DNA of 62,805 bases from Candidatus Zipacnadum vermilionense (GCA_029821755.1 JALGSV010000020.1:1-62805); one strand, 5' to 3'; shown: positions 1 to 62,805, counted from the stretch's first letter. Notes: generated from the letters alone by a model not told the origin. Made by a program: numbers and translations.

Positions 1-1293
1 GGAGGCGGCATAGGGTACGGGGAAGGGCCGGGAAGTGGCGGCGGGAGGGGGGCGGGAACCGGCACCGGGCGCGGGGCGATGGCCCTGGCGGCGCTGCCCG
101 GCCCGGGAACCGGCGGCAGTGGCCCCGGTAGCGGCGGCGGAGTGGGCGGCGGCACCGGCCCCGGCGGCGGGGGAATCGGCGGCGGGGGCAGCGGGAGCAG
201 TGGGCCGATGACGTGCGTGGTAGCCGGGGGAGGAGGCGGTATCGGTGTAGGCCCCGGCCTGCCGGGCGGTGGCGGCACCATGAGGATCGGCGGCGGAGGA
301 GAGGGACCGGGTGGCGGCGGAGGCGGCGGTACCGGAACCGGCGGCCGGGCCGGGCCGGCGCTGATGGCTTTCGTCCTGCCGGGCACCGGCCTGGGCGGAT
401 TGGGAAGGGGCACTGGCGGAGGAGGCACCGGCAGCGGCGCCGGAGGCACCGGGGGAGGCGGGCCAATAGCTATTGGTGTAGGCACTGGGGGCGGCGGCCT
501 GGGACTGCCGGGGTTGCCGCGAAGCCTCGCGGCCCTGACGCCCGGAGGCGGGGCCGGCGCGGGACCCGGCGGGACTGCGGGCCTGGGAAGGCCCATGTCC
601 GCTCCGGGTGCGGCGGGACCGGGCGGCTTGTACGTGGGTGTCACCGGCAGCTTCGACCTGCCCCGCGGCGTCTTCAACACCGACTACGAAGCGGACCCCC
701 AGAGCATGCCCAACCTGCTGGCCGAGATCCGCAAGCGCACCAACGTACACGTCACCATCAGCGACCGCGTCGTCACGCTGCTCCCGGCGGACCTGCAGGA
801 CCTGCCCATGCTGCACCTGCGCGGGCACGTCGTCACGCTGCTCCCGGCGGACCTGCAGGACCTGCCCATGCTGCACCTGCGCGGGCACCGGGCTTTCAGC
901 TTCACCCCGGAGGAGCGCCAGACGCTCCGCCAGTACGTGGCCCAGGGCGGGACCGTCCTGGGGGAGGACTCGCACGGTCCCTTCGGCGAGTGCTTCCGCC
1001 GGGAGATGCGGTTGATCTTCAATAAGGGCCTGCGCGACCTGCCGCAGGACCACGAGATCTACCGCGCGCACTATGTGCTCAAGTCGGTCCCGGCCGGGGA
1101 TATGGGAGAGCGCTACCCGATACAGGGCGTGGACGTGGGCGGGCGGCTGGGGGTCATCTTCTCGCGGAATGACTACGGGGGCTGCTGGGACGGGACCGGC
1201 GGGTGGGTGCGCCCCGAGAGCCGCGAGCCCGCCTTCGAGATGGGCACCAACCTCTTCGTCTACATCGTTGCGCACTGGGTGAAGAAGAAGTAG
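1..1293 (+). CDS. DUF4159-domain protein with Gly-rich N-terminus (5'-partial)
   Basis: The reading frame is open from base 1, so the gene very likely begins upstream of the window; the first ATG inside it is at 79. The first ~200 residues are extremely Gly-rich low-complexity sequence. The last ~210 residues read as a DUF4159 domain, a class-I glutamine-amidotransferase-like fold without known catalysis: a start like FNTDYEADPQS, then FTPEERQTLRQYV, GGTVLGED and a C-terminal SRNDYGG region. A perfect 20-residue in-frame duplication (bases 768-888) lies inside the domain. Proteins of this family are usually exported or envelope-associated, but the N-terminus is not visible here. It ends at a TAG, followed by a palindromic repeat element. 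Domain call fairly firm; function unknown. Confidence 0.75.
   Translation, partial: GGGIGYGEGPGSGGGRGAGTGTGRGAMALAALPGPGTGGSGPGSGGGVGGGTGPGGGGIGGGGSGSSGPMTCVVAGGGGGIGVGPGLPGGGGTMRIGGGGEGPGGGGGGGTGTGGRAGPALMAFVLPGTGLGGLGRGTGGGGTGSGAGGTGGGGPIAIGVGTGGGGLGLPGLPRSLAALTPGGGAGAGPGGTAGLGRPMSAPGAAGPGGLYVGVTGSFDLPRGVFNTDYEADPQSMPNLLAEIRKRTNVHVTISDRVVTLLPADLQDLPMLHLRGHVVTLLPADLQDLPMLHLRGHRAFSFTPEERQTLRQYVAQGGTVLGEDSHGPFGECFRREMRLIFNKGLRDLPQDHEIYRAHYVLKSVPAGDMGERYPIQGVDVGGRLGVIFSRNDYGGCWDGTGGWVRPESREPAFEMGTNLFVYIVAHWVKKK
768..888 (+). repeat. Perfect 60-bp tandem duplication inside the DUF4159 gene
   Basis: Bases 768-827 and 828-887 are identical and base 888 continues the match, so the period is 60 and the frame is kept. 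The unit encodes 20 residues including LLPADLQDLPM. No mismatch separates the copies, which implies a very recent duplication or an assembly artefact. Confidence 0.95.
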
Positions 1294-1323
1294 GGGAGGA
1301 GAGGGCCGCTGCCCGCTCCTCTC

Positions 1324-1479
1324 GTAGGGGCGGATGTTGCGGGTCCGAAGCCGCAACATCCGCCCGCGAGTGCGGCAGCCAAGCCGCCGGGGGCGTAAGG
1401 TCCCGGCAAGGCGGAAGTTTCACCGTCTACGCGGGCGGATGTTTCGCGGGATACGACCCCGCGAAGTATCCGCCCCTAC
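1324..1479. repeat. Composite REP-like element, ~156 bp, with 12-bp outer inverted repeats
   Basis: The ends are GTAGGGGCGGAT (1324-1335) and its exact reverse complement (1468-1479). Inside are two hairpins: a perfect 15-bp stem at 1328-1365 and a near-perfect stem at 1433-1475. It lies between two convergent genes, so it could act as a transcript end. A 155-bp relative is at 18215-18369 and a half copy at 49639-49687. Confidence 0.85.
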
Positions 1480-1507
1480 GAAGCCGCGAGGCCGTGCGTG
1501 CACGCTC

Positions 1508-4033
1508 TCATGGCGCGAGGCACTGGAAAGCCGGGCCCGCCAGCGGATAGGTTCCCGGTCCCCCGAAGTTGATCTCCAGGGCCACCGGCGGCTCGGGGAC
1601 GCCCACGATCTGCACGCTGTGCCACCCCTTCTGCAGCGAGACCGGCAGGTAGGCCCAAGCCCCCTCGCGTGACGCCCCCAGGTCCTTCCCGTCCACTCGC
1701 AGTGTCGCCTGCCCGGCGCTGAGGCGCATCTGGAACTGGTAGGTGTCGTCGGTGGGGACCTCGAACCAAGCGTCGAGCTGGAACTGCTCGAAGGGCTTGG
1801 TCCCGGACTCGTCCAGGGTGGAGACCTCCAGCTTCTCCAGCAGCACCGGGGCTTGGCTGCCGGCCTGCAGGCGCAGGCCGGGCTGCAGCTTACCCGCGGG
1901 CGCGGGCGAGGCGGGCCAGGGCGCGGGTGGGGTGATGCGGACCTCCACCGGCGCGGCCCGGACCTGCTGCCCGGCGGCATTGATCGCCACCGCGTGTAGT
2001 TGTACCCTCCCCATCCCCAGCACCCGCGGGTTCACTTGCATCGTCCCCCCTGCTCCCGTCAGTCTCCCCACCAGGCGCTGGTTGTGGAGCACCACGACCT
2101 CGCGTGCCTCGGGGAAGGACACGGTCAGGGCCAGTGGCTGGTCCCAGGGGGCCTGCGAGGGGGCAGTGACCTGAAAGGAGCGCGCGCGGCTACGCACGAA
2201 GATAGGGATGACCACCCGGCTCTGGGTCTCGATCGGCCCGGCGGCGATTCCCACCACGCGCAGCTCATGCCATCCCTCGCACAGGCCAGCGGTGTCCAAG
2301 AGCAAGGCCTCGCCGGGCTGGGCGGTGCCCTGTCGCGTGCCATCCACGAACAGCTCCAGGTGATCGAAGGGGCGGGCGTCGGTCCCGGCGGCGATGGTGA
2401 AGCTGAGCTGGCCGGTGACGACCTCGCCGGGCTGGGCCCCGGAGACCCTCAGCGCCGGAGGGGTAGCCCACGGTTGGCAGAGCGGGTCGCCGAGGATCAA
2501 CAGGTGGTAGGGGCCGGGCACCGCCTGGTAGAAGGCCTCGGCCAGAGAGCACCCGCGCGCGTAGTGGACCTGCACGAAGGGATTGGGGAACTTGTTGACG
2601 ATGGCGAAGGGCTCGGCCACAGTGCCGGAAGTGCCGGCGGCCCCGGCGCGCATCCACTCCGTGATCGGGGTTTGCCCGGCCCAGGGCTCCATGATCCCGC
2701 CGAAGCTGGTCAGGTGCTCGCAGAGGGCGCCGGGGAGGAGCTTGCTGCCGCTGGCGGACCAGTCAAAGCTGGCGCTGCCCGCTACCAGTCCGGCGACGTC
2801 CTGCGCCTGCTGGGGCAGAACGCCGCCCACGATTTTGCCCTTGACGCCCAGCGTCTCCAGCTCGGCCACCGCGGAAGCGAAGGCCCACTCCCGAGTGGTG
2901 GAGCGGATGTCGCCGTTGCGCATGAAGTAGACGGTGCCCTGCGGATGAGTGCCGTCGGCGGCGGCGCTCCGGCGGAGGTAGTCGAGCGCCTCCGGCACGG
3001 AGTTGCCGCGGCCGCTGGTCACGGCCAGGGCGGTGGAGAGTAAGTAGTGGGGAGCAGGCGGACTGTCGGGGACCACGCCCTCGCGCCCCCAGCCGTAGCT
3101 GCTGCGGAAGCCGTGGCTGTCGAAGGTCTCGAAGGACTTGTGCTGGAGCGTCTCGATGAGCGCCTTGAAGTCGGGTAAGTCGCGGAGCGAGGCCAGGTCG
3201 TTGTCCGTGGGCATCCGGGCGTAGTCGTACCAGCCGCAGGTGGTGGCGGCTTGCAGGCTACGGATCGCCGCCGCCGGCTGGTCGGTCACGGCCTGAGCGC
3301 AGGCGAGGTTGTACAGCACCTCGGAGCTGGCGGGATGCGCCGCGGCCAGGGCAGTCAGTTTGCCGGCGGCGTCCGCTGCGCCCTCCCGCTCCCACTGCAA
3401 GTCGGCGTCGGTCGGCTCGGTCTTCTCCTTGGCGCGATCAGCGGCCCGTTTCTTGCGCTCGCGGAAGAACTGCTGGGTCTCGCGCAGCACCGCTCGCTGC
3501 TCGTCGGTCCAGGGCACGTCATCCCACCGCTCCTGCTGGACCGCGCGGGCATAGCGATTGGCGCCCAGATCGACATAAGCGAGGTTGCGCGACAGGGTGA
3601 GCGGGTAGAGAAAGGTGAGGGCAGTCGTAGACAGCCACGGCTGGGCGCAGTGATGCGGCATGCGGTCCAGCGGCTTGGCCCCGGTCAGGTCGGCCCAGGC
3701 GTCGGCCTTGGTGGGCAGATCGGCGGAGTAGATGACATAGTCGATCTGCCCAGCCAGTCCGCGCTTCTGGATCGCGCTCAGGACGGGGATTAGGATTTGC
3801 TCGCGGAAGTAGTCGATCGGTACGTGGTCGAACTGGCTGATCCCGGAAAGGTAGATGACGTTGGTCGGGGGCACCTGGCGCAGGGCGACAAACTCGTTGG
3901 CCACGGCCATCGAGGCCCAACTGTCGGCGTTGACCACCACCGCCACGTTCTCCGGCCCGCCCCCGGCGTAGGCGCCGGCGGCGCAGAGCGCGAGAGCGAC
4001 AACCAGCAGACCCGCGCCACGGAGTGATTCCAT
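1508..4033 (-). CDS. TIGR03790-like secreted protein with C-terminal PA14-like domain
   Basis: 841 residues. A signal peptide (LLVVALALCAAGAYAG) is followed by the start typical of TIGR03790 proteins: ENVAVVVNADSWASMAVANE, then RQVPPTNVIYLSG. These are large exported proteins of unknown role found in Armatimonadota, Planctomycetota and Acidobacteriota. Residues ~200-300 contain TPR-like alanine-rich helices. The middle (~320-530) continues the family core. Residues ~530-700 are beta-rich. The last ~140 residues (FEVPTDDTYQFQMRLSAG, LRVDGKDLG, GWHSVQIVG) look like a PA14-type carbohydrate-binding domain. AGGGG lies 7 nt before the ATG. It is the last gene of a minus-strand group, 47 nt after the RidA-like gene. 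Family call good; activity unknown. Confidence 0.75.
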   Translation of the reverse strand: MESLRGAGLLVVALALCAAGAYAGGGPENVAVVVNADSWASMAVANEFVALRQVPPTNVIYLSGISQFDHVPIDYFREQILIPVLSAIQKRGLAGQIDYVIYSADLPTKADAWADLTGAKPLDRMPHHCAQPWLSTTALTFLYPLTLSRNLAYVDLGANRYARAVQQERWDDVPWTDEQRAVLRETQQFFRERKKRAADRAKEKTEPTDADLQWEREGAADAAGKLTALAAAHPASSEVLYNLACAQAVTDQPAAAIRSLQAATTCGWYDYARMPTDNDLASLRDLPDFKALIETLQHKSFETFDSHGFRSSYGWGREGVVPDSPPAPHYLLSTALAVTSGRGNSVPEALDYLRRSAAADGTHPQGTVYFMRNGDIRSTTREWAFASAVAELETLGVKGKIVGGVLPQQAQDVAGLVAGSASFDWSASGSKLLPGALCEHLTSFGGIMEPWAGQTPITEWMRAGAAGTSGTVAEPFAIVNKFPNPFVQVHYARGCSLAEAFYQAVPGPYHLLILGDPLCQPWATPPALRVSGAQPGEVVTGQLSFTIAAGTDARPFDHLELFVDGTRQGTAQPGEALLLDTAGLCEGWHELRVVGIAAGPIETQSRVVIPIFVRSRARSFQVTAPSQAPWDQPLALTVSFPEAREVVVLHNQRLVGRLTGAGGTMQVNPRVLGMGRVQLHAVAINAAGQQVRAAPVEVRITPPAPWPASPAPAGKLQPGLRLQAGSQAPVLLEKLEVSTLDESGTKPFEQFQLDAWFEVPTDDTYQFQMRLSAGQATLRVDGKDLGASREGAWAYLPVSLQKGWHSVQIVGVPEPPVALEINFGGPGTYPLAGPAFQCLAP

Positions 4034-4080
4034 GCGATTCCCCTTGCAGCAAATCGCTCCGCGAAGAGCACGGGGCGTGG

Positions 4081-5217
4081 CTACAGTATAGGGGGAGTGG
4101 CGGTGGGAGGGAAGGGGGCCCTGCCTCGCACCGCGTCCACCTCCAACTCAAAGAGCAGGTCGTCGCGGCAGATGACGGCGTGGGCTACGACCACCGGCAG
4201 TTCCGGCAGGCCGTGGGTGGTGCGGTAGCGCTCGAAGGCGGCCTCGTCCTCGGCCCGACGCACGTAGGCCGTGGCGCGGGTGACATCCCCCCAGTTCATG
4301 CCGCGAGACTCCAGGAGGGCCGCGATGACCTCGCACGTCCGAGCGACTTGGCCGGGGAGGTTGTCCACATGTACCGTCCGACCGTCAGGGGCGATGCTGG
4401 CGGTGCCGGAGACGAGCAGACGCTGCAGGTCCGGCATGGCCACCTCCACCGCACGGCTAAAGGAGCTGCCGTACTGCAGCGCGGGGCTCTGTAGTGGGGA
4501 GGGTAGAGGCTGCACTGTCGCTTGGGGAGACAGGGGCTTGACCGCGTAGGCGCCGGCTACCAGGGCCGCGCCCAGAGGATTACCGGCGCCGATGCCAGTG
4601 CTGGCCGGGACCAGGCCGTCGAATACGCCACGCTCGGTGAAGAAGGCAGTGCGCACGCGATTGAAGTCGTCGTACCAGGAGAGAATATCGTCCAGGAAGA
4701 GCCAGGTACGGACGACGTGGGAGAAGTCCATGTCAGCGAGGGCCAGGGCCTGCTCCAGGCGCTCGAAGGTGCGGCGGGCCTGGACCGCCGGCGGGGCGGT
4801 GGTGTCCGGATCGTGGATGCCGCTCAGCATCACCTCGACGGCATGGGAGTCGGACACCGCCAGGCCGACCGGATGCCCCTCCAGCGCCAGCGGCCGGACC
4901 TGCGCACCGACGATAGCCTGCAGGTGCGCACCACCCAATCCGTTGCCGGCTGCCCCGCCGTGTACCCAGGTTAGGGGCAACTGCGCTCGGCTCAGCAGCG
5001 ACTGCGCCGCGGCCCGGTCGGTCTCGTGCAGCTCCGGGGCGAAGACCTCGGCGGCGGCGACCCGGGCCGCCAGTGCCTGCCCCAGGTGCTGCGCCGTTGC
5101 CACCAAACTCCCCGGCATGGCCCCCACCTGGGTCACGAACACCTCCCGCATCCCGTCACGGAGCAGCTCGCGCATCTGCCAGCCCTGCCCGGTTGGTTCC
5201 ATAGTACCTGCCGCCAT
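4081..5217 (-). CDS. RidA/YjgF-fold protein, two-domain (chorismatase-like architecture)
   Basis: 378 residues, about three times a single RidA domain. The C-terminal ~130 residues are clearly RidA-like: LLVSGTASIAPDG, then LPGQVARTCEVIAALLESRG and a closing ELEVDAVRG. The N-terminal part (VVRTWLFLDDILSWYDDFN, then PASTGIGAGNP) resembles the other half of two-domain YjgF-like proteins such as chorismatases. The RidA catalytic Arg that normally follows Pro-Ala near the end is absent here (PVVVAHAV); the acidic residue in FELEVD is kept. So imine/enamine deaminase activity is doubtful, and chorismate chemistry is only a structural analogy. GGAGG lies 8 nt before the ATG. It appears cotranscribed with the TIGR03790-like gene. 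Confidence 0.7.
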   Translation of the reverse strand: MAAGTMEPTGQGWQMRELLRDGMREVFVTQVGAMPGSLVATAQHLGQALAARVAAAEVFAPELHETDRAAAQSLLSRAQLPLTWVHGGAAGNGLGGAHLQAIVGAQVRPLALEGHPVGLAVSDSHAVEVMLSGIHDPDTTAPPAVQARRTFERLEQALALADMDFSHVVRTWLFLDDILSWYDDFNRVRTAFFTERGVFDGLVPASTGIGAGNPLGAALVAGAYAVKPLSPQATVQPLPSPLQSPALQYGSSFSRAVEVAMPDLQRLLVSGTASIAPDGRTVHVDNLPGQVARTCEVIAALLESRGMNWGDVTRATAYVRRAEDEAAFERYRTTHGLPELPVVVAHAVICRDDLLFELEVDAVRGRAPFPPTATPPIL

Positions 5218-5255
5218 GCTGAAATCCTCCGTCCATCGGCACTCCGTCGGTCAAG

Positions 5256-5762
5256 CTATGGTTGAACAATCTCGAAGGAGACAGCCGGCAAGACGCCCCA
5301 CGACACGCGGCGCTCGGGTAGCTCCGTGCCATCGGGACGCTTCCTCGCCACCATAACGAAAGCCTCCACCACCAGGTTGTCGGCATAGCCTACTTTGGCC
5401 GTCTGTCCATCGGCCTTGAGCACCGACGCCAGCCCGCCGGGAGCGGCGGTCACTGGTCCTAGCGACACGCCCTCCAGCGGGTCGAGGAGCGCTAACTGAA
5501 TCTGCTGCGCCAGCCAGGGGCCTGGTCGCCAAGGAGAATCGCCAAGATCAGGAGCTGCCGCCAGAGACCAAAATGTGAAGGCAGTGTACCCATCGGGAAC
5601 CGTTCCGTCTGCAGCGCGCGCTGCTGAGGACAAGGACGGGGTCCCGCGGCGGTTGATTCCCCGCGACTTTTCTCGCTGCAGCACAAGGAGGGTATACCCG
5701 CCTCGGGCAGGAAAGACACCCCCGCTCGTATTAACAGTATGGAGGAGAGTTGTGGCAAGCAC
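5256..5762 (-). CDS. Hypothetical protein, uncertain start
   Basis: Up to 168 residues, ending 38 nt before the RidA-like gene on the same strand. The C-terminal ~90 residues look protein-like (VTAAPGGLASVLKADGQTA, then YADNLVVEAFVMVARKRPDG). The N-terminal third is Arg/Ser-rich and would overlap the start and ribosome-binding site of the divergent methyltransferase gene, so the real start is probably internal, or the gene is a truncated remnant. No family recognised. Support comes only from residue composition and the tidy spacing to its downstream neighbour. Confidence 0.4.
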   Translation of the reverse strand: MLATTLLHTVNTSGGVFPARGGYTLLVLQREKSRGINRRGTPSLSSAARAADGTVPDGYTAFTFWSLAAAPDLGDSPWRPGPWLAQQIQLALLDPLEGVSLGPVTAAPGGLASVLKADGQTAKVGYADNLVVEAFVMVARKRPDGTELPERRVSWGVLPAVSFEIVQP

Positions 5763-6495
5763 CTATCGCAGCCCTGATTGGGATACGTATCGCATGGATT
5801 ACAGCCATTCGCACCGGGAGGTGGAGCCGCCGGAAAAGGAGATCGGCGTGGTGGGGGAGGCGCTGGAGTGTCTGCGGGAGGCGGACATCCTGCCGCATAC
5901 CGAGTACAACCCCGACAAGTTCCTGGCGCATCGGCGGGCCGTGGCCGAGTTGTTCGAGATTCCCTGGACAGCGATCACTCCGCGCGTACAGCGGCTACTG
6001 TACGCGATCAACGCGATTGTGCAGCCGCGGAATATGATTGCGGCGGGGGTGTTTTGCGGGAACACCTTCATCTCCAACGCCGGGGCCGGGGTGGGGCCGG
6101 GGGCGTGCTATGCGGCGAGGCAATTGCTGGGCGTAGAGATCGTGCCGGAGGAGGCCGCCCGCGCCGAGCGCAACGTGCGGCGGATTGACCCCTCGGGGAT
6201 AGCGCGAGTGGTAGCGGCGGATGCGGTGGAGGTGGTAGCCGAGTTCGCGGAGCCGATTGACCTGCTCTACCTCGACGCCGATGGGGCCGGGGGCAAGGGG
6301 AAGGGGATCTACCTGGAGATTCTGGAGGCCGCGGAGCCGCGTCTGCACCCCGGCAGCGTGATCCTGGCGCACAACAGCGTCAACTGCGCAGAGCGGTTGG
6401 AGCACTACCTGGCGTACGTCCGGGAGCCGGGACGGTTCCCCGCCAGTGTGAATGTGATCGTGGATGGGGAGGGGCTGGAGGTTACGGGGAGGTAA
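5752..6495 (+). CDS. Class I SAM-dependent methyltransferase-like protein
   Basis: 247 residues from a GTG start with GGAGGAG 4 nt upstream. I prefer this to the longer in-frame ATG at 5575 because the added 59 residues look non-coding. Rossmann methyltransferase signs are visible: a glycine-containing first strand and loop (AAGVFCGNTFISNAGAG), an acidic residue ending the second strand (LLGVEIVPEEAARAERN) and LLYLDADG after strand four, followed by GSVILAHNSVN. The layout is that of O-methyltransferases of the TylF/class I type, but the substrate cannot be read. It stands alone, divergent from the RidA-like group. A palindromic repeat follows the stop and may terminate transcription. Confidence 0.65.
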   Translation: MASTYRSPDWDTYRMDYSHSHREVEPPEKEIGVVGEALECLREADILPHTEYNPDKFLAHRRAVAELFEIPWTAITPRVQRLLYAINAIVQPRNMIAAGVFCGNTFISNAGAGVGPGACYAARQLLGVEIVPEEAARAERNVRRIDPSGIARVVAADAVEVVAEFAEPIDLLYLDADGAGGKGKGIYLEILEAAEPRLHPGSVILAHNSVNCAERLEHYLAYVREPGRFPASVNVIVDGEGLEVTGR

Positions 6496-6509
6496 GGGGG
6501 GCTCTTTGT

Positions 6510-6534
6510 AGGGCGCGGGCTTGTACCGCGCCCT
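6510..6534. repeat. Palindromic repeat (GTAGGGCGCGG family)
   Basis: A 9-bp perfect inverted repeat, AGGGCGCGG / CCGCGCCCT with a 7-nt loop, 14 nt past the methyltransferase stop. A near-identical reverse-oriented copy sits at 20902-20926 and a fragment near 23334. It may act as a terminator hairpin, though no U-tract follows. Confidence 0.65.
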
Positions 6535-6544
6535 TCCCGTCTCT

Positions 6545-6788
6545 CCTACCCCGCCTCGCTTCGCTCGGCACCCCTCCCCTGGCGGGGAGGGGCCGGGGAA
6601 TTGGTGGGCGAGACGCTGGTGCGACCGGGAGGAGGAGGCGTGGCACGCGTTCTGCCGGACCGGGAGGAGGAGGCGTGGCACGCGTTCTGCCGGAGTCACC
6701 TACCCCGCCTCGCTTCGCTCGGCACCCCTCCCCTGGCGGGGAGGGGCCGGGAGATTGGTGGGCGAGACGCTGGTGCGACCGGGAGGAG
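6545..6788. repeat. 90-bp direct repeats flanking a 35-bp tandem duplication
   Basis: 6545-6634 recurs at 6699-6788 with only a small difference (period 154). Each copy carries the intergenic palindrome containing CACCCCTCCC and GGGGAGGGG. Between them a 35-bp unit is repeated perfectly twice (6623-6657 and 6658-6692). There is no gene here; the interval fills the gap between the methyltransferase and rhaM. A relative of the palindrome is at 20651-20703. Confidence 0.9.
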
Positions 6789-6826
6789 AGGGCGGGCTAG
6801 AAGGCCCGCCCCACGCGCAAGGGGCC

Positions 6827-7144
6827 TCAGTCGGTGTGGAAGTACTCCTCCAGCCACTGCAGGCCGCCGCTCTCCAGGTCGCCAGAGCCGGCGGCGAAGA
6901 ACTCGGCCATGCCTGCCTGCCAGCGCGCGTTGACCTCGGTCTCACCCAGACGGCGCAGGGAGTCGCGGATGTTGTCCCCCTCCAGGCACCCCACGATTAG
7001 CCCGTCCGGGCGGCAGAACAGCGAGTAGTTGCTGAGGCCGACGGCCCGGATCGCCTCCAGCATCTCCGCCCAGACCTCATGCGCCGCCAGGTATTCCTCC
7101 AGCCGCTCCGGTTTCACTTGCATCAGAAAGCAGGCGCGTGCCAT
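6827..7144 (-). CDS. rhaM: L-rhamnose mutarotase
   Basis: 105 residues, the normal size of RhaM (DUF718, ~104 residues). It interconverts alpha and beta anomers of L-rhamnose in the cytoplasm. Family pattern seen: ACFLMQVKPERLEEYLAAHE with the conserved His, then NYSLFC, VGCLEGDN, ARWQAGMAEFF and a closing WLEEYFHTD that matches the usual LQEVFHL end. It lies 56 nt downstream of the apiosidase-like hydrolase gene on the same strand, so the two are probably one operon. A short palindrome (7162-7186) occupies the gap. No rhamnose isomerase or kinase is in the window. Close relatives act on L-fucose or other deoxy sugars, so exact sugar specificity is inferred. Confidence 0.88.
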   Translation of the reverse strand: MARACFLMQVKPERLEEYLAAHEVWAEMLEAIRAVGLSNYSLFCRPDGLIVGCLEGDNIRDSLRRLGETEVNARWQAGMAEFFAAGSGDLESGGLQWLEEYFHTD

Positions 7145-7161
7145 AGGAACTCCTTTCCATA

Positions 7162-7186
7162 CCCTCTATCCTGCCAGGAGAGAGGG
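7162..7186. repeat. Short palindrome in the hydrolase-rhaM gap
   Basis: CCCTCT (7162-7167) pairs with AGAGGG (7181-7186) around a partly self-complementary centre. It resembles the intergenic palindromes at 6545, 11541 and 20651. It could form a processing hairpin in the two-gene mRNA. Confidence 0.5.
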
Positions 7187-7200
7187 CCAGGGGGGCAGGG

Positions 7201-8814
7201 CTAGTGCGCTTCCAGGACCACAATCCAGTCCTGGTAGAGCGGGAAGCAGCGGCGCACACCGTCCGGCCCGGAGATCATTTCCCAGTCGCCGGCCGCGTCG
7301 GGGGTGATCTCGCCCAGGTCCGTCTCTGCGCCGTCCGCCGGGTTGAAGAGGAGCGCGCGGTAAGAGACGTCCGGTTCCAGGCCCTTGACCTTCGCCTCGT
7401 TCCAGCCGTAGACCGGGAGATAGATGACCCGCACCTGCTCCGGAATCCCCGCGGCGTAGCCGCCGAAGAAGTCCTCCTCGGTCCAGTGCCGTTCGACCCA
7501 CTCCGGATGCGGCTCGAACCGCCACCACTCATACCGCTCCAGCAGGCGCTTGGCCAGGCCCACCTGGCGCGAGCCCAGCAGCTGGGAGGCGTCCTCCCAG
7601 GGAGTATTGCCCCAGGCCATGCCGTGCGGGGAGGGCCCATACGGCCGCTCCCGTGAGTTCACCTGCCAGATGCCGTTGGCCCCGTAGGTATGGCCGCAGG
7701 CTCCCGAGAGCAGGCAGACCCAGAACATCATCCGCTGCACCTCCTGCCGGGAGGCCTCCCCGATCCCCTCGTAGCAGACCTCGCTGTTGATGACCGGCAG
7801 GACGGGCTCGGCCGCGTATTCCCCGCTCACCCGTCGCGTGGTATTGGGCAGGCTCCGGCGGTCGCCGTGGCCGGTTTGGAGCATGTGGAAGTCGATGAGC
7901 GTGCCGTCCCCGAGGGTCCGCCCGTTGGACCCCTCATGGGCGCTGACCGGCCGCCGGAAGCCGTCGATCCCATGCACGTAGCGGGCGATCTCCGCCCAAC
8001 CCTCGCGCTGTTCCGCCTGGGCCTGCTCCCGGTCCTCGGCGAGGTAGTAGGGCATGTCCCACTCCCCGGCCAGGCACCAGAAGACGGGGTAGGCGCCGTA
8101 GCGAGCCACCAGGTTCCGCCAGTGTGCCTTCAGCTTCTCCACGCCCATCCAGGGCAGGAAGTACCCCCAGGAGCCGACGATACACGGGGCCAGGCCCATC
8201 TCCACCAGGTATTGCAGGCGCCGGTCGACGAGGTCGAAGTAGGCCGGGTTGATCCGGGCGAAGTCCTGCTCCCAGGGGAAGCCCGACTCATTCTCCCCGC
8301 GCTCGTCGTACCACGCCATGTCCGGGTACAGCCCCGCCACGATCTGGATGACGCTGAAGCCCTTGGCGATCCGGTCCAGGGCGAGCGTCTGGAAGCCCTG
8401 GGGCCAGGTGAGGCGCTGGGTCAGGCCCATCCACCAGGTGTCGGCCAGCCAGAAGAAGGGCGTGCCGTCCGCGTGCTCCAGGTGCCGCTGGTTGGCGGCG
8501 ACCTGCACCGGCCCGTGGCGGTAGAGCGGATTGTCGCCCGAGTAGGGTAGGACCTCCAGCTCGCCCTCCTGCCCGTGCAGGCCGCTGTCGCCGGCCTCGG
8601 AGCAGCCGGTGCGGAAGTGGTGCTCCCCGACCACCGGCGAGGCAAACCGCACCCGCCACAGGTCCCCTCCGGCCCAGAAGCCGGGAAGGGTCTGCTCCCG
8701 CCCGTCCGGCCCGGTGAAGACCGCGTCGAGGGTGAGGTCGTTGCAGGGGTCCGAGTAGGCTCTGCTCGCGCGGAAGGTCCACTCGGAGACCTTGTTTTGT
8801 TCCTGGGTGATCAT
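7201..8814 (-). CDS. DUF5060/DUF4038 apiosidase-like glycoside hydrolase
   Basis: 537 residues from the ATG at 8814, which has AGGGAGGGG 6 nt upstream; an upstream ATG at 8862 would add 16 residues without a good site. N-terminal ~90 residues are a DUF5060 beta-sandwich (WTFRASRAYSDPCNDLTLDA, FTGPDGRE). Then a DUF4038 TIM barrel: HLEHADGTPFFWLADTWW, QIVAGLYPDMAW, FWCLAGEWDMPYY with candidate catalytic Glu/Asp, and NSEVCYEG. The C-terminal ~80 residues look like the collagen-binding-2-type beta domain common in GH140-like enzymes. GH140 apiosidases cleave apiose-rhamnose links in rhamnogalacturonan II, which fits the rhaM gene just downstream. No signal peptide is seen, so it may act inside the cell. 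Specificity is inferred. Confidence 0.78.
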   Translation of the reverse strand: MITQEQNKVSEWTFRASRAYSDPCNDLTLDAVFTGPDGREQTLPGFWAGGDLWRVRFASPVVGEHHFRTGCSEAGDSGLHGQEGELEVLPYSGDNPLYRHGPVQVAANQRHLEHADGTPFFWLADTWWMGLTQRLTWPQGFQTLALDRIAKGFSVIQIVAGLYPDMAWYDERGENESGFPWEQDFARINPAYFDLVDRRLQYLVEMGLAPCIVGSWGYFLPWMGVEKLKAHWRNLVARYGAYPVFWCLAGEWDMPYYLAEDREQAQAEQREGWAEIARYVHGIDGFRRPVSAHEGSNGRTLGDGTLIDFHMLQTGHGDRRSLPNTTRRVSGEYAAEPVLPVINSEVCYEGIGEASRQEVQRMMFWVCLLSGACGHTYGANGIWQVNSRERPYGPSPHGMAWGNTPWEDASQLLGSRQVGLAKRLLERYEWWRFEPHPEWVERHWTEEDFFGGYAAGIPEQVRVIYLPVYGWNEAKVKGLEPDVSYRALLFNPADGAETDLGEITPDAAGDWEMISGPDGVRRCFPLYQDWIVVLEAH

Positions 8815-9057
8815 GCTAATCCCCTCCCTATTCATGGGGCGGATGACCTCCACGAAGGCCACCAGGCCCTCATGGGGCCACTGTCACGCCACCTAGTCGA
8901 TAATTCGCCACCGAGGGCAAGCAACCCTCTCACCAGGGCGCAGCGGGTCGAGGAGGCCTTCACCCCCGAGAGAACGAATACCCTACGGCGTGAGTAGCCG
9001 CGCAATTTCGCCCGGTGATTCTCGGGCTTACCTCGCAGTCAGAAAGAGGAGTCAACC

Positions 9058-11430
9058 ATGCGCATACCTGGGATGGTGTCGCTACTGCTGGCGCTCTCGG
9101 TTACCGCTGGGATATGCCAGGAGCCGATCGTCAAGGCCGGGGATACCCTCGTGCTCTCCGCCAAGCAACTGGTGAGCGCCAGCAATCGGTTGGTGCAGGA
9201 TGCCGCTGCTCCGGGCGGCGAAGCGGTGGAAGTGCCGGACCAACCCGCCCGCTTCATCAACGCGCAGTTCCCGCAGGTCCCGGCAGGCCGCTATCTAGTG
9301 ACCGTCACTGCGGCGATCAGCAAACGGGCCGCGCCGATGGGCCTCGGGAACATGATGGCCAACTCCACGGCCCTGGTGCCGGCGTATGCCGCCAGGCGAC
9401 CCCTGGCGGTGGAGGACTTCGCGCAGGCCGGGGTCTACCAGGGCCTCTCCGTGGAGATGACCTGTCCGCCCGCCAACAACGGCACCTTTACCCCTTATGT
9501 CCAGGTGACCCAGCAAAACCTGGCGGCGACGCTCCGGGTGGCCGCGGTGGAGTTGGAGGCGCTGGAGCTGAGCCCCGTGCTGATCTCGAGGGTGTGGCCG
9601 GAGAAGCTGCTCGCTCGCTGCAATACGGAGCAGACTATCACGGTATCGGTGCATAACTTGACCGATGCGCCTCGCCCGGGGAGGCAGCTGGCCCTGGAGT
9701 TGCAGGGCGGTCTGGACACACGGCTGCCGGTGGGCGTCCAGGAGGTCTCGCTGGCCCCCTACGAGTCGAAGGACGTGGTCTTCACCTGGAATACGGGAGA
9801 CCACGAGTATGGCTATGAAGCGCAGGCCACGCTGACCGACGGGCAGGGGGCGGTGGTCAGTCGCCGGTCGGATTGCTTCGCGGTCACCCGTTCGTTGTAC
9901 AAGATGCGCATCGGGTTCTCCACCAGTCCCTACTTCCTCGACAAGGCCTCAGTCCCCGATGCGGCTCTTCGCTCCCGCCTAGCCTACGGCAATTACTACG
10001 AGATGTACGGCTGGTCACCCGGCGCTTTCGCCGAGCTCTACCCGCGCGAGCGCTTCTGGACCAGTGGCCAGATATCCGAGTGGGTATACGACCGCGAGGT
10101 GGTCCAGGCTTGGATCGCCGAGATGCACAAGCAGGGGATGGCGGCCTTCGCCTACGACATCTCGCTTTACAACGGCTGGGTCGGGCAGGAACTGATGCGC
10201 AAACACCCCGAATGGTGCGCCTTCAACGCGCAGGGCCGGCCGGATGGGAACCTGGACACCGCGCTGTGGCAGTTCAAGGAGAACGCCTACGGCGAGGACA
10301 AGCCGCCGGTGCGCACGCCCTTCCGGGGTGAGATGCCCAACTCCGGGACCGTTTGGCCGGCCAGTGACGAGCTGATGGCCTACGAGGCCGACCAGATCAC
10401 CCTCATCCACCAGGAACTCGGCTTCGACGCCGTCCGTTGGGATGGCCACCCCATCGTCTGGGCGCAGGAAGGCGCCGGGGGGATCATCGGTACCGGCCTG
10501 GGGAAGATGATCTACAACTACGACGGACGGACCATCCTCCAGGTGGTCGGCAATAGTGACAAGCAGTCGCTGCACAACATCCAGTTGATCAAGAACGCCC
10601 TGCGCCAGGCTGCCCCCAACTTCGAGTGGGGATACAACGCGGGGTATGACCTGACCTGCGAAACGATGCCGCTGACCTGGCAGGAAGTGGTGAAGGACGC
10701 CGGCATCTGGGTGGAGGGGGGCTTCCGCTCGGGCGACGAGGGGCGCGCCGACCCCTCCAATACCTGGCAGAAGTACCAGCAGAAGCTCTACCTGTCCTCG
10801 CAGTTTGTGCTGCGGGGCGGCGGCTATCCGATACATGGCGCCCTCGCCGCCGACTCCGCCTACGTGCGCAAGCTGCTCTACGCCCTGTTCCTGGCCCACG
10901 GGAGCCACCCTTGCTTCCACGGCGATATGAGCATGGCCACGGATTACTCGCGATTTGCCACCCGCTACAGCCAGTACTTGTTCGATCCCGGTCTGCATCC
11001 GTGGTGGGGGTACCCCGATATCCACGTGACCGGATGGGTGCAGTGGGAGGAGCGCAACGCCAAGAGCATCCCGCCGGTGGACACTGAGGCGAAGGTGGAA
11101 AGCGCGCGCCCTATCTGGTTCGAGAAGACGCTCTTCCACCGGGAGATCTCAGACCAGGCAAAGGACACCGTCGTCCACCTGATAAACGACCCGGGCAAGC
11201 CGTACGTTGACTACACCCAGATGGCCCCGCCGCCGGTTCAGGAGGACGTGGTGGTGACGGTGAAAGCGCCGGCGGGGATGAAGCTCAAGCAGGCCTGGTG
11301 CCTTTCACCGGACCTGACCCCCAACGGACAGCCGCTGGAGGCGGCCGCCGCCGGGGAGGGGTGGGTGAAGGTCACCGTGCCCGAACTGGTGCTGTGGGAT
11401 ATTGTGGTGTTCAACTGGGAGAAGGTGTAA
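9058..11430 (+). CDS. Secreted glycoside-hydrolase-like TIM-barrel protein
   Basis: 790 residues with a signal peptide (SLLLALSVTAGICQ) and AGAGGAG upstream of the ATG. Residues ~25-170 and ~170-285 are beta domains; the second is also found in the decayed gene at 37083-38995. From ~285 a probable TIM barrel begins: MRIGFSTSPYFLDK, NYYEMYGWSPGAFAELYP, GMAAFAYDISLYNGW, FDAVRWDGHPIVW (candidate nucleophile Asp) and NFEWGYNAGYDLTC. A small C-terminal beta domain ends VLWDIVVFNWEKV. I cannot place it in a numbered GH family; GH66-like or hypothetical-glycosidase families are possibilities. It is the first of three plus-strand secreted genes; the next starts 3 nt after its stop. Confidence 0.65.
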   Translation: MRIPGMVSLLLALSVTAGICQEPIVKAGDTLVLSAKQLVSASNRLVQDAAAPGGEAVEVPDQPARFINAQFPQVPAGRYLVTVTAAISKRAAPMGLGNMMANSTALVPAYAARRPLAVEDFAQAGVYQGLSVEMTCPPANNGTFTPYVQVTQQNLAATLRVAAVELEALELSPVLISRVWPEKLLARCNTEQTITVSVHNLTDAPRPGRQLALELQGGLDTRLPVGVQEVSLAPYESKDVVFTWNTGDHEYGYEAQATLTDGQGAVVSRRSDCFAVTRSLYKMRIGFSTSPYFLDKASVPDAALRSRLAYGNYYEMYGWSPGAFAELYPRERFWTSGQISEWVYDREVVQAWIAEMHKQGMAAFAYDISLYNGWVGQELMRKHPEWCAFNAQGRPDGNLDTALWQFKENAYGEDKPPVRTPFRGEMPNSGTVWPASDELMAYEADQITLIHQELGFDAVRWDGHPIVWAQEGAGGIIGTGLGKMIYNYDGRTILQVVGNSDKQSLHNIQLIKNALRQAAPNFEWGYNAGYDLTCETMPLTWQEVVKDAGIWVEGGFRSGDEGRADPSNTWQKYQQKLYLSSQFVLRGGGYPIHGALAADSAYVRKLLYALFLAHGSHPCFHGDMSMATDYSRFATRYSQYLFDPGLHPWWGYPDIHVTGWVQWEERNAKSIPPVDTEAKVESARPIWFEKTLFHREISDQAKDTVVHLINDPGKPYVDYTQMAPPPVQEDVVVTVKAPAGMKLKQAWCLSPDLTPNGQPLEAAAAGEGWVKVTVPELVLWDIVVFNWEKV

Positions 11431-11433
11431 GCC

Positions 11434-13560
11434 ATGAGCATGCTGACCAAGCGACAAGCGTCGATAGCACAGGCAGCCGCAAGTGCGGCGGCGCACACCG
11501 GAGCGCAGTGCCTGCGCCGAACCCACCCCCCTGCCCCCCTCCCTGATAGGGAGGGGGGAATGGGAATCGGGTTTAGAGATGGGAAATGGGGTGGGACGGG
11601 AGGTGGCCGGGTCGTCAGCGCTGGGCGCGGCAAGTTCTCGGCGAGGTTCCCAGTCGCAGTGCTGACCGCCCTGCTCTGTCTCGTGCTCCTTCTAGGCTAC
11701 TCCCCAGCCTGGGCCGCGTGCACGGTTAGCGAGGTGCGGACGGACACCGAGCAGGCGGTTACCCTGGAGAACGGCTTTGTGCGCATGTCGGTGGACATGC
11801 TGCACGGAGGCAAGGTAACCAGCTTCCTCTACAAGCCGCTGAATCGCGAATGGCTGGTCTCCGGCCAGGCGCTGTTCATCGATCACGTCTGGCAGCAAGT
11901 CTGGCCGGGCGAGCTGTACAACGTGCCCTACGAGTATGCCATCCTGGACCGAGGGCCGGAGCGGGTGGCCGTGAAGGTCTGGCGCACGCTCGACGGGGGC
12001 GGCAAGGCAACGGTGAGTGGGGTGAAGGTGGAACGCACGCTGACGCTCACGGCAGACTCGCCGGCGGTGGTGGCCGAGGTGAGCGTCGGTAACCCCACCC
12101 AGGAAATCAAGGCGGTGGGGTACTGGGCGCAACATATCTTCCGCCTGGGCGGCCTGAACGACAACTACTTCGTGCGCCCCTTTACGGGAGGGCGCTCGGT
12201 CGCCACGTATGGGATTGAGGACGAGGTCGGTAATCGGATCGGGCAGGAGTTCGTGAAGGACCCGACTGCCGGCTGGACCGCCGCGCTCAACCCCGTCACC
12301 GGCGAGGCCGCCGTGTTCCTGATGGACTACAACGACCTACGCTGGCTGTACAACTGCATCGGGGCGTATACCACGGAATGGTATTACGACCTGCTGCGTA
12401 TGTCTCCCGGGCGGGTGTGGACCACGCAGTACGAGCTGCTCCCCCTGTCCGGGTACCACGGGGTCAGCCATGCCTCGCGCCGCCTGGTGGCCGACGTGCG
12501 GACGGTGCGTGGGGTGGCGGGTGACCACCTGGTCTACACCGTCGGGTGCGGCGAGCGTCCGCTAAAGGGAGTCACGCTGACGGCGAGCTTGCGCTCTACT
12601 TCGCCGGGGGCCAGGCCGCAGCGGGAGAGGCTAGCCGTGGGAGACGTAGGATACCAGCCGGCGGAGATCGTGTCCGGGTTGGAGCTGCCGCCGGGTACGG
12701 CCCCCTTCACCGTGGAGGTGTCCCTGAGGAGCGGGGGCGTGACGGAGTCCTTCACCCGGTATGTCTCCGCCGAGGATCGCGGCAACCAACTGGTGGCGGG
12801 GGTCTTCCCGAGTGACTACAGCGTCAAGCCGCCGCCCAAGGCGAAGGTGATCGAGCAGCCGGCGAACCTGCAGAAAGTGCCGCACGAGGGCACGGTGGTG
12901 GTGGAGGTGCGCGGGCAGTTCTTCCCCTCGTGGCGGCTGGAGGAGGCCCTTAAGCAACTCGGCGTGTACACGCTGCAGCCGTCGAATTTCACCTCCAACG
13001 TCTACGGGGACCAGCTCGACTACTTCCCGCCGGGGCTCCAGGAGGCCATGGCGCTGGATGCCATTGTGCTCAACAACGTCCCCGCGGGTGCCCTGGGGCC
13101 GGAGGGAGAGGCGTTGCTCAAGGAGTACGTGAAGAACGGCGGCGGCCTGCTGGTGCTGGGCGGGTGGTATGCCTTCGGCGGCGGGCACTATGCGGATTCG
13201 GTGCTCGCCGAGCTCCTGCCGGTCACCAGTGGCTCGCCTTTCGACATCCACTGGTACAAGCAAGGGCTGGAGCTGAAGGCGAAACCGGGGACGACCCTGC
13301 TGCATGACCTGCGCCCCGCTCCCGGACTGCAAGTGCTGTGGATGCAGGAGCTGCCCGCGGTCAAGCCGGGTGCGCAGGTGGTCCTGACGGCTGGGGACAA
13401 ACCCTTTCTGGTGACGGGCACCTACGGGAAGGGCCGAGTCGCTTGCGTGCTGGGCACGACGGCCGGCGTGGCTCCGGCCGGGGGCCAGCTGTTCTGTGAG
13501 TCGGCGGAATGGCCGGAGATGCTGGGGCGGGTGGTGGAGTGGTTGAAGACCGGGAAGTGA
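11434..13560 (+). CDS. Secreted protein: mutarotase-like domain plus GATase-like domain
   Basis: 708 residues if started at 11434, which has GAGAAGG 8 nt upstream and lies 3 nt after the previous stop. A second start at 11560 (666 residues) follows GGGAGGGGGG. A palindromic repeat lies in frame between them. A hydrophobic export segment follows (AVLTALLCLVLLLGYSPAWA). Residues ~100-330 resemble a galactose-mutarotase-like beta-sandwich (LENGFVRMSVDMLHGGKVTS, FLYKPLNREWL). Residues ~490-705 are a GATase-like module: DAIVLNNVPAGALGPEGEAL, NGGGLLVLGGWYAFGGGHY and LAELLPVTSG. No catalytic Cys-His pair is evident. The same module occurs in the next gene and in the decayed gene at 37083. Function unknown. 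Confidence 0.65.
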   Translation: MSMLTKRQASIAQAAASAAAHTGAQCLRRTHPPAPLPDREGGMGIGFRDGKWGGTGGGRVVSAGRGKFSARFPVAVLTALLCLVLLLGYSPAWAACTVSEVRTDTEQAVTLENGFVRMSVDMLHGGKVTSFLYKPLNREWLVSGQALFIDHVWQQVWPGELYNVPYEYAILDRGPERVAVKVWRTLDGGGKATVSGVKVERTLTLTADSPAVVAEVSVGNPTQEIKAVGYWAQHIFRLGGLNDNYFVRPFTGGRSVATYGIEDEVGNRIGQEFVKDPTAGWTAALNPVTGEAAVFLMDYNDLRWLYNCIGAYTTEWYYDLLRMSPGRVWTTQYELLPLSGYHGVSHASRRLVADVRTVRGVAGDHLVYTVGCGERPLKGVTLTASLRSTSPGARPQRERLAVGDVGYQPAEIVSGLELPPGTAPFTVEVSLRSGGVTESFTRYVSAEDRGNQLVAGVFPSDYSVKPPPKAKVIEQPANLQKVPHEGTVVVEVRGQFFPSWRLEEALKQLGVYTLQPSNFTSNVYGDQLDYFPPGLQEAMALDAIVLNNVPAGALGPEGEALLKEYVKNGGGLLVLGGWYAFGGGHYADSVLAELLPVTSGSPFDIHWYKQGLELKAKPGTTLLHDLRPAPGLQVLWMQELPAVKPGAQVVLTAGDKPFLVTGTYGKGRVACVLGTTAGVAPAGGQLFCESAEWPEMLGRVVEWLKTGK
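11541..11558. repeat. Palindromic repeat inside the 5' coding region
   Basis: CCCTCCCTGATAGGGAGGGG-type palindrome around 11538-11558, of the same family as the copies at 6545 and 20651. It lies in frame in the N-terminus of the 11434 gene and creates the second possible ribosome-binding site before the ATG at 11560. Confidence 0.6.
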
Positions 13561-13586
13561 GCGGCGCTCTCAGGGCGGAGGGAAAG

Positions 13587-15500
13587 ATGCGCATCAGAAC
13601 GGGGCGAACCCACAACGTCGCGCGGATGGTTTGCCTGCTCCTGCTCGGGATGGCCGCGGGGGCAGACGCGCCGGCACATGCCGCGCCCCCCGTGGTGGTC
13701 ACGGACAACGGCGAGGTGCGTAACGAACTGCCCAACAACCAGGTGCAGTACGTGCACGAGATCGCCCTGAGTTGCGGGGATTTTGTCTGCAACCTCAGTT
13801 TCCGCAACCTCGAGTACTTCGACGCGGCGGGGGAGAAGGACCGCTCGGAGGGCACGGTCGGCGTGCACTTCTGGCCGGAGCAGGGGCAGGGCTGGTACCC
13901 CAACGAGACCTTCGTTCTCTTCGCCGACGGCACCCCGCTTACCCTCAACGGCGTCATCAAGGATACCCGCGTCCTCGAGCAGGGCCCATCGGCCTTGGTG
14001 GAGACCACGCTGGAGCACGAGAAGGCCTCCGTCCGCCTCCGTTTTGCGTACCGGCCCGGCCAGGAAGGGCTGGAGGTGCAGGTCGCGCTGCTACCGGCGA
14101 AGGGCGGCGCGGCGCCGGTGAAACAGCTCGCCATCGACCTGTCTTGCTACCCAGCCTACTACACGGCCTGGAACAAGCGTCGCGGTGATCGCTGGGTGGT
14201 CACGCCCACTCGCTCCCTCGAGGAGCCGCGCGAAGAGGGCTTGGATAAGGACGCACGGACCTGGCAGCACCAGGTCCGGGAGGAGCCGCTGGACCTGGCG
14301 CAGGAGCACTGGCTGTTCTACTACGACAAGTTCTTCAACAGCGCGGAAGGCAAGGGGCGGGGGCTGTGTGGGTTGACGTTCCTGCCGCAAGAACTGCAGC
14401 AGGCGCAGGTGAACGTTAGCGACTACGAGATCGTGACCAAACTGGTGGGCAAGCCGGAGCAGCGCGCCCTGGGGTTCACGCTGTGGCAGTCCCCGGAGCA
14501 GGATTACGCTCCGCAGTTGGAGCGCTTCCCACAGGTGGCGGAGTCGTGCCGGCAGCGCCTGCAGGAGGGTGCCCTGTTCCTCCCGCAGAGCCTGGTGAGC
14601 TTCGACGCGGCGGCCGAGGCACGCAGCTTGCAGGCCCTGGCCGCGTTGCCCGGGTTCGAGCAGCTTGCCGCGCAGTTGCAGGCCGTGGGGCAGGTCGTCG
14701 CCCGGCTGCAGGCGGCTCCGGCCTCCATGGAGCAAGAGCAAGCGGCGCTAGGCCAACTGCGGGCCTATCGCCGGGCGGTGTGGAAGGCGAGCCGCGCTTT
14801 GCCTCGGCCGCGGCGTGTGCTGGTGCTGGAGGGCGGGCACTACCCGGTCTGGAAGCTGGAGGAAGCGGCGGCGGGCAGCGACGGCGACCTGCTGCTCGAC
14901 AAGAGCTACTTCTCCACCAGTTGGCGCGGCGATCGCCTGACGACCTTCCCGGCGACGGAAGCCGAGATGCTGCAGTATGATGCGGTGGTCTTCAACAACG
15001 TCAGTGCCACGCCCCTGCGGGAGTCGGGCGAGGCCCTGCTGCGGCAGTTCGTCACCAAGGGTGGCGGGCTGGTGGTCCTGGGGGGTTTCTACGCCTACGG
15101 CGAGGGCGCCTACCAGGACAGCGTGCTGGCCGAGTTGCTGCCGGTGACCATGGCCGGCGCGTTTGACGTGAAACGCTTGCCGGCGGCGGGGGCGATTGTG
15201 CCCGGGGCCCAGGTGCCGGGGTTGCTGGAGCTGCCCTGGGAAGGCCGGGAAGTAGTCCTCTGGCTGCAGGACCTGCAGCCCAAGCCGGAGGCGGTGGTGG
15301 CGCTACACGCCGAGGTGGAGGCAGGGAAGAGGGCGCCGTTCCTGGTAATCGGTCGGGCGGGCGAGGGGCGAGTCGCCGCCTGTGCCGGCACCGTCTACGG
15401 GGAGGCCCCGCCCGGCAAGACCGAGTTCTGGAACCGTCCGGAGTGGCCCGCCTACCTGGCCGCCGTCCTCCGCTGGGCCTGCGGACAGACGGGAACCTGA
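13587..15500 (+). CDS. Secreted protein with C-terminal GATase-like domain
   Basis: 637 residues from the ATG at 13587 (GGAGGGAAAG just upstream), 26 nt after the previous stop. A longer frame opens at 13509 but would overlap that gene. The N-terminus has a positive patch and a hydrophobic stretch (MVCLLLLGMAAGADAPAHA). Residues ~30-330 form a beta-rich domain I do not recognise, with an unusual YPAYYTAWNKRRGDRW segment. Residues ~350-410 are Gln/Ala-rich helix. The C-terminal ~220 residues repeat the module of the upstream gene: YDAVVFNNVSATPLRESGEA, GGGLVVLGGFYAYGEGAY, LAELLPVT and APFLVIGRAGEGRVAA. The tandem pair looks like duplication of the C-terminal module onto different partners. Confidence 0.65.
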   Translation: MRIRTGRTHNVARMVCLLLLGMAAGADAPAHAAPPVVVTDNGEVRNELPNNQVQYVHEIALSCGDFVCNLSFRNLEYFDAAGEKDRSEGTVGVHFWPEQGQGWYPNETFVLFADGTPLTLNGVIKDTRVLEQGPSALVETTLEHEKASVRLRFAYRPGQEGLEVQVALLPAKGGAAPVKQLAIDLSCYPAYYTAWNKRRGDRWVVTPTRSLEEPREEGLDKDARTWQHQVREEPLDLAQEHWLFYYDKFFNSAEGKGRGLCGLTFLPQELQQAQVNVSDYEIVTKLVGKPEQRALGFTLWQSPEQDYAPQLERFPQVAESCRQRLQEGALFLPQSLVSFDAAAEARSLQALAALPGFEQLAAQLQAVGQVVARLQAAPASMEQEQAALGQLRAYRRAVWKASRALPRPRRVLVLEGGHYPVWKLEEAAAGSDGDLLLDKSYFSTSWRGDRLTTFPATEAEMLQYDAVVFNNVSATPLRESGEALLRQFVTKGGGLVVLGGFYAYGEGAYQDSVLAELLPVTMAGAFDVKRLPAAGAIVPGAQVPGLLELPWEGREVVLWLQDLQPKPEAVVALHAEVEAGKRAPFLVIGRAGEGRVAACAGTVYGEAPPGKTEFWNRPEWPAYLAAVLRWACGQTGT

Positions 15501-15635
15501 CCGCCCTTTGTCTCCCGGGAGGGGCCGGATGAGCGGCTTCCGCGCCGGGAATCCGGCCCGGGCGTCGCCCGGAGCCGGAAGGCGTCTGGCCCCTTACCGT
15601 CCAGTACAGGCTACGCCTCGGAGGGAGTACGGCCG

Positions 15636-16856
15636 ATGACTTCGCGCGAGAGAATCTTGGCAGCGATTGACGGGACCGGGAGCGACCGGGTCCCGCTAGC
15701 GGCGTGGTGCTTCGGGGTCTCCCCGCCGGCGGCACTGCGCTGGGAGGAGGCGGGCGTGGAGCGGCGGCACTGGTACTCCCTGCGCCTGGAGCATATCCAC
15801 ACGCTGCTCCAGCCCTGGACGCTGGAGGACGACTTCCGGCGTGTGCTGGCCTGGCGATCGCTGGGGGTGGATGATGTCCTGGAGGTGTCGGTCCCCTGGA
15901 GCCAGGACCCGGCAGTAACCTGGCGCGACTCCCAGGAGGCGGTGGGCGGACAGGCGGTGCTGGTGCGGGAGTACGACACGCCGGCCGGCCGCCTGCGCCA
16001 TGCAGTGAAGCGGACGGGGGAAGAGTCCGCTCCGGGCTGGGTGGTGCAGCCGGATCACGTGCCGCTATTCGAGGACATGAACATCCCGCGGGCCGTGGAG
16101 CAAGCCGTATCCTCGCCCGAGGAGATCTCGCGGGTTCCGTACCTGTACGCTCCACCGGATCAGGGGGGGCGGGAGTGGTTCGCGGAGCGCATGGGGCGGG
16201 TGGGAGAGTTCGCCGCCAAGCAGGGAGTGGCGGTACAGGCCTGGTCGGCCTTTGGCATGGATGCCGCCGTCTGGCTCATGGGCGCGGAGGGCGCGATACT
16301 GTTGGCGCTGGAGGAGCCGGAGGTCTTCGCGGCCCTGTTGGAGACCATCGCGGCCACCGACCTGGCGCGAACCGAACTGGCGGCCGCGACGCCCGGGGTG
16401 GATATCGTGGTGCAGCGCGGCTGGTACTCCTCCACCGATTTCTGGTCCCCCCGACTGTTCGATCAGTTCGTCTATCCCCACGTGCGCAAGTTGGCGGCAG
16501 CGGCTCACCGGCATGGCGCGCGCTTGGCCTATGTGATGACGACTGGGGTGGAGACGTTGGGGCCGCGCCTGGCGGAGGCGGGAGTGGACCTGCTGTACTT
16601 CGTGGACCCAGTGCAGGACACGATTACCGTTGACCGGGCGCGGGAGCTGTTGGGCGGGCGGATGGCGCTGGCGGGAGGGGTCAATGCCCTGACGCTGGCC
16701 GCGACCCCCGACAAGATCCGCGCTGAGGTGCGGCGGGCGCTGGAGGCGCTGGCGCCGACCGGGCGGTTCCTCCTGCAACCTGTCGACGCGCTGTTTCCCG
16801 ATACCCCGTGGGAGGGCGTGGAGGCGATGATCGAGGCGTGGCGGGAGTGGGGATAG
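15636..16856 (+). CDS. Uroporphyrinogen decarboxylase (URO-D) family protein
   Basis: 406 residues, slightly longer than classical HemE (~350). The start MTSRERILAAIDGTGSDRVP is the usual opening of the URO-D/MtaA/CmuA superfamily. Barrel strands are visible at FVYPHVRKLAAAAHRHGARL, PRLAEAGVDLLYFVDPVQD and GRMALAGGVNAL. Members either decarboxylate uroporphyrinogen III or move methyl groups to cobalamin or thiol carriers. The HemE N-terminal catalytic signature is not evident, and the neighbours are sugar genes rather than haem genes, so it is probably one of the many uncharacterised relatives common in carbohydrate loci. GGAGGGAG lies 8 nt before the ATG. The isomerase-like gene follows after 33 nt. 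Confidence 0.8.
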   Translation: MTSRERILAAIDGTGSDRVPLAAWCFGVSPPAALRWEEAGVERRHWYSLRLEHIHTLLQPWTLEDDFRRVLAWRSLGVDDVLEVSVPWSQDPAVTWRDSQEAVGGQAVLVREYDTPAGRLRHAVKRTGEESAPGWVVQPDHVPLFEDMNIPRAVEQAVSSPEEISRVPYLYAPPDQGGREWFAERMGRVGEFAAKQGVAVQAWSAFGMDAAVWLMGAEGAILLALEEPEVFAALLETIAATDLARTELAAATPGVDIVVQRGWYSSTDFWSPRLFDQFVYPHVRKLAAAAHRHGARLAYVMTTGVETLGPRLAEAGVDLLYFVDPVQDTITVDRARELLGGRMALAGGVNALTLAATPDKIRAEVRRALEALAPTGRFLLQPVDALFPDTPWEGVEAMIEAWREWG

Positions 16857-16889
16857 GGGTCGAGGTGACCCGAAGGGAGGACGGCGGCA

Positions 16890-18218
16890 ATGCCGATCGG
16901 CAATACACCAATGAGGCCGCGCGTGGGGGTCTCGGCCGTCTCCAGTCCGCTGGAGGTGGGAGCGGAGAGGGCGCCGCAGGCGGCGCGGGACCTGGCTAGC
17001 CTGCTCCAGGGCGGGGGGTGTGAGGTGGTGATCGGCGAGCCGGTCACGGGAGCCGACGGCGCGGCTGAGGTGGGCCGGCAGTGGGCGACGGCGGGGGTGG
17101 ATGTGGTGGCCCTGGCCGCGGCCTCATGGTTTGAGGACTACCTGGGGCTGGACCTGCTGGAGGAGTGCCCGCGGCCGCTGCTGCTGTGGGCGCTGCCGGG
17201 CATGGAGACCGGGGCGCTGTGTGGAACGCAGCAGCTCACCTGCTTCCTGCGGCCGCTGGGGCATGCCTATGAGGCGGTCTACGGGGCGCTGGCGCCGGGG
17301 GAGAGCCTGGATCGGGCGCAGGGGTTCCTGCGAGCGGCGGCGGTGCAACGGCGGTTGCGACGAGCGCGGATCGGTCTGGCGGGGCAGCGGATCGGCGGGA
17401 TGACGCACACCTCGCCCGCGGAGCTCGCCCTGAAGGCGGCGCTGGGGCCGCGGGTCGTACCGCTGGACCTGCCGCAACTGCTGACGCGGGCGAAGGCGAC
17501 GCCGGCCGAGGAGGCGCAAGAGCGGTGGGAGGCCCTGCGCGGGCAGGTGGGCGACTGCCGGGTGCCGGAGGAGGAGGGGTGGGACTCGATGGGCGTGTAC
17601 GCGGCGCTGCGGGAGGCGGTGGGGCAGGAAGGGCTCGATGCCCTGACCGTGGGCTGCTATCCGCACCTGATGGGGCGCGTCTGTCTGGCCGCCTCCCTGC
17701 TGGCCGACGAGGGCGTGCCGCAGGCGTGCGAGGGCGATGTGAACGGGGCCGTCGGGCAGTTGCTGCTGTACTTGCTGACCGGTCAGCCCACCCATCACGC
17801 GGACTGGCTGGAGCCCCTGGAGGACGGGACGGTGGTCTTTACGCATTGCGGCTCGGGGTCGCTATCGCTGGCGGAACGCCCAGAGGACGTGGTTCTGGGG
17901 CCGGTGCGGCTGATGGACCAGGGAGTGTGCGCCCTGTTTCCGGCGCGGCCCGGGCCGATAACGCTGGTGAGCCTGATCCCCTACGGCGCGGGCTACCAGT
18001 GCGCTCTCCTGGAGGGCGAGGCGCTGAGCACGGAGATGGTCTTCCCCGGCAATCCGGTGCGGGTGAGGTTCGACCAGCCGACGGAGAAGCTGATCGACTG
18101 GATCTTCGCGGCGGGCATTGGCCACCACTGGGCCCTCGGCTACGGGCACGTGGGGCGGGAGATCCGATACTGGGCGGGGATGTGCGGACCGGGGTTGAGA
18201 TTGGTGGAGGTGGGGTAG
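16890..18218 (+). CDS. L-fucose/L-arabinose isomerase-like protein
   Basis: 442 residues, cytoplasmic. The second half carries the isomerase signature: AVGQEGLDALTVGCYPHLMG, then QACEGDVNGAVGQLLLYLLT with the metal-binding Glu (E281) and Asp (D283), GTVVFTHCGSGSLSLAE and a C-terminal GIGHHWALGYGHVG with candidate His ligands. Such enzymes interconvert aldoses and ketoses (fucose/fuculose, arabinose/ribulose) with Mn2+. It is shorter than FucI (~590) and AraA (~500), as in the compact uncharacterised fucose isomerase-like group. It follows the URO-D gene by 33 nt and precedes GH42 and GH38 genes, supporting a sugar pathway. Its TAG stop lies in the first bases of the 155-bp repeat element. Confidence 0.8.
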   Translation: MPIGNTPMRPRVGVSAVSSPLEVGAERAPQAARDLASLLQGGGCEVVIGEPVTGADGAAEVGRQWATAGVDVVALAAASWFEDYLGLDLLEECPRPLLLWALPGMETGALCGTQQLTCFLRPLGHAYEAVYGALAPGESLDRAQGFLRAAAVQRRLRRARIGLAGQRIGGMTHTSPAELALKAALGPRVVPLDLPQLLTRAKATPAEEAQERWEALRGQVGDCRVPEEEGWDSMGVYAALREAVGQEGLDALTVGCYPHLMGRVCLAASLLADEGVPQACEGDVNGAVGQLLLYLLTGQPTHHADWLEPLEDGTVVFTHCGSGSLSLAERPEDVVLGPVRLMDQGVCALFPARPGPITLVSLIPYGAGYQCALLEGEALSTEMVFPGNPVRVRFDQPTEKLIDWIFAAGIGHHWALGYGHVGREIRYWAGMCGPGLRLVEVG

Positions 18219-18369
18219 GGGCGAATGTTGGCGAGCGTACTCGCTCGACAATAGCCGCCCGCGCTTGCGGCAGGAGAACGCAGGCTTGGAGGCCGGCGCT
18301 ACCCGGAGGTGTCCTCGGCGGCCGCGGGCGGATATTGTACGCTCGGAAGCGCCCAATATTCGCCCCTAC
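18215..18369. repeat. Composite REP-like element, 155 bp
   Basis: Outer ends GTAGGGGCGAAT (18215-18226) and its exact reverse complement (18358-18369), with internal imperfect hairpins. Same size and design as the element at 1324-1479, with diverged centre. Its first bases supply the TAG stop of the isomerase gene. It fills most of the gap before the GH42 gene. Confidence 0.85.
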
Positions 18370-18415
18370 GGGGAGCAAGCGCGGCTCCTCGCGCACGCTC
18401 TAAGGAGTCACTCCC

Positions 18416-20626
18416 ATGAACCAAGCTAAGTTCTCTACCCTCTTCCCGCTCGGGTCTCACCTGTGCCGGGAGCCGATGCCGCCCATGTCCGAACTCAAGC
18501 GTGACATGGAGACCCTCCAGAGGCACGGCTTCAATCTCCTCAAGCTCCAAGAGCACTGGGCGATTGATGAGCCGGCGGAGGGGGTGTATGACTTCTCGCG
18601 TTACGAGGAGTTGATCGAACACGCGGCGGGCCTGGACCTGGGCATTTACCTGGGGTTAACTTGCGAGCAGGCGCCGGCCTGGCTGTGGCGCAAACATCCC
18701 GGCTGTCGCATGGTGGGGCGCGACGGCCGAGCGATCATGTACGAGGCGCAGAGCGCCCTGCCCTCGGACGGCAAGCCGGGGCCGTGCTTCGACCATCCCG
18801 GCGCCCGGGCCGACATGGAGCGGTTCCTCGGGGAGTTGGTCCGCGTACTAGGGCGGTTTGAGAACGTGGTGGTCTGGAACACCTGGCAGGAGATCGGCTA
18901 CTGGGCCCAGGGGCTGGTGGGGCAGGCGGTCTGCTTCTGCGAGCATACCCTGGAGCGCTGGCGCACCTGGCTGGAGGGGGAGCACGGGGACCTGGACACA
19001 CTCAATCGCCGTTGGAACACGCGCTATGCCGAGTGGCAGGACGTCTCGCCCAATCGGGGCCTGGCGCCGGGGATGTACGCGGTGGACCTTGCCTGGCAGT
19101 ACTTCATGGACAACGTCCAGGTGGTGGAGGTGCTGCGGGCGCGCGCGGCGGCGATTCGAGTGGCGGACCCGCTGGGCAGGCCGGTGTTCGCTCACAAGGG
19201 CGGTCCGGTTATCGGCTCGGGCCAGGACTGGACCTACGCGCGCTGTCAGGACTTCCTCGGCTCCTCCACCTATCCGGCGTGGGGGGCGTTTGGGGAGTGG
19301 GACGATCGCCCCAGTGACGAGCAGGGACGAGTGGAGCGGGAGGCGGCGCTGCGCAACGAGATGTGGGAGGGGCTGGCCCTGCGCTTTGACTACATCCGCT
19401 CCTGCCACGCGCCGGGGAAGCCCGTGTGGGCGGCCGAGTTCCAGGGCGGCCCGGTGAGCGTGGGGCTGCACAAGGGCCGAGTGCCGACCCCGGAGGATAT
19501 CCGCCGGTGGGTGCTGTCGACCGTCGGCGCGGGAGTAACCGCCCTGTCCTTCTGGGTCACGCGCGCGGAGATCATGGCGCATGAGATGAACGGCTTCAGC
19601 CTGCTGGACAGCGTCGGGGACACCACGCCGCGCCTGGAGGAGGCGGCTCGCGTGGGGCGCGCGCTCAATCGGTATCCCGATCTGTTCGGAGCGCCGACTC
19701 GCCCGCGCGCTCCGGTGGCGGTGCTGGTCAACGAGTGGAACTACCAACTGGGCCAGGTCCTGCCGGGAGGCGGGGGAAGACACCTGGCGCACAGCACGCG
19801 GGGCTGGCATCGCCTGCTGTGGGAGCTGGGGATTCCCGTGGACTTCGTGGAACTGGGACTGGCCGCACCTGCCGAGTTGGAGACCTATCCGGTTCTGATC
19901 CTGCCCTTCCCTCTGTCGCTCTCCGAGGAATGGGCCGCTAAGCTCGCCGGCTTCGTGAGCGCCGGCGGCCACCTGGTGAGCGAAGCCTGCCCCGGGCGGC
20001 TGGATCAGTACGCCTTCTGCCGCCGTGGGGAGCTGTCGCCGGCGCTCGCCGATCTCTTCGGCGTGGCGCAGGAGAGCCTGACCATGGTCCGCGAGCCGGA
20101 GGGTGGGGAGCGCTGGTCGCCCCGAGAGAGAACCTGGGGGGAGTACCGGGAGGCCGCCCTGCTGGAGGGCGCCGGTCCCTTGCAGGGCCAGCGCCTGCGG
20201 GCGAACCTCTACGTGGAGACCTACGCGCCGCAGGAGGCTGAGGCCTGTCTGCACTGCGAGGGCTCCGTCGCCGGCGTTGTTCGCCGTATCGGCGAGGGCA
20301 GCGCCTGGCTGCTGGGCACGCTGGTCGGCCACAGCGGGACCTCCTATCGCGACGCCGACACCCCCGCGGCGGTGGGGGCGTTGCTGCAGGAGTGTGGCGT
20401 GATGACGGCCCCAACGGGAGACCTGCTGCTGCAGAAGCGGGTGGGGGAGAGGCGGGAGGCGTGGTTCTTCACCAACCCGCGGGGGGTCGAGGTGACCGAG
20501 ACGGTGGATGTGAGAGAAGGGGAGCGGGTCGAGGACCTGCTAGGGGAGCCGTTGGTCCAGGAGGGGGAGAGCGTGCGACTGACAGTGGGGGCGCTGGACG
20601 TAAGAGTGTTGATTGTGGAGAAGTGA
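18416..20626 (+). CDS. GH42 beta-galactosidase-like enzyme
   Basis: 736 residues, near the usual 650-750 for GH42. AAGGAG lies 6 nt before the ATG. The TIM barrel starts at FPLGSHLCREPMPPMSELKR and includes FNLLKLQEHWAIDEPAEGVY and GIYLGLTCEQAPAWL. The acid/base is probably E159 in VVWNTWQEIGYW and the nucleophile E341 in KPVWAAEFQGG. Residues ~430-620 form the trimerisation domain, itself GATase-like (VAVLVNEWNYQLG; YPVLILPFPLSLSEEWA), and a small C-terminal beta domain closes the protein. GH42 enzymes release beta-D-galactose, or in some branches L-arabinopyranose or related sugars, from short oligosaccharides. No signal peptide, so cytoplasmic. Likely cotranscribed with the URO-D and isomerase genes. 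Confidence 0.88.
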   Translation: MNQAKFSTLFPLGSHLCREPMPPMSELKRDMETLQRHGFNLLKLQEHWAIDEPAEGVYDFSRYEELIEHAAGLDLGIYLGLTCEQAPAWLWRKHPGCRMVGRDGRAIMYEAQSALPSDGKPGPCFDHPGARADMERFLGELVRVLGRFENVVVWNTWQEIGYWAQGLVGQAVCFCEHTLERWRTWLEGEHGDLDTLNRRWNTRYAEWQDVSPNRGLAPGMYAVDLAWQYFMDNVQVVEVLRARAAAIRVADPLGRPVFAHKGGPVIGSGQDWTYARCQDFLGSSTYPAWGAFGEWDDRPSDEQGRVEREAALRNEMWEGLALRFDYIRSCHAPGKPVWAAEFQGGPVSVGLHKGRVPTPEDIRRWVLSTVGAGVTALSFWVTRAEIMAHEMNGFSLLDSVGDTTPRLEEAARVGRALNRYPDLFGAPTRPRAPVAVLVNEWNYQLGQVLPGGGGRHLAHSTRGWHRLLWELGIPVDFVELGLAAPAELETYPVLILPFPLSLSEEWAAKLAGFVSAGGHLVSEACPGRLDQYAFCRRGELSPALADLFGVAQESLTMVREPEGGERWSPRERTWGEYREAALLEGAGPLQGQRLRANLYVETYAPQEAEACLHCEGSVAGVVRRIGEGSAWLLGTLVGHSGTSYRDADTPAAVGALLQECGVMTAPTGDLLLQKRVGERREAWFFTNPRGVEVTETVDVREGERVEDLLGEPLVQEGESVRLTVGALDVRVLIVEK

Positions 20627-20650
20627 AGGCGGGAGAGGCGCCCCCGGGAG

Positions 20651-20703
20651 TCTCCTACCCCGCCCTCGCTGCGCTCGGGCACCCCTCCCGGGGCGGGAGG
20701 GGC
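20651..20703. repeat. Palindromic repeat (CACCCCTCCC/GGGAGGGG family)
   Basis: TCTCCTACCCCGCC followed by CACCCCTCCCGGGGCGGGAGGGG, starting 24 nt after the GH42 stop. Close relative of the copies at 6545 and 6699. Its GC-rich stem could end the GH42 transcript. Confidence 0.7.
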
Positions 20704-20823
20704 GATGAAGAAATGGGGCTCGGAGAGGAGAAACCGGGTTTCGGATTGCGCTGCAGAAGATTCGCCGATGGGCCGATTGCAGCGATTCGGCAGGGCCGGC
20801 CTGCGGCGGTCACAGGCTCGGTA

Positions 20824-20844
20824 GGACGGGCGTCTCGCCCGTCC
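20824..20844. repeat. Palindrome GGACGGGC / GCCCGTCC
   Basis: Perfect 8-bp inverted repeat with a 5-nt loop in the GH42-GH38 gap. It is a third type of short palindrome, adjacent to but unlike the flanking copies at 20651 and 20902. Confidence 0.6.
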
Positions 20845-20901
20845 CTGCTGCAGAGCCGGCCACTCCGCACCGGCGAGACGCCAGTGCCACCGGAAGGGGA
20901 T

Positions 20902-20926
20902 GGCGCGGTACGGGCCCGCGCCCTAC
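20902..20926. repeat. Reverse-oriented copy of the 6510 palindrome family
   Basis: The reverse complement begins TGTAGGGCGCGGGC and matches the start of the 6507-6534 element almost base for base. It ends 15 nt before the GH38 start, so it falls in that gene's leader. Confidence 0.65.
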
Positions 20927-20941
20927 AGAAGAGGCGAGCAA

Positions 20942-23296
20942 ATGTCTGAACTGCCGCAACTAACGCGTCGGTGGGAGATCTACCTGGTGCACCACACGCA
21001 CGTGGACATCGGCTACACCGAGCCGCAGACGATTGTGCTGCGCAAGCACGCTGAGTACATTGCCCAGGCGCTGGACCTGTGCACGGAGACCGACCACTTG
21101 CCACCCGGAGAGCAGTTCTGCTGGACGTGCGAGGTGGTGTGGACGGTGAAGGCCTTTCTGGCGCGGTACCCGGAGCGAGCGGAGGAGTTCTACCGGCGGG
21201 TACGGGAGGGACGGGTGGAGGTCGCCGGCCTCTATCTGCAACTCACGGACCTCTTCGGCGAGTCACTGCTGGAACATGCCCTCGATTACGGTCCCGAACT
21301 GGGCCGGGCCCACGACTTCCCGGTAGTCACCGCCATGAACGACGACGTCAATGGCTGGGCCTGGGGGCTGCCGCGAATGATGGCGGCGCGGGGGATCAAG
21401 TATTTCGACGTGGCTATCAACGAGACGCGATCGCTCGGCGTGCGGCCGCGCCCGCGCCCCTTCTACTGGGCCTCCCCGGAGGGACAGCGGGTGTTGATGT
21501 GGCATGGGAGTTCCTACATGGAGGGCAACCGGCTCGATCCTGCCTCCCCCGACAGCGAGCAGGGGCTGGCCGAGTATTTGCACGGGCTGGAGGAGCAGGG
21601 CTACCCGCACCCAGCCGTCGAGCTGCGCGTGCAGGGCACGAGAGTGGACAATGCCCCCCCCGGGGGCTGGCTGTGCGATCTGGTGACCAAGTGGAATCGC
21701 GAGCACGAGCAGGTGAAGCTGCGCCTAACCACCCCGCGGGCCTGGTTCGAGCACCTGGAGGCCGCCTGGCGCGAGCCGATTCAGGAGTGGCGCGCCGGTT
21801 GGCCGGACTGGTGGGCGGACGGCAACGGCACCGCGCTCTATGAGACCTCCCTGGCCCGCGCCGCGCAAGCCGATATCGAGGACGCCGAGGCCGTTGCTGA
21901 CGCGGGGGGGACGCTCGATGTGGAGCGCCGGGAGGTCGCCCGCGAGGCGGCCATGTTCTTCTGCGAGCACACCTGGGGAGCCTGGTGCAGTACCGACGAC
22001 CCGGAGGCTTTCGAGAGCCGGGCGGGGTGGAATTGGAAAGCCGGGTATGCGTACACCGCCGGCGCGGAGGCGGGCAAACTGGTGGAGGACGCGCTGGAGT
22101 CGTGCTGGGAGCCCGGGGGCGGGGAGCCGATCGTGGCTGTGTTTAACCCCCTGGCGTGGGTGCGGACGGACGTGGTGGAGCTGGTGCTGCCCGACGGGGC
22201 GCTGCGCGGAGATGCGGGGATGGTGACTGGTCCGACGCGCGAGGAAGCCGGGCCGGGGTTGCACCTGGAGGACGTGGCCACGGGGGAGAAGGTGGCGGTG
22301 GCGCGGGTGCCGGTAGTGGGAGGAAGTGCGCGGAGGCCGGCCCAGCGGGTGCAATTCCTGGCGCGGAAGGTACTGGCGCTGGGGTGGAAGGAGTACCGGG
22401 TGGTAGCCGGGGAGGAGCCGGGGCCCTCAGCGCGCGTGGCCGTCGGGGATAGTTGGCTGGAGAATGAGTACCTGCGGGTGACGGTGGATCCGGCGACCGG
22501 GGGCATCGCGCACCTGGTGGACAAGGCTACCAGGCGCGAGATGGTGGCCGGGGGGCCGTATACGCTCAACCAACACGTCTACGAGACCATAGACGATCCG
22601 GCGGGTCGAGAGCGCCTGGCGACCTGGGGAGGTCCGCAACGTGACGTGCCGTTCCGGCGCCGCACGCCGGGGGTGGAGAGGCGGCCCGGGCCGAGGGTTC
22701 TCGGCAGCGCGAGTCTCTTGGTCAGCGGCGGTGGGGGGGACGTGCCGGTCTTGTCGACGGAAATCATCCTCCACGCAGGGCTGCCCCGTCTGGACCTGCT
22801 CAATACGCTCACCAAGCCCGCTACCCCCGCCGCGGAGGCTGTCTACCACGCCTTCCCCGTGGCCGCACGCTCCCCACAGGTCTACCTCGATACCCCCGGC
22901 GCCGTGCTGCGCCCCGGGCTGGATCAGGTCCCGGGCACCGCTACCGACTGGCACAGTGTGCAGGACTACTTCGCGGTGGCCGACGAGGACTGCACGGTAG
23001 TGGTGGCGACGCCCGACGTACCCCTGGTGCAGGTGAACGGCATCAACACGGGCCTATGGCAGCCGGAATTGCCTCCCGCCAATGGGGTGGTCATGTCGTG
23101 GGTGCTCAACAACTACTGGTTCACGAACTTCCCCGCCTCCCAGGGGGGACGCCTGCGCTTCCGGTATGCGGTGAGGGTCCTCTCCGGACCCTTCGAGGCA
23201 GAGACGGCGAAGCGTTTTGGCCAGGAGATACGGCACCCGCTGCGGGCGCTGGTGCTGGCCTCCGGCGGGCGCCTGACGCGACGAGCCATACGGTAG
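20942..23296 (+). CDS. GH38 alpha-mannosidase-like protein
   Basis: 784 residues from the ATG at 20942; the frame opens 14 codons earlier inside a repeat element. The N-terminal metal site opens with IYLVHHTHVDIGYT (His and Asp zinc ligands). Around residues 131-143, AMNDDVNGWAWGL takes the place of the usual nucleophile region, with D134/D135 as candidates. Later signs are EGQRVLMWHGSSYMEGNRL and MFFCEHTWGAW, followed by a GH38 C-terminal beta domain from ~400 (LENEYLRVTVDPATGGIAHL). GH38 enzymes hydrolyse alpha-mannosides by a retaining Zn2+-dependent mechanism. The nucleophile context differs from classical members, so the substrate may differ. No signal peptide. Last gene of the sugar block. 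Confidence 0.78.
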   Translation: MSELPQLTRRWEIYLVHHTHVDIGYTEPQTIVLRKHAEYIAQALDLCTETDHLPPGEQFCWTCEVVWTVKAFLARYPERAEEFYRRVREGRVEVAGLYLQLTDLFGESLLEHALDYGPELGRAHDFPVVTAMNDDVNGWAWGLPRMMAARGIKYFDVAINETRSLGVRPRPRPFYWASPEGQRVLMWHGSSYMEGNRLDPASPDSEQGLAEYLHGLEEQGYPHPAVELRVQGTRVDNAPPGGWLCDLVTKWNREHEQVKLRLTTPRAWFEHLEAAWREPIQEWRAGWPDWWADGNGTALYETSLARAAQADIEDAEAVADAGGTLDVERREVAREAAMFFCEHTWGAWCSTDDPEAFESRAGWNWKAGYAYTAGAEAGKLVEDALESCWEPGGGEPIVAVFNPLAWVRTDVVELVLPDGALRGDAGMVTGPTREEAGPGLHLEDVATGEKVAVARVPVVGGSARRPAQRVQFLARKVLALGWKEYRVVAGEEPGPSARVAVGDSWLENEYLRVTVDPATGGIAHLVDKATRREMVAGGPYTLNQHVYETIDDPAGRERLATWGGPQRDVPFRRRTPGVERRPGPRVLGSASLLVSGGGGDVPVLSTEIILHAGLPRLDLLNTLTKPATPAAEAVYHAFPVAARSPQVYLDTPGAVLRPGLDQVPGTATDWHSVQDYFAVADEDCTVVVATPDVPLVQVNGINTGLWQPELPPANGVVMSWVLNNYWFTNFPASQGGRLRFRYAVRVLSGPFEAETAKRFGQEIRHPLRALVLASGGRLTRRAIR

Positions 23297-23450
23297 GCGG
23301 GGAGGCCTGCGCCCTGGGGAGGCCGGCCCGGTCTGTAGGGCGCAGGCAACCTCCCGCCTCCCGATTGTGCTATAGTCCTCAGTGTCAGTCGGCGGTGGGG
23401 TATTATTGGCCGGTAGCGCGGGCGTTCCCGGCTGCAAACGAGGTGCCTCG

Positions 23451-26400
23451 ATGTCTACCTTACGGTCGACTGTACGTCTGCTCCCCGTCCTGCTCCTGCT
23501 AGCGCTGGTTGGGGTTCCCACTTCTGCCCAGGATATACCGATCCCCGAGTGGATCAAGAACATCAACCCCGTTGACTATATCCTGGTCAACCCCGACTCC
23601 ACCCCCGCCCTGCCCTTCCACCTCGAAGGGAACCCCACCATTGAGGCCACTGCGAATGGCTACGAGATCACCCTCCCTGACGGCACCAAAGAGACCCGAC
23701 GCGAGTTCTTGCTGTACGCCCAGGAGACCATTGCGGGTGACAAACTCCTGCCAACGCAAGCCAAGGGGACAACGCTGTCCTGGCAAGCCACCTGGGAAGT
23801 AGAGATCATGGTCTTCGAGACCGCGGAAATTGCGGCAACGATGGTGGCATACCGCTGGGGCGACACGTACGGGATGGACCCGCTTACCGATGAAGCGCTG
23901 GGTGACTCCCGGCTATTCAAGCAAGGCGTGGCCTGCAAGAGCGGCGAGCTGGTCCGCTATCGGAATATGATCTGGCACGTCCGGAAGAGCGGCGTTGAGG
24001 AGGTCAAGCCCGCGGGGGGCCGGCCGCTGGTTGATGCCGACGACTACTACGCCGCCAGCAACGTAGCGGAGCACCAGGCCTACAAACTCACGCTCGTCCT
24101 GGCCAAGCGCTGGCTGGATAAAGTAGCCGGCCCTCCGGTAGCCGACCTGATGATGCTATCCCTGTACTTCGACTGGTGGGGCCTGTCGCCGCCGCGCCCC
24201 AAGGGTCCGCCTTACCGGGAGATGAGCGCGGACCAACAATGGGTGTCGGCGTTGGTCAAGAACAAGAGCCAGGAGACTATCGCCCACAACGTTATGCTAC
24301 AGTTCTACGTGCAGTACCAGGGGGAGGCGGTCCGGCAGAAACTGGGCACCCCGATCAAGATTGCGAACAATCTGAACCCATGGCAAACAGCGAGCGCGGC
24401 TACCATCTGGGACCTCAAGGGCAGGCCGGTAGAGAGCGCGACAATTACGGCAGAGTGCTTTGTGCCCGACAAGCGCGACCCGAGGCCAGGGAATAACTCA
24501 AAGAGTAGGACCGTAAGCATCTGGTTTGCCCAGGATGCCCAGGGGCGACCCTTTGCCTGGGACCAGGACACCTACTCCTTTATCAACACTGGCTTCAAGG
24601 AGCAAGAGACGGAGGAGATGGTGGAGGGGATGCTGGCCACCCTGCTCAACAACATCCAGGAGGCTCCCGACTCCAAGGCACTCCTGCACGTGATGATGTT
24701 CCCCCCTAGCTACGAGCGCCTCAAGAAGTACCTGGATAACAGCATGGGGGCGGGGGCCGGTGGGCACTGCTATGGCATGGCGGCAACGGCGGCCTTGTAC
24801 TTCGAGGACCCGAGCCTCAAGCCGGTGGCCAAACCGGTCAAGGACATGAGTCTGGCGGAGGCTTCCGCCAACATCAATATCTACCACCGGGCCCAGATGC
24901 TGACGGTGCTCGACGCGGTAGTGACGGGCTGGGACTGGCAGCCGGGCCGCATCCAGGGCACCGCGGGCTGCGGCAACGCCGTCAAACAGCAGTTGGTGGC
25001 CGGCAAGCTGTGCACCGTGGTCGATTTCTTTAGTCCGTCCAACGCGCCGCCGGCCGGGCATTCGGTGCTGGCGTACAAGTACGTGGACATCGGGGGCAAA
25101 CCGCCCCTGGTGTACGTGTATGATCCCAACTGGCCCGCACCCCGGGTTAGGGCGAGCGATGCCATGTCGGAGATTAGCCTGAAGAACACCGACTTCCAGT
25201 GCCCTCCCTACATGGGCTACCGCAACTGGGCAGGGGGAGGGATTATTGGGGCCAATCGTCCCTTGCGGAAGATCTCTCTGGCAACGGTCAACGCGGTCAT
25301 GCCGGGCCTGAAGAAGATGATCAGCGACATGGTCGGCTGGTTCAAGACCGCGGGCAAGATCATGGGGGTAGTCCAATGCCCGGCGGACGCCGTGTTTACC
25401 GACCCGGCGGGGCGGCGGGTGGGGACGGTAGGGGGGAAGGCAATCAACGAGATTCCGGGCGCGGAGATCCGTACCAGCGGGGAGGTGGAGATCTACGTTC
25501 TCCCCGCCGGCCAGGCGTACACCGTGAGCGTAACCGGTACAGGGAAGGGCACGGCCAGCGTGAGCCTGCTCCGGGCTGCGGACGCGAACACCGCGGGCGT
25601 CGTCTCTTACCAGGACCTGCCGATTGGGAAGGGAACGACCTTCCGCGGGACCGTCTCCGCCGGCGGGCAGCTTCCTCAGTTGACGGGGGGGGGGCAGGAC
25701 TACCAGCCCACGCTAGCCGGCACCTACGATGTGCGGAAGCTCCCCACGCAGGGCGTCGCACCGCCCCCCGGGACCGCCTCGCCGGACGTCGGCGACCTGG
25801 TGGTCTGTCGCAGCGTGGTGGAGGCCAAACCCCAGGGCGTGGCCGACAGCTTCGATCAGATCAGCAAGATCTATGCTTTCTACAAGTACGCGAAGCTACC
25901 GGACAAGACCCAGGCGCGGGTAAGCTGGAAGCGGGACGGCCAGGAGTTCTTGAAGGGGGAGCGGGAGATCAGCGGCACCGGCTGGGTCTGGTTCTCCGTC
26001 AGCACCAACCGGGCGGGCGGCTACGCGCCGGGCCAGTACGAGGTTACCATCACCGCGGGAAACCAGGTCGCGCGCAAAAGCTTCGTCGTGGGCGGCGGTT
26101 CCTCTCCCGCCCCCGCTGTGACCGGTGAGTCGGAGGTAATCTTCTCCGTTACCAGCCCCCGCGCCGCGGAGAACAGGGCGACTAAGCCGGCCAAGTTTAC
26201 GCTCAACCGGACCCGCACCATTACCCAGGTCCGGACCTATCACTGGAACGGCGGCCAGGGCAAGGCCCCCGGCACCATCCGCCTGCGCAACGCCGCGGGG
26301 AAGACCTACGGCCCCTGGCCGGCGCAAGGGGAGGAGGGCCAGGGCGGCGTTAACAATGCCTACTGGAATGTGTACCCCAATGTCGCCCTGCCTGCGGGTG

Positions 26401-26492
26401 AGTACAACATCATAGATTCTGACCCGCGGACCTGGTCCCAGAACGCCGACACCGGCCAACGCGGCATGTGCTGGGTCCATGCCCTCAAGTAG
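23451..26492 (+). CDS. Large secreted protein with papain-like Cys-His-Asp arrangement
   Basis: 1013 residues from the ATG at 23451; the frame opens earlier at 23382 but the signal peptide (LLPVLLLLALVGVPTSAQD) fits the later start. Residues ~60-230 resemble a CARDB-type beta region (LVKNKSQETIAHNV, LNPWQTASAATIW continues to ~320). Residues ~400-600 look like a cysteine-peptidase fold: GAGAGGHCYGMAATAALYF with C440, PPAGHSVLAYKYVD with H537 and VYVYDPNWP with D558. Residues ~640-760 and ~780-880 are beta domains, and the last ~110 residues form a module around TYHWNGGQGKAPGTIRLR and IDSDPRTWSQNA that I have no name for. It could be a peptidase, transglutaminase-like enzyme or inactive scaffold. 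No obvious operon partner. Confidence 0.6.
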   Translation: MSTLRSTVRLLPVLLLLALVGVPTSAQDIPIPEWIKNINPVDYILVNPDSTPALPFHLEGNPTIEATANGYEITLPDGTKETRREFLLYAQETIAGDKLLPTQAKGTTLSWQATWEVEIMVFETAEIAATMVAYRWGDTYGMDPLTDEALGDSRLFKQGVACKSGELVRYRNMIWHVRKSGVEEVKPAGGRPLVDADDYYAASNVAEHQAYKLTLVLAKRWLDKVAGPPVADLMMLSLYFDWWGLSPPRPKGPPYREMSADQQWVSALVKNKSQETIAHNVMLQFYVQYQGEAVRQKLGTPIKIANNLNPWQTASAATIWDLKGRPVESATITAECFVPDKRDPRPGNNSKSRTVSIWFAQDAQGRPFAWDQDTYSFINTGFKEQETEEMVEGMLATLLNNIQEAPDSKALLHVMMFPPSYERLKKYLDNSMGAGAGGHCYGMAATAALYFEDPSLKPVAKPVKDMSLAEASANINIYHRAQMLTVLDAVVTGWDWQPGRIQGTAGCGNAVKQQLVAGKLCTVVDFFSPSNAPPAGHSVLAYKYVDIGGKPPLVYVYDPNWPAPRVRASDAMSEISLKNTDFQCPPYMGYRNWAGGGIIGANRPLRKISLATVNAVMPGLKKMISDMVGWFKTAGKIMGVVQCPADAVFTDPAGRRVGTVGGKAINEIPGAEIRTSGEVEIYVLPAGQAYTVSVTGTGKGTASVSLLRAADANTAGVVSYQDLPIGKGTTFRGTVSAGGQLPQLTGGGQDYQPTLAGTYDVRKLPTQGVAPPPGTASPDVGDLVVCRSVVEAKPQGVADSFDQISKIYAFYKYAKLPDKTQARVSWKRDGQEFLKGEREISGTGWVWFSVSTNRAGGYAPGQYEVTITAGNQVARKSFVVGGGSSPAPAVTGESEVIFSVTSPRAAENRATKPAKFTLNRTRTITQVRTYHWNGGQGKAPGTIRLRNAAGKTYGPWPAQGEEGQGGVNNAYWNVYPNVALPAGEYNIIDSDPRTWSQNADTGQRGMCWVHALK

Positions 26493-26899
26493 AGCGGGAC
26501 GCCCTGCCCTCACGCTGGCCTTGCTCTGCCGGTAGCGAGGTTCGTGCGAGACCCGAGAGACGCATGTCGTTCCGGGGCGAGCGCGGGAAGGCCAGTATGC
26601 ACGCGCACCTTTTGGTGGCACCTAGGGGGATGAGCGGAACCGAGGTGCAGGCAGAGGCGAACACCGCCGCCCTCTCCGGGGCAGGCTGCTCTGCCGCCCC
26701 AAGATTCTGGTGAATGGTCAGCTTCTGCCCCTGGTCCACAATCGCCTCGCCCTTCGAGGTCGCCACCAGAAAGCCCCGCTGCGCCTCCGGCCTCTTCGGC
26801 CTCTCGGTTCGGCCCAGGTGGTAGAATTCCGCCCCGCTGTCCCCCCATGCCCTGTCGCCCTCCCTGCGGGGGCGGCGTCAGCAGCACCGGGCTCTGCTC
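26493..26899. other. Gene-poor stretch after the papain-like gene
   Basis: No convincing intact gene. On the minus strand around 26700-26830 one frame reads plausibly (RGFLVATSKGEAIVDQGQKL), but it has no start or recognisable family and degenerates downstream. It is probably a gene fragment associated with the neighbouring transposase relic. Confidence 0.4.
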
Positions 26900-27146
26900 G
26901 CCCTCTAGCTAGGCGGGCCTTGCCCACTTCCAAGAAGTCCTTGAGCCGGCGGTACTACAGATTGGCGTGGATCCCTTGCCGCCGGCACAAGGCGTTGCTC
27001 GACAGGTCACCGCGGATGCCTTCCATGACAACGCGGATATCGTCCTCGGCGCTGTAGCGCTTGGTTGTGGCCTGACGGGCCCGGCGGACCAGCTGGGCCG
27101 TCTCGGTAGCGGGCGAGGTCTCGGCTTGTTCATGCAGGGATCGCAA
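26900..27146 (-). pseudogene. IS3-type transposase orfA relic with amber stop
   Basis: The minus-strand frame from the ATG at 27146 reads KRYSAEDDIRVVMEGIRGDL then ALCRRQGIHANL, the helix-turn-helix of IS3-family OrfA. A TAG at 26957-26955 replaces the first Tyr of the usual NLYYR motif, and the frame continues YRRLKDFLEVGKARLA before losing similarity. No orfB, no terminal inverted repeats and no target duplication are visible, so this is a decayed remnant. A second, shorter orfA relic is at 36547-36620. Confidence 0.75.
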
Positions 27147-27258
27147 TAGGGGCAGCTTGCGCTCCTCCTTCCTACGGGGAGTAGTCCCGGTCCCCGGAGA
27201 GTCAAAACCAACGGGGAGGGGGAACCATCTCCTCAGGGGACGCTTTCCGGCCCTCCGA

Positions 27259-27284
27259 CTTACACCTCCTCAAAAGGGTGTAAG
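27259..27284. promoter_or_regulatory. Inverted repeat upstream of the symporter operon
   Basis: CTTACACC (27259-27266) and GGTGTAAG (27277-27284) form a perfect 8-bp inverted repeat with a 10-nt AT-richer centre, about 225 nt before the DUF485 gene. It could be an operator. There is no independent evidence for a bound regulator. Confidence 0.3.
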
Positions 27285-27509
27285 GGTCCGGATACGCTGA
27301 GGGCGAACAGGTGGGCAGCCGGGGTGTTCCTGGTCCAGCGCAGCGGCGGGAGCGGCGAACTGTGGGGGCCGCAGGCGGCGCTGGACGAAGAGACCCCCAG
27401 GGGGGAAGGAGGTCAGGGCCGCAGGAACGGCGAAGACACGCCGGCAGTGTCATCCGGAAGTGGGACATGTTCGAGTTACCCGTCAGATCCCAGGGAAAGA
27501 GGTCATCGC

Positions 27510-27803
27510 ATGCTTCATGAGCCAGCCTCAACGGGGGGAAAGGACCCCGCTGCTCCTTACAAGGCGCGGCTGGGGGTCTGGATGTTCATTTTCTATAGTC
27601 TGTTCTACGCTGGCTTCGTCGCGATCAACCTCGCCAGCCCCACCAGCATGGAACTCACGGTGTTAGCGGGGCTGAATCTGGCGACCGTTTATGGATTCGC
27701 CCTGATTGTGGTTGCTCTCATCCAGGCGCTGATCTACGACAAGCTCTGCCGGGCCCAGGAGGCTAAGCTGGCTGGTCCGGACGACGAAGGAGGCGATAGC
27801 TAG
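27510..27803 (+). CDS. DUF485 membrane protein, symporter partner (YjcH-like)
   Basis: 97 residues from the ATG at 27510 (AAAGAGG 7 nt upstream); the frame is open further upstream but that part is not convincing. It has two predicted membrane segments, LGVWMFIFYSLFYAGFVAI and LNLATVYGFALIVVALIQAL, and ends YDKLCRAQEAKLAG. This is the DUF485/YjcH pattern: short two-helix proteins encoded directly before acetate/pyruvate-type sodium:solute symporters. The next gene starts one base after its TAG, so translational coupling is likely. Its role is presumed to be a small partner or assembly factor of the transporter. Confidence 0.85.
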   Translation: MLHEPASTGGKDPAAPYKARLGVWMFIFYSLFYAGFVAINLASPTSMELTVLAGLNLATVYGFALIVVALIQALIYDKLCRAQEAKLAGPDDEGGDS

Positions 27804-27804
27804 A

Positions 27805-29724
27805 GTGGCCATCGCCATCTTCCTCGGGTTCGTGCTGTTCGTGTTGGGTCTCTCATTCTACCTCGGCAACAAGACTCGCACCTCTAGTGGCTACTACGCG
27901 GCTGGTGGCCAGATCCACTGGGGCGTCAACGGCATCGCCTTCGCCGGCGACTATCTGTCGGCTGCCTCGTTCCTAGGCATCTGCGGGCTGATCGCGACGG
28001 TCGGCTACGACGGTTTCCTCTACTCCATCGGTTACCTCGCCGGCTGGATCGTGGCGCTGTTCGTCGTGGCTGAACCGATGAAGCGGCTCGGCAAGTACAC
28101 CTTCACCGATGCCTTGGACGCCAAGTATGACTCCCGCGGCATCAAGCTTGCTGCGGCCATCAGCACTCTGATTGTCTCGGTCTTCTACCTGATCCCGCAG
28201 ATGGTCGGCGCAGGCGTGCTCGTGCAGCCGCTGATGGGTCTCGCGCATCACTGGGGCGTTCTCATGGTGGGCGCGATTGTGATCACGATCGTCGCCACGG
28301 CCGGCATGGCCTCCACTACCTACGTGCAGTTCATCAAGGGCGCTTTGCTCATCGTCTTCTCCACCGTGCTGGTTATCGCCGTATGCAATCGCGGCTTCAG
28401 CACCCGGCCGGATCAGGGCGGGAAGGTGCCGTTCTATGAATACCAGTCCCTGTCCGCTGTGAAGGCGGGGGATACCCTCAGCGTCACCGGCGGCTGGCAA
28501 GTGCTGGAGACGCAGGAAGTGAAGGCGGCCCAGGCCAGCTTCGCAAGACTCTCGAAGGACAAGAAGGAGTTTTGGTGGTTGATCGACGAGGAGGGCGGGG
28601 CCGTGACGCTGCGCGAGACGCAGACGGCGGTTGAGACCCGAGACGGGCGTCAGCTCATCAACGGCGCCCCTGCCTCCGAGCAGAACCAGCTTCGCCAGGT
28701 CAGCAACCTCCAACTGGTGCGTGGGGCCAAAGAAGCTCCGGTGGGTCGGGTCTCCCCGGTGGGCCTGCTCTCGACGATGGCTGACAAGGAGACCAAAGTC
28801 CGCCGGTGGAAGGACGGGAAGCTCACTGACAAGGACGGCAACAAGGTCACGATATACTTCCCCGTCGTGACACCGGGCAACACGCTGATGCGGCCCGGGC
28901 TGAAGTTCAAGGTGCAGGGCTCGCCGGTGCAGAAGCTGGACTTTGTCTCCCTGATGCTCGCCCTGTTCCTGGGTACAGCGGCCTTGCCCCACATCCTGAT
29001 CCGCTACTACACAGTGCCGAACCCCGCCGCGGCGCGCAAGTCGACCATCGTCGCTGTCGCCGCCATCGGTTTCTTCTACATCCTCTCGCTGTTCATGGGG
29101 CTGGGCGCGATGATGAACGGGGTCCTCAACCCGGCCGACAGCAACATGGCGGCGCCGCTGCTGGCGCGTTCGTTCGGCAATACCCTATTTGCTATCATTT
29201 CTGCCATCGCCTTTGCGACAGTGCTCGGGACGGTCAGTGGTCTGATCGTGGCTGCCTCAGGCGCGGTAGCCCATGATTTTTGTGATCGCTTCATGAACGT
29301 GCGCATGTCCGACCGGCAGAAGATCCGCGCCGGCAAGATCTCCGCCTTTGTGATCGGGGCCCTGGCCATCGTCCTGGGGATCATCTTCAAGGGCGTAAAC
29401 GTGACCTTCCTGGTGGGGCTGGCCTTTGCAGTCGCCGCTGCCGCCAATCTGCCTGCGATCGTGATGATGCTGTTCTGGAAGGGCACTACTGCCAAGGGCA
29501 TTACCGCCTCGATCGGCACCGGTATCGTGTCCTCATTGGCACTCATCTGCTTCTCGCCGTCCCTATACAAGTTGTATGGGCTTGATCCGACCACGGCGCC
29601 GATTCCGTTCAGCAACCCGGGCATCATCGCGATCCCGCTGAGTTTCTTGACGCTGGTCGTGGTCTCGCTGTTGACGAAGCGATCCGCGAAGGCCGCCGGT
29701 GAGCCCGAGGCCTCGACGACCTAA
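27805..29724 (+). CDS. actP: Sodium:solute symporter, ActP-like, with large soluble insertion
   Basis: 639 residues from a GTG start; AAGGAGG lies 11 nt upstream. Multi-helix SSS-family transporter: SGYYAAGGQIHWGVNGIAFA, GDYLSAASFLGICGLI, LVQPLMGLAHHWGV and FAIISAIAFATVLGTVSGL. E. coli ActP has ~549 residues. The excess here is a hydrophilic block, roughly residues 198-370, between two membrane helices, containing KAGDTLSVTGGWQVLETQE and a charged KVRRWKDGKLTDKDGNKV. ActP relatives import acetate, glycolate or pyruvate with Na+. The DUF485 partner upstream and the sensor/DUF294 gene downstream match the known neighbourhood of this family. Substrate is inferred from family membership. Confidence 0.88.
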   Translation: MAIAIFLGFVLFVLGLSFYLGNKTRTSSGYYAAGGQIHWGVNGIAFAGDYLSAASFLGICGLIATVGYDGFLYSIGYLAGWIVALFVVAEPMKRLGKYTFTDALDAKYDSRGIKLAAAISTLIVSVFYLIPQMVGAGVLVQPLMGLAHHWGVLMVGAIVITIVATAGMASTTYVQFIKGALLIVFSTVLVIAVCNRGFSTRPDQGGKVPFYEYQSLSAVKAGDTLSVTGGWQVLETQEVKAAQASFARLSKDKKEFWWLIDEEGGAVTLRETQTAVETRDGRQLINGAPASEQNQLRQVSNLQLVRGAKEAPVGRVSPVGLLSTMADKETKVRRWKDGKLTDKDGNKVTIYFPVVTPGNTLMRPGLKFKVQGSPVQKLDFVSLMLALFLGTAALPHILIRYYTVPNPAAARKSTIVAVAAIGFFYILSLFMGLGAMMNGVLNPADSNMAAPLLARSFGNTLFAIISAIAFATVLGTVSGLIVAASGAVAHDFCDRFMNVRMSDRQKIRAGKISAFVIGALAIVLGIIFKGVNVTFLVGLAFAVAAAANLPAIVMMLFWKGTTAKGITASIGTGIVSSLALICFSPSLYKLYGLDPTTAPIPFSNPGIIAIPLSFLTLVVVSLLTKRSAKAAGEPEASTT

Positions 29725-29737
29725 CCGCAGGGGCATG

Positions 29738-29765
29738 TTGACGACACTGAGACATGCGGTACAAT
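29738..29765 (+). promoter_or_regulatory. Candidate sigma-70-type promoter
   Basis: TTGACG at 29738-29743 and TACAAT at 29760-29765 with a 16-nt spacer, 84 nt before the ATG of the sensor fusion gene. It suggests that the sensor can be transcribed independently of actP, although the gene is only 124 nt downstream. Confidence 0.5.
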
Positions 29766-29848
29766 GGCGGTGCAGCCGCTCTCCCGCCCGCCGGTAGCTG
29801 GTCTGCCGGTGGGCGGTCTGCTCACCGACGCCGCGCCAGGCATGCAGC

Positions 29849-32800
29849 ATGACCGATACCACGCGAGTTGACTTCCATTGTCACTCCACCCACAGCGACG
29901 GGGCGCTTACCCCCCGTGAGGTGGCGCTGGAACTCGCTGCCGGGAAGGTGGCCTTTGCGGCACTGACCGACCACGACAGCGTGGATGGTCTGGCGGAGTT
30001 CCAGCAGGTTCTCACCTCGCGCGGTGTCGGCTTCATCCCCGGGGTGGAGCTCACTGTGCAGTACCAGGGGCGCGAGGCCCACCTGCTGGCGTACGGCATC
30101 GACCCGGCCCACCCCGACCTGCAGGCCACGCTCCTCTCCTTGCAGCAAGCGCAGGCCCCGGGCGTGCAGAGCATCGCAGAGACCATGCGCTTGCGCGGTA
30201 CAGTACCCACGCATGACCCGCAATCCCCCGCCGTCACTGCCGCCAAAGGGGGCCTCCTTGCTGTCGCGGAGGCCATCGAATTGGTGCATCGCGCGGGAGG
30301 CAAGGCCTTTCTGGCGCACCCGTTGGTGTTCGAGGCCGATCACGAGCGACTGCGCGTGCTGGTGACAGACCTCAAAGCCCAGGGGCTGGATGGCCTCGAG
30401 GCACTCTACGCCCCCTTCACGCCCTCACAGCGAGACGAGCTAGTGGGGTTGGCGCGTGAGTTGGGGCTCCTGGTCAGTGGCGGCACGGACGCGCACGAGC
30501 GACGGTCCGGCCCCGCCAACGCGTTCGGCGTTCAGATGCCGACGCCGGTCTGGAAGCAGTTCCGCGACGCTGTGTTCTCCAGCGGGGTTGTGCGCGGCAA
30601 CAGCCTCACTCACGCGCTGCCTCCTACCCGCCGCCACCCCAAGTGGCGCCACTTTATCTTCCACTTCATCTTCCCCGCCTTCCTCGCGCTCGCCCTGTTC
30701 GCAGGAGCCATGTTCGGTGTCTTCCTGCCCACCTTCCAGCGCTCGCTCATGGAGCGCAAGCGCGAGATGATCCGCGAACTCACCAACTCAGCCTGGAGTA
30801 TCCTCGCCGAGCATTACCGCGATGAGCAGTCGGGGGCCCTGACGCGGGCCCAGGCGCAGGAGGTAGCCCGGTCGCGGATCGAGTCCCTCCGCTACGGACG
30901 CGAGAGCAAGGACTACTTCTGGCTGCAGGACCTCGAGCCGCGCATCATCATGCACCCCTATCGCCAGGACCTCAACGGGCAGAACGTGTCCGACTTCCGG
31001 GATACCCAGGGCACACGGATCTTCGTCGAGTTCGCCCAACTCGTGCGGCGGCAGGGCGAGGGGTACGTCGAGTACTACTGGCAGTGGAAGGACGACCCCA
31101 GCCGGGTAGTGCCCAAGGAATCCTACATCCGCGAGTTCCAGCCCTGGGGCTGGATCATCGGTACGGGGATCTACCTAGACGACGTGCGCGCGGAGATTGC
31201 CCGTGTCCAGCGGAGCCTGGTGCATACGTTGCTGGTCATCACGGCAGTAGTGGCGCTATTGCTCCTCTACGTCATGCAGCAGAGCCTGGCCCTCGAGCGC
31301 GAACGCTCGGAGGCGGAGGAGAGCCTGCGTGATTCCACTGAGCGTTACCGGTCTCTGGTTGAGGCGACTACCGAGGGAACGTTACTGGTGCTCGAGGGCC
31401 GCTGCCGCTACGCCAACCCCATCTTCCTCGACCTGCTGGGCTACGGCGAGCAGGAGCTGGGGCTCCTGCATCTGGACGACCTGCTGGTGGAGACCGGAGA
31501 GAACGAAGCGGCGTGGGCGAACGTGCGGCGTATCCAAGAAGACGAGGCGGTGGTCGACGGCTTCGATGGCGTGCTGCGGCGACGGGACGGAGTGCTGATC
31601 GACTGCGTCTTCTCGCTCAGCCGCATGGCGGTTGGCGAGGAGCACGGGTTCATTCTGCTGGCGCGCGATGTCAGCCTGCAGCGCCGGCATGGTCAGGAGG
31701 GAACCGTGGACAGCGATCGCCGCCTCCAGCAGATCGTTGACAACATCCCCATCGGAGTCTTCCGGGCGCGGGCTACAGCACGCGGCACCGTCACGGAAGC
31801 CAACCGCGTGGCGACGGAGATCCTGGCCTGCGCCCACGGCGGTGGAGGCGACACGCCGCTGACGCTGGGCGGGTTGTTCCCCGAGGCCGCGGCCTACGAC
31901 GATTTCTTGGCCGAGTTGCAGCAAAGCGGGGCCGCTGAGCGCCGCCTGGCCGTGACGACCGAGGCTCCCAGCACGCGCACCGTCGACCTGCAGGCAGTGC
32001 TGGTCCGCGATGACAAGGGGGCAGGGCGCTACGTTGACGGGGTGCTGGCCGATGTCACCCTGCACGTGCAGCGCAACGTGAAGCGCGAAGCGGTCGTCGA
32101 GCGTCTGCAGGCCTCCCTGCTCTTCCTGCACGAGCCAGTGGGTGCGATGCAGCGCCGCGCGGTCTTCTGTGCACTGCAGACGCCTCTGCACGTCGTCGCC
32201 TCGATGATAACCGCCGAGCAGGCGACGGCGGCGCTGGTACGCTCGGACTCGGCTGTGGTAGGCATCATCACCGACCACGACCTCCGCGCGCGCGTCGTGG
32301 CCACCCGGGGGAACCTGGGCCAGCCCGCTCACCAAGTGATGACCTCGCCGCTGGTGACTATCGATGAGCACGCGCAGGTCTATGAGGCCTTGCTGCGGAT
32401 GGAGGAGCGAGGAGTCCAGCACCTGGCGGTCACTGACGAGAGCGGACAGGTGAGTGGGGTCCTGCGTAATCAGGAGCTGCTGCAGTTCCAGAGCTATGGA
32501 GCCATCGTGCTTAACCGCGACATTGCACGCGCGGCAACGGCTGAGGAAGTTGTGCGATCGTGCCGGCGGACGCCGGGACTCGCCCAGTCGCTGATCGATT
32601 CGGGCGCCTACCCGGAGCGCATCACGCGCCTGATTTCGTCATGGTGCGACGCGGCCACGGAGCGCTTCATCGCGCTGGCGCAGGTGGAACTGGGGCCCTC
32701 GCCGGTGCCCTTTGCCTTCCTCGCCCTTGGCAGTCAGGGCCGCCAGGAGCTGACGCTCTTCAGCGACCAGGACAACGCGATCATCTACCAGACACCCGAG

Positions 32801-33538
32801 GGGCGCGAGACGCCCGAGGCCGCCGAGTACCTCGTGAGGCTCGGCGAGAGGGTCTGCGGGTGGCTGGATCAGGCGGGATACCCCTTCTGTCGCGGCCAGG
32901 TCATGGCGCAGAACCCGCGCTGGTGCCAGCCGCTGGCGGTATGGAAGCAGTACTTCAGCGAATGGATCCGCAAGGCCGAACCGCAGCAGCTCCTGGAGTT
33001 CAGCATCTTCTTCGACTTCAGGACCGTGTGCGGGGAGGGGGAATTGGCGCAGGAACTGCGGCGTCACGTGCACCAGGCCCTGCAAGACAGTCCCTCGTTC
33101 CTGCCCCACTTCGCCCAGAAGTCTTTGCTCTTCAAGCCACCCCTGCGTCTCTTCGGACGCATTGTCGCCGGCGGGGAGCAGGCTGGACAACTCAACCTCA
33201 AGGACGCGCTGATCCCCATCGTGAGCTTCGCGCGCCTATACTCCCTGCGCCAGGAACTCCACGAGACGCACACGCTGGAGCGGCTCGCAGCGCTGGCCGA
33301 GCATGGCGTGCTGTCCCAGGAGAGCCAGGAGGAGACGGCCGCAGCCTACAACGTGCTGATGCGGCTGCGGCTGCGCAATCAGGTCGAGGACTTGCAGGCA
33401 GGCCGCGCCCCGGGCAACGTAATCAGCTACCGCAAGCTACGCCACCACGAGGAGACGCTGCTAAACCAGGCCTTCGCCCAGATCACGGCCATTCAGAAGC
33501 GTATCAGTCAGGACTACCTCGGCGGCTCGATGAGTTGA
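29849..33538 (+). CDS. PHP-TM-Cache-TM-PAS-PAS-CBS-DUF294 nucleotidyltransferase fusion
   Basis: 1229 residues in one uninterrupted frame. Residues 1-255 are a PHP phosphoesterase with intact metal motifs: HCHSTHSDG (H10, H12, D17), TDHD (D41, H42), PGVE (E67), AHP (H157) and GGTDAH (D214, H216). TM1 is ~268-293. Residues ~294-452 are an extracytoplasmic single-Cache domain (KDYFWLQDLEPRIIMHPYRQ; GWIIGTGIYLDDV). TM2 is ~457-478. PAS domains lie at ~495-612 and ~622-742, CBS motifs at ~763-880. A DUF294 GlnD/GlnE-like nucleotidyltransferase has GSQGRQE (961-967) and SDQD (972-975), followed by DUF294_C to ~1225. CBS-DUF294 proteins are known next to such symporters; PHP and Cache-PAS additions are unusual. 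Predicted role: sensing a small carboxylate and controlling uptake by nucleotidyl transfer and phosphoester hydrolysis. Confidence 0.85.
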   Translation: MTDTTRVDFHCHSTHSDGALTPREVALELAAGKVAFAALTDHDSVDGLAEFQQVLTSRGVGFIPGVELTVQYQGREAHLLAYGIDPAHPDLQATLLSLQQAQAPGVQSIAETMRLRGTVPTHDPQSPAVTAAKGGLLAVAEAIELVHRAGGKAFLAHPLVFEADHERLRVLVTDLKAQGLDGLEALYAPFTPSQRDELVGLARELGLLVSGGTDAHERRSGPANAFGVQMPTPVWKQFRDAVFSSGVVRGNSLTHALPPTRRHPKWRHFIFHFIFPAFLALALFAGAMFGVFLPTFQRSLMERKREMIRELTNSAWSILAEHYRDEQSGALTRAQAQEVARSRIESLRYGRESKDYFWLQDLEPRIIMHPYRQDLNGQNVSDFRDTQGTRIFVEFAQLVRRQGEGYVEYYWQWKDDPSRVVPKESYIREFQPWGWIIGTGIYLDDVRAEIARVQRSLVHTLLVITAVVALLLLYVMQQSLALERERSEAEESLRDSTERYRSLVEATTEGTLLVLEGRCRYANPIFLDLLGYGEQELGLLHLDDLLVETGENEAAWANVRRIQEDEAVVDGFDGVLRRRDGVLIDCVFSLSRMAVGEEHGFILLARDVSLQRRHGQEGTVDSDRRLQQIVDNIPIGVFRARATARGTVTEANRVATEILACAHGGGGDTPLTLGGLFPEAAAYDDFLAELQQSGAAERRLAVTTEAPSTRTVDLQAVLVRDDKGAGRYVDGVLADVTLHVQRNVKREAVVERLQASLLFLHEPVGAMQRRAVFCALQTPLHVVASMITAEQATAALVRSDSAVVGIITDHDLRARVVATRGNLGQPAHQVMTSPLVTIDEHAQVYEALLRMEERGVQHLAVTDESGQVSGVLRNQELLQFQSYGAIVLNRDIARAATAEEVVRSCRRTPGLAQSLIDSGAYPERITRLISSWCDAATERFIALAQVELGPSPVPFAFLALGSQGRQELTLFSDQDNAIIYQTPEGRETPEAAEYLVRLGERVCGWLDQAGYPFCRGQVMAQNPRWCQPLAVWKQYFSEWIRKAEPQQLLEFSIFFDFRTVCGEGELAQELRRHVHQALQDSPSFLPHFAQKSLLFKPPLRLFGRIVAGGEQAGQLNLKDALIPIVSFARLYSLRQELHETHTLERLAALAEHGVLSQESQEETAAAYNVLMRLRLRNQVEDLQAGRAPGNVISYRKLRHHEETLLNQAFAQITAIQKRISQDYLGGSMS

Positions 33539-33548
33539 CTTGCCCCCG

Positions 33549-34642
33549 TCACAAGCTCACCGTAGGGTCCCGAAACCGATCGGCGCACCAGTAGATGCGG
33601 TGCAGCCAACTCTCCGTCTCGATCTCGTTGGTGACCGCCTGCCGACCCTACAGGTCAGTGATGACCGCCACGTAGTGCCCGTGGTGATCGTTGAGCACCT
33701 CGAGCGTGGTATCGAAGGCCTTGGCGCCCTGGGGCAGGAAGCGCCGCCAGAGGGTCATACCGTCGTAGAGCTTGACCTCCTTGATTCCCGCGTCGCAGTC
33801 CACGGCCAGGCGCAGCCGGAAGCGGTAGTTGGGCGTGACGTACCAGTCCTCCTCCGTGGGGCCGCTGGCCCAGCGGGGGAGAACATAGCCGAGGGAGCCG
33901 ACCGTTGCCCACTGCTTGACCACCGGGCCACTGGTGACCCCCACCGGCTGGGTCCCGCCGGCGTAGGCGTACGAGCCGAGCATGCTCAGGTCGTCGTGCA
34001 GGCTCTTCAGCGATCCGGGGTAGGTCAGATAGGCGGAGCCCGCCGCGAAGGGCTGGGGCAGCGCCTGGGCGTCGGTCATCAGCTCCAGCGCGAAGGGGGC
34101 GATGTGTAGCTTCTGGGCATTGACCTCCAGGAAGGGGGCGAGGGTCCAATCGTCCAGCGCCTTGCCGTTCTCGCGGGTGAAGACGCTCAGGATCTGGTAG
34201 AGGTTGTGGTTCCAGTAAGGCGTGGGGTTGGTGGCGTGGGAGAAATGCCCCAGCGCCAACTGGAAGCCGGACCAGGTAACGTAGCCAGGCGGCAGGGGCA
34301 TGCCCATGCGGAAGTTGAGGCTGCCCTTGGCATTGCTCGCGCAGTTGCATCCATTTGTCGGCGTCCATCTTCTGCATGTCTTCGAGGAAGATGAGGAAGT
34401 CGTAGGCGGCTGTTTGGGCGGTCGTGCACCACTCGGCGACGGTACTCTTGCCCGTGGTTCTTGCCCACCTCGAAGCCGGCGTCGAGCAGTTCCTGTGTAA
34501 CCTGACTGTTGTACAGGTCCGCGGCGAAATCGTAGAAGTAGATCGCGGGCTTGCGGGGAGTGGGCTGGGCGGCCGCCGCCGCGGCGAGGCAAATGGCCAG
34601 CAGCACGGCCGGCCCCAGGTGCAGGGCGCGGTGATGGGTCAC
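33549..34642 (-). pseudogene. Decayed paralogue of the degenerate-PHP secreted protein
   Basis: It starts with a good signal peptide at 34642 (LHLGPAVLLAICLAAAAAAQ), then reads in three successive frames: an apparent one-base insertion near 34452 (GQEYRR versus GKSTVAEW) and another near 34338. The main frame then runs to a TAG at 33650-33648, after VAVITDL. The same frame continues GRQAVTNEIETE and WLHRIYWCADRF to a TGA at 33551-33549. Segment by segment it matches the gene at 57231 (LYDGMTLWRRFLPQG versus LYDGFTPIRRWLPAG; CADR at the end), but ~250 residues of the N-terminal GATase-like region and the whole C-terminal part are missing. Either a real pseudogene or, less likely, clustered sequence errors. 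Confidence 0.75.
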
Positions 34643-34995
34643 GGTTGGCTCCTTCCCGAATGAGTGCGGCGCTAAGGGGCCGGCTCAACGGCGGGCGGTT
34701 CCCAGGTGCACGGCGGGTGACGGCCGGCGCTTGGCCGCATGGTCAGGAGCATAGAGTGTTCGACGGTGGGGGAGGGGGGGCCTGCGGCGGGAAGAGATCG
34801 GAGGATGGCATGGGTCCGGTCAGCCGGCAGCTACAGGCGCCGAACGAGCAACTGGGCCATCCACAGCATTTGCGGAAGCATGCAGCTGAACAGCCCAAGT
34901 CCCTCGCCAGCGCGTTAGGGAGGAAATCTGGGCCGGCGTACGGCAACAGACCCATGTCGGTGCCTCATCTCGTACATAGAAGGGTGATGTAAATA
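34643..34995. other. Intergenic region, 353 bp, no gene seen
   Basis: Lies between the divergent PHP-like pseudogene and the aldo/keto reductase gene. No convincing ORF, repeat or hairpin was recognised. The weakly purine-rich stretch before 34996 (GAAGGGTGATG) could serve as the ribosome-binding site of the reductase. Confidence 0.5.
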
Positions 34996-36079
34996 GTGCA
35001 GTATCGTCCGTTGGGTAAGACCGGCCTCCAGGTATCAGCGTTGGCCATGGGCTGCATGCGCCTGCCCGAGCATGATCCGGAACTATCAGCGCAGGTGGTC
35101 GACGCGGCCATCGCCGCCGGCGTGAACTACTTCGAGACCACTCGGGGGTACATAAACGGTAGGTGTCAGCATTTGACGGAACCGGGACTGAAGGGACGCA
35201 GCCGCGGTCTCATTGTGTCCGGCAAGGCGGGGGTTAGCGCCGAGACCACGACCGACAGCTACCGTAAAGAGATAGACCTGCAGATGGAAATCCTCGGGGT
35301 GGACTACTTGGAGTTCTTCCAGGTGGGCTGGTTCTCCCTGGACCGTCTGGAGGTACTGACGAAGAAGGGTGGAGCGCTGGACGCCCTCGACCAGGCCCGA
35401 GCCGAGGGCCTTATCGGCCATATCGGTTTCACCGGCCATGATGCCCCGGAGAACTTCACCAAGCTGGTAGAAACAGGCATCTTCGACACTCTGACCCTCC
35501 CCTACAACCTGGTGAACCGCGCGTATGCGCCGACCATCAAGCGGGCGGGCGAACTAGGCGTGGGAGTCGTGGCCATGTGTCCGGTGGCCGGAGGGATGCT
35601 TTCTAGCCCCGCGGCGCAGCTCCAGAGCCTGATCCCCGGCGGAGCCGCCACGACGGCCGCGGCTGCGCTACAGTTCGTACTGGGCAACCCGGACGTCAGT
35701 TGCGCCTGCTCGGGTATGAATACGCTCGAGATGCTCGAGGAGAACGTGGCGACGGCGAACGCCTTCGAGGGCGCCAACGCCGAAGATCACGCGCGCCAAC
35801 AGTATTCTCGATGAGTTCGCCGCACTGGGGCAGCAGTTCTGCACGGCGTGCGGGTACTGCATGGACTGCCCGCACGGGGTAGACATACCTGGCAATTTCC
35901 ACCTCTACAACTATGCCCGGCTCTACGGCCTCACCGAGTGGGCACGCTCGCAATACCAGGCGATGGAAGAGCAAAAGCGCGCCGCGGCCTGCACCGAATG
36001 TGGGGAGTGCGAGCCCAAGTGTCCGAACAACCCCCCTGTCGTCGCGCAACTGAAAGAGGTCGTCCAGGCTCTGGCGTAG
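34996..36079 (+). pseudogene. Aldo/keto reductase with C-terminal ferredoxin domain, frameshifted
   Basis: The first frame (34996-35814, 272 residues) is an aldo/keto reductase: YRPLGKTGLQVSALAMGCMR, VDYLEFFQVGW, GLIGHIGFTGHDAP. It stops just before the normal end. The +1 frame then supplies the expected two-cluster Fe-S tail: CTACGYCMDCPHGVDIP and CTECGECEPKCPNNPP, ending at 36079. Removing one C near 35796 restores a single ~360-residue protein typical of the AKR-Fer4 family. In the catalytic tetrad the Tyr (RGYING) and Lys (IVSGKAG) positions can be matched, but the His of the usual QIHW is Gly (QVGW), so activity is doubtful even without the frameshift. Substrate unknown. Confidence 0.75.
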
Positions 36080-36188
36080 AGGCAGGGCGTGGGGGCCGCC
36101 GTCCAGGAGAAAGCGAAAGCTCGGCGCCCGGGCGTGCCTGGAGTTGAGGAGAGAAGTCTGATAAGCAGGACGGCAGCGGACCTCGGTC

Positions 36189-36533
36189 TTACTCGCTGAC
36201 CTGCTTATCCACTGTCTGGCCCGCGGGCACCGTCACCAGGAAGTCCGGCGCCGTCACGAAGTCGAACGCCGGATTGCACGCCGCCGTGGCCTCAATCGGC
36301 GCGTAGACGTTCCAGCCGTCCCCAGCCAAGTTCCGGCACGAGTCATCCACGTCAGTGACGCGAGCGTAGCCCTCCATCATGCGGGGGTCCACCAAGCCGG
36401 TCTCGGCGGTGCCGTCCTTCTCGCGCAGACCCGGATGCGTGTAGGGAACGTTGAGGCCGGCAGAGGGAGTGAGGGCCGCGCCAGCGTCCCAGGTTTTGCC
36501 GGTAGCAGGCCAGGTAACGAGGGCGCTACCCCA
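36189..36533 (-). pseudogene. C-terminal fragment of an unrecognised protein
   Basis: A continuous minus-strand frame without a start reads DPWGSALVTWPATGKTWDAG, then GLVDPRMMEGYARVTDVDDS and ends VTVPAGQTVDKQVSE with a stop at 36189. Composition is protein-like but no family is recognised. It abuts an IS3 orfA relic on the same strand, suggesting that insertion and rearrangement removed its front part. Confidence 0.5.
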
Positions 36534-36546
36534 CGGGTCTCGTCGC

Positions 36547-36620
36547 TCTTCAGGCGCGCCTGGCCCGCTTCCGTGAAGTCCCTGCCCCAGCGGTAGTACA
36601 GGTTGGCTCGGCGCAGAAGC
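36547..36620 (-). pseudogene. Second IS3-type orfA fragment
   Basis: The reverse strand encodes RRANLYYRWGRDFTEAGQAR, the NLYYRW...FLEAGKKRL segment of IS3-family OrfA. Only ~24 codons survive; flanking sequence is unrelated. Here the Tyr-Tyr pair is intact, unlike the relic at 26900. Confidence 0.6.
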
Positions 36621-36703
36621 GGGGAGGGTGCGTTCCGTAGGGGCGGAGAAGAGAAATTGACCTAGGGCGTGCGCTGGGACCTATCGAAGGCACGGGAGGT
36701 ACC

Positions 36704-37030
36704 GTGAGCGCTGAACTGATTGACCAGCACTAGGGCGATGATCTCGCCGACATGGAGCGGTCGGTGACGGCGATCATCGAGCAGTACATCCTCGACGAAG
36801 ACCGATTCCCCTATTCTTGCCTCAACGGAGCCGCCAACCGGGCCTACGTGGAGGGCGACCCGAACCTGGACTATCCCCTAGAGCCGACTTGGTGGCATAA
36901 CGGTAACTTCCCGCACGAGCTCAAGAGAGCCTTCTTCAACTACGAGGACTCGGACATGGTGGCCGGCCAGCTGCTGCAGGCATACGTCGCTCGCGCGAAG
37001 GCAGCGCCAACGCCTCGGGATCGAGTAGGA
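36704..37030 (+). pseudogene. Amber-interrupted gene fragment, family unknown
   Basis: GGGAGGT precedes a GTG at 36704. The frame reads VSAELIDQH, a TAG at 36731-36733, then GDDLADMERSVTAIIEQY, FPYSCLNGAANRAYVEG and PTWWHNGNFPHELKRAFFNY. It looks coding to ~37030, where it runs into the region downstream of the minus-strand gene at 37083 and loses character. An internal ATG at 36752 could start a shorter product. No domain recognised. Confidence 0.45.
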
Positions 37031-37082
37031 CAGCCCGCAGGAAGGTGCAGCCTTGCGGAATGGCGGGGGCGCCTCAGGCCCC

Positions 37083-38995
37083 CTACCGGCGCTTCAGGGC
37101 CGCGGCGAGAAGAGTCGGCCAGGCGGTGAATTTCCAGAAGGGGGTCGTGCCCGGGGGGGCTGTACCCAGCGTGGTGCCGGTGAAAGCGGTGACGCTGCCC
37201 TGGCCGTACTGCCCCCGCACCAGCAGCGGCTCGTTGTCGGTACCCGAGAGGAGCACCTCCGCTCCTGGCTTGACCCTCACCATGTGCCGGTAGATGACCA
37301 CGGTGGGCGCGGCCCACGCCGACGAGCTGAGCCCCAGCGCGGGCGCGGTCTCGCCGAACCGGGCCGGCGTGGCGCACTTCTTGATCTCGTACGGCATGTC
37401 CGGCATCTCCACGGGCAGCAGTTCCGGCCAGCCGGTGCGCATGTTGTAGCCCTGCCCCAGCGTGTATAGGCCGCCCAGGATGACGAGATTCCCGCCGTCC
37501 TTCACCCACTTACTGATCATCTTGTACGGCCCGTACCCCAACTGGCGGGTCTCGACGTTGTTCAGGATGAGCAGGTCCTGTTGGTACAGGCTGTTCCAGT
37601 CGAACTTGAAACCGTTGATCTTGATCCCCTGCATGGCGACGATCTGGGTATAGGCGTCGGTCAGCTTGACGGGGGCGCCGGAGACCTTCACGAGCGCCTC
37701 ATCCACGCGATAGAGACGGTTCCACGGTCCGCGCACGTGCAGGACGTCGAGTTGGCCGTTGTCGGTCCGCTTGAGATCCGCCGGCGGAGCGAATTCCTCG
37801 TAGTACTTCTCGAAATCCGCCGTCGTCCACGGCTCCAGGAACTCGAGCTCGGCCTTGTCCCACCAGACGTCCGCATTGCCCAAATAGACGCAGGCGAGTC
37901 CGTTGTAGCCGCTGTCGCCGCGCTCGAAGGGTACCTGGAAGTCCTGATAGATATTGGGCTTGGCAAAGTCGGTGCCCTTGATCTCCAACACCTTGGAGAC
38001 CAGGAGCCCGGCCCCCAGTTCTGGCTGGAAGCCCTCGTGCACCATCTGGAGCGACACCACGGGCTGATCGCTGGTGTTGTCTGCGACCCTGAGGCGGAAC
38101 GTAGCCATATACTTACCAGGAAGTGGTGGAGAGACATAGGTGCCCGTTGTCATATACCAGTGCGCGCTCTCTGGGGTGGCATGCAAGGCGGCTCCGCCGC
38201 TGGCGTCGAGGTCATTGACGAGTTCGGCGACCTGGAACTGGGTGTTGTAATTTTCGGCTTCACAGGTCTTCTTCCACTGGCCGTTCTGCACATTCACCGC
38301 CGCCAGGCCCAGGTCCGCCGCGGAGGGGGGCTTGAGATTCGTCTCCTCCCTGGTCAGCGTCCAGTCCATTGCGGGGGTGGGGGCATCGGCCTCAATGATC
38401 AGAATGGACCAATGGCCGAGCGGAGGAACCGGCAGCACGAGCGTGTTGCCCTCCATCTTCGTGGCTGGCCTGCACGTCGAGCTCCCGTTCCCCTTCCTTC
38501 CAGGCGTGGACGGAGTCATCCCAGAGCAGGGCGGCAAAACGCGTGGCGAACTGGTTGAGGGAAAGCTTCGGTCCGCCGTAGTAGCTCATCTCGTGGGCGC
38601 GCGTGGATGGTGCGGGCGCAAGTAAAGTAGTCGCTCTTGGTGGTCAGGGCCTGGCCGTCGCGGAGCAGGGCGGCGCGCACTTCAATGCCCAGCCAGGGCT
38701 CGGCCTTCCAAGGAACCGTCCAGGTCTTCGTCTGGCCGGGCTCGACCGAGAAGGGTTCGGTCAACAAGGGAAGGGTGGTGTCCAGGTCCCGCACGAGGCT
38801 AACCACCAGTTGGGCGGAGGCGGCGGTAGCGTCAGGGTTGGCCACAGCGATCTCGAACTGCTGGGTCTCGCCGGGGGTGCAGTAGATCCTCTGGGGAAAG
38901 ACGCGCTGGATGGTCAACTCTCCCTGCGCGACCGCGCACACGCTAAGCAGCGTGAGGGTGAGTGCGACGACTTGGGATTGAAGCCGGATACCCAT
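37083..38995 (-). pseudogene. Decayed secreted protein: beta domain plus GATase-like module, core deleted
   Basis: Start at the ATG at 38995 with a signal peptide (VVALTLTLLSVCAVAQGELT). The coding frame shifts twice, each repaired by removing one base: near 38600 (TIHARPRDE versus AHEMSYYGG) and near 38470 (VQASHEDG versus TKMEGNTLVLP). The first ~130 residues match the second beta domain of the gene at 9058, and LVLPVPPLGHWSILIIE matches that protein's C-terminal end, so the TIM barrel between them is missing. A jelly-roll-like part follows (TCEAENYNTQFQVAEL), then the GATase-like module shared with the genes at 11434 and 13587 (DLLILNNVETRQLG, GGNLVILGGLYTLGQGY, WPELLPVEM). A chimeric, degraded relative of that gene trio. 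Confidence 0.75.
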
Positions 38996-39287
38996 GATAT
39001 GCACAACCTTTCGTGTTCCCTGGCCTCGAGAGAGAGGCGCTTACGAACGGCCCCGGCTCGGCACCTCCCCGCTTCTCGGCGACCTGTCCATCGTCCGCTG
39101 TTCGGCGGGCAGCCACCGGTGCTTGTTGCTCAGGCCGGGTTCCTTGTTGTTGGAGGTAAGAGTATCAACGACTTCGAGGAACGGCATCATGCTGTCACAA
39201 TGTCAGACAAATCGCGAGGGATTGTGGTTCCGGCGGGAAACCTAGCGATTGGCCCAGGAACATACCACAGCCACAGGAGCGTACGTG

Positions 39288-40464
39288 ATGAAACTCATCG
39301 CCGGTCTCGTTTTCGCCCTGCTCGTAAGTGCTGTGGCGGCCGCCGTCCCCCTGCAGACCTTCACTGTCAATGAGGCCTTGGGGCACCGATGGGCAGACGA
39401 GCTGCTCCATTTCGATTTCTCGGTGCCACTCACCCCGAGCCTGGCGCTCGTCGACGGAGCCGGCCAAGCGGTGCCCTGCCAATTCACCGACGTTCGGCGC
39501 GACGCCGCTAAGAAGCGCATGACCGGCAAAGTCTGGACCGTCTGCACCCTGGAGCCGCAGGGCACCATCAGCTTCAGTCTCCAAGCGGGCAAGCCGGACG
39601 CTGCAACCGGTCTGAAGTTGGTTGCGGAGGGCGGCAGCTACTGGCTGCGCAACGAGAAGATGGCCCTGCGGATTCCCCAGTGGCCAGGCAAGCTGGCCCA
39701 ACCCACCAAGTTGACCACGCTCCCGCCGCCGCTGGCCACCGTGCGCGCGGCGGAGGGCACCTGGTTCGGGGAGGGCAAGTGGGTTAACGAGGGTGCGCCC
39801 ATTTCCGTCAAAGAGGCGACGACCACCGTAGTCGAGCAGGGGCCGATCCGCGTCACGTTGCAGCAGAAGCTGGTCTTCACTGACGGGAAGAGCTACACCG
39901 CGCTTATCTCGCTGGCTTCGCGGCAGGAGCTGGCGCTGATCAGCGAGGACTCGGCCCTGGAGGCTCCGAAGGCCGCCTTCCGCTTCTCCGTCAGGCCCGG
40001 CCTGCAGCCCGACCGGGCAGGGGCCGGCGCAGGTGACGACGCTGGCGGGGGGGGGCGCGGTGCAGGTGGGGCATATGGAGGGCATGGACCTGGTGTTGCT
40101 CTCGCCCGGCCAGCCGACTACGGCCACCGTGGGCCAAACTACCGTGGCTGGCGAGATCGCCTTCGCCCGGGTGGGCAATGACGGACTCGTGCGCCTGGCG
40201 GTCATTCGGGGAACCGACGCGTAGGCGAGCGCTGGCGACTGGAGCCTCAAAAGCAGCGGGCCGGTGTCCCTGGAGATAAAGGGGAAGGCGGCGACGGGGG
40301 AGACGACGGGGGTGGCGCACTCGGTGGTCATCGCTCTACCTACCAACTACGGAGAGGCTACCGTGATCGTGGACGGGAAGACCGTAGAGGCGAATCGGGA
40401 GGGGAATAGCCTGACGGTGCACCTGCCGGAAGGGGCCCACGCCTTCGCGGTGGCGCCGAAGTGA
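39288..40464 (+). pseudogene. Heparinase-like family gene with catalytic core deleted
   Basis: A good start at 39288 (AGGAG 8 nt upstream) and signal peptide (LIAGLVFALLVSAVAAA). The first ~235 residues match the N-terminal domains of the lyase-like protein at 53485 (WADELLHFDFSVPLTPSLAL; GGSYWLRNEKMALRIPQ). Near 40000 the frame shifts, and the sequence resumes with C-terminal-type segments: HMEGMDLVLLSPGQPTTATV, then a TAG at 40222-40224, then ASAGDWSLKSSGPVSLEIKG and an end at AFAVAPK. About 700 residues forming the toroid core of the paralogue are absent. Clearly non-functional as a lyase. Confidence 0.75.
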
Positions 40465-40743
40465 ACGACGTCGGCGATGTAAACGCCGGTCAGAAAGCGC
40501 GGTGGGGGGGCGGGGGAAACCACGCCGCCGGGCACTGGGTAGTGTATGCTCAGTCTGCGGCGCTGGCTCCCTGTTGGCCGAGGGACGTCTGGGGGTGTAT
40601 GCAGAGCCGTTGTTCCAGGGAGCTTCGGTCTCGCGGAGGAATAGACAGCGGGAAGGGGGAAACCTATTGGGACTTCGGGCCGGGGCCACACTGGGTGCGC
40701 GGCGGACGGGGGACGAGAGGCGGCAGCTTGAAGGGAGACGATC

Positions 40744-43011
40744 ATGGCTCTGCGATGTATTTGTACCTGTCTGGGACTGATACTGGTCCTGGGCGCCGCG
40801 GTGGAAGCGGCGGATGACCTGCCCTGGTATCGGACCACCGTGCCCCCGATCACCCCGGAGCGGTGGACCCAGGACCCTCCGCCGATTCCGGCGCCCGCCC
40901 AGATCACTCGGGACGACTACCTTCAGTATATCCAGGACAAGTGGCTCGGCACTCGCGCCAATGCGCTCCTGTCCCAGGGCAAGCCTGACGCCGCCCAGCA
41001 GTGGCGCTCGGCTATGTCCGACGCTTTCATGTACCAGGCCACCAACGACGAGCAATATGCCGTCAGCGCCATGGAGTTCCTCGCGGGTGATTACCTCTTC
41101 CGCACCGAAGGCCCCGGCAAAGACGAGATGAACCAGCTCGCCTGCCCGGAGACCATCCCCACGCTGCTCGCCTATCACTGGATCCGCCAGAGCCCCAGCC
41201 TGACCCCGGAAGACCACGCCCTGGTCCGCAAGCTGCTGGAGCTGAAGATCGACAACTACGCCTACTACGAGAGCGGCGCGATGAACCGCGGCATGGGGGG
41301 CTCCGCCTGCGTCAAAGTCGTCAACTTCCTCTACCCCGACGCCGCCGAGAAACCCCTCAAGTACACGACTCCGCTCCCCTGGCTCAAGGACAAGACCTTC
41401 ACCCGCCAAGGCTATGTGGACTACGTCTGGCCCCAGTGGTGGACCTATCGCCAGTCGTATGAGAACAGTTCCGGCTATGAGGCCCACGGCTTGGAGATGG
41501 TTATGGCCGCGATGGACATGACCGGCGAGGACGATCTGCTCCAGGACCCCGGGATAAAAGCCGTCGCCGACCGCATGCTGGCCCAGATCACGCCCGACGG
41601 AGCTATGCCCGGCTATGGCGATGCGATGGGCTTCAACTCCAATCCCTACAGCTACATCCCCCTCTTCGAGAAGTGGGCCACCGCCCAGCGGGATGGCCGC
41701 TATAAGTGGGTCGCGCACCGCATGTTCGACCTCTTCCGCCAGCACGAGCAGGACTTCATGCAGTGGGGCAACCCAGTCTTTGACGCGATGTACAGCCTGA
41801 TGGAGGCTTACCTGGCCGCCGACGAGACGGTGACGCCGGTCGAGCCCAGTCCCGCCTCCGTCTTCACCTACCGCAAGGACTTCCGCCGCGTAGACCCGCA
41901 GACCACCGGCCGCCATGGCGACGTGATCGACCGCGACATCCCCGCCAAACTGTGCCTACGCACCGGCTGGAACCCCGACGATGCCTACGCCATGGTCGAG
42001 TTGTGCAAGCCCTTGAGTCACCACCACGCCAACGTCGCCAGCCTGGAGGCCTATGTGTCCGAGGCCAGCGTCCTGCTGGCTGCCCCCACCTACCTGAGCC
42101 GCGCGCCGATCTTCCACAATATGATGCAGGCTTGGGCCGACCCTCATCCGCCCAATCCCGCTTGGAGCACCGAGATTCTCCACGACGAGCGCTGCGAGGT
42201 CACCGTCCCCACCTTCCACACCACCCGCCAGGCGTCCTACGCGCATGTCCGGGTGACCGGCTACCTCAACGGCCCCACCACCCTGGACCGCCGCGTCTTC
42301 TTCCTGGGCAAGCGTGGGATCTGGCTGCGCGACACCCTCACCGCGGTCCAGCCCTTCGCGGGGACCATCGGCCCGACCTGCCAGTTCGTGGGCGTCTATC
42401 CCGAGCGGGGAGACAACTGGGTCAACGCCTGCCAGACCTCCGTGCCGATTCCCTTCCTGTGGCAGCCCCAGTACATGATGCAGCTTACCAACCGCCCCCT
42501 GGACCTGCTGGTCTATTACTTGCCCAGGGAAGGCGCCAAGCTGGCCGTAGACGACGTCACCTACGACAATTCTCTCTTCCAGTACGAAAAGCCGCCCTTC
42601 AACAACTTCACCGACCGGGTGTGGTATCAGCAGGTGGTGGACTGGCAGGGCGGTGAGACCGCTACGTTCGACTCCCTCCTGCTGCCACACAAGCCGACTC
42701 CCGAGGGCGGGAAGCTGGCTGAGGGCATCGAGTCTCTACTTGACGAGGGTCCTGACCGTGCTGTCCTACAGGCCTCGCTTGCCGATGGTAGCACCATGTA
42801 CGTCGGGGTTAACGCCGAGGGCCAGCCGCTGCAGGCCGGCCCGATTCAGACCGACGCCAAGTACTTCGTGGTCTTCGTCGGCCCCGAGGCCGCCTGTGAC
42901 TACTGGGCCGTCGAGGCAACGGAGCTGCAGATAGAGGGCCAGTCCACCGCGCAGGCCGGACAGCGCGGCACCCTCGCCGGCGGCTCTTTCACCCAGGACC
43001 TGGCTCCGTGA
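40744..43011 (+). CDS. Secreted heparinase II/III-like (alpha/alpha-toroid) protein
   Basis: 755 residues with a signal peptide (CICTCLGLILVLGAAVEA) and AGGGAG before the ATG. The first ~370 residues are helical repeats of an alpha/alpha toroid: DDYLQYIQDKWLGTRANALL, ETIPTLLAYHWIRQSPSL, YGDAMGFNSNPYSYIPLFEK. From ~400 comes the beta-sheet half with a heparinase II/III-type His motif, KPLSHHHANVASLEAYV, and PTYLSRAPIFHNMM. Enzymes of this fold eliminate uronic-acid-containing polysaccharides such as alginate, heparin or ulvan-like polymers in the periplasm or outside. The polysaccharide lyase family cannot be assigned by eye. First gene of the plus-strand secreted cluster; next gene after 47 nt. 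Confidence 0.65.
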   Translation: MALRCICTCLGLILVLGAAVEAADDLPWYRTTVPPITPERWTQDPPPIPAPAQITRDDYLQYIQDKWLGTRANALLSQGKPDAAQQWRSAMSDAFMYQATNDEQYAVSAMEFLAGDYLFRTEGPGKDEMNQLACPETIPTLLAYHWIRQSPSLTPEDHALVRKLLELKIDNYAYYESGAMNRGMGGSACVKVVNFLYPDAAEKPLKYTTPLPWLKDKTFTRQGYVDYVWPQWWTYRQSYENSSGYEAHGLEMVMAAMDMTGEDDLLQDPGIKAVADRMLAQITPDGAMPGYGDAMGFNSNPYSYIPLFEKWATAQRDGRYKWVAHRMFDLFRQHEQDFMQWGNPVFDAMYSLMEAYLAADETVTPVEPSPASVFTYRKDFRRVDPQTTGRHGDVIDRDIPAKLCLRTGWNPDDAYAMVELCKPLSHHHANVASLEAYVSEASVLLAAPTYLSRAPIFHNMMQAWADPHPPNPAWSTEILHDERCEVTVPTFHTTRQASYAHVRVTGYLNGPTTLDRRVFFLGKRGIWLRDTLTAVQPFAGTIGPTCQFVGVYPERGDNWVNACQTSVPIPFLWQPQYMMQLTNRPLDLLVYYLPREGAKLAVDDVTYDNSLFQYEKPPFNNFTDRVWYQQVVDWQGGETATFDSLLLPHKPTPEGGKLAEGIESLLDEGPDRAVLQASLADGSTMYVGVNAEGQPLQAGPIQTDAKYFVVFVGPEAACDYWAVEATELQIEGQSTAQAGQRGTLAGGSFTQDLAP

Positions 43012-43058
43012 CCACCTGAAAGGCCTACCCGCCCCACAACCCAAGGAGGTCATTCCTG

Positions 43059-45836
43059 ATGCTAAGCCGCCCCCTTCCCATCCTGGCGGCAGCCTTCGCT
43101 GTCTGTCTGTGCGCGGGTAACGCCGTCGCCGCGCCTCCTTGGTGCTCCACGCCGCTGGCGAAGTGGACAGAGGGCGCCTCCTTCGACCAGGACTACGACC
43201 TCCAGCCCCCCTTCGGCGCGTGGGAGGAGCAGGAGGGAGCGCTGGTGGCGCGCGGGACGGCCGACCGCTGGAGCACCAAGCTCTACCCCGCTGACCTGGG
43301 GCCCAACGCGAAGGTGGCCCTGCGCTTCACCGTGGACGCCTCCTCCGGCAAAGCCCTGCAGCTCCCCGGCGGGTGCGTCCGCTGGGGCTTCTACTGGGGC
43401 GAGAATCTCCCCGGTTGGGACCTGGCGGTCGTGCTCAGCTACAAAGACCCCCTCGACTTCTGCCGCGTGCTGGTCTCCGCCTCTCGCAACGAGTTAGGGC
43501 TGTGGGACGCCGCCTCCGGCTTCCTCCAGCTCATCCCCTGCGACCTCGGTGTGGGCCGGCCTCACGAGTTGGATATCATGGTGCTGGGTCCCCATTACCG
43601 GGTGCTTCTGGACGGCGAACTGGTCATGGACTACTGGAACCGCAGCGTGACCCATGACGGCGGCCAACCGGGCCTCGCCGTCTACAACAGCACGGTCCAG
43701 TTCGAGCGCTTCGAGGCCGAAGACGTCAGGACTCTGCGCGCTGAGACGATGCCCGCCCACAAGCCGGACTTCCACTTCCGTCCCTGCGGTCCTACTGCCT
43801 TCGGCGCGGCGGACGGCCTGATCCTCTTCGACGGCAACGAACCGATCAGTGTGTACTCCGTATCCCCGCAAGGCAACGCCGGCACCCTCTTCCAGGACAT
43901 GGTCCGCCTCAAGCCCGGCTGGCGGTCGGCCTACTACACCTGGATCGGCCCGGGCATCAACTACGGCGTGAACGGCAGTATCCTCGCCCTGGTCGGCAAG
44001 TTCCCCGAGGCTTTCAAGGTAGAGAAGGAAGGCGAGCAGCTGGTCTTTACCTTCCGCACCGAGGCCCCCGATCTGGCCTATGCCGAGCAGACCTGCACCG
44101 TGCGTTATGACACCGACCGCGAGGTCTATCGCTACGAATACAGCGCTCACACCCAGTGGACCACCCAAGAGCCCTACACGCTGTACTACATGGAGCTCAC
44201 TGACCCCCTCACCTACAACAACCGCACGCCTGGCCCCGAGGTGGTCAACCGCTGGGATCCCACCGGCCACCAATGGTGGGTGCTGCGGGACAAAGACGGC
44301 GCTTGGGTGCGGTCCCCGCTCATTGACTACCTCTCCAAGTATAACGGTCACCCGATGGCTTGGCCCACCTCCTCCGACTTCCTCTATCCTGACCCCGTAG
44401 CCTGCCCCGCCTGGGAGACTACGCTCAAGTGGGAGCAGCCGGACCAGCGCAGCTACGACGTGGGCCTGTGCCATTGGGGCTACGATTTCCACCATACGGA
44501 GGAGGGGCATTCGGTAACCCTGCCCGTCGGCACTCAGCGGGACTACTCGCTTACCCTCACCGCCCTTCCGGCGGCTGAGGCCCGCAAGATCTTCGAGAAG
44601 ACTGAGGTCGCGCCCAAGGTCGCCAGCTCGACCGACAAGTACCCCGTCTTCAACGCGGCCGGGACGACCTTTGACCTCATGTCCACTCGCCAGGCCCCGA
44701 CCTCGACCATGGTTTGGGACACCGGCACGGTGGACAACAGCGTCGGCCGCACCGACAAGCACTCCCTGCGCGTGGACGGCCCGGATACTGCGAAAGTGCA
44801 GATGTACCAGTATGCCTTCGAGCAGTGGGCGGAGCAGTGGTGGCTGCGCGGCTGGTTCAAGGCGGAAGGCGTGGGAGGCCGCGGGCTGCTCGCCCGCGTC
44901 AAGTACTCCTACGCCCGGGACCCGGAAGAGCTCTTCTACCTCGGCGGCCTGCAGGGAGCGGACAAGTGGACCTACTTCTCCTTCCTGACCACCGCCCCCA
45001 AGCAGCGCGATTGCACCAACCTGGAGTTCGAGCTGGACGGTCCGGGCAAGGTCTGGCTAGATGATATCGCCTTCTCGGCGGTGCAGGAGGGGCAGACCCC
45101 GGAGACCACTCCCTTCGTGATGTCGGCTGATCTCGAGCCGCGCACCGACATGCTCATCGACCTGAGCCCCACCGAGGCGCCCGGCACCGGCGTCTACGAC
45201 GAGAGCCGCAACGGGCACGCCCTGCAACTCAAGGGCCCCACCTGGGTCACCGAGGAGGGCCACGGCTTCCTGCGCTTTGACGGCCAGGACGACTACGCCT
45301 ACCTTCCCCTCAAGTCGGTCCTGGAGCCGCGCGATCCCCCGCCCGGCACCACCGGCTCGGAGATCTACAAGCCCCTCTTCCGCCTGGACACCTTCACCTA
45401 CGAGATCTGGGCCCGCCCTCGCCCCGCGGAGGGCCGCATGGTCCTGCTCAACTACTTGCGGTGCAGCCCCTATGCCTTCTTCGACCCCGTGCCGGGGGAA
45501 CCGGAGGAGTGCCGGTTTGTCTACCAGAACAACATCTTCCACGGGCAGAAGATCAGTCTGGAGAAGATAGTGCCCTATGACGAGTGGCTGCACGTGGTGG
45601 CCACCCACGGGGACGGGAAGGTTATCCTCTACCTCAACGGCGAAAAGGCCGGCGAGGTCACCTATGATCCGGAGGGCCCCGGCTTCGCTTTCTTCGCCTA
45701 TACCTGGCGTTACGACATCGGCAGCTTCCTGGGGGGCAAGGGCAACAACTTTGCCGGTGACCTGGGCCCCTTCCGGCTCTACACCCGGGCCCTCACCGAG
45801 GAGGAGGCCAAAGAGAGCTACACCAAGCGCTGGTAG
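43059..45836 (+). CDS. Secreted multidomain protein with C-terminal LamG domain
   Basis: 925 residues; AAGGAGG lies 9 nt before the ATG and the signal peptide is ILAAAFAVCLCAGNAVA. Residues ~30-220 are a concanavalin-like domain of the 3-keto-disaccharide-hydrolase type (LDIMVLGPHYRVLLDGELVM). Residues ~235-510 are a large beta region (TLYYMELTDPLTYNNRTPGP; GHQWWVLRDKDGAWVRSPL) without a family I can name. Residues ~555-680 resemble a carbohydrate-binding jelly roll. Residues ~690-920 are a LamG/LamG-like domain: FLRFDGQDDYAYLPLKS, TYEIWARPRP, HVVATHGDGKVILYLNGEKA and FRLYTRALTEEE. Probably binds or processes polysaccharide together with the neighbouring lyases. Confidence 0.68.
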   Translation: MLSRPLPILAAAFAVCLCAGNAVAAPPWCSTPLAKWTEGASFDQDYDLQPPFGAWEEQEGALVARGTADRWSTKLYPADLGPNAKVALRFTVDASSGKALQLPGGCVRWGFYWGENLPGWDLAVVLSYKDPLDFCRVLVSASRNELGLWDAASGFLQLIPCDLGVGRPHELDIMVLGPHYRVLLDGELVMDYWNRSVTHDGGQPGLAVYNSTVQFERFEAEDVRTLRAETMPAHKPDFHFRPCGPTAFGAADGLILFDGNEPISVYSVSPQGNAGTLFQDMVRLKPGWRSAYYTWIGPGINYGVNGSILALVGKFPEAFKVEKEGEQLVFTFRTEAPDLAYAEQTCTVRYDTDREVYRYEYSAHTQWTTQEPYTLYYMELTDPLTYNNRTPGPEVVNRWDPTGHQWWVLRDKDGAWVRSPLIDYLSKYNGHPMAWPTSSDFLYPDPVACPAWETTLKWEQPDQRSYDVGLCHWGYDFHHTEEGHSVTLPVGTQRDYSLTLTALPAAEARKIFEKTEVAPKVASSTDKYPVFNAAGTTFDLMSTRQAPTSTMVWDTGTVDNSVGRTDKHSLRVDGPDTAKVQMYQYAFEQWAEQWWLRGWFKAEGVGGRGLLARVKYSYARDPEELFYLGGLQGADKWTYFSFLTTAPKQRDCTNLEFELDGPGKVWLDDIAFSAVQEGQTPETTPFVMSADLEPRTDMLIDLSPTEAPGTGVYDESRNGHALQLKGPTWVTEEGHGFLRFDGQDDYAYLPLKSVLEPRDPPPGTTGSEIYKPLFRLDTFTYEIWARPRPAEGRMVLLNYLRCSPYAFFDPVPGEPEECRFVYQNNIFHGQKISLEKIVPYDEWLHVVATHGDGKVILYLNGEKAGEVTYDPEGPGFAFFAYTWRYDIGSFLGGKGNNFAGDLGPFRLYTRALTEEEAKESYTKRW

Positions 45837-45928
45837 CGTGCGCCCGGAAGTCCCGGCGCTGCCGCAGGCGGCGCCGTCCCGCACGACTAAAAGAGTTTAC
45901 GTTACCAACACAACAGAAGGAGACCCCA

Positions 45929-48900
45929 ATGCCAGTTGAAAGTTCTGCGTATCGCTGTACACACCTGACTCTAGTGGTAAGCTTGATGCTGCTCGCTGTG
46001 TTCCAGGCCTGCGCTCAGCAGACGGCTCCGCCCTTGCCGCCGGGAGCCCTTGTCCAATTCATCGTTACCGAGCAATTCGGGGTAAGCCATCCCGACCAGA
46101 TCATCGATTTTGAGTTGGCTAAGCCGGTGGACCCGGCCGAGGCCTACTTGATCGGACCCGATGGCAAAGAGGTGCCCTACCAGTTGCTGGAGGATGGCAA
46201 GCGGCTCGCCCTGCGCACCAATTTGCCTGCCTCGCGGATAGCGGTGAGGCGGGCGTTGGGCTTCACCTGCGAAAAGTGGGCGGCGGACTACAAGTTCGAC
46301 ACTGCCGGGGTGGAGCAGAGCCTCTCCGTGGAGGCCCCCTCCTTCGCGCCCGGCGATGTGGTGCGGGTGGAGGGCACGACCCTCCCGGAGGGTCTGGAGC
46401 GCGATACCGACTACTACGTGACCATGATGGAGTACCGCGAGGTGAGGGGAGGTTGGGGCTTCTTCTTCATCGGTCTGGCCGCGACGCTCGACGGCCCGGC
46501 GATCCCCATCACCAGGTTCGGCAACAACACCTCCCTGGTCGCCCAGGCGCTGGTGGCGGACCCGGCGGCGGATCAGCTCTACAGCCGCGCGCACGGCCTG
46601 CCCGACGGGTGCCCGGTGACCTTCCGCACGCGCGGGGAGCTACCGCAGCCCCTGCAGCCCGGCGTGACGTACTACGTCACTGAGGCCACGGCGGACCGCT
46701 TCAGCGTCACCGCGACGCGCGGGGGGCAGCGGCTCGATCTGACGACGCTCGGCGACGGCGTGCATGAGCTGATGACCGACTGGACGTGGACGCTGCAGAG
46801 CGGGCGCGCCCCGCAGCCGTACCCCGAGGCGGTGCAGGTGAGGGAGGAGCAAGCGGAGGGCGTCTGGGAGATCACCAACGGGCGGCTGGGAATTCGCGTC
46901 CCGGCCGGCGGGATTCCTCCCGATCCGCAGCGGGCGTCGGCGCCGGTGCAGGGTGTGCAGCTCCGCGACGCGACTTGGACCGGCGGGTCGCAGAACACCA
47001 TCGGCTTCGCCGGCGGTTCGCAGGTGAAGAATATTACCACTACCTTCGTGGAGCGCGGGCCGCTGAAGGTTGTGGTCGAGATCGCCTACGAGCTGGACCG
47101 CGGCGAGTACCGCTATGGACAGCAGCTGGTCAGCCCGGCCGGCCCCGGCAAGTACAGATGCCGCATCGAGGTGCAGGCCGGGCAGCCCTCCGTGCTGTTT
47201 GAGGAGGATACCGACTGCCAGTTCAGCTACAGCTTCCCGCTGGGCGAGGTGACGCTCAACCAGGCGCGCTACAACGGGCACAGCGTCCGCGACGAGCGCC
47301 ACGGCTATCGCCCCGACGGCAAACCGGCGTCCGGTCGCGGGGCCGACTCCTTTTTTGATCTGCCCTTCGACGCCAACTACGCCTCCAGCTACGTCACTGA
47401 CTTGAGGAACCACCTCATCCGCTGGATGCATCCGTGGGATCCGTGGATCTTCGACAGCGGCAACTACTGGATGCTTTACGACAAGGACGGCGAGCAGGAC
47501 TCGCCGCTGATCGGCTACTACGACGGCCGCGCCTCGCGCCTGCGCAACGCCGGGGCGGTAGGCGTGGGTGTCTACACGCGCGCCGCCGCGGCCGGTGCCG
47601 AGCCGCACGCGGGCCTCACCGTGCAGGCCTGGCAGCGCAGTGCCAGCGCGCAGCTATTCCGTGACCCGCGCTTCCAGTGGCGGCTGTTCATTGGCGCCAA
47701 GGACGCGGACATGGCTGATTGGCGGGAGACCCAGCCGATCATGCGGCAGATGAACCTGCACAGCGGCATCAACCTGAACAAGGTGGCCAACTGGCAGTTC
47801 GACTTCCCCGGACCGCCCAACGGTTACGGGAACATGTACATGAGCAAGGACGCCGTGGAGGCGATGACCGAGCGCATCCGCACCGATCAAGGCTTCTACA
47901 ACTTCGCCTACAACGCGGTGTCGTACTACCGCGACCTGATCGATATGTGGCGGGACGAATCCGGTGACCGCGTGCACCAGATGGCCGACCTCCTGTGGCG
48001 GGGCGCCCACGATGGGCTCAACACCCTGGTCAACGGCGGTGGCATCTACGGCTTCGGGTACTGGCACGCCGGGCTGGAGGCCAGCCGCGCCCTGATGCGG
48101 GCCGACCAGATACTCAGCTCCGACCTGGCCACGGAAGCCGACCGGCAGGCGGTCCGCCAGGCGCTGATCTTCTACGCCTCCACTATTTGGGACGACGATC
48201 ACGCCCCGCTGTCGGTGCCGGCGGGGGTCAACCTGGGCACGGCCAACATGCCCATCCAGCAGCAGAACTACCGCGAGATGTATGCCCTGTTCCTGCCCGA
48301 GCACCCGATGATGGAGGGCCGGACGGGGGGCGTGGGCGAGCGGGCGCTAAACATGGTCCGCCGCACCATCAACGAGCACGGCGCGCACATGGGCTGCACC
48401 CACTACATCGGGGCGGCCATGGGGCCGCTGATGTCTACTCTACAACAGCTCAAGCAGCTCGGCCTCGTCGACGCCTTCCAGGTGGAGCCGCGTCTGAAGA
48501 AGTACGCGGAGTTCGAGATGAACTTCTCCACGCCGCCCGACCCGCGCTTCGACAACCGGCGGGTGCGACCGGCCATCGGCGACAGCGAGCCCGGGGAGGC
48601 CACCGAGTTCCTGGGGCAGTTGGCGACCGCCTATGCCGATATTGACCCGGACCTGTCCGCGCGGCTGATGGGCGCCTGGAAGCAGGCCGGCAAGCCAGAG
48701 TCGGACTTCCATGGGGCGACCATCCTCAAGATCGACGAGACGCTCCCCGAGGCCGATCCGAAGCTGGCCTCGATCCACTTCGAGGGCTGGTACTCTGCCC
48801 TGCGCTTCGGCTGGGGCACTCCGAACGAGACCGTCGCCTGGTTCGTCAATGGTGGCTTCTACAGCGACCACGCCTCCAACGACCTGGGTGAGCCGATCAT

Positions 48901-49609
48901 CTACGCGCTGAGCGCCCCGCTGTCGCTGGACTTCGGCACCATGTACTCGCCCCACTCGCCGGGCGGTTTCTTGCATAGCGTAGTGCTGCCGGAGGCCAGC
49001 ATCGGCGCGCCCTGGCTGCAGAACCCGCCGGACGTGACTAAGGGCCCCCGTTGGCGTCAGCCGGTGACGGAGGAGTTTGCGTCCGAGCCGCGGCAGGCCT
49101 GGTCTCGCGCCCGCTTCACCATGGGCGAGACCACTTGGACACGCACGGTGAAGGTGGCCATGCTCCGCGACGACCTGCCGGCGATCGGCATTCGCGATGA
49201 GTTCGGGGGAGGCGACGCGGAGGCGAGCAAGGTCTTCCTGCTCAACCTCATGGCCGACGGCCCGGTCGAGACTCCCGAGGGACCCAAGAACGTGGGCCAG
49301 GGCTTCGTAGTGCCGACGGGCGTTACGCGTCTGCGTTTCACAGGTCAGGTCTTCGACAAGCACCCCACGGGGGGCATTGACTGGGACCTGTACGTGATCG
49401 CCGACGCTCCGCAGGAGGCCTTCCTGGCCCAGTACGAACACAACGTCCGCGGCGGGGAGAAGCAGACCATCCTGCGCCTGCGCGGCACCGGCCGCTTCCA
49501 GGTCGTGATCGTGCCGTGGTACAAGGGCGCCGCGCCCGCGAACGTCGGAGTCGAGCGGGCCCGTAATGTCGTCACCGTGTCGGCAGGTGCGGCCCAGGCC
49601 ACCTTCTGA
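45929..49609 (+). CDS. Heparinase II/III-like secreted protein with phage-type domain insertion
   Basis: 1226 residues; AAGGAG 7 nt upstream; signal peptide LVVSLMLLAVFQACAQ. Residues ~40-115 are the beta domain that opens this paralogue family. Residues ~132-284 hold two tandem beta units of a type common in phage structural proteins (LPEGLERDTDYYVTMMEY; LPQPLQPGVTYYVTEATADR). From ~300 a beta-sandwich follows, then the alpha/alpha toroid (~600-880: LGTANMPIQQQNYREMYALF; HGAHMGCTHYIGAAM), then the lyase-type beta half (GFYSDHASNDLGEPIIYALS, SLDFGTMYSPHSPGG). Paralogous to the gene at 53485, which lacks the inserted units. Probable polysaccharide lyase; substrate unknown. Confidence 0.7.
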   Translation: MPVESSAYRCTHLTLVVSLMLLAVFQACAQQTAPPLPPGALVQFIVTEQFGVSHPDQIIDFELAKPVDPAEAYLIGPDGKEVPYQLLEDGKRLALRTNLPASRIAVRRALGFTCEKWAADYKFDTAGVEQSLSVEAPSFAPGDVVRVEGTTLPEGLERDTDYYVTMMEYREVRGGWGFFFIGLAATLDGPAIPITRFGNNTSLVAQALVADPAADQLYSRAHGLPDGCPVTFRTRGELPQPLQPGVTYYVTEATADRFSVTATRGGQRLDLTTLGDGVHELMTDWTWTLQSGRAPQPYPEAVQVREEQAEGVWEITNGRLGIRVPAGGIPPDPQRASAPVQGVQLRDATWTGGSQNTIGFAGGSQVKNITTTFVERGPLKVVVEIAYELDRGEYRYGQQLVSPAGPGKYRCRIEVQAGQPSVLFEEDTDCQFSYSFPLGEVTLNQARYNGHSVRDERHGYRPDGKPASGRGADSFFDLPFDANYASSYVTDLRNHLIRWMHPWDPWIFDSGNYWMLYDKDGEQDSPLIGYYDGRASRLRNAGAVGVGVYTRAAAAGAEPHAGLTVQAWQRSASAQLFRDPRFQWRLFIGAKDADMADWRETQPIMRQMNLHSGINLNKVANWQFDFPGPPNGYGNMYMSKDAVEAMTERIRTDQGFYNFAYNAVSYYRDLIDMWRDESGDRVHQMADLLWRGAHDGLNTLVNGGGIYGFGYWHAGLEASRALMRADQILSSDLATEADRQAVRQALIFYASTIWDDDHAPLSVPAGVNLGTANMPIQQQNYREMYALFLPEHPMMEGRTGGVGERALNMVRRTINEHGAHMGCTHYIGAAMGPLMSTLQQLKQLGLVDAFQVEPRLKKYAEFEMNFSTPPDPRFDNRRVRPAIGDSEPGEATEFLGQLATAYADIDPDLSARLMGAWKQAGKPESDFHGATILKIDETLPEADPKLASIHFEGWYSALRFGWGTPNETVAWFVNGGFYSDHASNDLGEPIIYALSAPLSLDFGTMYSPHSPGGFLHSVVLPEASIGAPWLQNPPDVTKGPRWRQPVTEEFASEPRQAWSRARFTMGETTWTRTVKVAMLRDDLPAIGIRDEFGGGDAEASKVFLLNLMADGPVETPEGPKNVGQGFVVPTGVTRLRFTGQVFDKHPTGGIDWDLYVIADAPQEAFLAQYEHNVRGGEKQTILRLRGTGRFQVVIVPWYKGAAPANVGVERARNVVTVSAGAAQATF

Positions 49610-49638
49610 GAGGGTAGCTGAGCAGTGCCGGCGGCTTC

Positions 49639-49687
49639 GTAGGGGCGGATGTCTTGCGGGGTTGTATCTCGCAAGACATCTGTCCGC
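49639..49687. repeat. Half copy of the GTAGGGGCGGAT element
   Basis: Begins GTAGGGGCGGAT at 49639 and folds with an 11-bp perfect stem (GATGTCTTGCG 49648-49658 / CGCAAGACATC 49670-49680). It matches one half of the 156-bp element at 1324 in reverse orientation; the second half is absent. It lies 30 nt after the heparinase-like gene. Confidence 0.8.
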
Positions 49688-49795
49688 GTGTGCGTCAGAC
49701 CCCGGGGATAGCCCCGTCCTGGACGCGATCGGTCCAGGCACAAGCTGCGTCGGCGGCAGTCAAGCGCCGGACGCTGCCAAGAGAGGAATGGTATC

Positions 49796-52700
49796 GTGAG
49801 AGCCTACCTATTGGTGCTACTGCCGTTGCTGGTCGTCTCCGGAGTGGCCGCTCAGGACGCGGTCACGCTGCGCTTCGACCAGGCGATGTCGACCATGATT
49901 GACATCCGCCACTGGGATGAGACTAAGCAGCAATGGCTGGCTGCCGAGCAGCAGGCGGATATGTTCTTTGATGCGGTGGACCGCTTCCTGTTGCTGCGGT
50001 TTCCCGGGTGCGCGGAGGCGATCGACGCGAAGCTGCGCGAGGGCTACGTCGTAGAATCGGCGCGGCTGACCATGCGCTGGGCGAAGCAGGAGTTTGAGCG
50101 CACGGAGGGTTACGCCGGCTGGCGGACGTACAAGTTCGAGGGGGTGGAGCCACCGGAGTGGCATGCCACGGTCCGGGCGGGGCGACGTCCCTGGGTGGAT
50201 GACGCGCAACTCGGGCCTACCTGGAATGCGTACGTCAACGGGGCGGGCTACTGGCGGGCAGGGGGCGGATGGGATGGGCACTACGACTACTATCCGCAGC
50301 CGCTCGGCGAGACGCTGCTGTCAGCAGGCAGCCCCGACGGCGAGGTGGAGGTAACGGCGCTGCTGACCAGCGAGGAGTATGGGAAGGACCTGGGGGAGCG
50401 ATTGCGAGAGCTGGAGTCCTGCGGCTTTGTGGTTCGGAAATCCGAGCTGTTCAACCGGGACATGCCGGCGCAAACAAAGGAGGAGACTTGTACCGGTGTG
50501 TGTCGAGTGTGGATAACGGGGCCGGCGCTGGTGGTGACCTTCAAGCAGACCGAGCAGCCGGTTGCGAGGGGAGAGCTGCCGCCAGCGGTTGACGTGCCGG
50601 AGCTGGCGGCGCGACTGAAGGCGGAAGGCGGAGACGGGCTGCCGCCCTCGCGGATACCGGACAACCTGAAGGAACTAGGTGAGCAGGTATGGGCGAGGCC
50701 GGAGGGCGTGCCGGAGTGGATGTGGCAGCGGGTGCTTGAGGTGCGGGATATCAAGACGAAGTCCACCTACCTGGACGCGAGTATCCACGGCGACCTGACC
50801 TCGGGGGATCCCGAGCGGTACAGGAAGGCGGTGCAGCAAGTGCTGGCCCAGCCGCCCGGCTACTTCGCGGGGCACAGCCATCTCGACTTTCTGATCCCGG
50901 TGCTGCGCTACCCCGCGGTGCTGCCCGAGGCTTTGCGCTACCACTTCCGCAAATACGCTGAGGTCCGCTGGCTGCCGCCGTATGATATGGAAGGGCAGTT
51001 CCACCACGGCGTGGGCTACTTCGCGCGTATGGCCACCCAGAACCACCAGTCGCAGAACCGGAGTGAGGCGCTGCTGGCCGGAGAGTACCTGGGGCTGCCG
51101 GACCTGGCCCTGCGTGCGCAGTACGCGCTGTCGCTGTATGACCGGCAGATGATCTTCAGCGAGGGGATGTGCCAGGAGCGGGGGGACAGCTTCTACCTGG
51201 GGATCTCGATGGGGACGCTACAGGCGGTGGCGCGACTGAGCGAGGACCCGCGCATGCGGCTGAAGGCGGCGATGGACATCGAGAAGCTGCTGTTAGAACT
51301 CAGCTCGACATACCACCCGGGCCTGCGGCGGGAGGTGTCGCGGGTGAGCCGGCGGTATACCATCCCGGAGTACCTCCTGGGTCAGGACGTCCCCCTCGCG
51401 GCGCTGCACATGCTCTCGAAGAAAGGCGTCCTCATGCATCTGGACCAGCGGGAAGTGCATGGGCTGGCGACCACCAACTTCCACGCCAGCGGCTCCCAGC
51501 GCGCGGCGCTCTTGGCCCCTTGGGGACGAGACTGGGAATCCAACGTGATTGACGAGAAGCCGCTCCCCTTCCTGTCCGTGTCGACCTACTACGAGCGCGG
51601 GCTGCTGAATGAGCCGCTCTACGCCACCACCTACTTGGGCCGCCACTACGGGCTCGGCTCGATGAACGCTGACAACAACGGCGAGCAGATGGCGGTGGCT
51701 ACCTGGAAACGTCCTGCCGAGCGCGTGGAATCGCTGGACGACCTGAGCATCGCCTTCCTGTGGGGGAACATCAACGGCAAGCCGCTGTTGCGGCTGGATT
51801 CGGAGAATCCCTTTGGCAAACCGATGAACCCGCTGCTCGGGGTGCTGCAGCGCGACAACAAGATGATCTACGTGATGAAACCGCCGGCGCGCGAGTACCT
51901 GGAAGAAGAGGCGAATAAGGAGGGCTTCCAGGAGATCTCGTCGCGGGTGCATATCTACTGCTACGGACCGGACACGGAGCGGGAGATCCGCCTCAACGGC
52001 AAGCCAGTGACGCAGTTCCCGGCCACGGCGAAGGCAGGCGACGTGATCGCCGTCCACGACGGAGTCAGCTACGCCGGGTTTATCGCCCTGCCCGCGACCG
52101 ACCTGGGACGGACGTCCCAGGTGGTGGTCCGCTACACGTACCCGCTCCTGACGCTGGACAACTGCATCCTGAATGCGGAGAAGCCGGTCATGCCGACGGA
52201 GGAGACCTGGCAGACGCTGCAAGAGGCGACGGCGGGCTGGATCGTGGAGATGGGGGACGTGGAGGAGCACGGGTCTTTCGACAAGTTCTGCACGCATCTG
52301 GCGGAGGCCAAGCTGCAGACCCGCTGGGAGCCGGGGGCGCATACGCTGCATGTGGCGTACGCCAGCGGCGGGGACAACCTGGAGATGGGTTTCCTGGCCA
52401 ACGCCGAACGGCCCGATGAGTCTTGGCGCTCGCTGCCGCCCTCGCAGGTCATGGCCTACCAACGGGTGAACGGCCAGTGGCCGTATCCCGACCTGGGGAT
52501 CGACTTGGACTGTCCCCTGGCCCAGATGGGCAAGGGGCCGCGGCTGGAGAAGGGCGGGGCGGTGCTGGAGAAGCCGGAGAAGCAGATGGCGCTGCTGCGG
52601 GTGGAGCCGATCAGCGGAACCTACGAGGCGATCAACCCCTTCGCGGAGCCGCAGCCGTTCACGCTGCGGATGCCGGAGGGGATGACGGTGCGCTCGGAGG

Positions 52701-53065
52701 GACCGATCGGGTGTGCGCGGATCACCGCACGGCCGCAGGAAGACACGCTGTGGGTGGACTACTACCTGCCGCCACCGGGGGGCGATCGGGCGCTGGAGAT
52801 GCTGCAGGAAGACGCGCGGCAGGGGAAGATCGCCGGGGTCTATCCGGTGGAGCAGAAGCTCAGCTACTACTTCCGCCCCGACTACGACGTGAGGAACATG
52901 CGGCGGGATTCCGCGCGGGCGATACTGGTCTCGGGAGTAGACAAGGAGCCGACGGTGATCCTCAACGGTGAGCGTTTGAGTGGGCCGTTCCAGAAGCTCT
53001 CGCTCGAGGGCAAGAGCTGGTATCGCATCATCATAGCCGAGCGCGAGAGCGCTGGAGGAGAGTGA
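49796..53065 (+). CDS. Large secreted toroid/beta-sandwich protein, lyase-like
   Basis: 1089 residues from a GTG start (AGAGAGGA 9 nt upstream) with signal peptide LLVLLPLLVVSGVAAQ. The first ~300 residues are unrecognised and contain an aromatic-rich segment (GAGYWRAGGGWDGHYDYYPQ). Residues ~320-560 look like an alpha/alpha toroid (YPAVLPEALRYHFRKYAEVR; YDMEGQFHHGVGYFARM; AVARLSEDPRMRLKAAMDIE). Residues ~560-1080 are beta-sandwich sheets (YGLGSMNADNNGEQMAVATW; SRVHIYCYGPDTEREIRLNG; LDNCILNAEKPVMPTEETW). The order helical toroid then beta-sandwich is that of several polysaccharide lyase families, but no signature catalytic motif was recognised. It sits between two clear lyase-like paralogues. 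Confidence 0.6.
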   Translation: MRAYLLVLLPLLVVSGVAAQDAVTLRFDQAMSTMIDIRHWDETKQQWLAAEQQADMFFDAVDRFLLLRFPGCAEAIDAKLREGYVVESARLTMRWAKQEFERTEGYAGWRTYKFEGVEPPEWHATVRAGRRPWVDDAQLGPTWNAYVNGAGYWRAGGGWDGHYDYYPQPLGETLLSAGSPDGEVEVTALLTSEEYGKDLGERLRELESCGFVVRKSELFNRDMPAQTKEETCTGVCRVWITGPALVVTFKQTEQPVARGELPPAVDVPELAARLKAEGGDGLPPSRIPDNLKELGEQVWARPEGVPEWMWQRVLEVRDIKTKSTYLDASIHGDLTSGDPERYRKAVQQVLAQPPGYFAGHSHLDFLIPVLRYPAVLPEALRYHFRKYAEVRWLPPYDMEGQFHHGVGYFARMATQNHQSQNRSEALLAGEYLGLPDLALRAQYALSLYDRQMIFSEGMCQERGDSFYLGISMGTLQAVARLSEDPRMRLKAAMDIEKLLLELSSTYHPGLRREVSRVSRRYTIPEYLLGQDVPLAALHMLSKKGVLMHLDQREVHGLATTNFHASGSQRAALLAPWGRDWESNVIDEKPLPFLSVSTYYERGLLNEPLYATTYLGRHYGLGSMNADNNGEQMAVATWKRPAERVESLDDLSIAFLWGNINGKPLLRLDSENPFGKPMNPLLGVLQRDNKMIYVMKPPAREYLEEEANKEGFQEISSRVHIYCYGPDTEREIRLNGKPVTQFPATAKAGDVIAVHDGVSYAGFIALPATDLGRTSQVVVRYTYPLLTLDNCILNAEKPVMPTEETWQTLQEATAGWIVEMGDVEEHGSFDKFCTHLAEAKLQTRWEPGAHTLHVAYASGGDNLEMGFLANAERPDESWRSLPPSQVMAYQRVNGQWPYPDLGIDLDCPLAQMGKGPRLEKGGAVLEKPEKQMALLRVEPISGTYEAINPFAEPQPFTLRMPEGMTVRSEGPIGCARITARPQEDTLWVDYYLPPPGGDRALEMLQEDARQGKIAGVYPVEQKLSYYFRPDYDVRNMRRDSARAILVSGVDKEPTVILNGERLSGPFQKLSLEGKSWYRIIIAERESAGGE

Positions 53066-53129
53066 ACGACCCAACGGGCTCCGCCTGTACCTGCTGGCGC
53101 TGGTGGGGATCGGGGGAGCACAGGCGGCT

Positions 53130-53423
53130 GCCTTTCCCGCGCAGGTCCTGCCCCTTGATATTCACGGCAGCGGGACCGGAGTTGCTGAGGCCCCCCTCGC
53201 CGAGCGCGAGGTGCACGGTCTTGAGGGCGGCCGAGCGCAGGGCGCCCTCGTTGTGCCGGCGAGCGAAGGCCGGCTCTCCCGTGAGCCGCACGTCGCCATC
53301 GGTCCCCGAAGCCGCTTTGCCGGGTGACAGGAGTACCACGTCGGTCCCCTCCACGAAGGGGCGGACACCCCGGAGGGAGAAAGGGGCGTGGCTGACGACC
53401 CACGAGTATTGTATGATGTTCAC
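53130..53423 (-). pseudogene. C-terminal fragment of a heparinase-like family gene, minus strand
   Basis: A minus-strand frame reads FVEGTDVVLLSPGKAASG, GEPAFARRHNEGALRSAAL and LSNSGPAAVNIKGQDLRGKG. This matches the C-terminal region of the 39288 pseudogene (MEGMDLVLLSPGQP; AGEIAFARVGNDGLVRLAV; LKSSGPVSLEIKG). No start, toroid or signal peptide is present. It is an inverted leftover of another family copy, and it fills most of the 420-bp gap before the gene at 53485. Confidence 0.65.
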
Positions 53424-53484
53424 AGGGAGCTGACGGGTCAGTTCCCGGCGACACTGCTACCCAGCCCGCTGATGGGAGTCACCC

Positions 53485-56400
53485 ATGCGTCTGTTAGTCC
53501 TCGCTTTGCTTGGTGTAGTACTTGGTCTGCCGACGGTGGCGGCTTCGGCCGGGACAGTCAACTTCTCCTATGAGGAAGCCCTCAAGCGGTCGTGGAAGCA
53601 TGAGGTCCTCACTTTCCTCGTTTACGTCCCCGAAAGGGCCGGGGCTACGGAGAAGATGTACGTGACCGACGAGACGGGCGCGGTCGTGGCGGCACAGATC
53701 GCTCCCTCGTCGGTGGTGCTCAAACCTGCCGAGGTGCCGGTCAGCGTCAGTGTGATCGCCGATTTTGAACCGTGGCAGAAGCACACCTGGACACTGCATT
53801 TCGGTGAGGCCAGCCAGCCGTCGGCGCCGCGCACGGATCTGACCAGCGTGCAGGAGCGGGGCAGCTATGTGCTGAGCAACGGCCTGATCGCGGTCCGCAC
53901 CGGGCGAGGCGAGCGGCGCTTCGCCACTCCGGTGTCGGCGGACCAGGTGCCGGCGCCGTTGCTGGCTGTGCGCGGGCAGAGCGGGGCCTGGATCGGACGC
54001 GGGTGGCTGGAGACTCCGCAGCGGGTGGTCAGCTACAGCCTCAAGCTCAGCGATGATGGTCCCCTCTTTAAGCGCTTGCGGGCAGAGTACTACTTTGAGG
54101 GCGGCTATTACCTGTGCACTCTCACCTTGCGCTCGGGCGAAGACGTGGTGCATTTCCGCGAAGAGTTCGACATGGGCGCGCCCTCGCCGGTGCGGGACAG
54201 CAACGTCTGCTTCAGCCTCTACGAGGGCCTGCGGCCCGATACCGTGCGATGGAACGGCTGGTACGAGGACCCGCGCTTCAACCCCACCGAGGCACGCTGG
54301 CTGGACCCCAGCAAGGAAGCAATCTTTCCGATCGACTACCAGCAGCCCGGGCCGTTGCTGCGCCTGCATGGGCTGTTCTACTGGTGGGCGCAGGCCGCGT
54401 GCTACTACGGCGCCTACCGGCAGGATCAGCCCGAGGGGGACCTGATCGCCGCTTTCCCGAAGCGGCCGGGGCACTGGAGCAACCCGACGGTGATCTTCCT
54501 GGAGAGCCGCAAGGGGCCCGACCTGGTGCTCAAGGCGCCGATTCGCCTGCCAGTAACCAAGGGCACCATCGATGGCAACGAGGACCGTACCCCGTACTTC
54601 ACCGGTAGCCTTGCCCCCGGCACTCCGACCACGCGAGGCATCCGGGAATGGGGCCTGCTGGTCTCCCGGCCCGTGGACGCCATCGCCCCGGGGGACAGCG
54701 TGCAGCAGAGCGGCATCCGCAAAGCCTGGACGCGCTACGGGCAGAACCTGCTGGACAAGATCAAGGAGTGGACGCTGCAGTGGTCCGCTCCGGGTGCCGA
54801 GGCCTACCCCCGCGCCTTTGTAACCGCGGCGGAATTGCCCGCCCTGCGCGAGCGCGCGAACGCCATCCCGGCCCTGCAGGCAAAGGTGGGTACGCCGACC
54901 ACGCAGCGGTTCACCTACCTGGTGGACCAGGACCCGCAGGTGGCGGACGGTCTGTTGCATAACGAGGCGGGAGGCGATTCGAACTGGATGGGCCTCTTGC
55001 CCAAGCTGCGCTTCTACGCCTCGCGCTATCTGGACCTTGACGGCGACATCGGGCCCAGCACGCATATGCACCGCGCGGCGGGGATGCTGATGCAGGCAGC
55101 GCCGCTGTATGACGTGGCGATGAGCATCCCCTCCATGACCCCGGAGGAGCGCCGGGAAGCCGCCGCACTCTATGCCTTCCTGGTCTACAAGCTGGCGGAC
55201 CCCGACTACCTGGCCTATGGGACCGGATTCCACCTGGGGAATCCCAACATGCCCACCATGGCGGTGAGCGTGCTCGGCTACTCTGCGGCCCTCATCCCCG
55301 AGCACCCTAGGGCCCCCCAGTGGATGATAACCTCGGCCAAGGGGACGCTGGATATGCTGCGCGACTTCACGGCGCCGGGCGGGGCGTGGCGCGAATGCCC
55401 GCACTACCAGATGGACGCGTCGGTGTCGGGGATCATGCAGTCGGCCACGGTGTTCAAGAACGCCGGCTTCATTGATCTCTTCCAGAACCCCTTCTTCAAG
55501 GCGTCGATGTTGTACCACCTGAAGCTGCTCACCCCCGTCGATCCGCGGTTTGGCATCCGCACCATGCCGGCCATCGGCAACGGCTGCAACGAGTCGACCA
55601 GTCTGTACGGGCGCATGGCGGCGGGCACCGCCTCCAGCGACCCCGAGTACTCCCAGTGGATGCAGTGGGGGTGGAAGGCGGTGGGGTCGCTCTATGTGTA
55701 CCGGAACGACGAGGCGATCTGCGACGAGAACCTGCCGGCCTCCCCGCCGGACATGCGCAGCCAACACTTCCCCGGCTTCGGTGCCGTGATGCGCTCGCAC
55801 TTCGGCGACCCCAACGAGACCTACCTGGTCTTCCGCATGGGCTACCAGATCGAGCACTACGAGGACGACCAGGGGGAAATCGTGCTCTATGCCAAGGGAG
55901 CGCCGCTGGCGCTGGATTTCGCCTCGCTGTATGCACCGTCGATGGTGCGGCCCTGGATGCACAACCGCATCGCGATCAACCACATGCGGGACTGGGGGCA
56001 GATCGGCGAGATCACCCAGCAGAACTTCCTGGCGGCCGCGGACGCCTGTCAGGGCAGCATGACCATCACGACGCTGCTGGAGTACCCCGAGGACCCCAAG
56101 GACAACCCGCTGCCGAATCGTGATCTGGTGACGGAGAACATCCCCCCGACGACGTGGACGCGGCAGGTGATGCTGGTGAAGAATGAGGTGGCCGACGGGC
56201 CGCACTACGTGTTGCTACGCGACGGTTTCGCCGGTGAGGGTGACGACTTCACGGAGTTCACGCTGTGGGACCTGGCCAAGAGCGTGGAAACGCAAGGCAA
56301 CGTGGCCCACTATACCGGCCAACTGGGCGTGGATCTGACGGTCACGATGCTTGACCCGGCGCAGCCGGAGTTCACCACGGGACAGTATGGGCACAACTTC

Positions 56401-56985
56401 ATCTACGGGGCTTTCACCGAGCCGTTCTTCCGGAAAGTCAACGGGCCGGACGCCAAGTGGGAGGAAACGCAGCACTTCATCCGCGTGAAGCGGACCGATC
56501 ACCAGGGATACTTTGCGGTGCTCTACCCGCACCGGGTCGGCGAGCCGGCGCCCAACTTCACGCCCTGGGCGGGGGGCGCGGGGGTGACGGCGACGATCAA
56601 CGGGGAGAAGCAGATCGCCGTGTGCGCGGCGCAGCCGGGGCAGTATGCCGAGGGCGAGGTCGCGATGGAGGGCCAACGCGCGCTGGTGCGCGAGGGGCCG
56701 GGGCGATTGGTGCTGGCCCTGCTGTCGGGCACGATGGTGAAGGCCCAGGGGTATGAGCTGCGCAGCCCCGGCCCGGCGGCGGTCACCGTCGAGGGCGCGC
56801 AGATCACCGGTGAGGCTAACCTGGCAGTGGCCGGGGAATTGGTGCTGACCGTTCCGCCGGGGATCACGGCCACGAGTGCGGTGGTCGAGACCGACACCGG
56901 GGAGCAGCAGGTGCAGGTAGCGCAGGAAGGGAACAAGTTAGGGGTGGCGCTGCCGGCGGGGCGGTGCCGATTTGGGCTGAAGTGA
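53485..56985 (+). CDS. Heparinase II/III-like secreted protein
   Basis: 1166 residues with signal peptide LVLALLGVVLGLPTVAAS. Residues ~22-115 are the family's opening beta domain (RSWKHEVLTFLVYVPERAG). From ~120 a beta-sandwich (GSYVLSNGLIAVRTGRG; LRAEYYFEGGYYLCTL), then an alpha/alpha toroid from ~430 (YLVDQDPQVADGLLHNEAGG; GFHLGNPNMPTMAVSV; GGAWRECPHYQMDASVSG), then the lyase-type beta half with MGYQIEHYEDDQGEIVLYAK and GAPLALDF, equivalent to the catalytic-His strand region. A final ~150-residue beta domain closes it (GRLVLALLSGTMVKAQGYEL). Intact paralogue of the 45929 gene and full-length relative of two degraded copies nearby. Likely a polysaccharide lyase; substrate unknown. Confidence 0.72.
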   Translation: MRLLVLALLGVVLGLPTVAASAGTVNFSYEEALKRSWKHEVLTFLVYVPERAGATEKMYVTDETGAVVAAQIAPSSVVLKPAEVPVSVSVIADFEPWQKHTWTLHFGEASQPSAPRTDLTSVQERGSYVLSNGLIAVRTGRGERRFATPVSADQVPAPLLAVRGQSGAWIGRGWLETPQRVVSYSLKLSDDGPLFKRLRAEYYFEGGYYLCTLTLRSGEDVVHFREEFDMGAPSPVRDSNVCFSLYEGLRPDTVRWNGWYEDPRFNPTEARWLDPSKEAIFPIDYQQPGPLLRLHGLFYWWAQAACYYGAYRQDQPEGDLIAAFPKRPGHWSNPTVIFLESRKGPDLVLKAPIRLPVTKGTIDGNEDRTPYFTGSLAPGTPTTRGIREWGLLVSRPVDAIAPGDSVQQSGIRKAWTRYGQNLLDKIKEWTLQWSAPGAEAYPRAFVTAAELPALRERANAIPALQAKVGTPTTQRFTYLVDQDPQVADGLLHNEAGGDSNWMGLLPKLRFYASRYLDLDGDIGPSTHMHRAAGMLMQAAPLYDVAMSIPSMTPEERREAAALYAFLVYKLADPDYLAYGTGFHLGNPNMPTMAVSVLGYSAALIPEHPRAPQWMITSAKGTLDMLRDFTAPGGAWRECPHYQMDASVSGIMQSATVFKNAGFIDLFQNPFFKASMLYHLKLLTPVDPRFGIRTMPAIGNGCNESTSLYGRMAAGTASSDPEYSQWMQWGWKAVGSLYVYRNDEAICDENLPASPPDMRSQHFPGFGAVMRSHFGDPNETYLVFRMGYQIEHYEDDQGEIVLYAKGAPLALDFASLYAPSMVRPWMHNRIAINHMRDWGQIGEITQQNFLAAADACQGSMTITTLLEYPEDPKDNPLPNRDLVTENIPPTTWTRQVMLVKNEVADGPHYVLLRDGFAGEGDDFTEFTLWDLAKSVETQGNVAHYTGQLGVDLTVTMLDPAQPEFTTGQYGHNFIYGAFTEPFFRKVNGPDAKWEETQHFIRVKRTDHQGYFAVLYPHRVGEPAPNFTPWAGGAGVTATINGEKQIAVCAAQPGQYAEGEVAMEGQRALVREGPGRLVLALLSGTMVKAQGYELRSPGPAAVTVEGAQITGEANLAVAGELVLTVPPGITATSAVVETDTGEQQVQVAQEGNKLGVALPAGRCRFGLK

Positions 56986-57230
56986 ATATGTGGCTATCCC
57001 CTGGGGATGCTCTCTCGACTGCAAGCCCCGGCCCGGACTGGTGCACCACCCTAACATAGCGATGAACCGGGTCAGCGCCGGCCGCACCTGCGCTGGACCT
57101 CCTGGACGCCCATAAGCAGCTACCGCTTCCGCACGCCTACGGTGCCTATGGGCAAGCTGATGACCGGAAACCTGGAGCAGACGCCGCCCTGGCGGCCTTC
57201 CTAGATACCCATCCGAGGAGGAATCGACTC
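56986..57230. other. Intergenic region, possible short gene remnant
   Basis: A plus-strand frame around 57090-57200 reads LDLLDAHKQLPLPHAYG without a start or known family. It may be a remnant. GAGGAGG just before 57231 is the ribosome-binding site of the next gene. Confidence 0.3.
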
Positions 57231-60200
57231 ATGCTGCCATCGTCCCTCCGTCTCACCCTCGCTCTGTTGCTCATCACTGGACTGTGCGCCGGAACGGCGC
57301 TAGCCGCCCCCGACCTCCCTGACCCGCGCACCGGCGGCGCCGGGGGCGGTCCCCTGGCCCTGCTCTACCTCAGTTCCAGCCCCGTGATGGACGCGGCCTA
57401 TGCCGCGCAGCTCACGCAGGAAGGCTTCACGCACACCTCCGCCACCTACTACGAGCCGTTGTCCATGGATTTCTTGAGGAAGTTCAACGTCGTGGTGATC
57501 GACTACCTGCCCATCGCGGCGGAGGAGTACAACACCTTCGGCCAGCACATGCTCCACTTCTGGTCGAACATGAAGAAGCTGTGGCAGTGCGTGGAGGAGG
57601 GCACCGGCGTGTTGGTCTATACCAACTTGGCCGACAACGGGGGCGGGCTGGCGGCCGGCTGGAACGGAGAGATGGAGCGTTGGGGCATCCAACTGCAGCA
57701 GTCCTGCATTCTCGACCGCTCACTGGCCTTCTCCAAGTGGGTAGCGTACGGCGAGAACGCCTACGCCTGGACGGAGAACCTCGTAGCTCACCCGGTAACC
57801 GAGGGCCTCAAGCGGGTCTACTACCCCACCGCCAACGCGCGTTGGGACGACTGCTACACCGCTCCTCCCCTGCTGTGCGACGGCAACTGGACGCCCCTGG
57901 TCAAGGCCATGCCAGGCGCACGCGTGGCGACCCTGGTAGACAACTACTGGGTGTACGAGCCCGACGCCAAGCGCGACTTGGTGCTGGGCGCGGTGCGGTC
58001 GGTCGGCAAGGGCCGCCTGGGCGTCTTGTCCATCAATCCGGCCTACACCCACCGACTGGGCTACACGAAGCTGGCCAACAACAACTACGGGGAGATGAGC
58101 TTCGGCCAAGTAGACGGCATCATCTTGAGGAAGGGCAACGGCGCCGTGCCCAGCGATACCGGCACGCTACTCTCGCGGCTGTACGCTTGGCTGGCGGGGG
58201 ACTCCGGCCCAGCGGGCTTTGGCGGGTACAAGACCGGCGAGCCCGTGGGTATCGAGACCCTCCCACCCACTGAGGATGAGAAGGCTTTCTCTCCGGTACT
58301 GGACCCCGACACCATGCGGATGCCCCTCTCCTGGCGGCACCGTCCGGCCAGCGTCAAGGTGGGGGACAAGCAGTACTACCCCGAGGTCAGTGACCCTCTC
58401 ATCACCGGGGACCTGCGCTTCTTCAGGGGTCTGGTGGGTGTCCATTCCGCCTTCAGCGACGGGGAGGGCAGCGTGCAGGACTACGCCGCGGCCGCCCGCC
58501 AGGCGGGCTACTCGGTGGTAGTCTTCACTGAGAACTTCGCCCAACTGAGCGGGGCGGACTGGGACAAGCTCGTCGCCGACTGCGCGCTGGCCAGCACCGA
58601 GGACTTCGTGTGCCTGCCCGGCTTCGATATCATGGACACGGACAACAACCACTATCTCCTGGTTGCGCCTCCCTACTACCCCCGCGCCTCCTGGCTCAGC
58701 CCGGACGGCAAGCGCCTGGTGAAGGTGCAGATGATCAACCTGCTGTACGCCAACCACCTGGTCATCGCCCACCGCGCCGAGACTTCCCCTCTACCCCAGG
58801 AGCGCCTCAAGCACTTCCAGGGCCTGTCGGTCTACACCTACCGCGGCGGCCGCCTGCTCGACGAGAGCATCAGCGCCTACGCCTGGCAGGCCATGAATGC
58901 CTCCAACCCGCATCCCATCGTGGTGCACGAGGTATTCAGTCCGGAAGAGGTCGCGCAGGCCGCCACCACCGGCTTCCAGCAACTGCTGCCTGGGGACACG
59001 GTGCCGAACGCGGCGGGTTACTTCCGGGCGGGGTTGTGTCACTACTTCGACTCGCCGTCCCGCTACCTCATCAGCGAGGGGCCCATCGTCTACAACTGGG
59101 TAATCAACCCCAAGGACTACGGCCCCGCCGAGGAGGGGCGTCGCCACTTCCGCGTGGATATCGGGGTGAAGGCCGACGTCCCGCTGACCACCGTCACCCT
59201 CTACGACGGCTTCACCCCGATCCGGCGCTGGCTGCCTGCCGGCAACGATTTCCAGGCTCGCGCCGACTTCCAGCACGGGCGCCAGTATGACCTGTTCCTG
59301 ATCGCCGAGGACACCAAGGGGCAGCGGGTGATCACCTCTTCCATGCGCACGGTAACGGAGCTGCACCACTTCCGCTGCGCCGACCGCCAGAACTGGCTGG
59401 GACATGTAGGCGCTTACTACACCGGTCTCAACCTGCCCAACAACCTGGAGATCATCATGCCGATTGAGGGCACCGCCGAGGGTTCCGCCATCTTCACCAA
59501 CGTGCCGGGCACCTGCATGGCGGGGAAGCTAAACTTCCCCTTCACCTCGGTGGATGTGGTGCTGACCGAGGACATCCTCAATGAGAAGTATGTTGACGCC
59601 CTGCGGGCCGACGTAGGCGCCGATGCCATGCCGAGCCAGGCCAGCAAGGCCGCCTCGGTGTATGACGCCACCATGCGCAATTGGAGTTTCGCTCCGGGGG
59701 CCGGTCGCCCCGGCTACCCGACCATTATGGAATTCGACATCCGGCTCAAGCGTGAGGTACAGCCGGTGGACCCGCAGGGCCTCTTCCCGGCCTTCGGCAA
59801 CCTGCGCGACGAGCAGTACGCGTGGTTTGACAAGTCCGGTAAGCTGGTCAGCGGCAAGCTCGGCCCCCAGGACGTCTTGGACGTGCCCGTGGGCGGCTAC
59901 GCGGGCGGCTACGTTGCGCTGACCGAGGGCATGCGGGTGGACCACGGCCGCTTCGGCCTGGCGCCGGCTCCCGGCGCGCCGACGACGCTTCCCGGCGGGA
60001 CGCGCTTCGTGGCACGCTTCCTCATGGTCGCCTCCGCCAACCCCGGTACCGTCACCGCCAAAGGTGTCGAGAACCCCGCCGAATGGCTGACCGCGATGGG
60101 GCTTGCCGGCAAGCTCCCCTACCAACTCCGCCTCACTCGCGGCAAGCTGGTCGGTGTCCGCTTCCTGGCGGAGATCGCCCCGGACAGGTACGGCTCCGCC

Positions 60201-60587
60201 GGGGAAGTGGCCGCCACGGCCGACCTGCCCTTCTGGGTGCCCCTGCACTTGACCGACCTGAATCCGCGCTGGCCGGTCGGCCTGTGGCGCGAAGACGGAA
60301 CCTTGGCCTACACCGGCATCTTCGAGGGCTCCGCTTGGCCGCGGCTCGACGTGGGGAAGAAGGGGAAGTTCTATGCGGGTAACCTGCTGACCGCCGACAA
60401 CGCTGAGCTAGTGCTGGAAGTGGTGAAGTGGGGGAAGGACTACCTGAAGGTCGAGGCTCACAACCCTACCGCGGCACCGATTGAGGCCACCGTCTCCACG
60501 CCGCGAGAGATCACGACCCTCTTGCCCCTTACGCGCAAGGTGACTGTGCCGGCGGGGAGCACTGTCTACGTGGAAGCGGGTAAGTGA
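57231..60587 (+). CDS. Secreted protein: GATase-like domain plus degenerate PHP domain
   Basis: 1118 residues; GAGGAGG 9 nt upstream; signal peptide LALLLITGLCAGTALA. Residues ~40-340 resemble a GATase-like fold (LALLYLSSSPVMDAAYAAQL; VVVIDYLPIAAEEYN; GTGVLVYTNLADNGGG). Residues ~395-640 follow a PHP layout with altered metal ligands: GVHSAFSDGEGSVQDYAAAA (H405, D410), VVVFTENFAQLSG where TDHN-type Asp-His became E434-N435, and CLPGFDI where the usual Glu is D466. Then beta domains (VTLYDGFTPIRRWLPAGN; HHFRCADRQNWLGHV) and a C-terminal beta domain repeated in the fragment at 61390. An extracytoplasmic PHP-like protein that probably lost phosphoesterase metals. Function unknown. Confidence 0.65.
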   Translation: MLPSSLRLTLALLLITGLCAGTALAAPDLPDPRTGGAGGGPLALLYLSSSPVMDAAYAAQLTQEGFTHTSATYYEPLSMDFLRKFNVVVIDYLPIAAEEYNTFGQHMLHFWSNMKKLWQCVEEGTGVLVYTNLADNGGGLAAGWNGEMERWGIQLQQSCILDRSLAFSKWVAYGENAYAWTENLVAHPVTEGLKRVYYPTANARWDDCYTAPPLLCDGNWTPLVKAMPGARVATLVDNYWVYEPDAKRDLVLGAVRSVGKGRLGVLSINPAYTHRLGYTKLANNNYGEMSFGQVDGIILRKGNGAVPSDTGTLLSRLYAWLAGDSGPAGFGGYKTGEPVGIETLPPTEDEKAFSPVLDPDTMRMPLSWRHRPASVKVGDKQYYPEVSDPLITGDLRFFRGLVGVHSAFSDGEGSVQDYAAAARQAGYSVVVFTENFAQLSGADWDKLVADCALASTEDFVCLPGFDIMDTDNNHYLLVAPPYYPRASWLSPDGKRLVKVQMINLLYANHLVIAHRAETSPLPQERLKHFQGLSVYTYRGGRLLDESISAYAWQAMNASNPHPIVVHEVFSPEEVAQAATTGFQQLLPGDTVPNAAGYFRAGLCHYFDSPSRYLISEGPIVYNWVINPKDYGPAEEGRRHFRVDIGVKADVPLTTVTLYDGFTPIRRWLPAGNDFQARADFQHGRQYDLFLIAEDTKGQRVITSSMRTVTELHHFRCADRQNWLGHVGAYYTGLNLPNNLEIIMPIEGTAEGSAIFTNVPGTCMAGKLNFPFTSVDVVLTEDILNEKYVDALRADVGADAMPSQASKAASVYDATMRNWSFAPGAGRPGYPTIMEFDIRLKREVQPVDPQGLFPAFGNLRDEQYAWFDKSGKLVSGKLGPQDVLDVPVGGYAGGYVALTEGMRVDHGRFGLAPAPGAPTTLPGGTRFVARFLMVASANPGTVTAKGVENPAEWLTAMGLAGKLPYQLRLTRGKLVGVRFLAEIAPDRYGSAGEVAATADLPFWVPLHLTDLNPRWPVGLWREDGTLAYTGIFEGSAWPRLDVGKKGKFYAGNLLTADNAELVLEVVKWGKDYLKVEAHNPTAAPIEATVSTPREITTLLPLTRKVTVPAGSTVYVEAGK

Positions 60588-60630
60588 CCGGTCTGAGCCA
60601 ACGCTGCCGGTCCTGTCCCCTCTAGCCGGG

Positions 60631-60650
60631 GCCCGCGCTCGCGCGCGGGC
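60631..60650. terminator. Bidirectional terminator-like hairpin
   Basis: Perfect 8-bp stem GCCCGCGC / GCGCGGGC with a 4-nt loop in the 64-bp gap between convergent stops (60587 plus strand, 60652 minus strand). T-rich sequence (CTCATTCCTC) follows on the plus side, but there is no true U-tract. Confidence 0.65.
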
Positions 60651-60651
60651 C

Positions 60652-61227
60652 TCATTCCTCGGGTACGAGCAGGAAGGCATCTACGCAGTAGAGGTAATTG
60701 GTCAGCGACTGCTTCTTGGCGTAGTCCTCCCTGGGAAGCAGCACCACGCGGTTGGCCTCCGGTGAGAGGTCGAATACCCCCCAGTCATCCAGTTCGTTCT
60801 GCGCCAGGCCTACCCCGGGGAAGTGCGAGTAGAAGCCCATGAAATCATGCTCGGAGCGGTGTCCGTTGATCTCCATCTGCCACAAGCTCTGGGAGCTTAC
60901 CGAGTGGAAGCTGCGGGTCAACACGCGGTACCTGCCGGCCGGGGCGACGGGCAGACGGAACTGGAAGCGAGCCCCGGGGGAATGAGGAACAAGGGCGACC
61001 AGGCGACGGCCGCTGAGGAAGAAGCGGCCGGGGGTGTCGAGGACGACGTTGATCTCGCCGGCCAGCGCGCGAGGGACGGTAGTGGTCGAGATGACTGAAT
61101 TATTGCTGGTGGTGGGCTCGCACTGCGTAAACGCTGGCGTCGCCTGGTGTTCGGCGGAAAGTTGAGCTTTGTGCGGGGGCGCGGTCGAGGGCAGGGGCAA
61201 TGCTACGTAAGCGTTTGCGCAAATCAT
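60652..61227 (-). CDS. Hypothetical protein with jelly-roll-like domain
   Basis: 191 residues from the ATG at 61227; the frame is open further upstream to 61455 but that part overlaps a plus-strand fragment and looks non-coding. Recognisable protein character starts near ALAGEINVVLDTPGRFFLSG and continues FQFRLPVAPAGRYRVLTR, WQMEINGHRSEHDFMGFY, DDWGVFDLSPEANRVVLLP and ends YLYCVDAFLLVPEE. This is the strand pattern of a carbohydrate-binding jelly roll. No signal peptide is visible and the first ~50 residues are of low quality, so it may be the C-terminal relic of a longer secreted protein. Converges on the 57231 gene across a terminator hairpin. Confidence 0.45.
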   Translation of the reverse strand: MICANAYVALPLPSTAPPHKAQLSAEHQATPAFTQCEPTTSNNSVISTTTVPRALAGEINVVLDTPGRFFLSGRRLVALVPHSPGARFQFRLPVAPAGRYRVLTRSFHSVSSQSLWQMEINGHRSEHDFMGFYSHFPGVGLAQNELDDWGVFDLSPEANRVVLLPREDYAKKQSLTNYLYCVDAFLLVPEE

Positions 61228-61384
61228 ACTCGGAGGCAGGGCCGGTGTTAAGGGGTTGGTAGCGGAATCCGGAGAAGCCAATCCACTAGGTCCATGTTGA
61301 GTCGCTCCGGCGATGACTCGATCAGGAGATATGCGCCTGAGCCCCGGCAGGTCTCCAGGGCGCGCAGCAGGAAGAGAGCGGGGA

Positions 61385-61563
61385 AGCCGCCCTTGGTCGA
61401 GGTGCACAACCCCACCGATCGGGAGGTCACCACTACCCTCCGTTCTCCGGACCATACCCCAGTTGCCGGTGGCCTGACCACCATCGTCAAGGTCCCCGCC
61501 GGCGACAGCGTGCGACTGTGGTTCCAGGGGAAGACGCTGGAACCGCGGAGGGCCGGGGCGTGA
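61385..61563 (+). pseudogene. Fragment of a C-terminal domain like that of the 57231 protein
   Basis: The plus-strand frame reads PLVEVHNPTDREVTTTLRSP, then TTIVKVPAGDSVRLWFQGKT and stops at 61563. The gene at 57231 ends with the same pattern (KVEAHNPTAAPIEATV; RKVTVPAGSTVYVEAG). Nothing upstream in this frame is related, so it is an orphan C-terminal fragment. Confidence 0.65.
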
Positions 61564-61591
61564 TCATCGGTGCCACGAAAGGAATGACGCA

Positions 61592-62805
61592 ATGCACCAC
61601 CGCTTAAGTACCGCAACGAAAGTCGCCGGGCTTTGTGGCCTGTTGCTGACGAGTCTGTTTGTACTGCTTGCCAGCAGCGCCTGCTTCGCCCAGGATACTC
61701 CGGCGGGTTGGCGCCTGGCCTTCTCGGATGACTTCGATCGACCGACGCTCGGCGCCAACTGGCGGTGGCTGTTCTCCAGCGGTCGCAGCTTGGTTAGCGA
61801 CCAGGCCCTGAACGCGACCCACGGCACCATCGCCATGTGTCTGCTGCCCTTGCAGCAGGAGGCGCGTGTCGAGTTCGACTTGCTGATCCCCACGCTGGCC
61901 CCTCCGGGCACCCCTGGAGCCGTGCGGTCGGTATCCTGCGCCTTGCGCGACGGGGAGTGGGGCGCCGGGGGACGTGACGAGCGGCTCGAAGCCGTGTTCC
62001 CGTTCGGCGACTTCACGGGCGCACCCGCCCTCGGTGCGGAGGGACGGCTGCAGGTCGCTCCGGATCAGCCCCACCACGTCGTCATGCAGATCGCCGGGGG
62101 CCAGGGGACGGTGGAGGTGGACGGGAAGCTGCTGGTGGAGAAGCCTCTGCCCTCGGTAGGCAGCGAGGTCAACCGGTACTTCACCTTCCGGACCAACGGG
62201 ATGAATTACCCTCCGGGGAAGTACGTGCAGGTGAGCAATTTCAAGCTATGGAGCCGGCCGCAGGCGACGGGGAAGCTCGCGCTGCGCCCCAACTCCGCCG
62301 AGGAGAACCGCCAGGCGCTATGCAAGGCGGCGGGCTTCCTGGACCCGGCGAATCCCGGTCCGGGCTTGCAGAAGGCGATAGACTCCCTGCCCCCCAGCGG
62401 GGGTCTGGTGGTGCTACCGGCGGGCGAGTTCACGCTGCGCCGGCATCTGCGCCTGCGCAGTGGCGTGACCCTGTGCGGCCAGGGCGCCGGCCAAACGGTT
62501 CTCAAGGCCGAGTCCGGCGAGCAGGGGGCGATCCTCAAGCTGGAGCAGCAGCCGGGAACCTGCGTCGTGACCCTGGCGCCGGAGAACGCTGCCAAGTTCC
62601 GGCCCGGTGACGGCGTCTGCTTCGACGGGAACTGGGGCCATCCGGGCTTCCTGGATACGGTCAGCAAAGACTGCGTAGTGAGCGCCGTCGCCGGCGACCG
62701 GGTCACAATCAGCGGGACCGCCCCGGCCGACGCCAAGGTCTTGTCGCACTGGTTTCCGCTGATCTACGCCCACTGCGCGGAGTATGTCGAGGTCAAGGAC
62801 CTGAC
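61592..62805 (+). CDS. Secreted beta-helix (pectate-lyase-superfamily-like) protein, 3'-partial
   Basis: At least 404 residues; the frame is open at the right window edge. AAAGGA lies 8 nt before the ATG and a signal peptide is clear (LCGLLLTSLFVLLASSACFA). Residues ~35-225 form a concanavalin-like domain (LAFSDDFDRPTLGANWRWL; VVMQIAGGQGTVEVDGKLLV; YVQVSNFKLWSRP). From ~260 a right-handed beta-helix begins with the usual entry motif: LQKAIDSLPPSGGLVVLPAG, FTLRRHLRLRSGVTLCGQGA, then KFRPGDGVCFDG. This pattern is common to pectate lyase superfamily proteins and phage tailspike-like lyases. The catalytic part lies beyond the window. It fits the polysaccharide-degrading cluster. Confidence 0.72.
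   Translation, partial: MHHRLSTATKVAGLCGLLLTSLFVLLASSACFAQDTPAGWRLAFSDDFDRPTLGANWRWLFSSGRSLVSDQALNATHGTIAMCLLPLQQEARVEFDLLIPTLAPPGTPGAVRSVSCALRDGEWGAGGRDERLEAVFPFGDFTGAPALGAEGRLQVAPDQPHHVVMQIAGGQGTVEVDGKLLVEKPLPSVGSEVNRYFTFRTNGMNYPPGKYVQVSNFKLWSRPQATGKLALRPNSAEENRQALCKAAGFLDPANPGPGLQKAIDSLPPSGGLVVLPAGEFTLRRHLRLRSGVTLCGQGAGQTVLKAESGEQGAILKLEQQPGTCVVTLAPENAAKFRPGDGVCFDGNWGHPGFLDTVSKDCVVSAVAGDRVTISGTAPADAKVLSHWFPLIYAHCAEYVEVKDL

Follow-up and report, generated by a model that had tools for sequence, protein, structure and literature searches.

The window analysed here, a stretch of 62,805 nt from Candidatus Zipacnadum vermilionense, contains at positions 29849-33538 of the plus strand one frame of 1229 codons that runs unbroken from an ATG start and encodes a protein of 1229 aa. 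Pfam recognized in this protein, in order, PHP (33.2 bits against a cut-off of 26.4), sCache_2 (135 against 25), PAS (33 against 23; PAS_8, 44 against 22), CBS (53 against 24), DUF294 (PF03445; 152 against 21), and DUF294_C (PF10335; 128 against 22.5). Genes for a small membrane protein and a symporter lie directly upstream:

27510..27803, plus strand: DUF485 small membrane protein (Pfam 26.9 bits against a cut-off of 28, marginal; presumed start Met at 27510)
27805..29724, plus strand: SSS-family symporter (SSF, 218.7 bits; nearest NCBIfam families MctC monocarboxylate and ActP acetate, below their cut-offs)
29849..33538, plus strand: PHP-TM-sCache_2-TM-PAS-(PAS)-CBS2-DUF294-DUF294_C protein, 1229 aa (frame, Pfam, and homologue alignment)
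29849..30616, plus strand: PHP phosphoesterase domain, residues 1-256, missing the lid of stand-alone relatives (Pfam, alignment, and fold)
30659..30736, plus strand: transmembrane helix 1, residues ~271-296, a hydrophobic stretch, with the preceding PHP domain probably in the cytoplasm
30746..31213, plus strand: sCache_2 single Cache domain, residues 300-455, with a complete C2/C3-carboxylate pocket (Pfam)
31217..31288, plus strand: transmembrane helix 2, residues ~457-480, a hydrophobic stretch
31340..31672, plus strand: PAS domain 1, residues 498-608 (Pfam)
31706..32083, plus strand: probable second PAS-like domain, residues ~620-745, below threshold here and recognized in relatives
32141..32503, plus strand: CBS pair, residues ~765-885 (one copy by Pfam, the pair by fold match)
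32567..32986, plus strand: DUF294 nucleotidyltransferase domain, residues 907-1046 (Pfam, alignment, and fold)
33095..33517, plus strand: DUF294_C helical domain, residues 1083-1223, a GlnE-type C-terminal partner (Pfam, literature, and fold)

The single frame and every PHP and nucleotidyltransferase motif quoted in a preliminary description of this DNA were found in place, namely HCHSTHSDG (residues 10-18), TDHD (40-43), AHP (156-158), and GGTDAH (211-216) in the PHP domain, and GSQGRQE (961-967) and SDQD (972-975) in the nucleotidyltransferase. The adjacent symporter, proposed there as the route of acetate or pyruvate uptake, is confirmed by the SSF match and is of the monocarboxylate/acetate type by its nearest families. 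The two PAS domains stand in part, as the first passes Pfam while the second is recognized only in the relatives L101 and L228; similarly, the CBS motifs correspond to one Pfam copy, with the pair backed by the fold match. An Rfam search of the entire window found no RNA family.

A homologue scan of 84,980 species genomes yielded 168 confirmed matches, 80 loci of which were listed. Most homologues among these listed matches align over residues 1-1227 (E=0, 42-66% identity), well beyond what chance would give, and the start Met is nearly invariant. Since full-length homologues occur in many independent assemblies, the architecture is no assembly artefact, and a mis-joined contig near 30600, which the preliminary description had named as one way for its reading to fail, is excluded; the homologues are likewise not split between PHP and Cache, and both active sites are kept in essentially all of them. 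By the record titles of the matches listed, nearly all of them MAGs, the architecture is conserved across many bacterial phyla, with more than 10 phylum names for full-length homologues: Armatimonadota, Chloroflexota, Omnitrophota, KSB1, Verrucomicrobia, Lentisphaerae, Acidobacteria, Gemmatimonadetes, Latescibacterota, BRC1, Spirochaetes, Phycisphaerae, and Deltaproteobacteria are among the titles. Thirteen related genomes carry full-length or contig-truncated homologues of the same architecture, one of them with a second copy. Among 151 genomes sampled evenly from the protein's own phylum, eight gave strong DUF294 matches (E <1e-40; frames of 1147-1351 aa), and all eight match the fusion protein. 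Most homologues carry the CBS pair; four loci (L118, L120, L122, and L123) are devoid of both the CBS region and the second PAS, and the constant core is therefore PHP-Cache-DUF294, to which the first PAS region is usually joined. In two trees, the Cache-DUF294 proteins formed one clade (99/98 and 100/100), separate from classical CBS-DUF294 proteins.

The Cache domain is closest to those of PscD (5g4y) and Adeh_3718 (4k08). PscD binds acetate, glycolate, propionate, and pyruvate, and its propionate is contacted by Tyr90, Trp92, His103, Phe126, Tyr143, Trp145, and Lys156 (PMC5062169). These contacts map to Y356, W358, H369, F392, Y409, W411, and K423, with seven of seven identical here and all seven identical in 80 of the 81 aligned proteins. 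The domain is predicted from this pocket to bind a C2/C3 carboxylate, and the pocket, together with the two flanking hydrophobic helices, bears out the earlier assignment of a transmembrane sensor of the carboxylate type. All seven pocket residues are shared with the sCache_2 chemoreceptors PscD, McpP, and Adeh_3718, whose output is chemotaxis, whereas the output of the 1229-aa protein is the nucleotidyltransferase/PHP pair.

Nine putative metal ligands were assigned in the PHP domain (H10, H12, D17, H42, E67, H78, H157, D214, and H216). These positions and D41 are intact in about 71 of the 81 aligned proteins, the remaining rows being truncated, frameshifted, or PHP-less. Structure prediction covered the PHP part and the CBS-DUF294 part of the protein. 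The PHP model (pLDDT 90) and its sequence are both closest to RNase AM (7ug9; fold match E 3e-19) and the 3',5'-nucleoside bisphosphate phosphatase 2yb1. These relatives possess a lid of about 37 residues with an RPHxA motif, whereas in the fused PHP the lid is replaced by a variable stretch of low model confidence: TDHD and AHP are 152-153 residues apart in stand-alone relatives against a median of 115 in fused forms, and RPHxA was found in 13 of 13 readable stand-alone relatives against none of 57 fused forms. With the lid deleted, the active site of the fused PHP would be more open and could accept a larger substrate. Identity as a 3',5'-nucleoside bisphosphate (pAp) phosphatase (NF041577, 130 bits against an equivalog cut-off of 400) or as an RNase AM/Rnm orthologue (NF047791, 111 bits against 375) was rejected on these scores and on the missing lid. 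In PolX polymerases, a fused PHP serves as an exonuclease (PMC6616362, PMC7893174), and both PolX and DnaE1 likewise oppose nucleotidyl transfer to a PHP exonuclease within one chain (PMC6616362, PMC5636811); they differ from our protein in their role in DNA synthesis and proofreading, in having no sensor, and in a PHP that is less like the fused PHP than RNase AM is.

Profile scanning of all 80 listed loci (of the 168 confirmed matches) revealed PHP without a DEDDh exonuclease at 73, DEDDh without PHP at six, neither at one (L081, cut at a contig end), and both at none. No DEDDh exonuclease was detected near any of the 73 listed PHP-fused loci, and no RNase_T (DEDDh) match was obtained in the scanned window genes. 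The six PHP-less loci among those listed are from Myxococcota. Each has a DEDDh exonuclease gene in its neighbourhood; in five, this gene lies on the same strand directly before the TM1-Cache gene, in the place of the PHP domain, and in L110 it is divergent. At L101, the upstream genes encode a DEDDh exonuclease (RNase_T, 66 bits) and a cNMP-CBS-DUF294 protein, and the downstream genes encode DUF485 and a symporter. Because the six form one clade, the exchange represents one or two events rather than six. In the two trees, the PHP-less lineages branch from the base of the Cache-DUF294 clade or close to it, where the order is unresolved and fits PHP gain as well as PHP loss. At L228, another PHP-less relative, no DEDDh gene was detected in the ~3.5-5 kb of flanking sequence on either side. 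Among classical CBS-DUF294 proteins, in a separate sample from the phylum of genome G183, about half have a DEDDh neighbour, and G183 and G188 each hold a classical DUF294/DEDDh locus as well as a PHP-fused locus without DEDDh. An exchange of this kind is known from bacterial replicases, in which PHP and DEDD exonucleases were swapped at least three times (PMC5636811). Apart from L228, the replacement of PHP by DEDDh in PHP-less relatives lends independent support to a reading in which writer and eraser are opposed.

A related arrangement has been described in Pseudomonas, where an operon of PP_0353 (RNase_T) and PP_0354 (CBS domain protein) adjoins actP/yjcH in some species. Mutants in pp_0353 and actP-I grow poorly on pyruvate, while deletion of pp_0354 in P. 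putida leaves growth on acetate and succinate unaffected, only pp_0353 being tied to growth on pyruvate (PMC9927547). Such cNMP-CBS-DUF294 and DEDDh operons by actP/yjcH (P. putida PP_0354/PP_0353; P. fluorescens Pflu5625) have in common with our protein the nucleotidyltransferase family, the CBS pair, an acetate/pyruvate transporter context, and a phosphodiesterase partner. PP_0354/PP_0353-type systems differ in having no Cache, membrane anchor, or PHP, in their cNMP-domain input, and in an exonuclease that belongs to another superfamily and is encoded separately.

An SSS symporter was found near 58 of the 73 listed PHP-fused loci, and in 45 of the 49 loci where the gap between its stop and the start of the fusion protein could be measured, that gap does not exceed 150 nt (124 nt in the window). 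Since the other 15 loci show none (three of these are cut by contig ends), the fusion protein is not strictly dependent on a symporter in the same operon; at least 10 listed Armatimonadota loci have no ActP-like symporter nearby. Dependence on one symporter family was also rejected, as the partner may be DUF485/MctC-like, a VC_2705-type SSS (L039), or absent, and the PHP-less L228 adjoins a transporter of the GPR1/FUN34/YaaH family (AceTr/SatP-type), unrelated to SSS and identified at NCBIfam grade as an acetate uptake transporter. Only the symporter and DUF485 were broadly shared as recurrent neighbours, with ORF calling imperfect in high-GC loci.

Only a few of the 81 aligned rows depart from the nucleotidyltransferase motif GSxGRxE...[STA]DxD, three of them by Ser in place of the motif Glu. 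Clear loss is confined to L083, a paralogue present alongside another copy in its genome, in which the PHP and nucleotidyltransferase sites are eroded together. Apart from CBS-only matches, the best fold matches of the CBS-DUF294 model (pLDDT 91) were GlnE domains (1v4a, 3k7d) and DrrA (6yx5), and no cyclase or polymerase was among the matches listed. GlnE and DrrA are enzymes that modify proteins with AMP or (de)adenylylate them. As the nearest full-domain folds are thus protein adenylyltransferases, the model favours a protein as the DUF294 target; no DUF294 substrate was found reported in the literature searched. DUF294_C has been grouped with the C-terminal domains of GlnD and GlnE (PMC3710099). 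Membership in either family was rejected, with the GlnE family cut-offs missed (PF03710, 20.9 bits against a gathering cut-off of 24) and no HD or ACT match in the 1229-aa protein. The GlnD/GlnE analogy drawn in the preliminary description is accordingly fair as a mechanism but does not extend to GlnE family membership. GlnE likewise unites two opposed activities in one polypeptide, but with two nucleotidyltransferase domains and no PHP, whereas our protein has a membrane sensor. GlnD likewise combines a nucleotidyltransferase and a metal phosphodiesterase in a single sensor protein, but it is soluble, with an HD hydrolase and ACT sensor domains that the membrane-anchored 1229-aa protein is devoid of.

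We give about even chances to the protein being a membrane-anchored, carboxylate-sensing, bifunctional switch for nucleotidylation and denucleotidylation. Its elements that can be read from the sequence are the domains, the two intact active sites, the C2/C3 pocket, and an acetate/monocarboxylate-type symporter that often shares the operon. Both enzyme domains would face the cytoplasm, where DUF294 would nucleotidylate a target and PHP would hydrolyze the phosphodiester bond thus made. A protein is the most likely target, with the DUF485/symporter system next door as one possibility. Acetate, propionate, or pyruvate bound to the extracytoplasmic Cache domain, adenine nucleotides at the CBS pair, and some input from PAS would decide which activity prevails. 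With an acetate-type pump usually encoded alongside, such a protein may turn acid uptake on and off by itself. The eraser would be interchangeable, with PHP acting in cis here and DEDDh acting in trans, both in Myxococcota and in operons of the classical CBS-DUF294 kind. The opposed nucleotidyltransferase/phosphoesterase pair under one transmembrane sensor, as first proposed, is thereby partly supported, by the two intact sites, the sensor, and the PHP/DEDDh exchange with its exception at L228. In its fullest form, the proposal that a carboxylate sets the nucleotidylation of the transporter or DUF485 through opposed DUF294 and PHP, with PHP and DEDDh as interchangeable denucleotidylases in a new class of one-protein receptor, is doubtful.

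Alternatively, the product of the nucleotidyltransferase might be a second messenger, either a nucleotide or an oligonucleotide, that CBS may read and that PHP or DEDDh degrades, such that the level of a signal would be set instead of the modification of a protein. PHP relatives (RNase AM and pAp phosphatase) and DEDDh enzymes do act on nucleotides or oligonucleotides, and most homologues carry the CBS pair; however, the protein-adenylyltransferase folds, the deletion of the small-substrate lid with its RPHxA motif, and the four loci without the whole CBS region argue against this alternative, which we consider unlikely. More improbable is an RNA-acting pair, in which DUF294 would extend an RNA end that PHP or DEDDh trims, for example on transporter or TCA-cycle mRNAs. 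The nearest PHP structure, RNase AM, is a 5'-3' exoribonuclease, and the PP_0353 exonuclease has been speculated by its authors to degrade mRNAs (PMC9927547), but the RNase Rnm score is 111 bits against 375, the fold neighbours of DUF294 are protein modifiers, and no RNA-binding domain was found by Pfam in the 1229-aa protein. The least probable alternative is that the PHP and DUF294 jobs are unrelated and joined by domain accretion, with PHP clearing by-products, for instance, or the two using different substrates in one pathway: fusion proves linkage and not opposition, and no substrate is known for either domain, yet another phosphodiesterase superfamily replaces PHP only where PHP is missing, and both active sites are conserved across phyla.

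If the nucleotidylation switch is correct, bacteria would have a receptor in the membrane that signals by nucleotidylation, in place of phosphorylation, chemotaxis, or cyclic nucleotides, and the PHP/DEDD exonuclease exchange known from replication would apply to signalling as well. A search of mostly open-access literature found no paper that brings PHP, a Cache domain, and a nucleotidyltransferase together; the preliminary description likewise knew of no described PHP-Cache-PAS-CBS-DUF294 protein. DUF294 proteins are often encoded next to acetate and pyruvate transporters, and a single chain that holds both a sensor and the probable eraser allows a direct test of what their substrate is. For the nucleotidylation switch, the N-terminal tail of DUF485 (MLHEPA...DPA.YK.RLG), which is cytoplasmic, strongly conserved, and common to PHP and DEDDh systems, is a candidate target or docking segment. 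Separately, Tyr17 of DUF485 is conserved at 91%; as many Tyr residues are conserved in the symporter and DUF485, we regard it as a lead only.

Erosion of both active sites was observed jointly in the gene at L083 (7117-10974; the same gene as L046), which the genome of L077/L035 carries as another, second copy of the PHP-Cache-DUF294 protein. Here, the putative PHP metal ligands H78 and H216 are replaced by Asp and Gly, respectively, and the DxD motif of the nucleotidyltransferase site reads DxS; the protein is possibly a regulatory pseudo-enzyme. Five shorter homologues (L118, L120, L122, L123 and L127) retain the PHP, Cache and DUF294 domains and are missing the second PAS and the CBS region, and in three of them (L122, L123 and L127) the conserved Glu of GSxGRxE is substituted by Ser.

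At two loci encoding PHP-less Cache-DUF294 proteins, the gene is adjoined by one for a cNMP-CBS-DUF294 protein (L101:9401-11380 and its counterpart in L103), whose nucleotidyltransferase motif is degenerate (GAEGRRE...SSRA) and which therefore looks like a pseudo-nucleotidyltransferase partnering an active one. A further observation concerns the surroundings of a PHP-less gene at L228:

8471-9557, (-) strand, L228 locus

Here, the PHP-less gene, of Cache-PAS-CBS-DUF294 architecture, is preceded by an acetate uptake transporter of the SatP type and by a 189-aa Cache protein encoded separately, with a sigma-54 response regulator located upstream.

In the window, the gap separating the symporter gene from the PHP protein gene contains a promoter-like element:

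29738-29765, (+) strand, TTGACG-16-TACAAT

The PHP protein may therefore also have its own promoter, with such elements expected by chance at 0.6 per 7.2 kb. Further along, four consecutive large proteins (45929-60587, (+) strand; 1089-1226 aa) gave no Pfam match at E 0.001, and most of them carry signal-like N-termini. Very long open frames antisense to the gene at the high-GC loci L073, L102, L103, L112 and L115 are likely shadow frames caused by composition.
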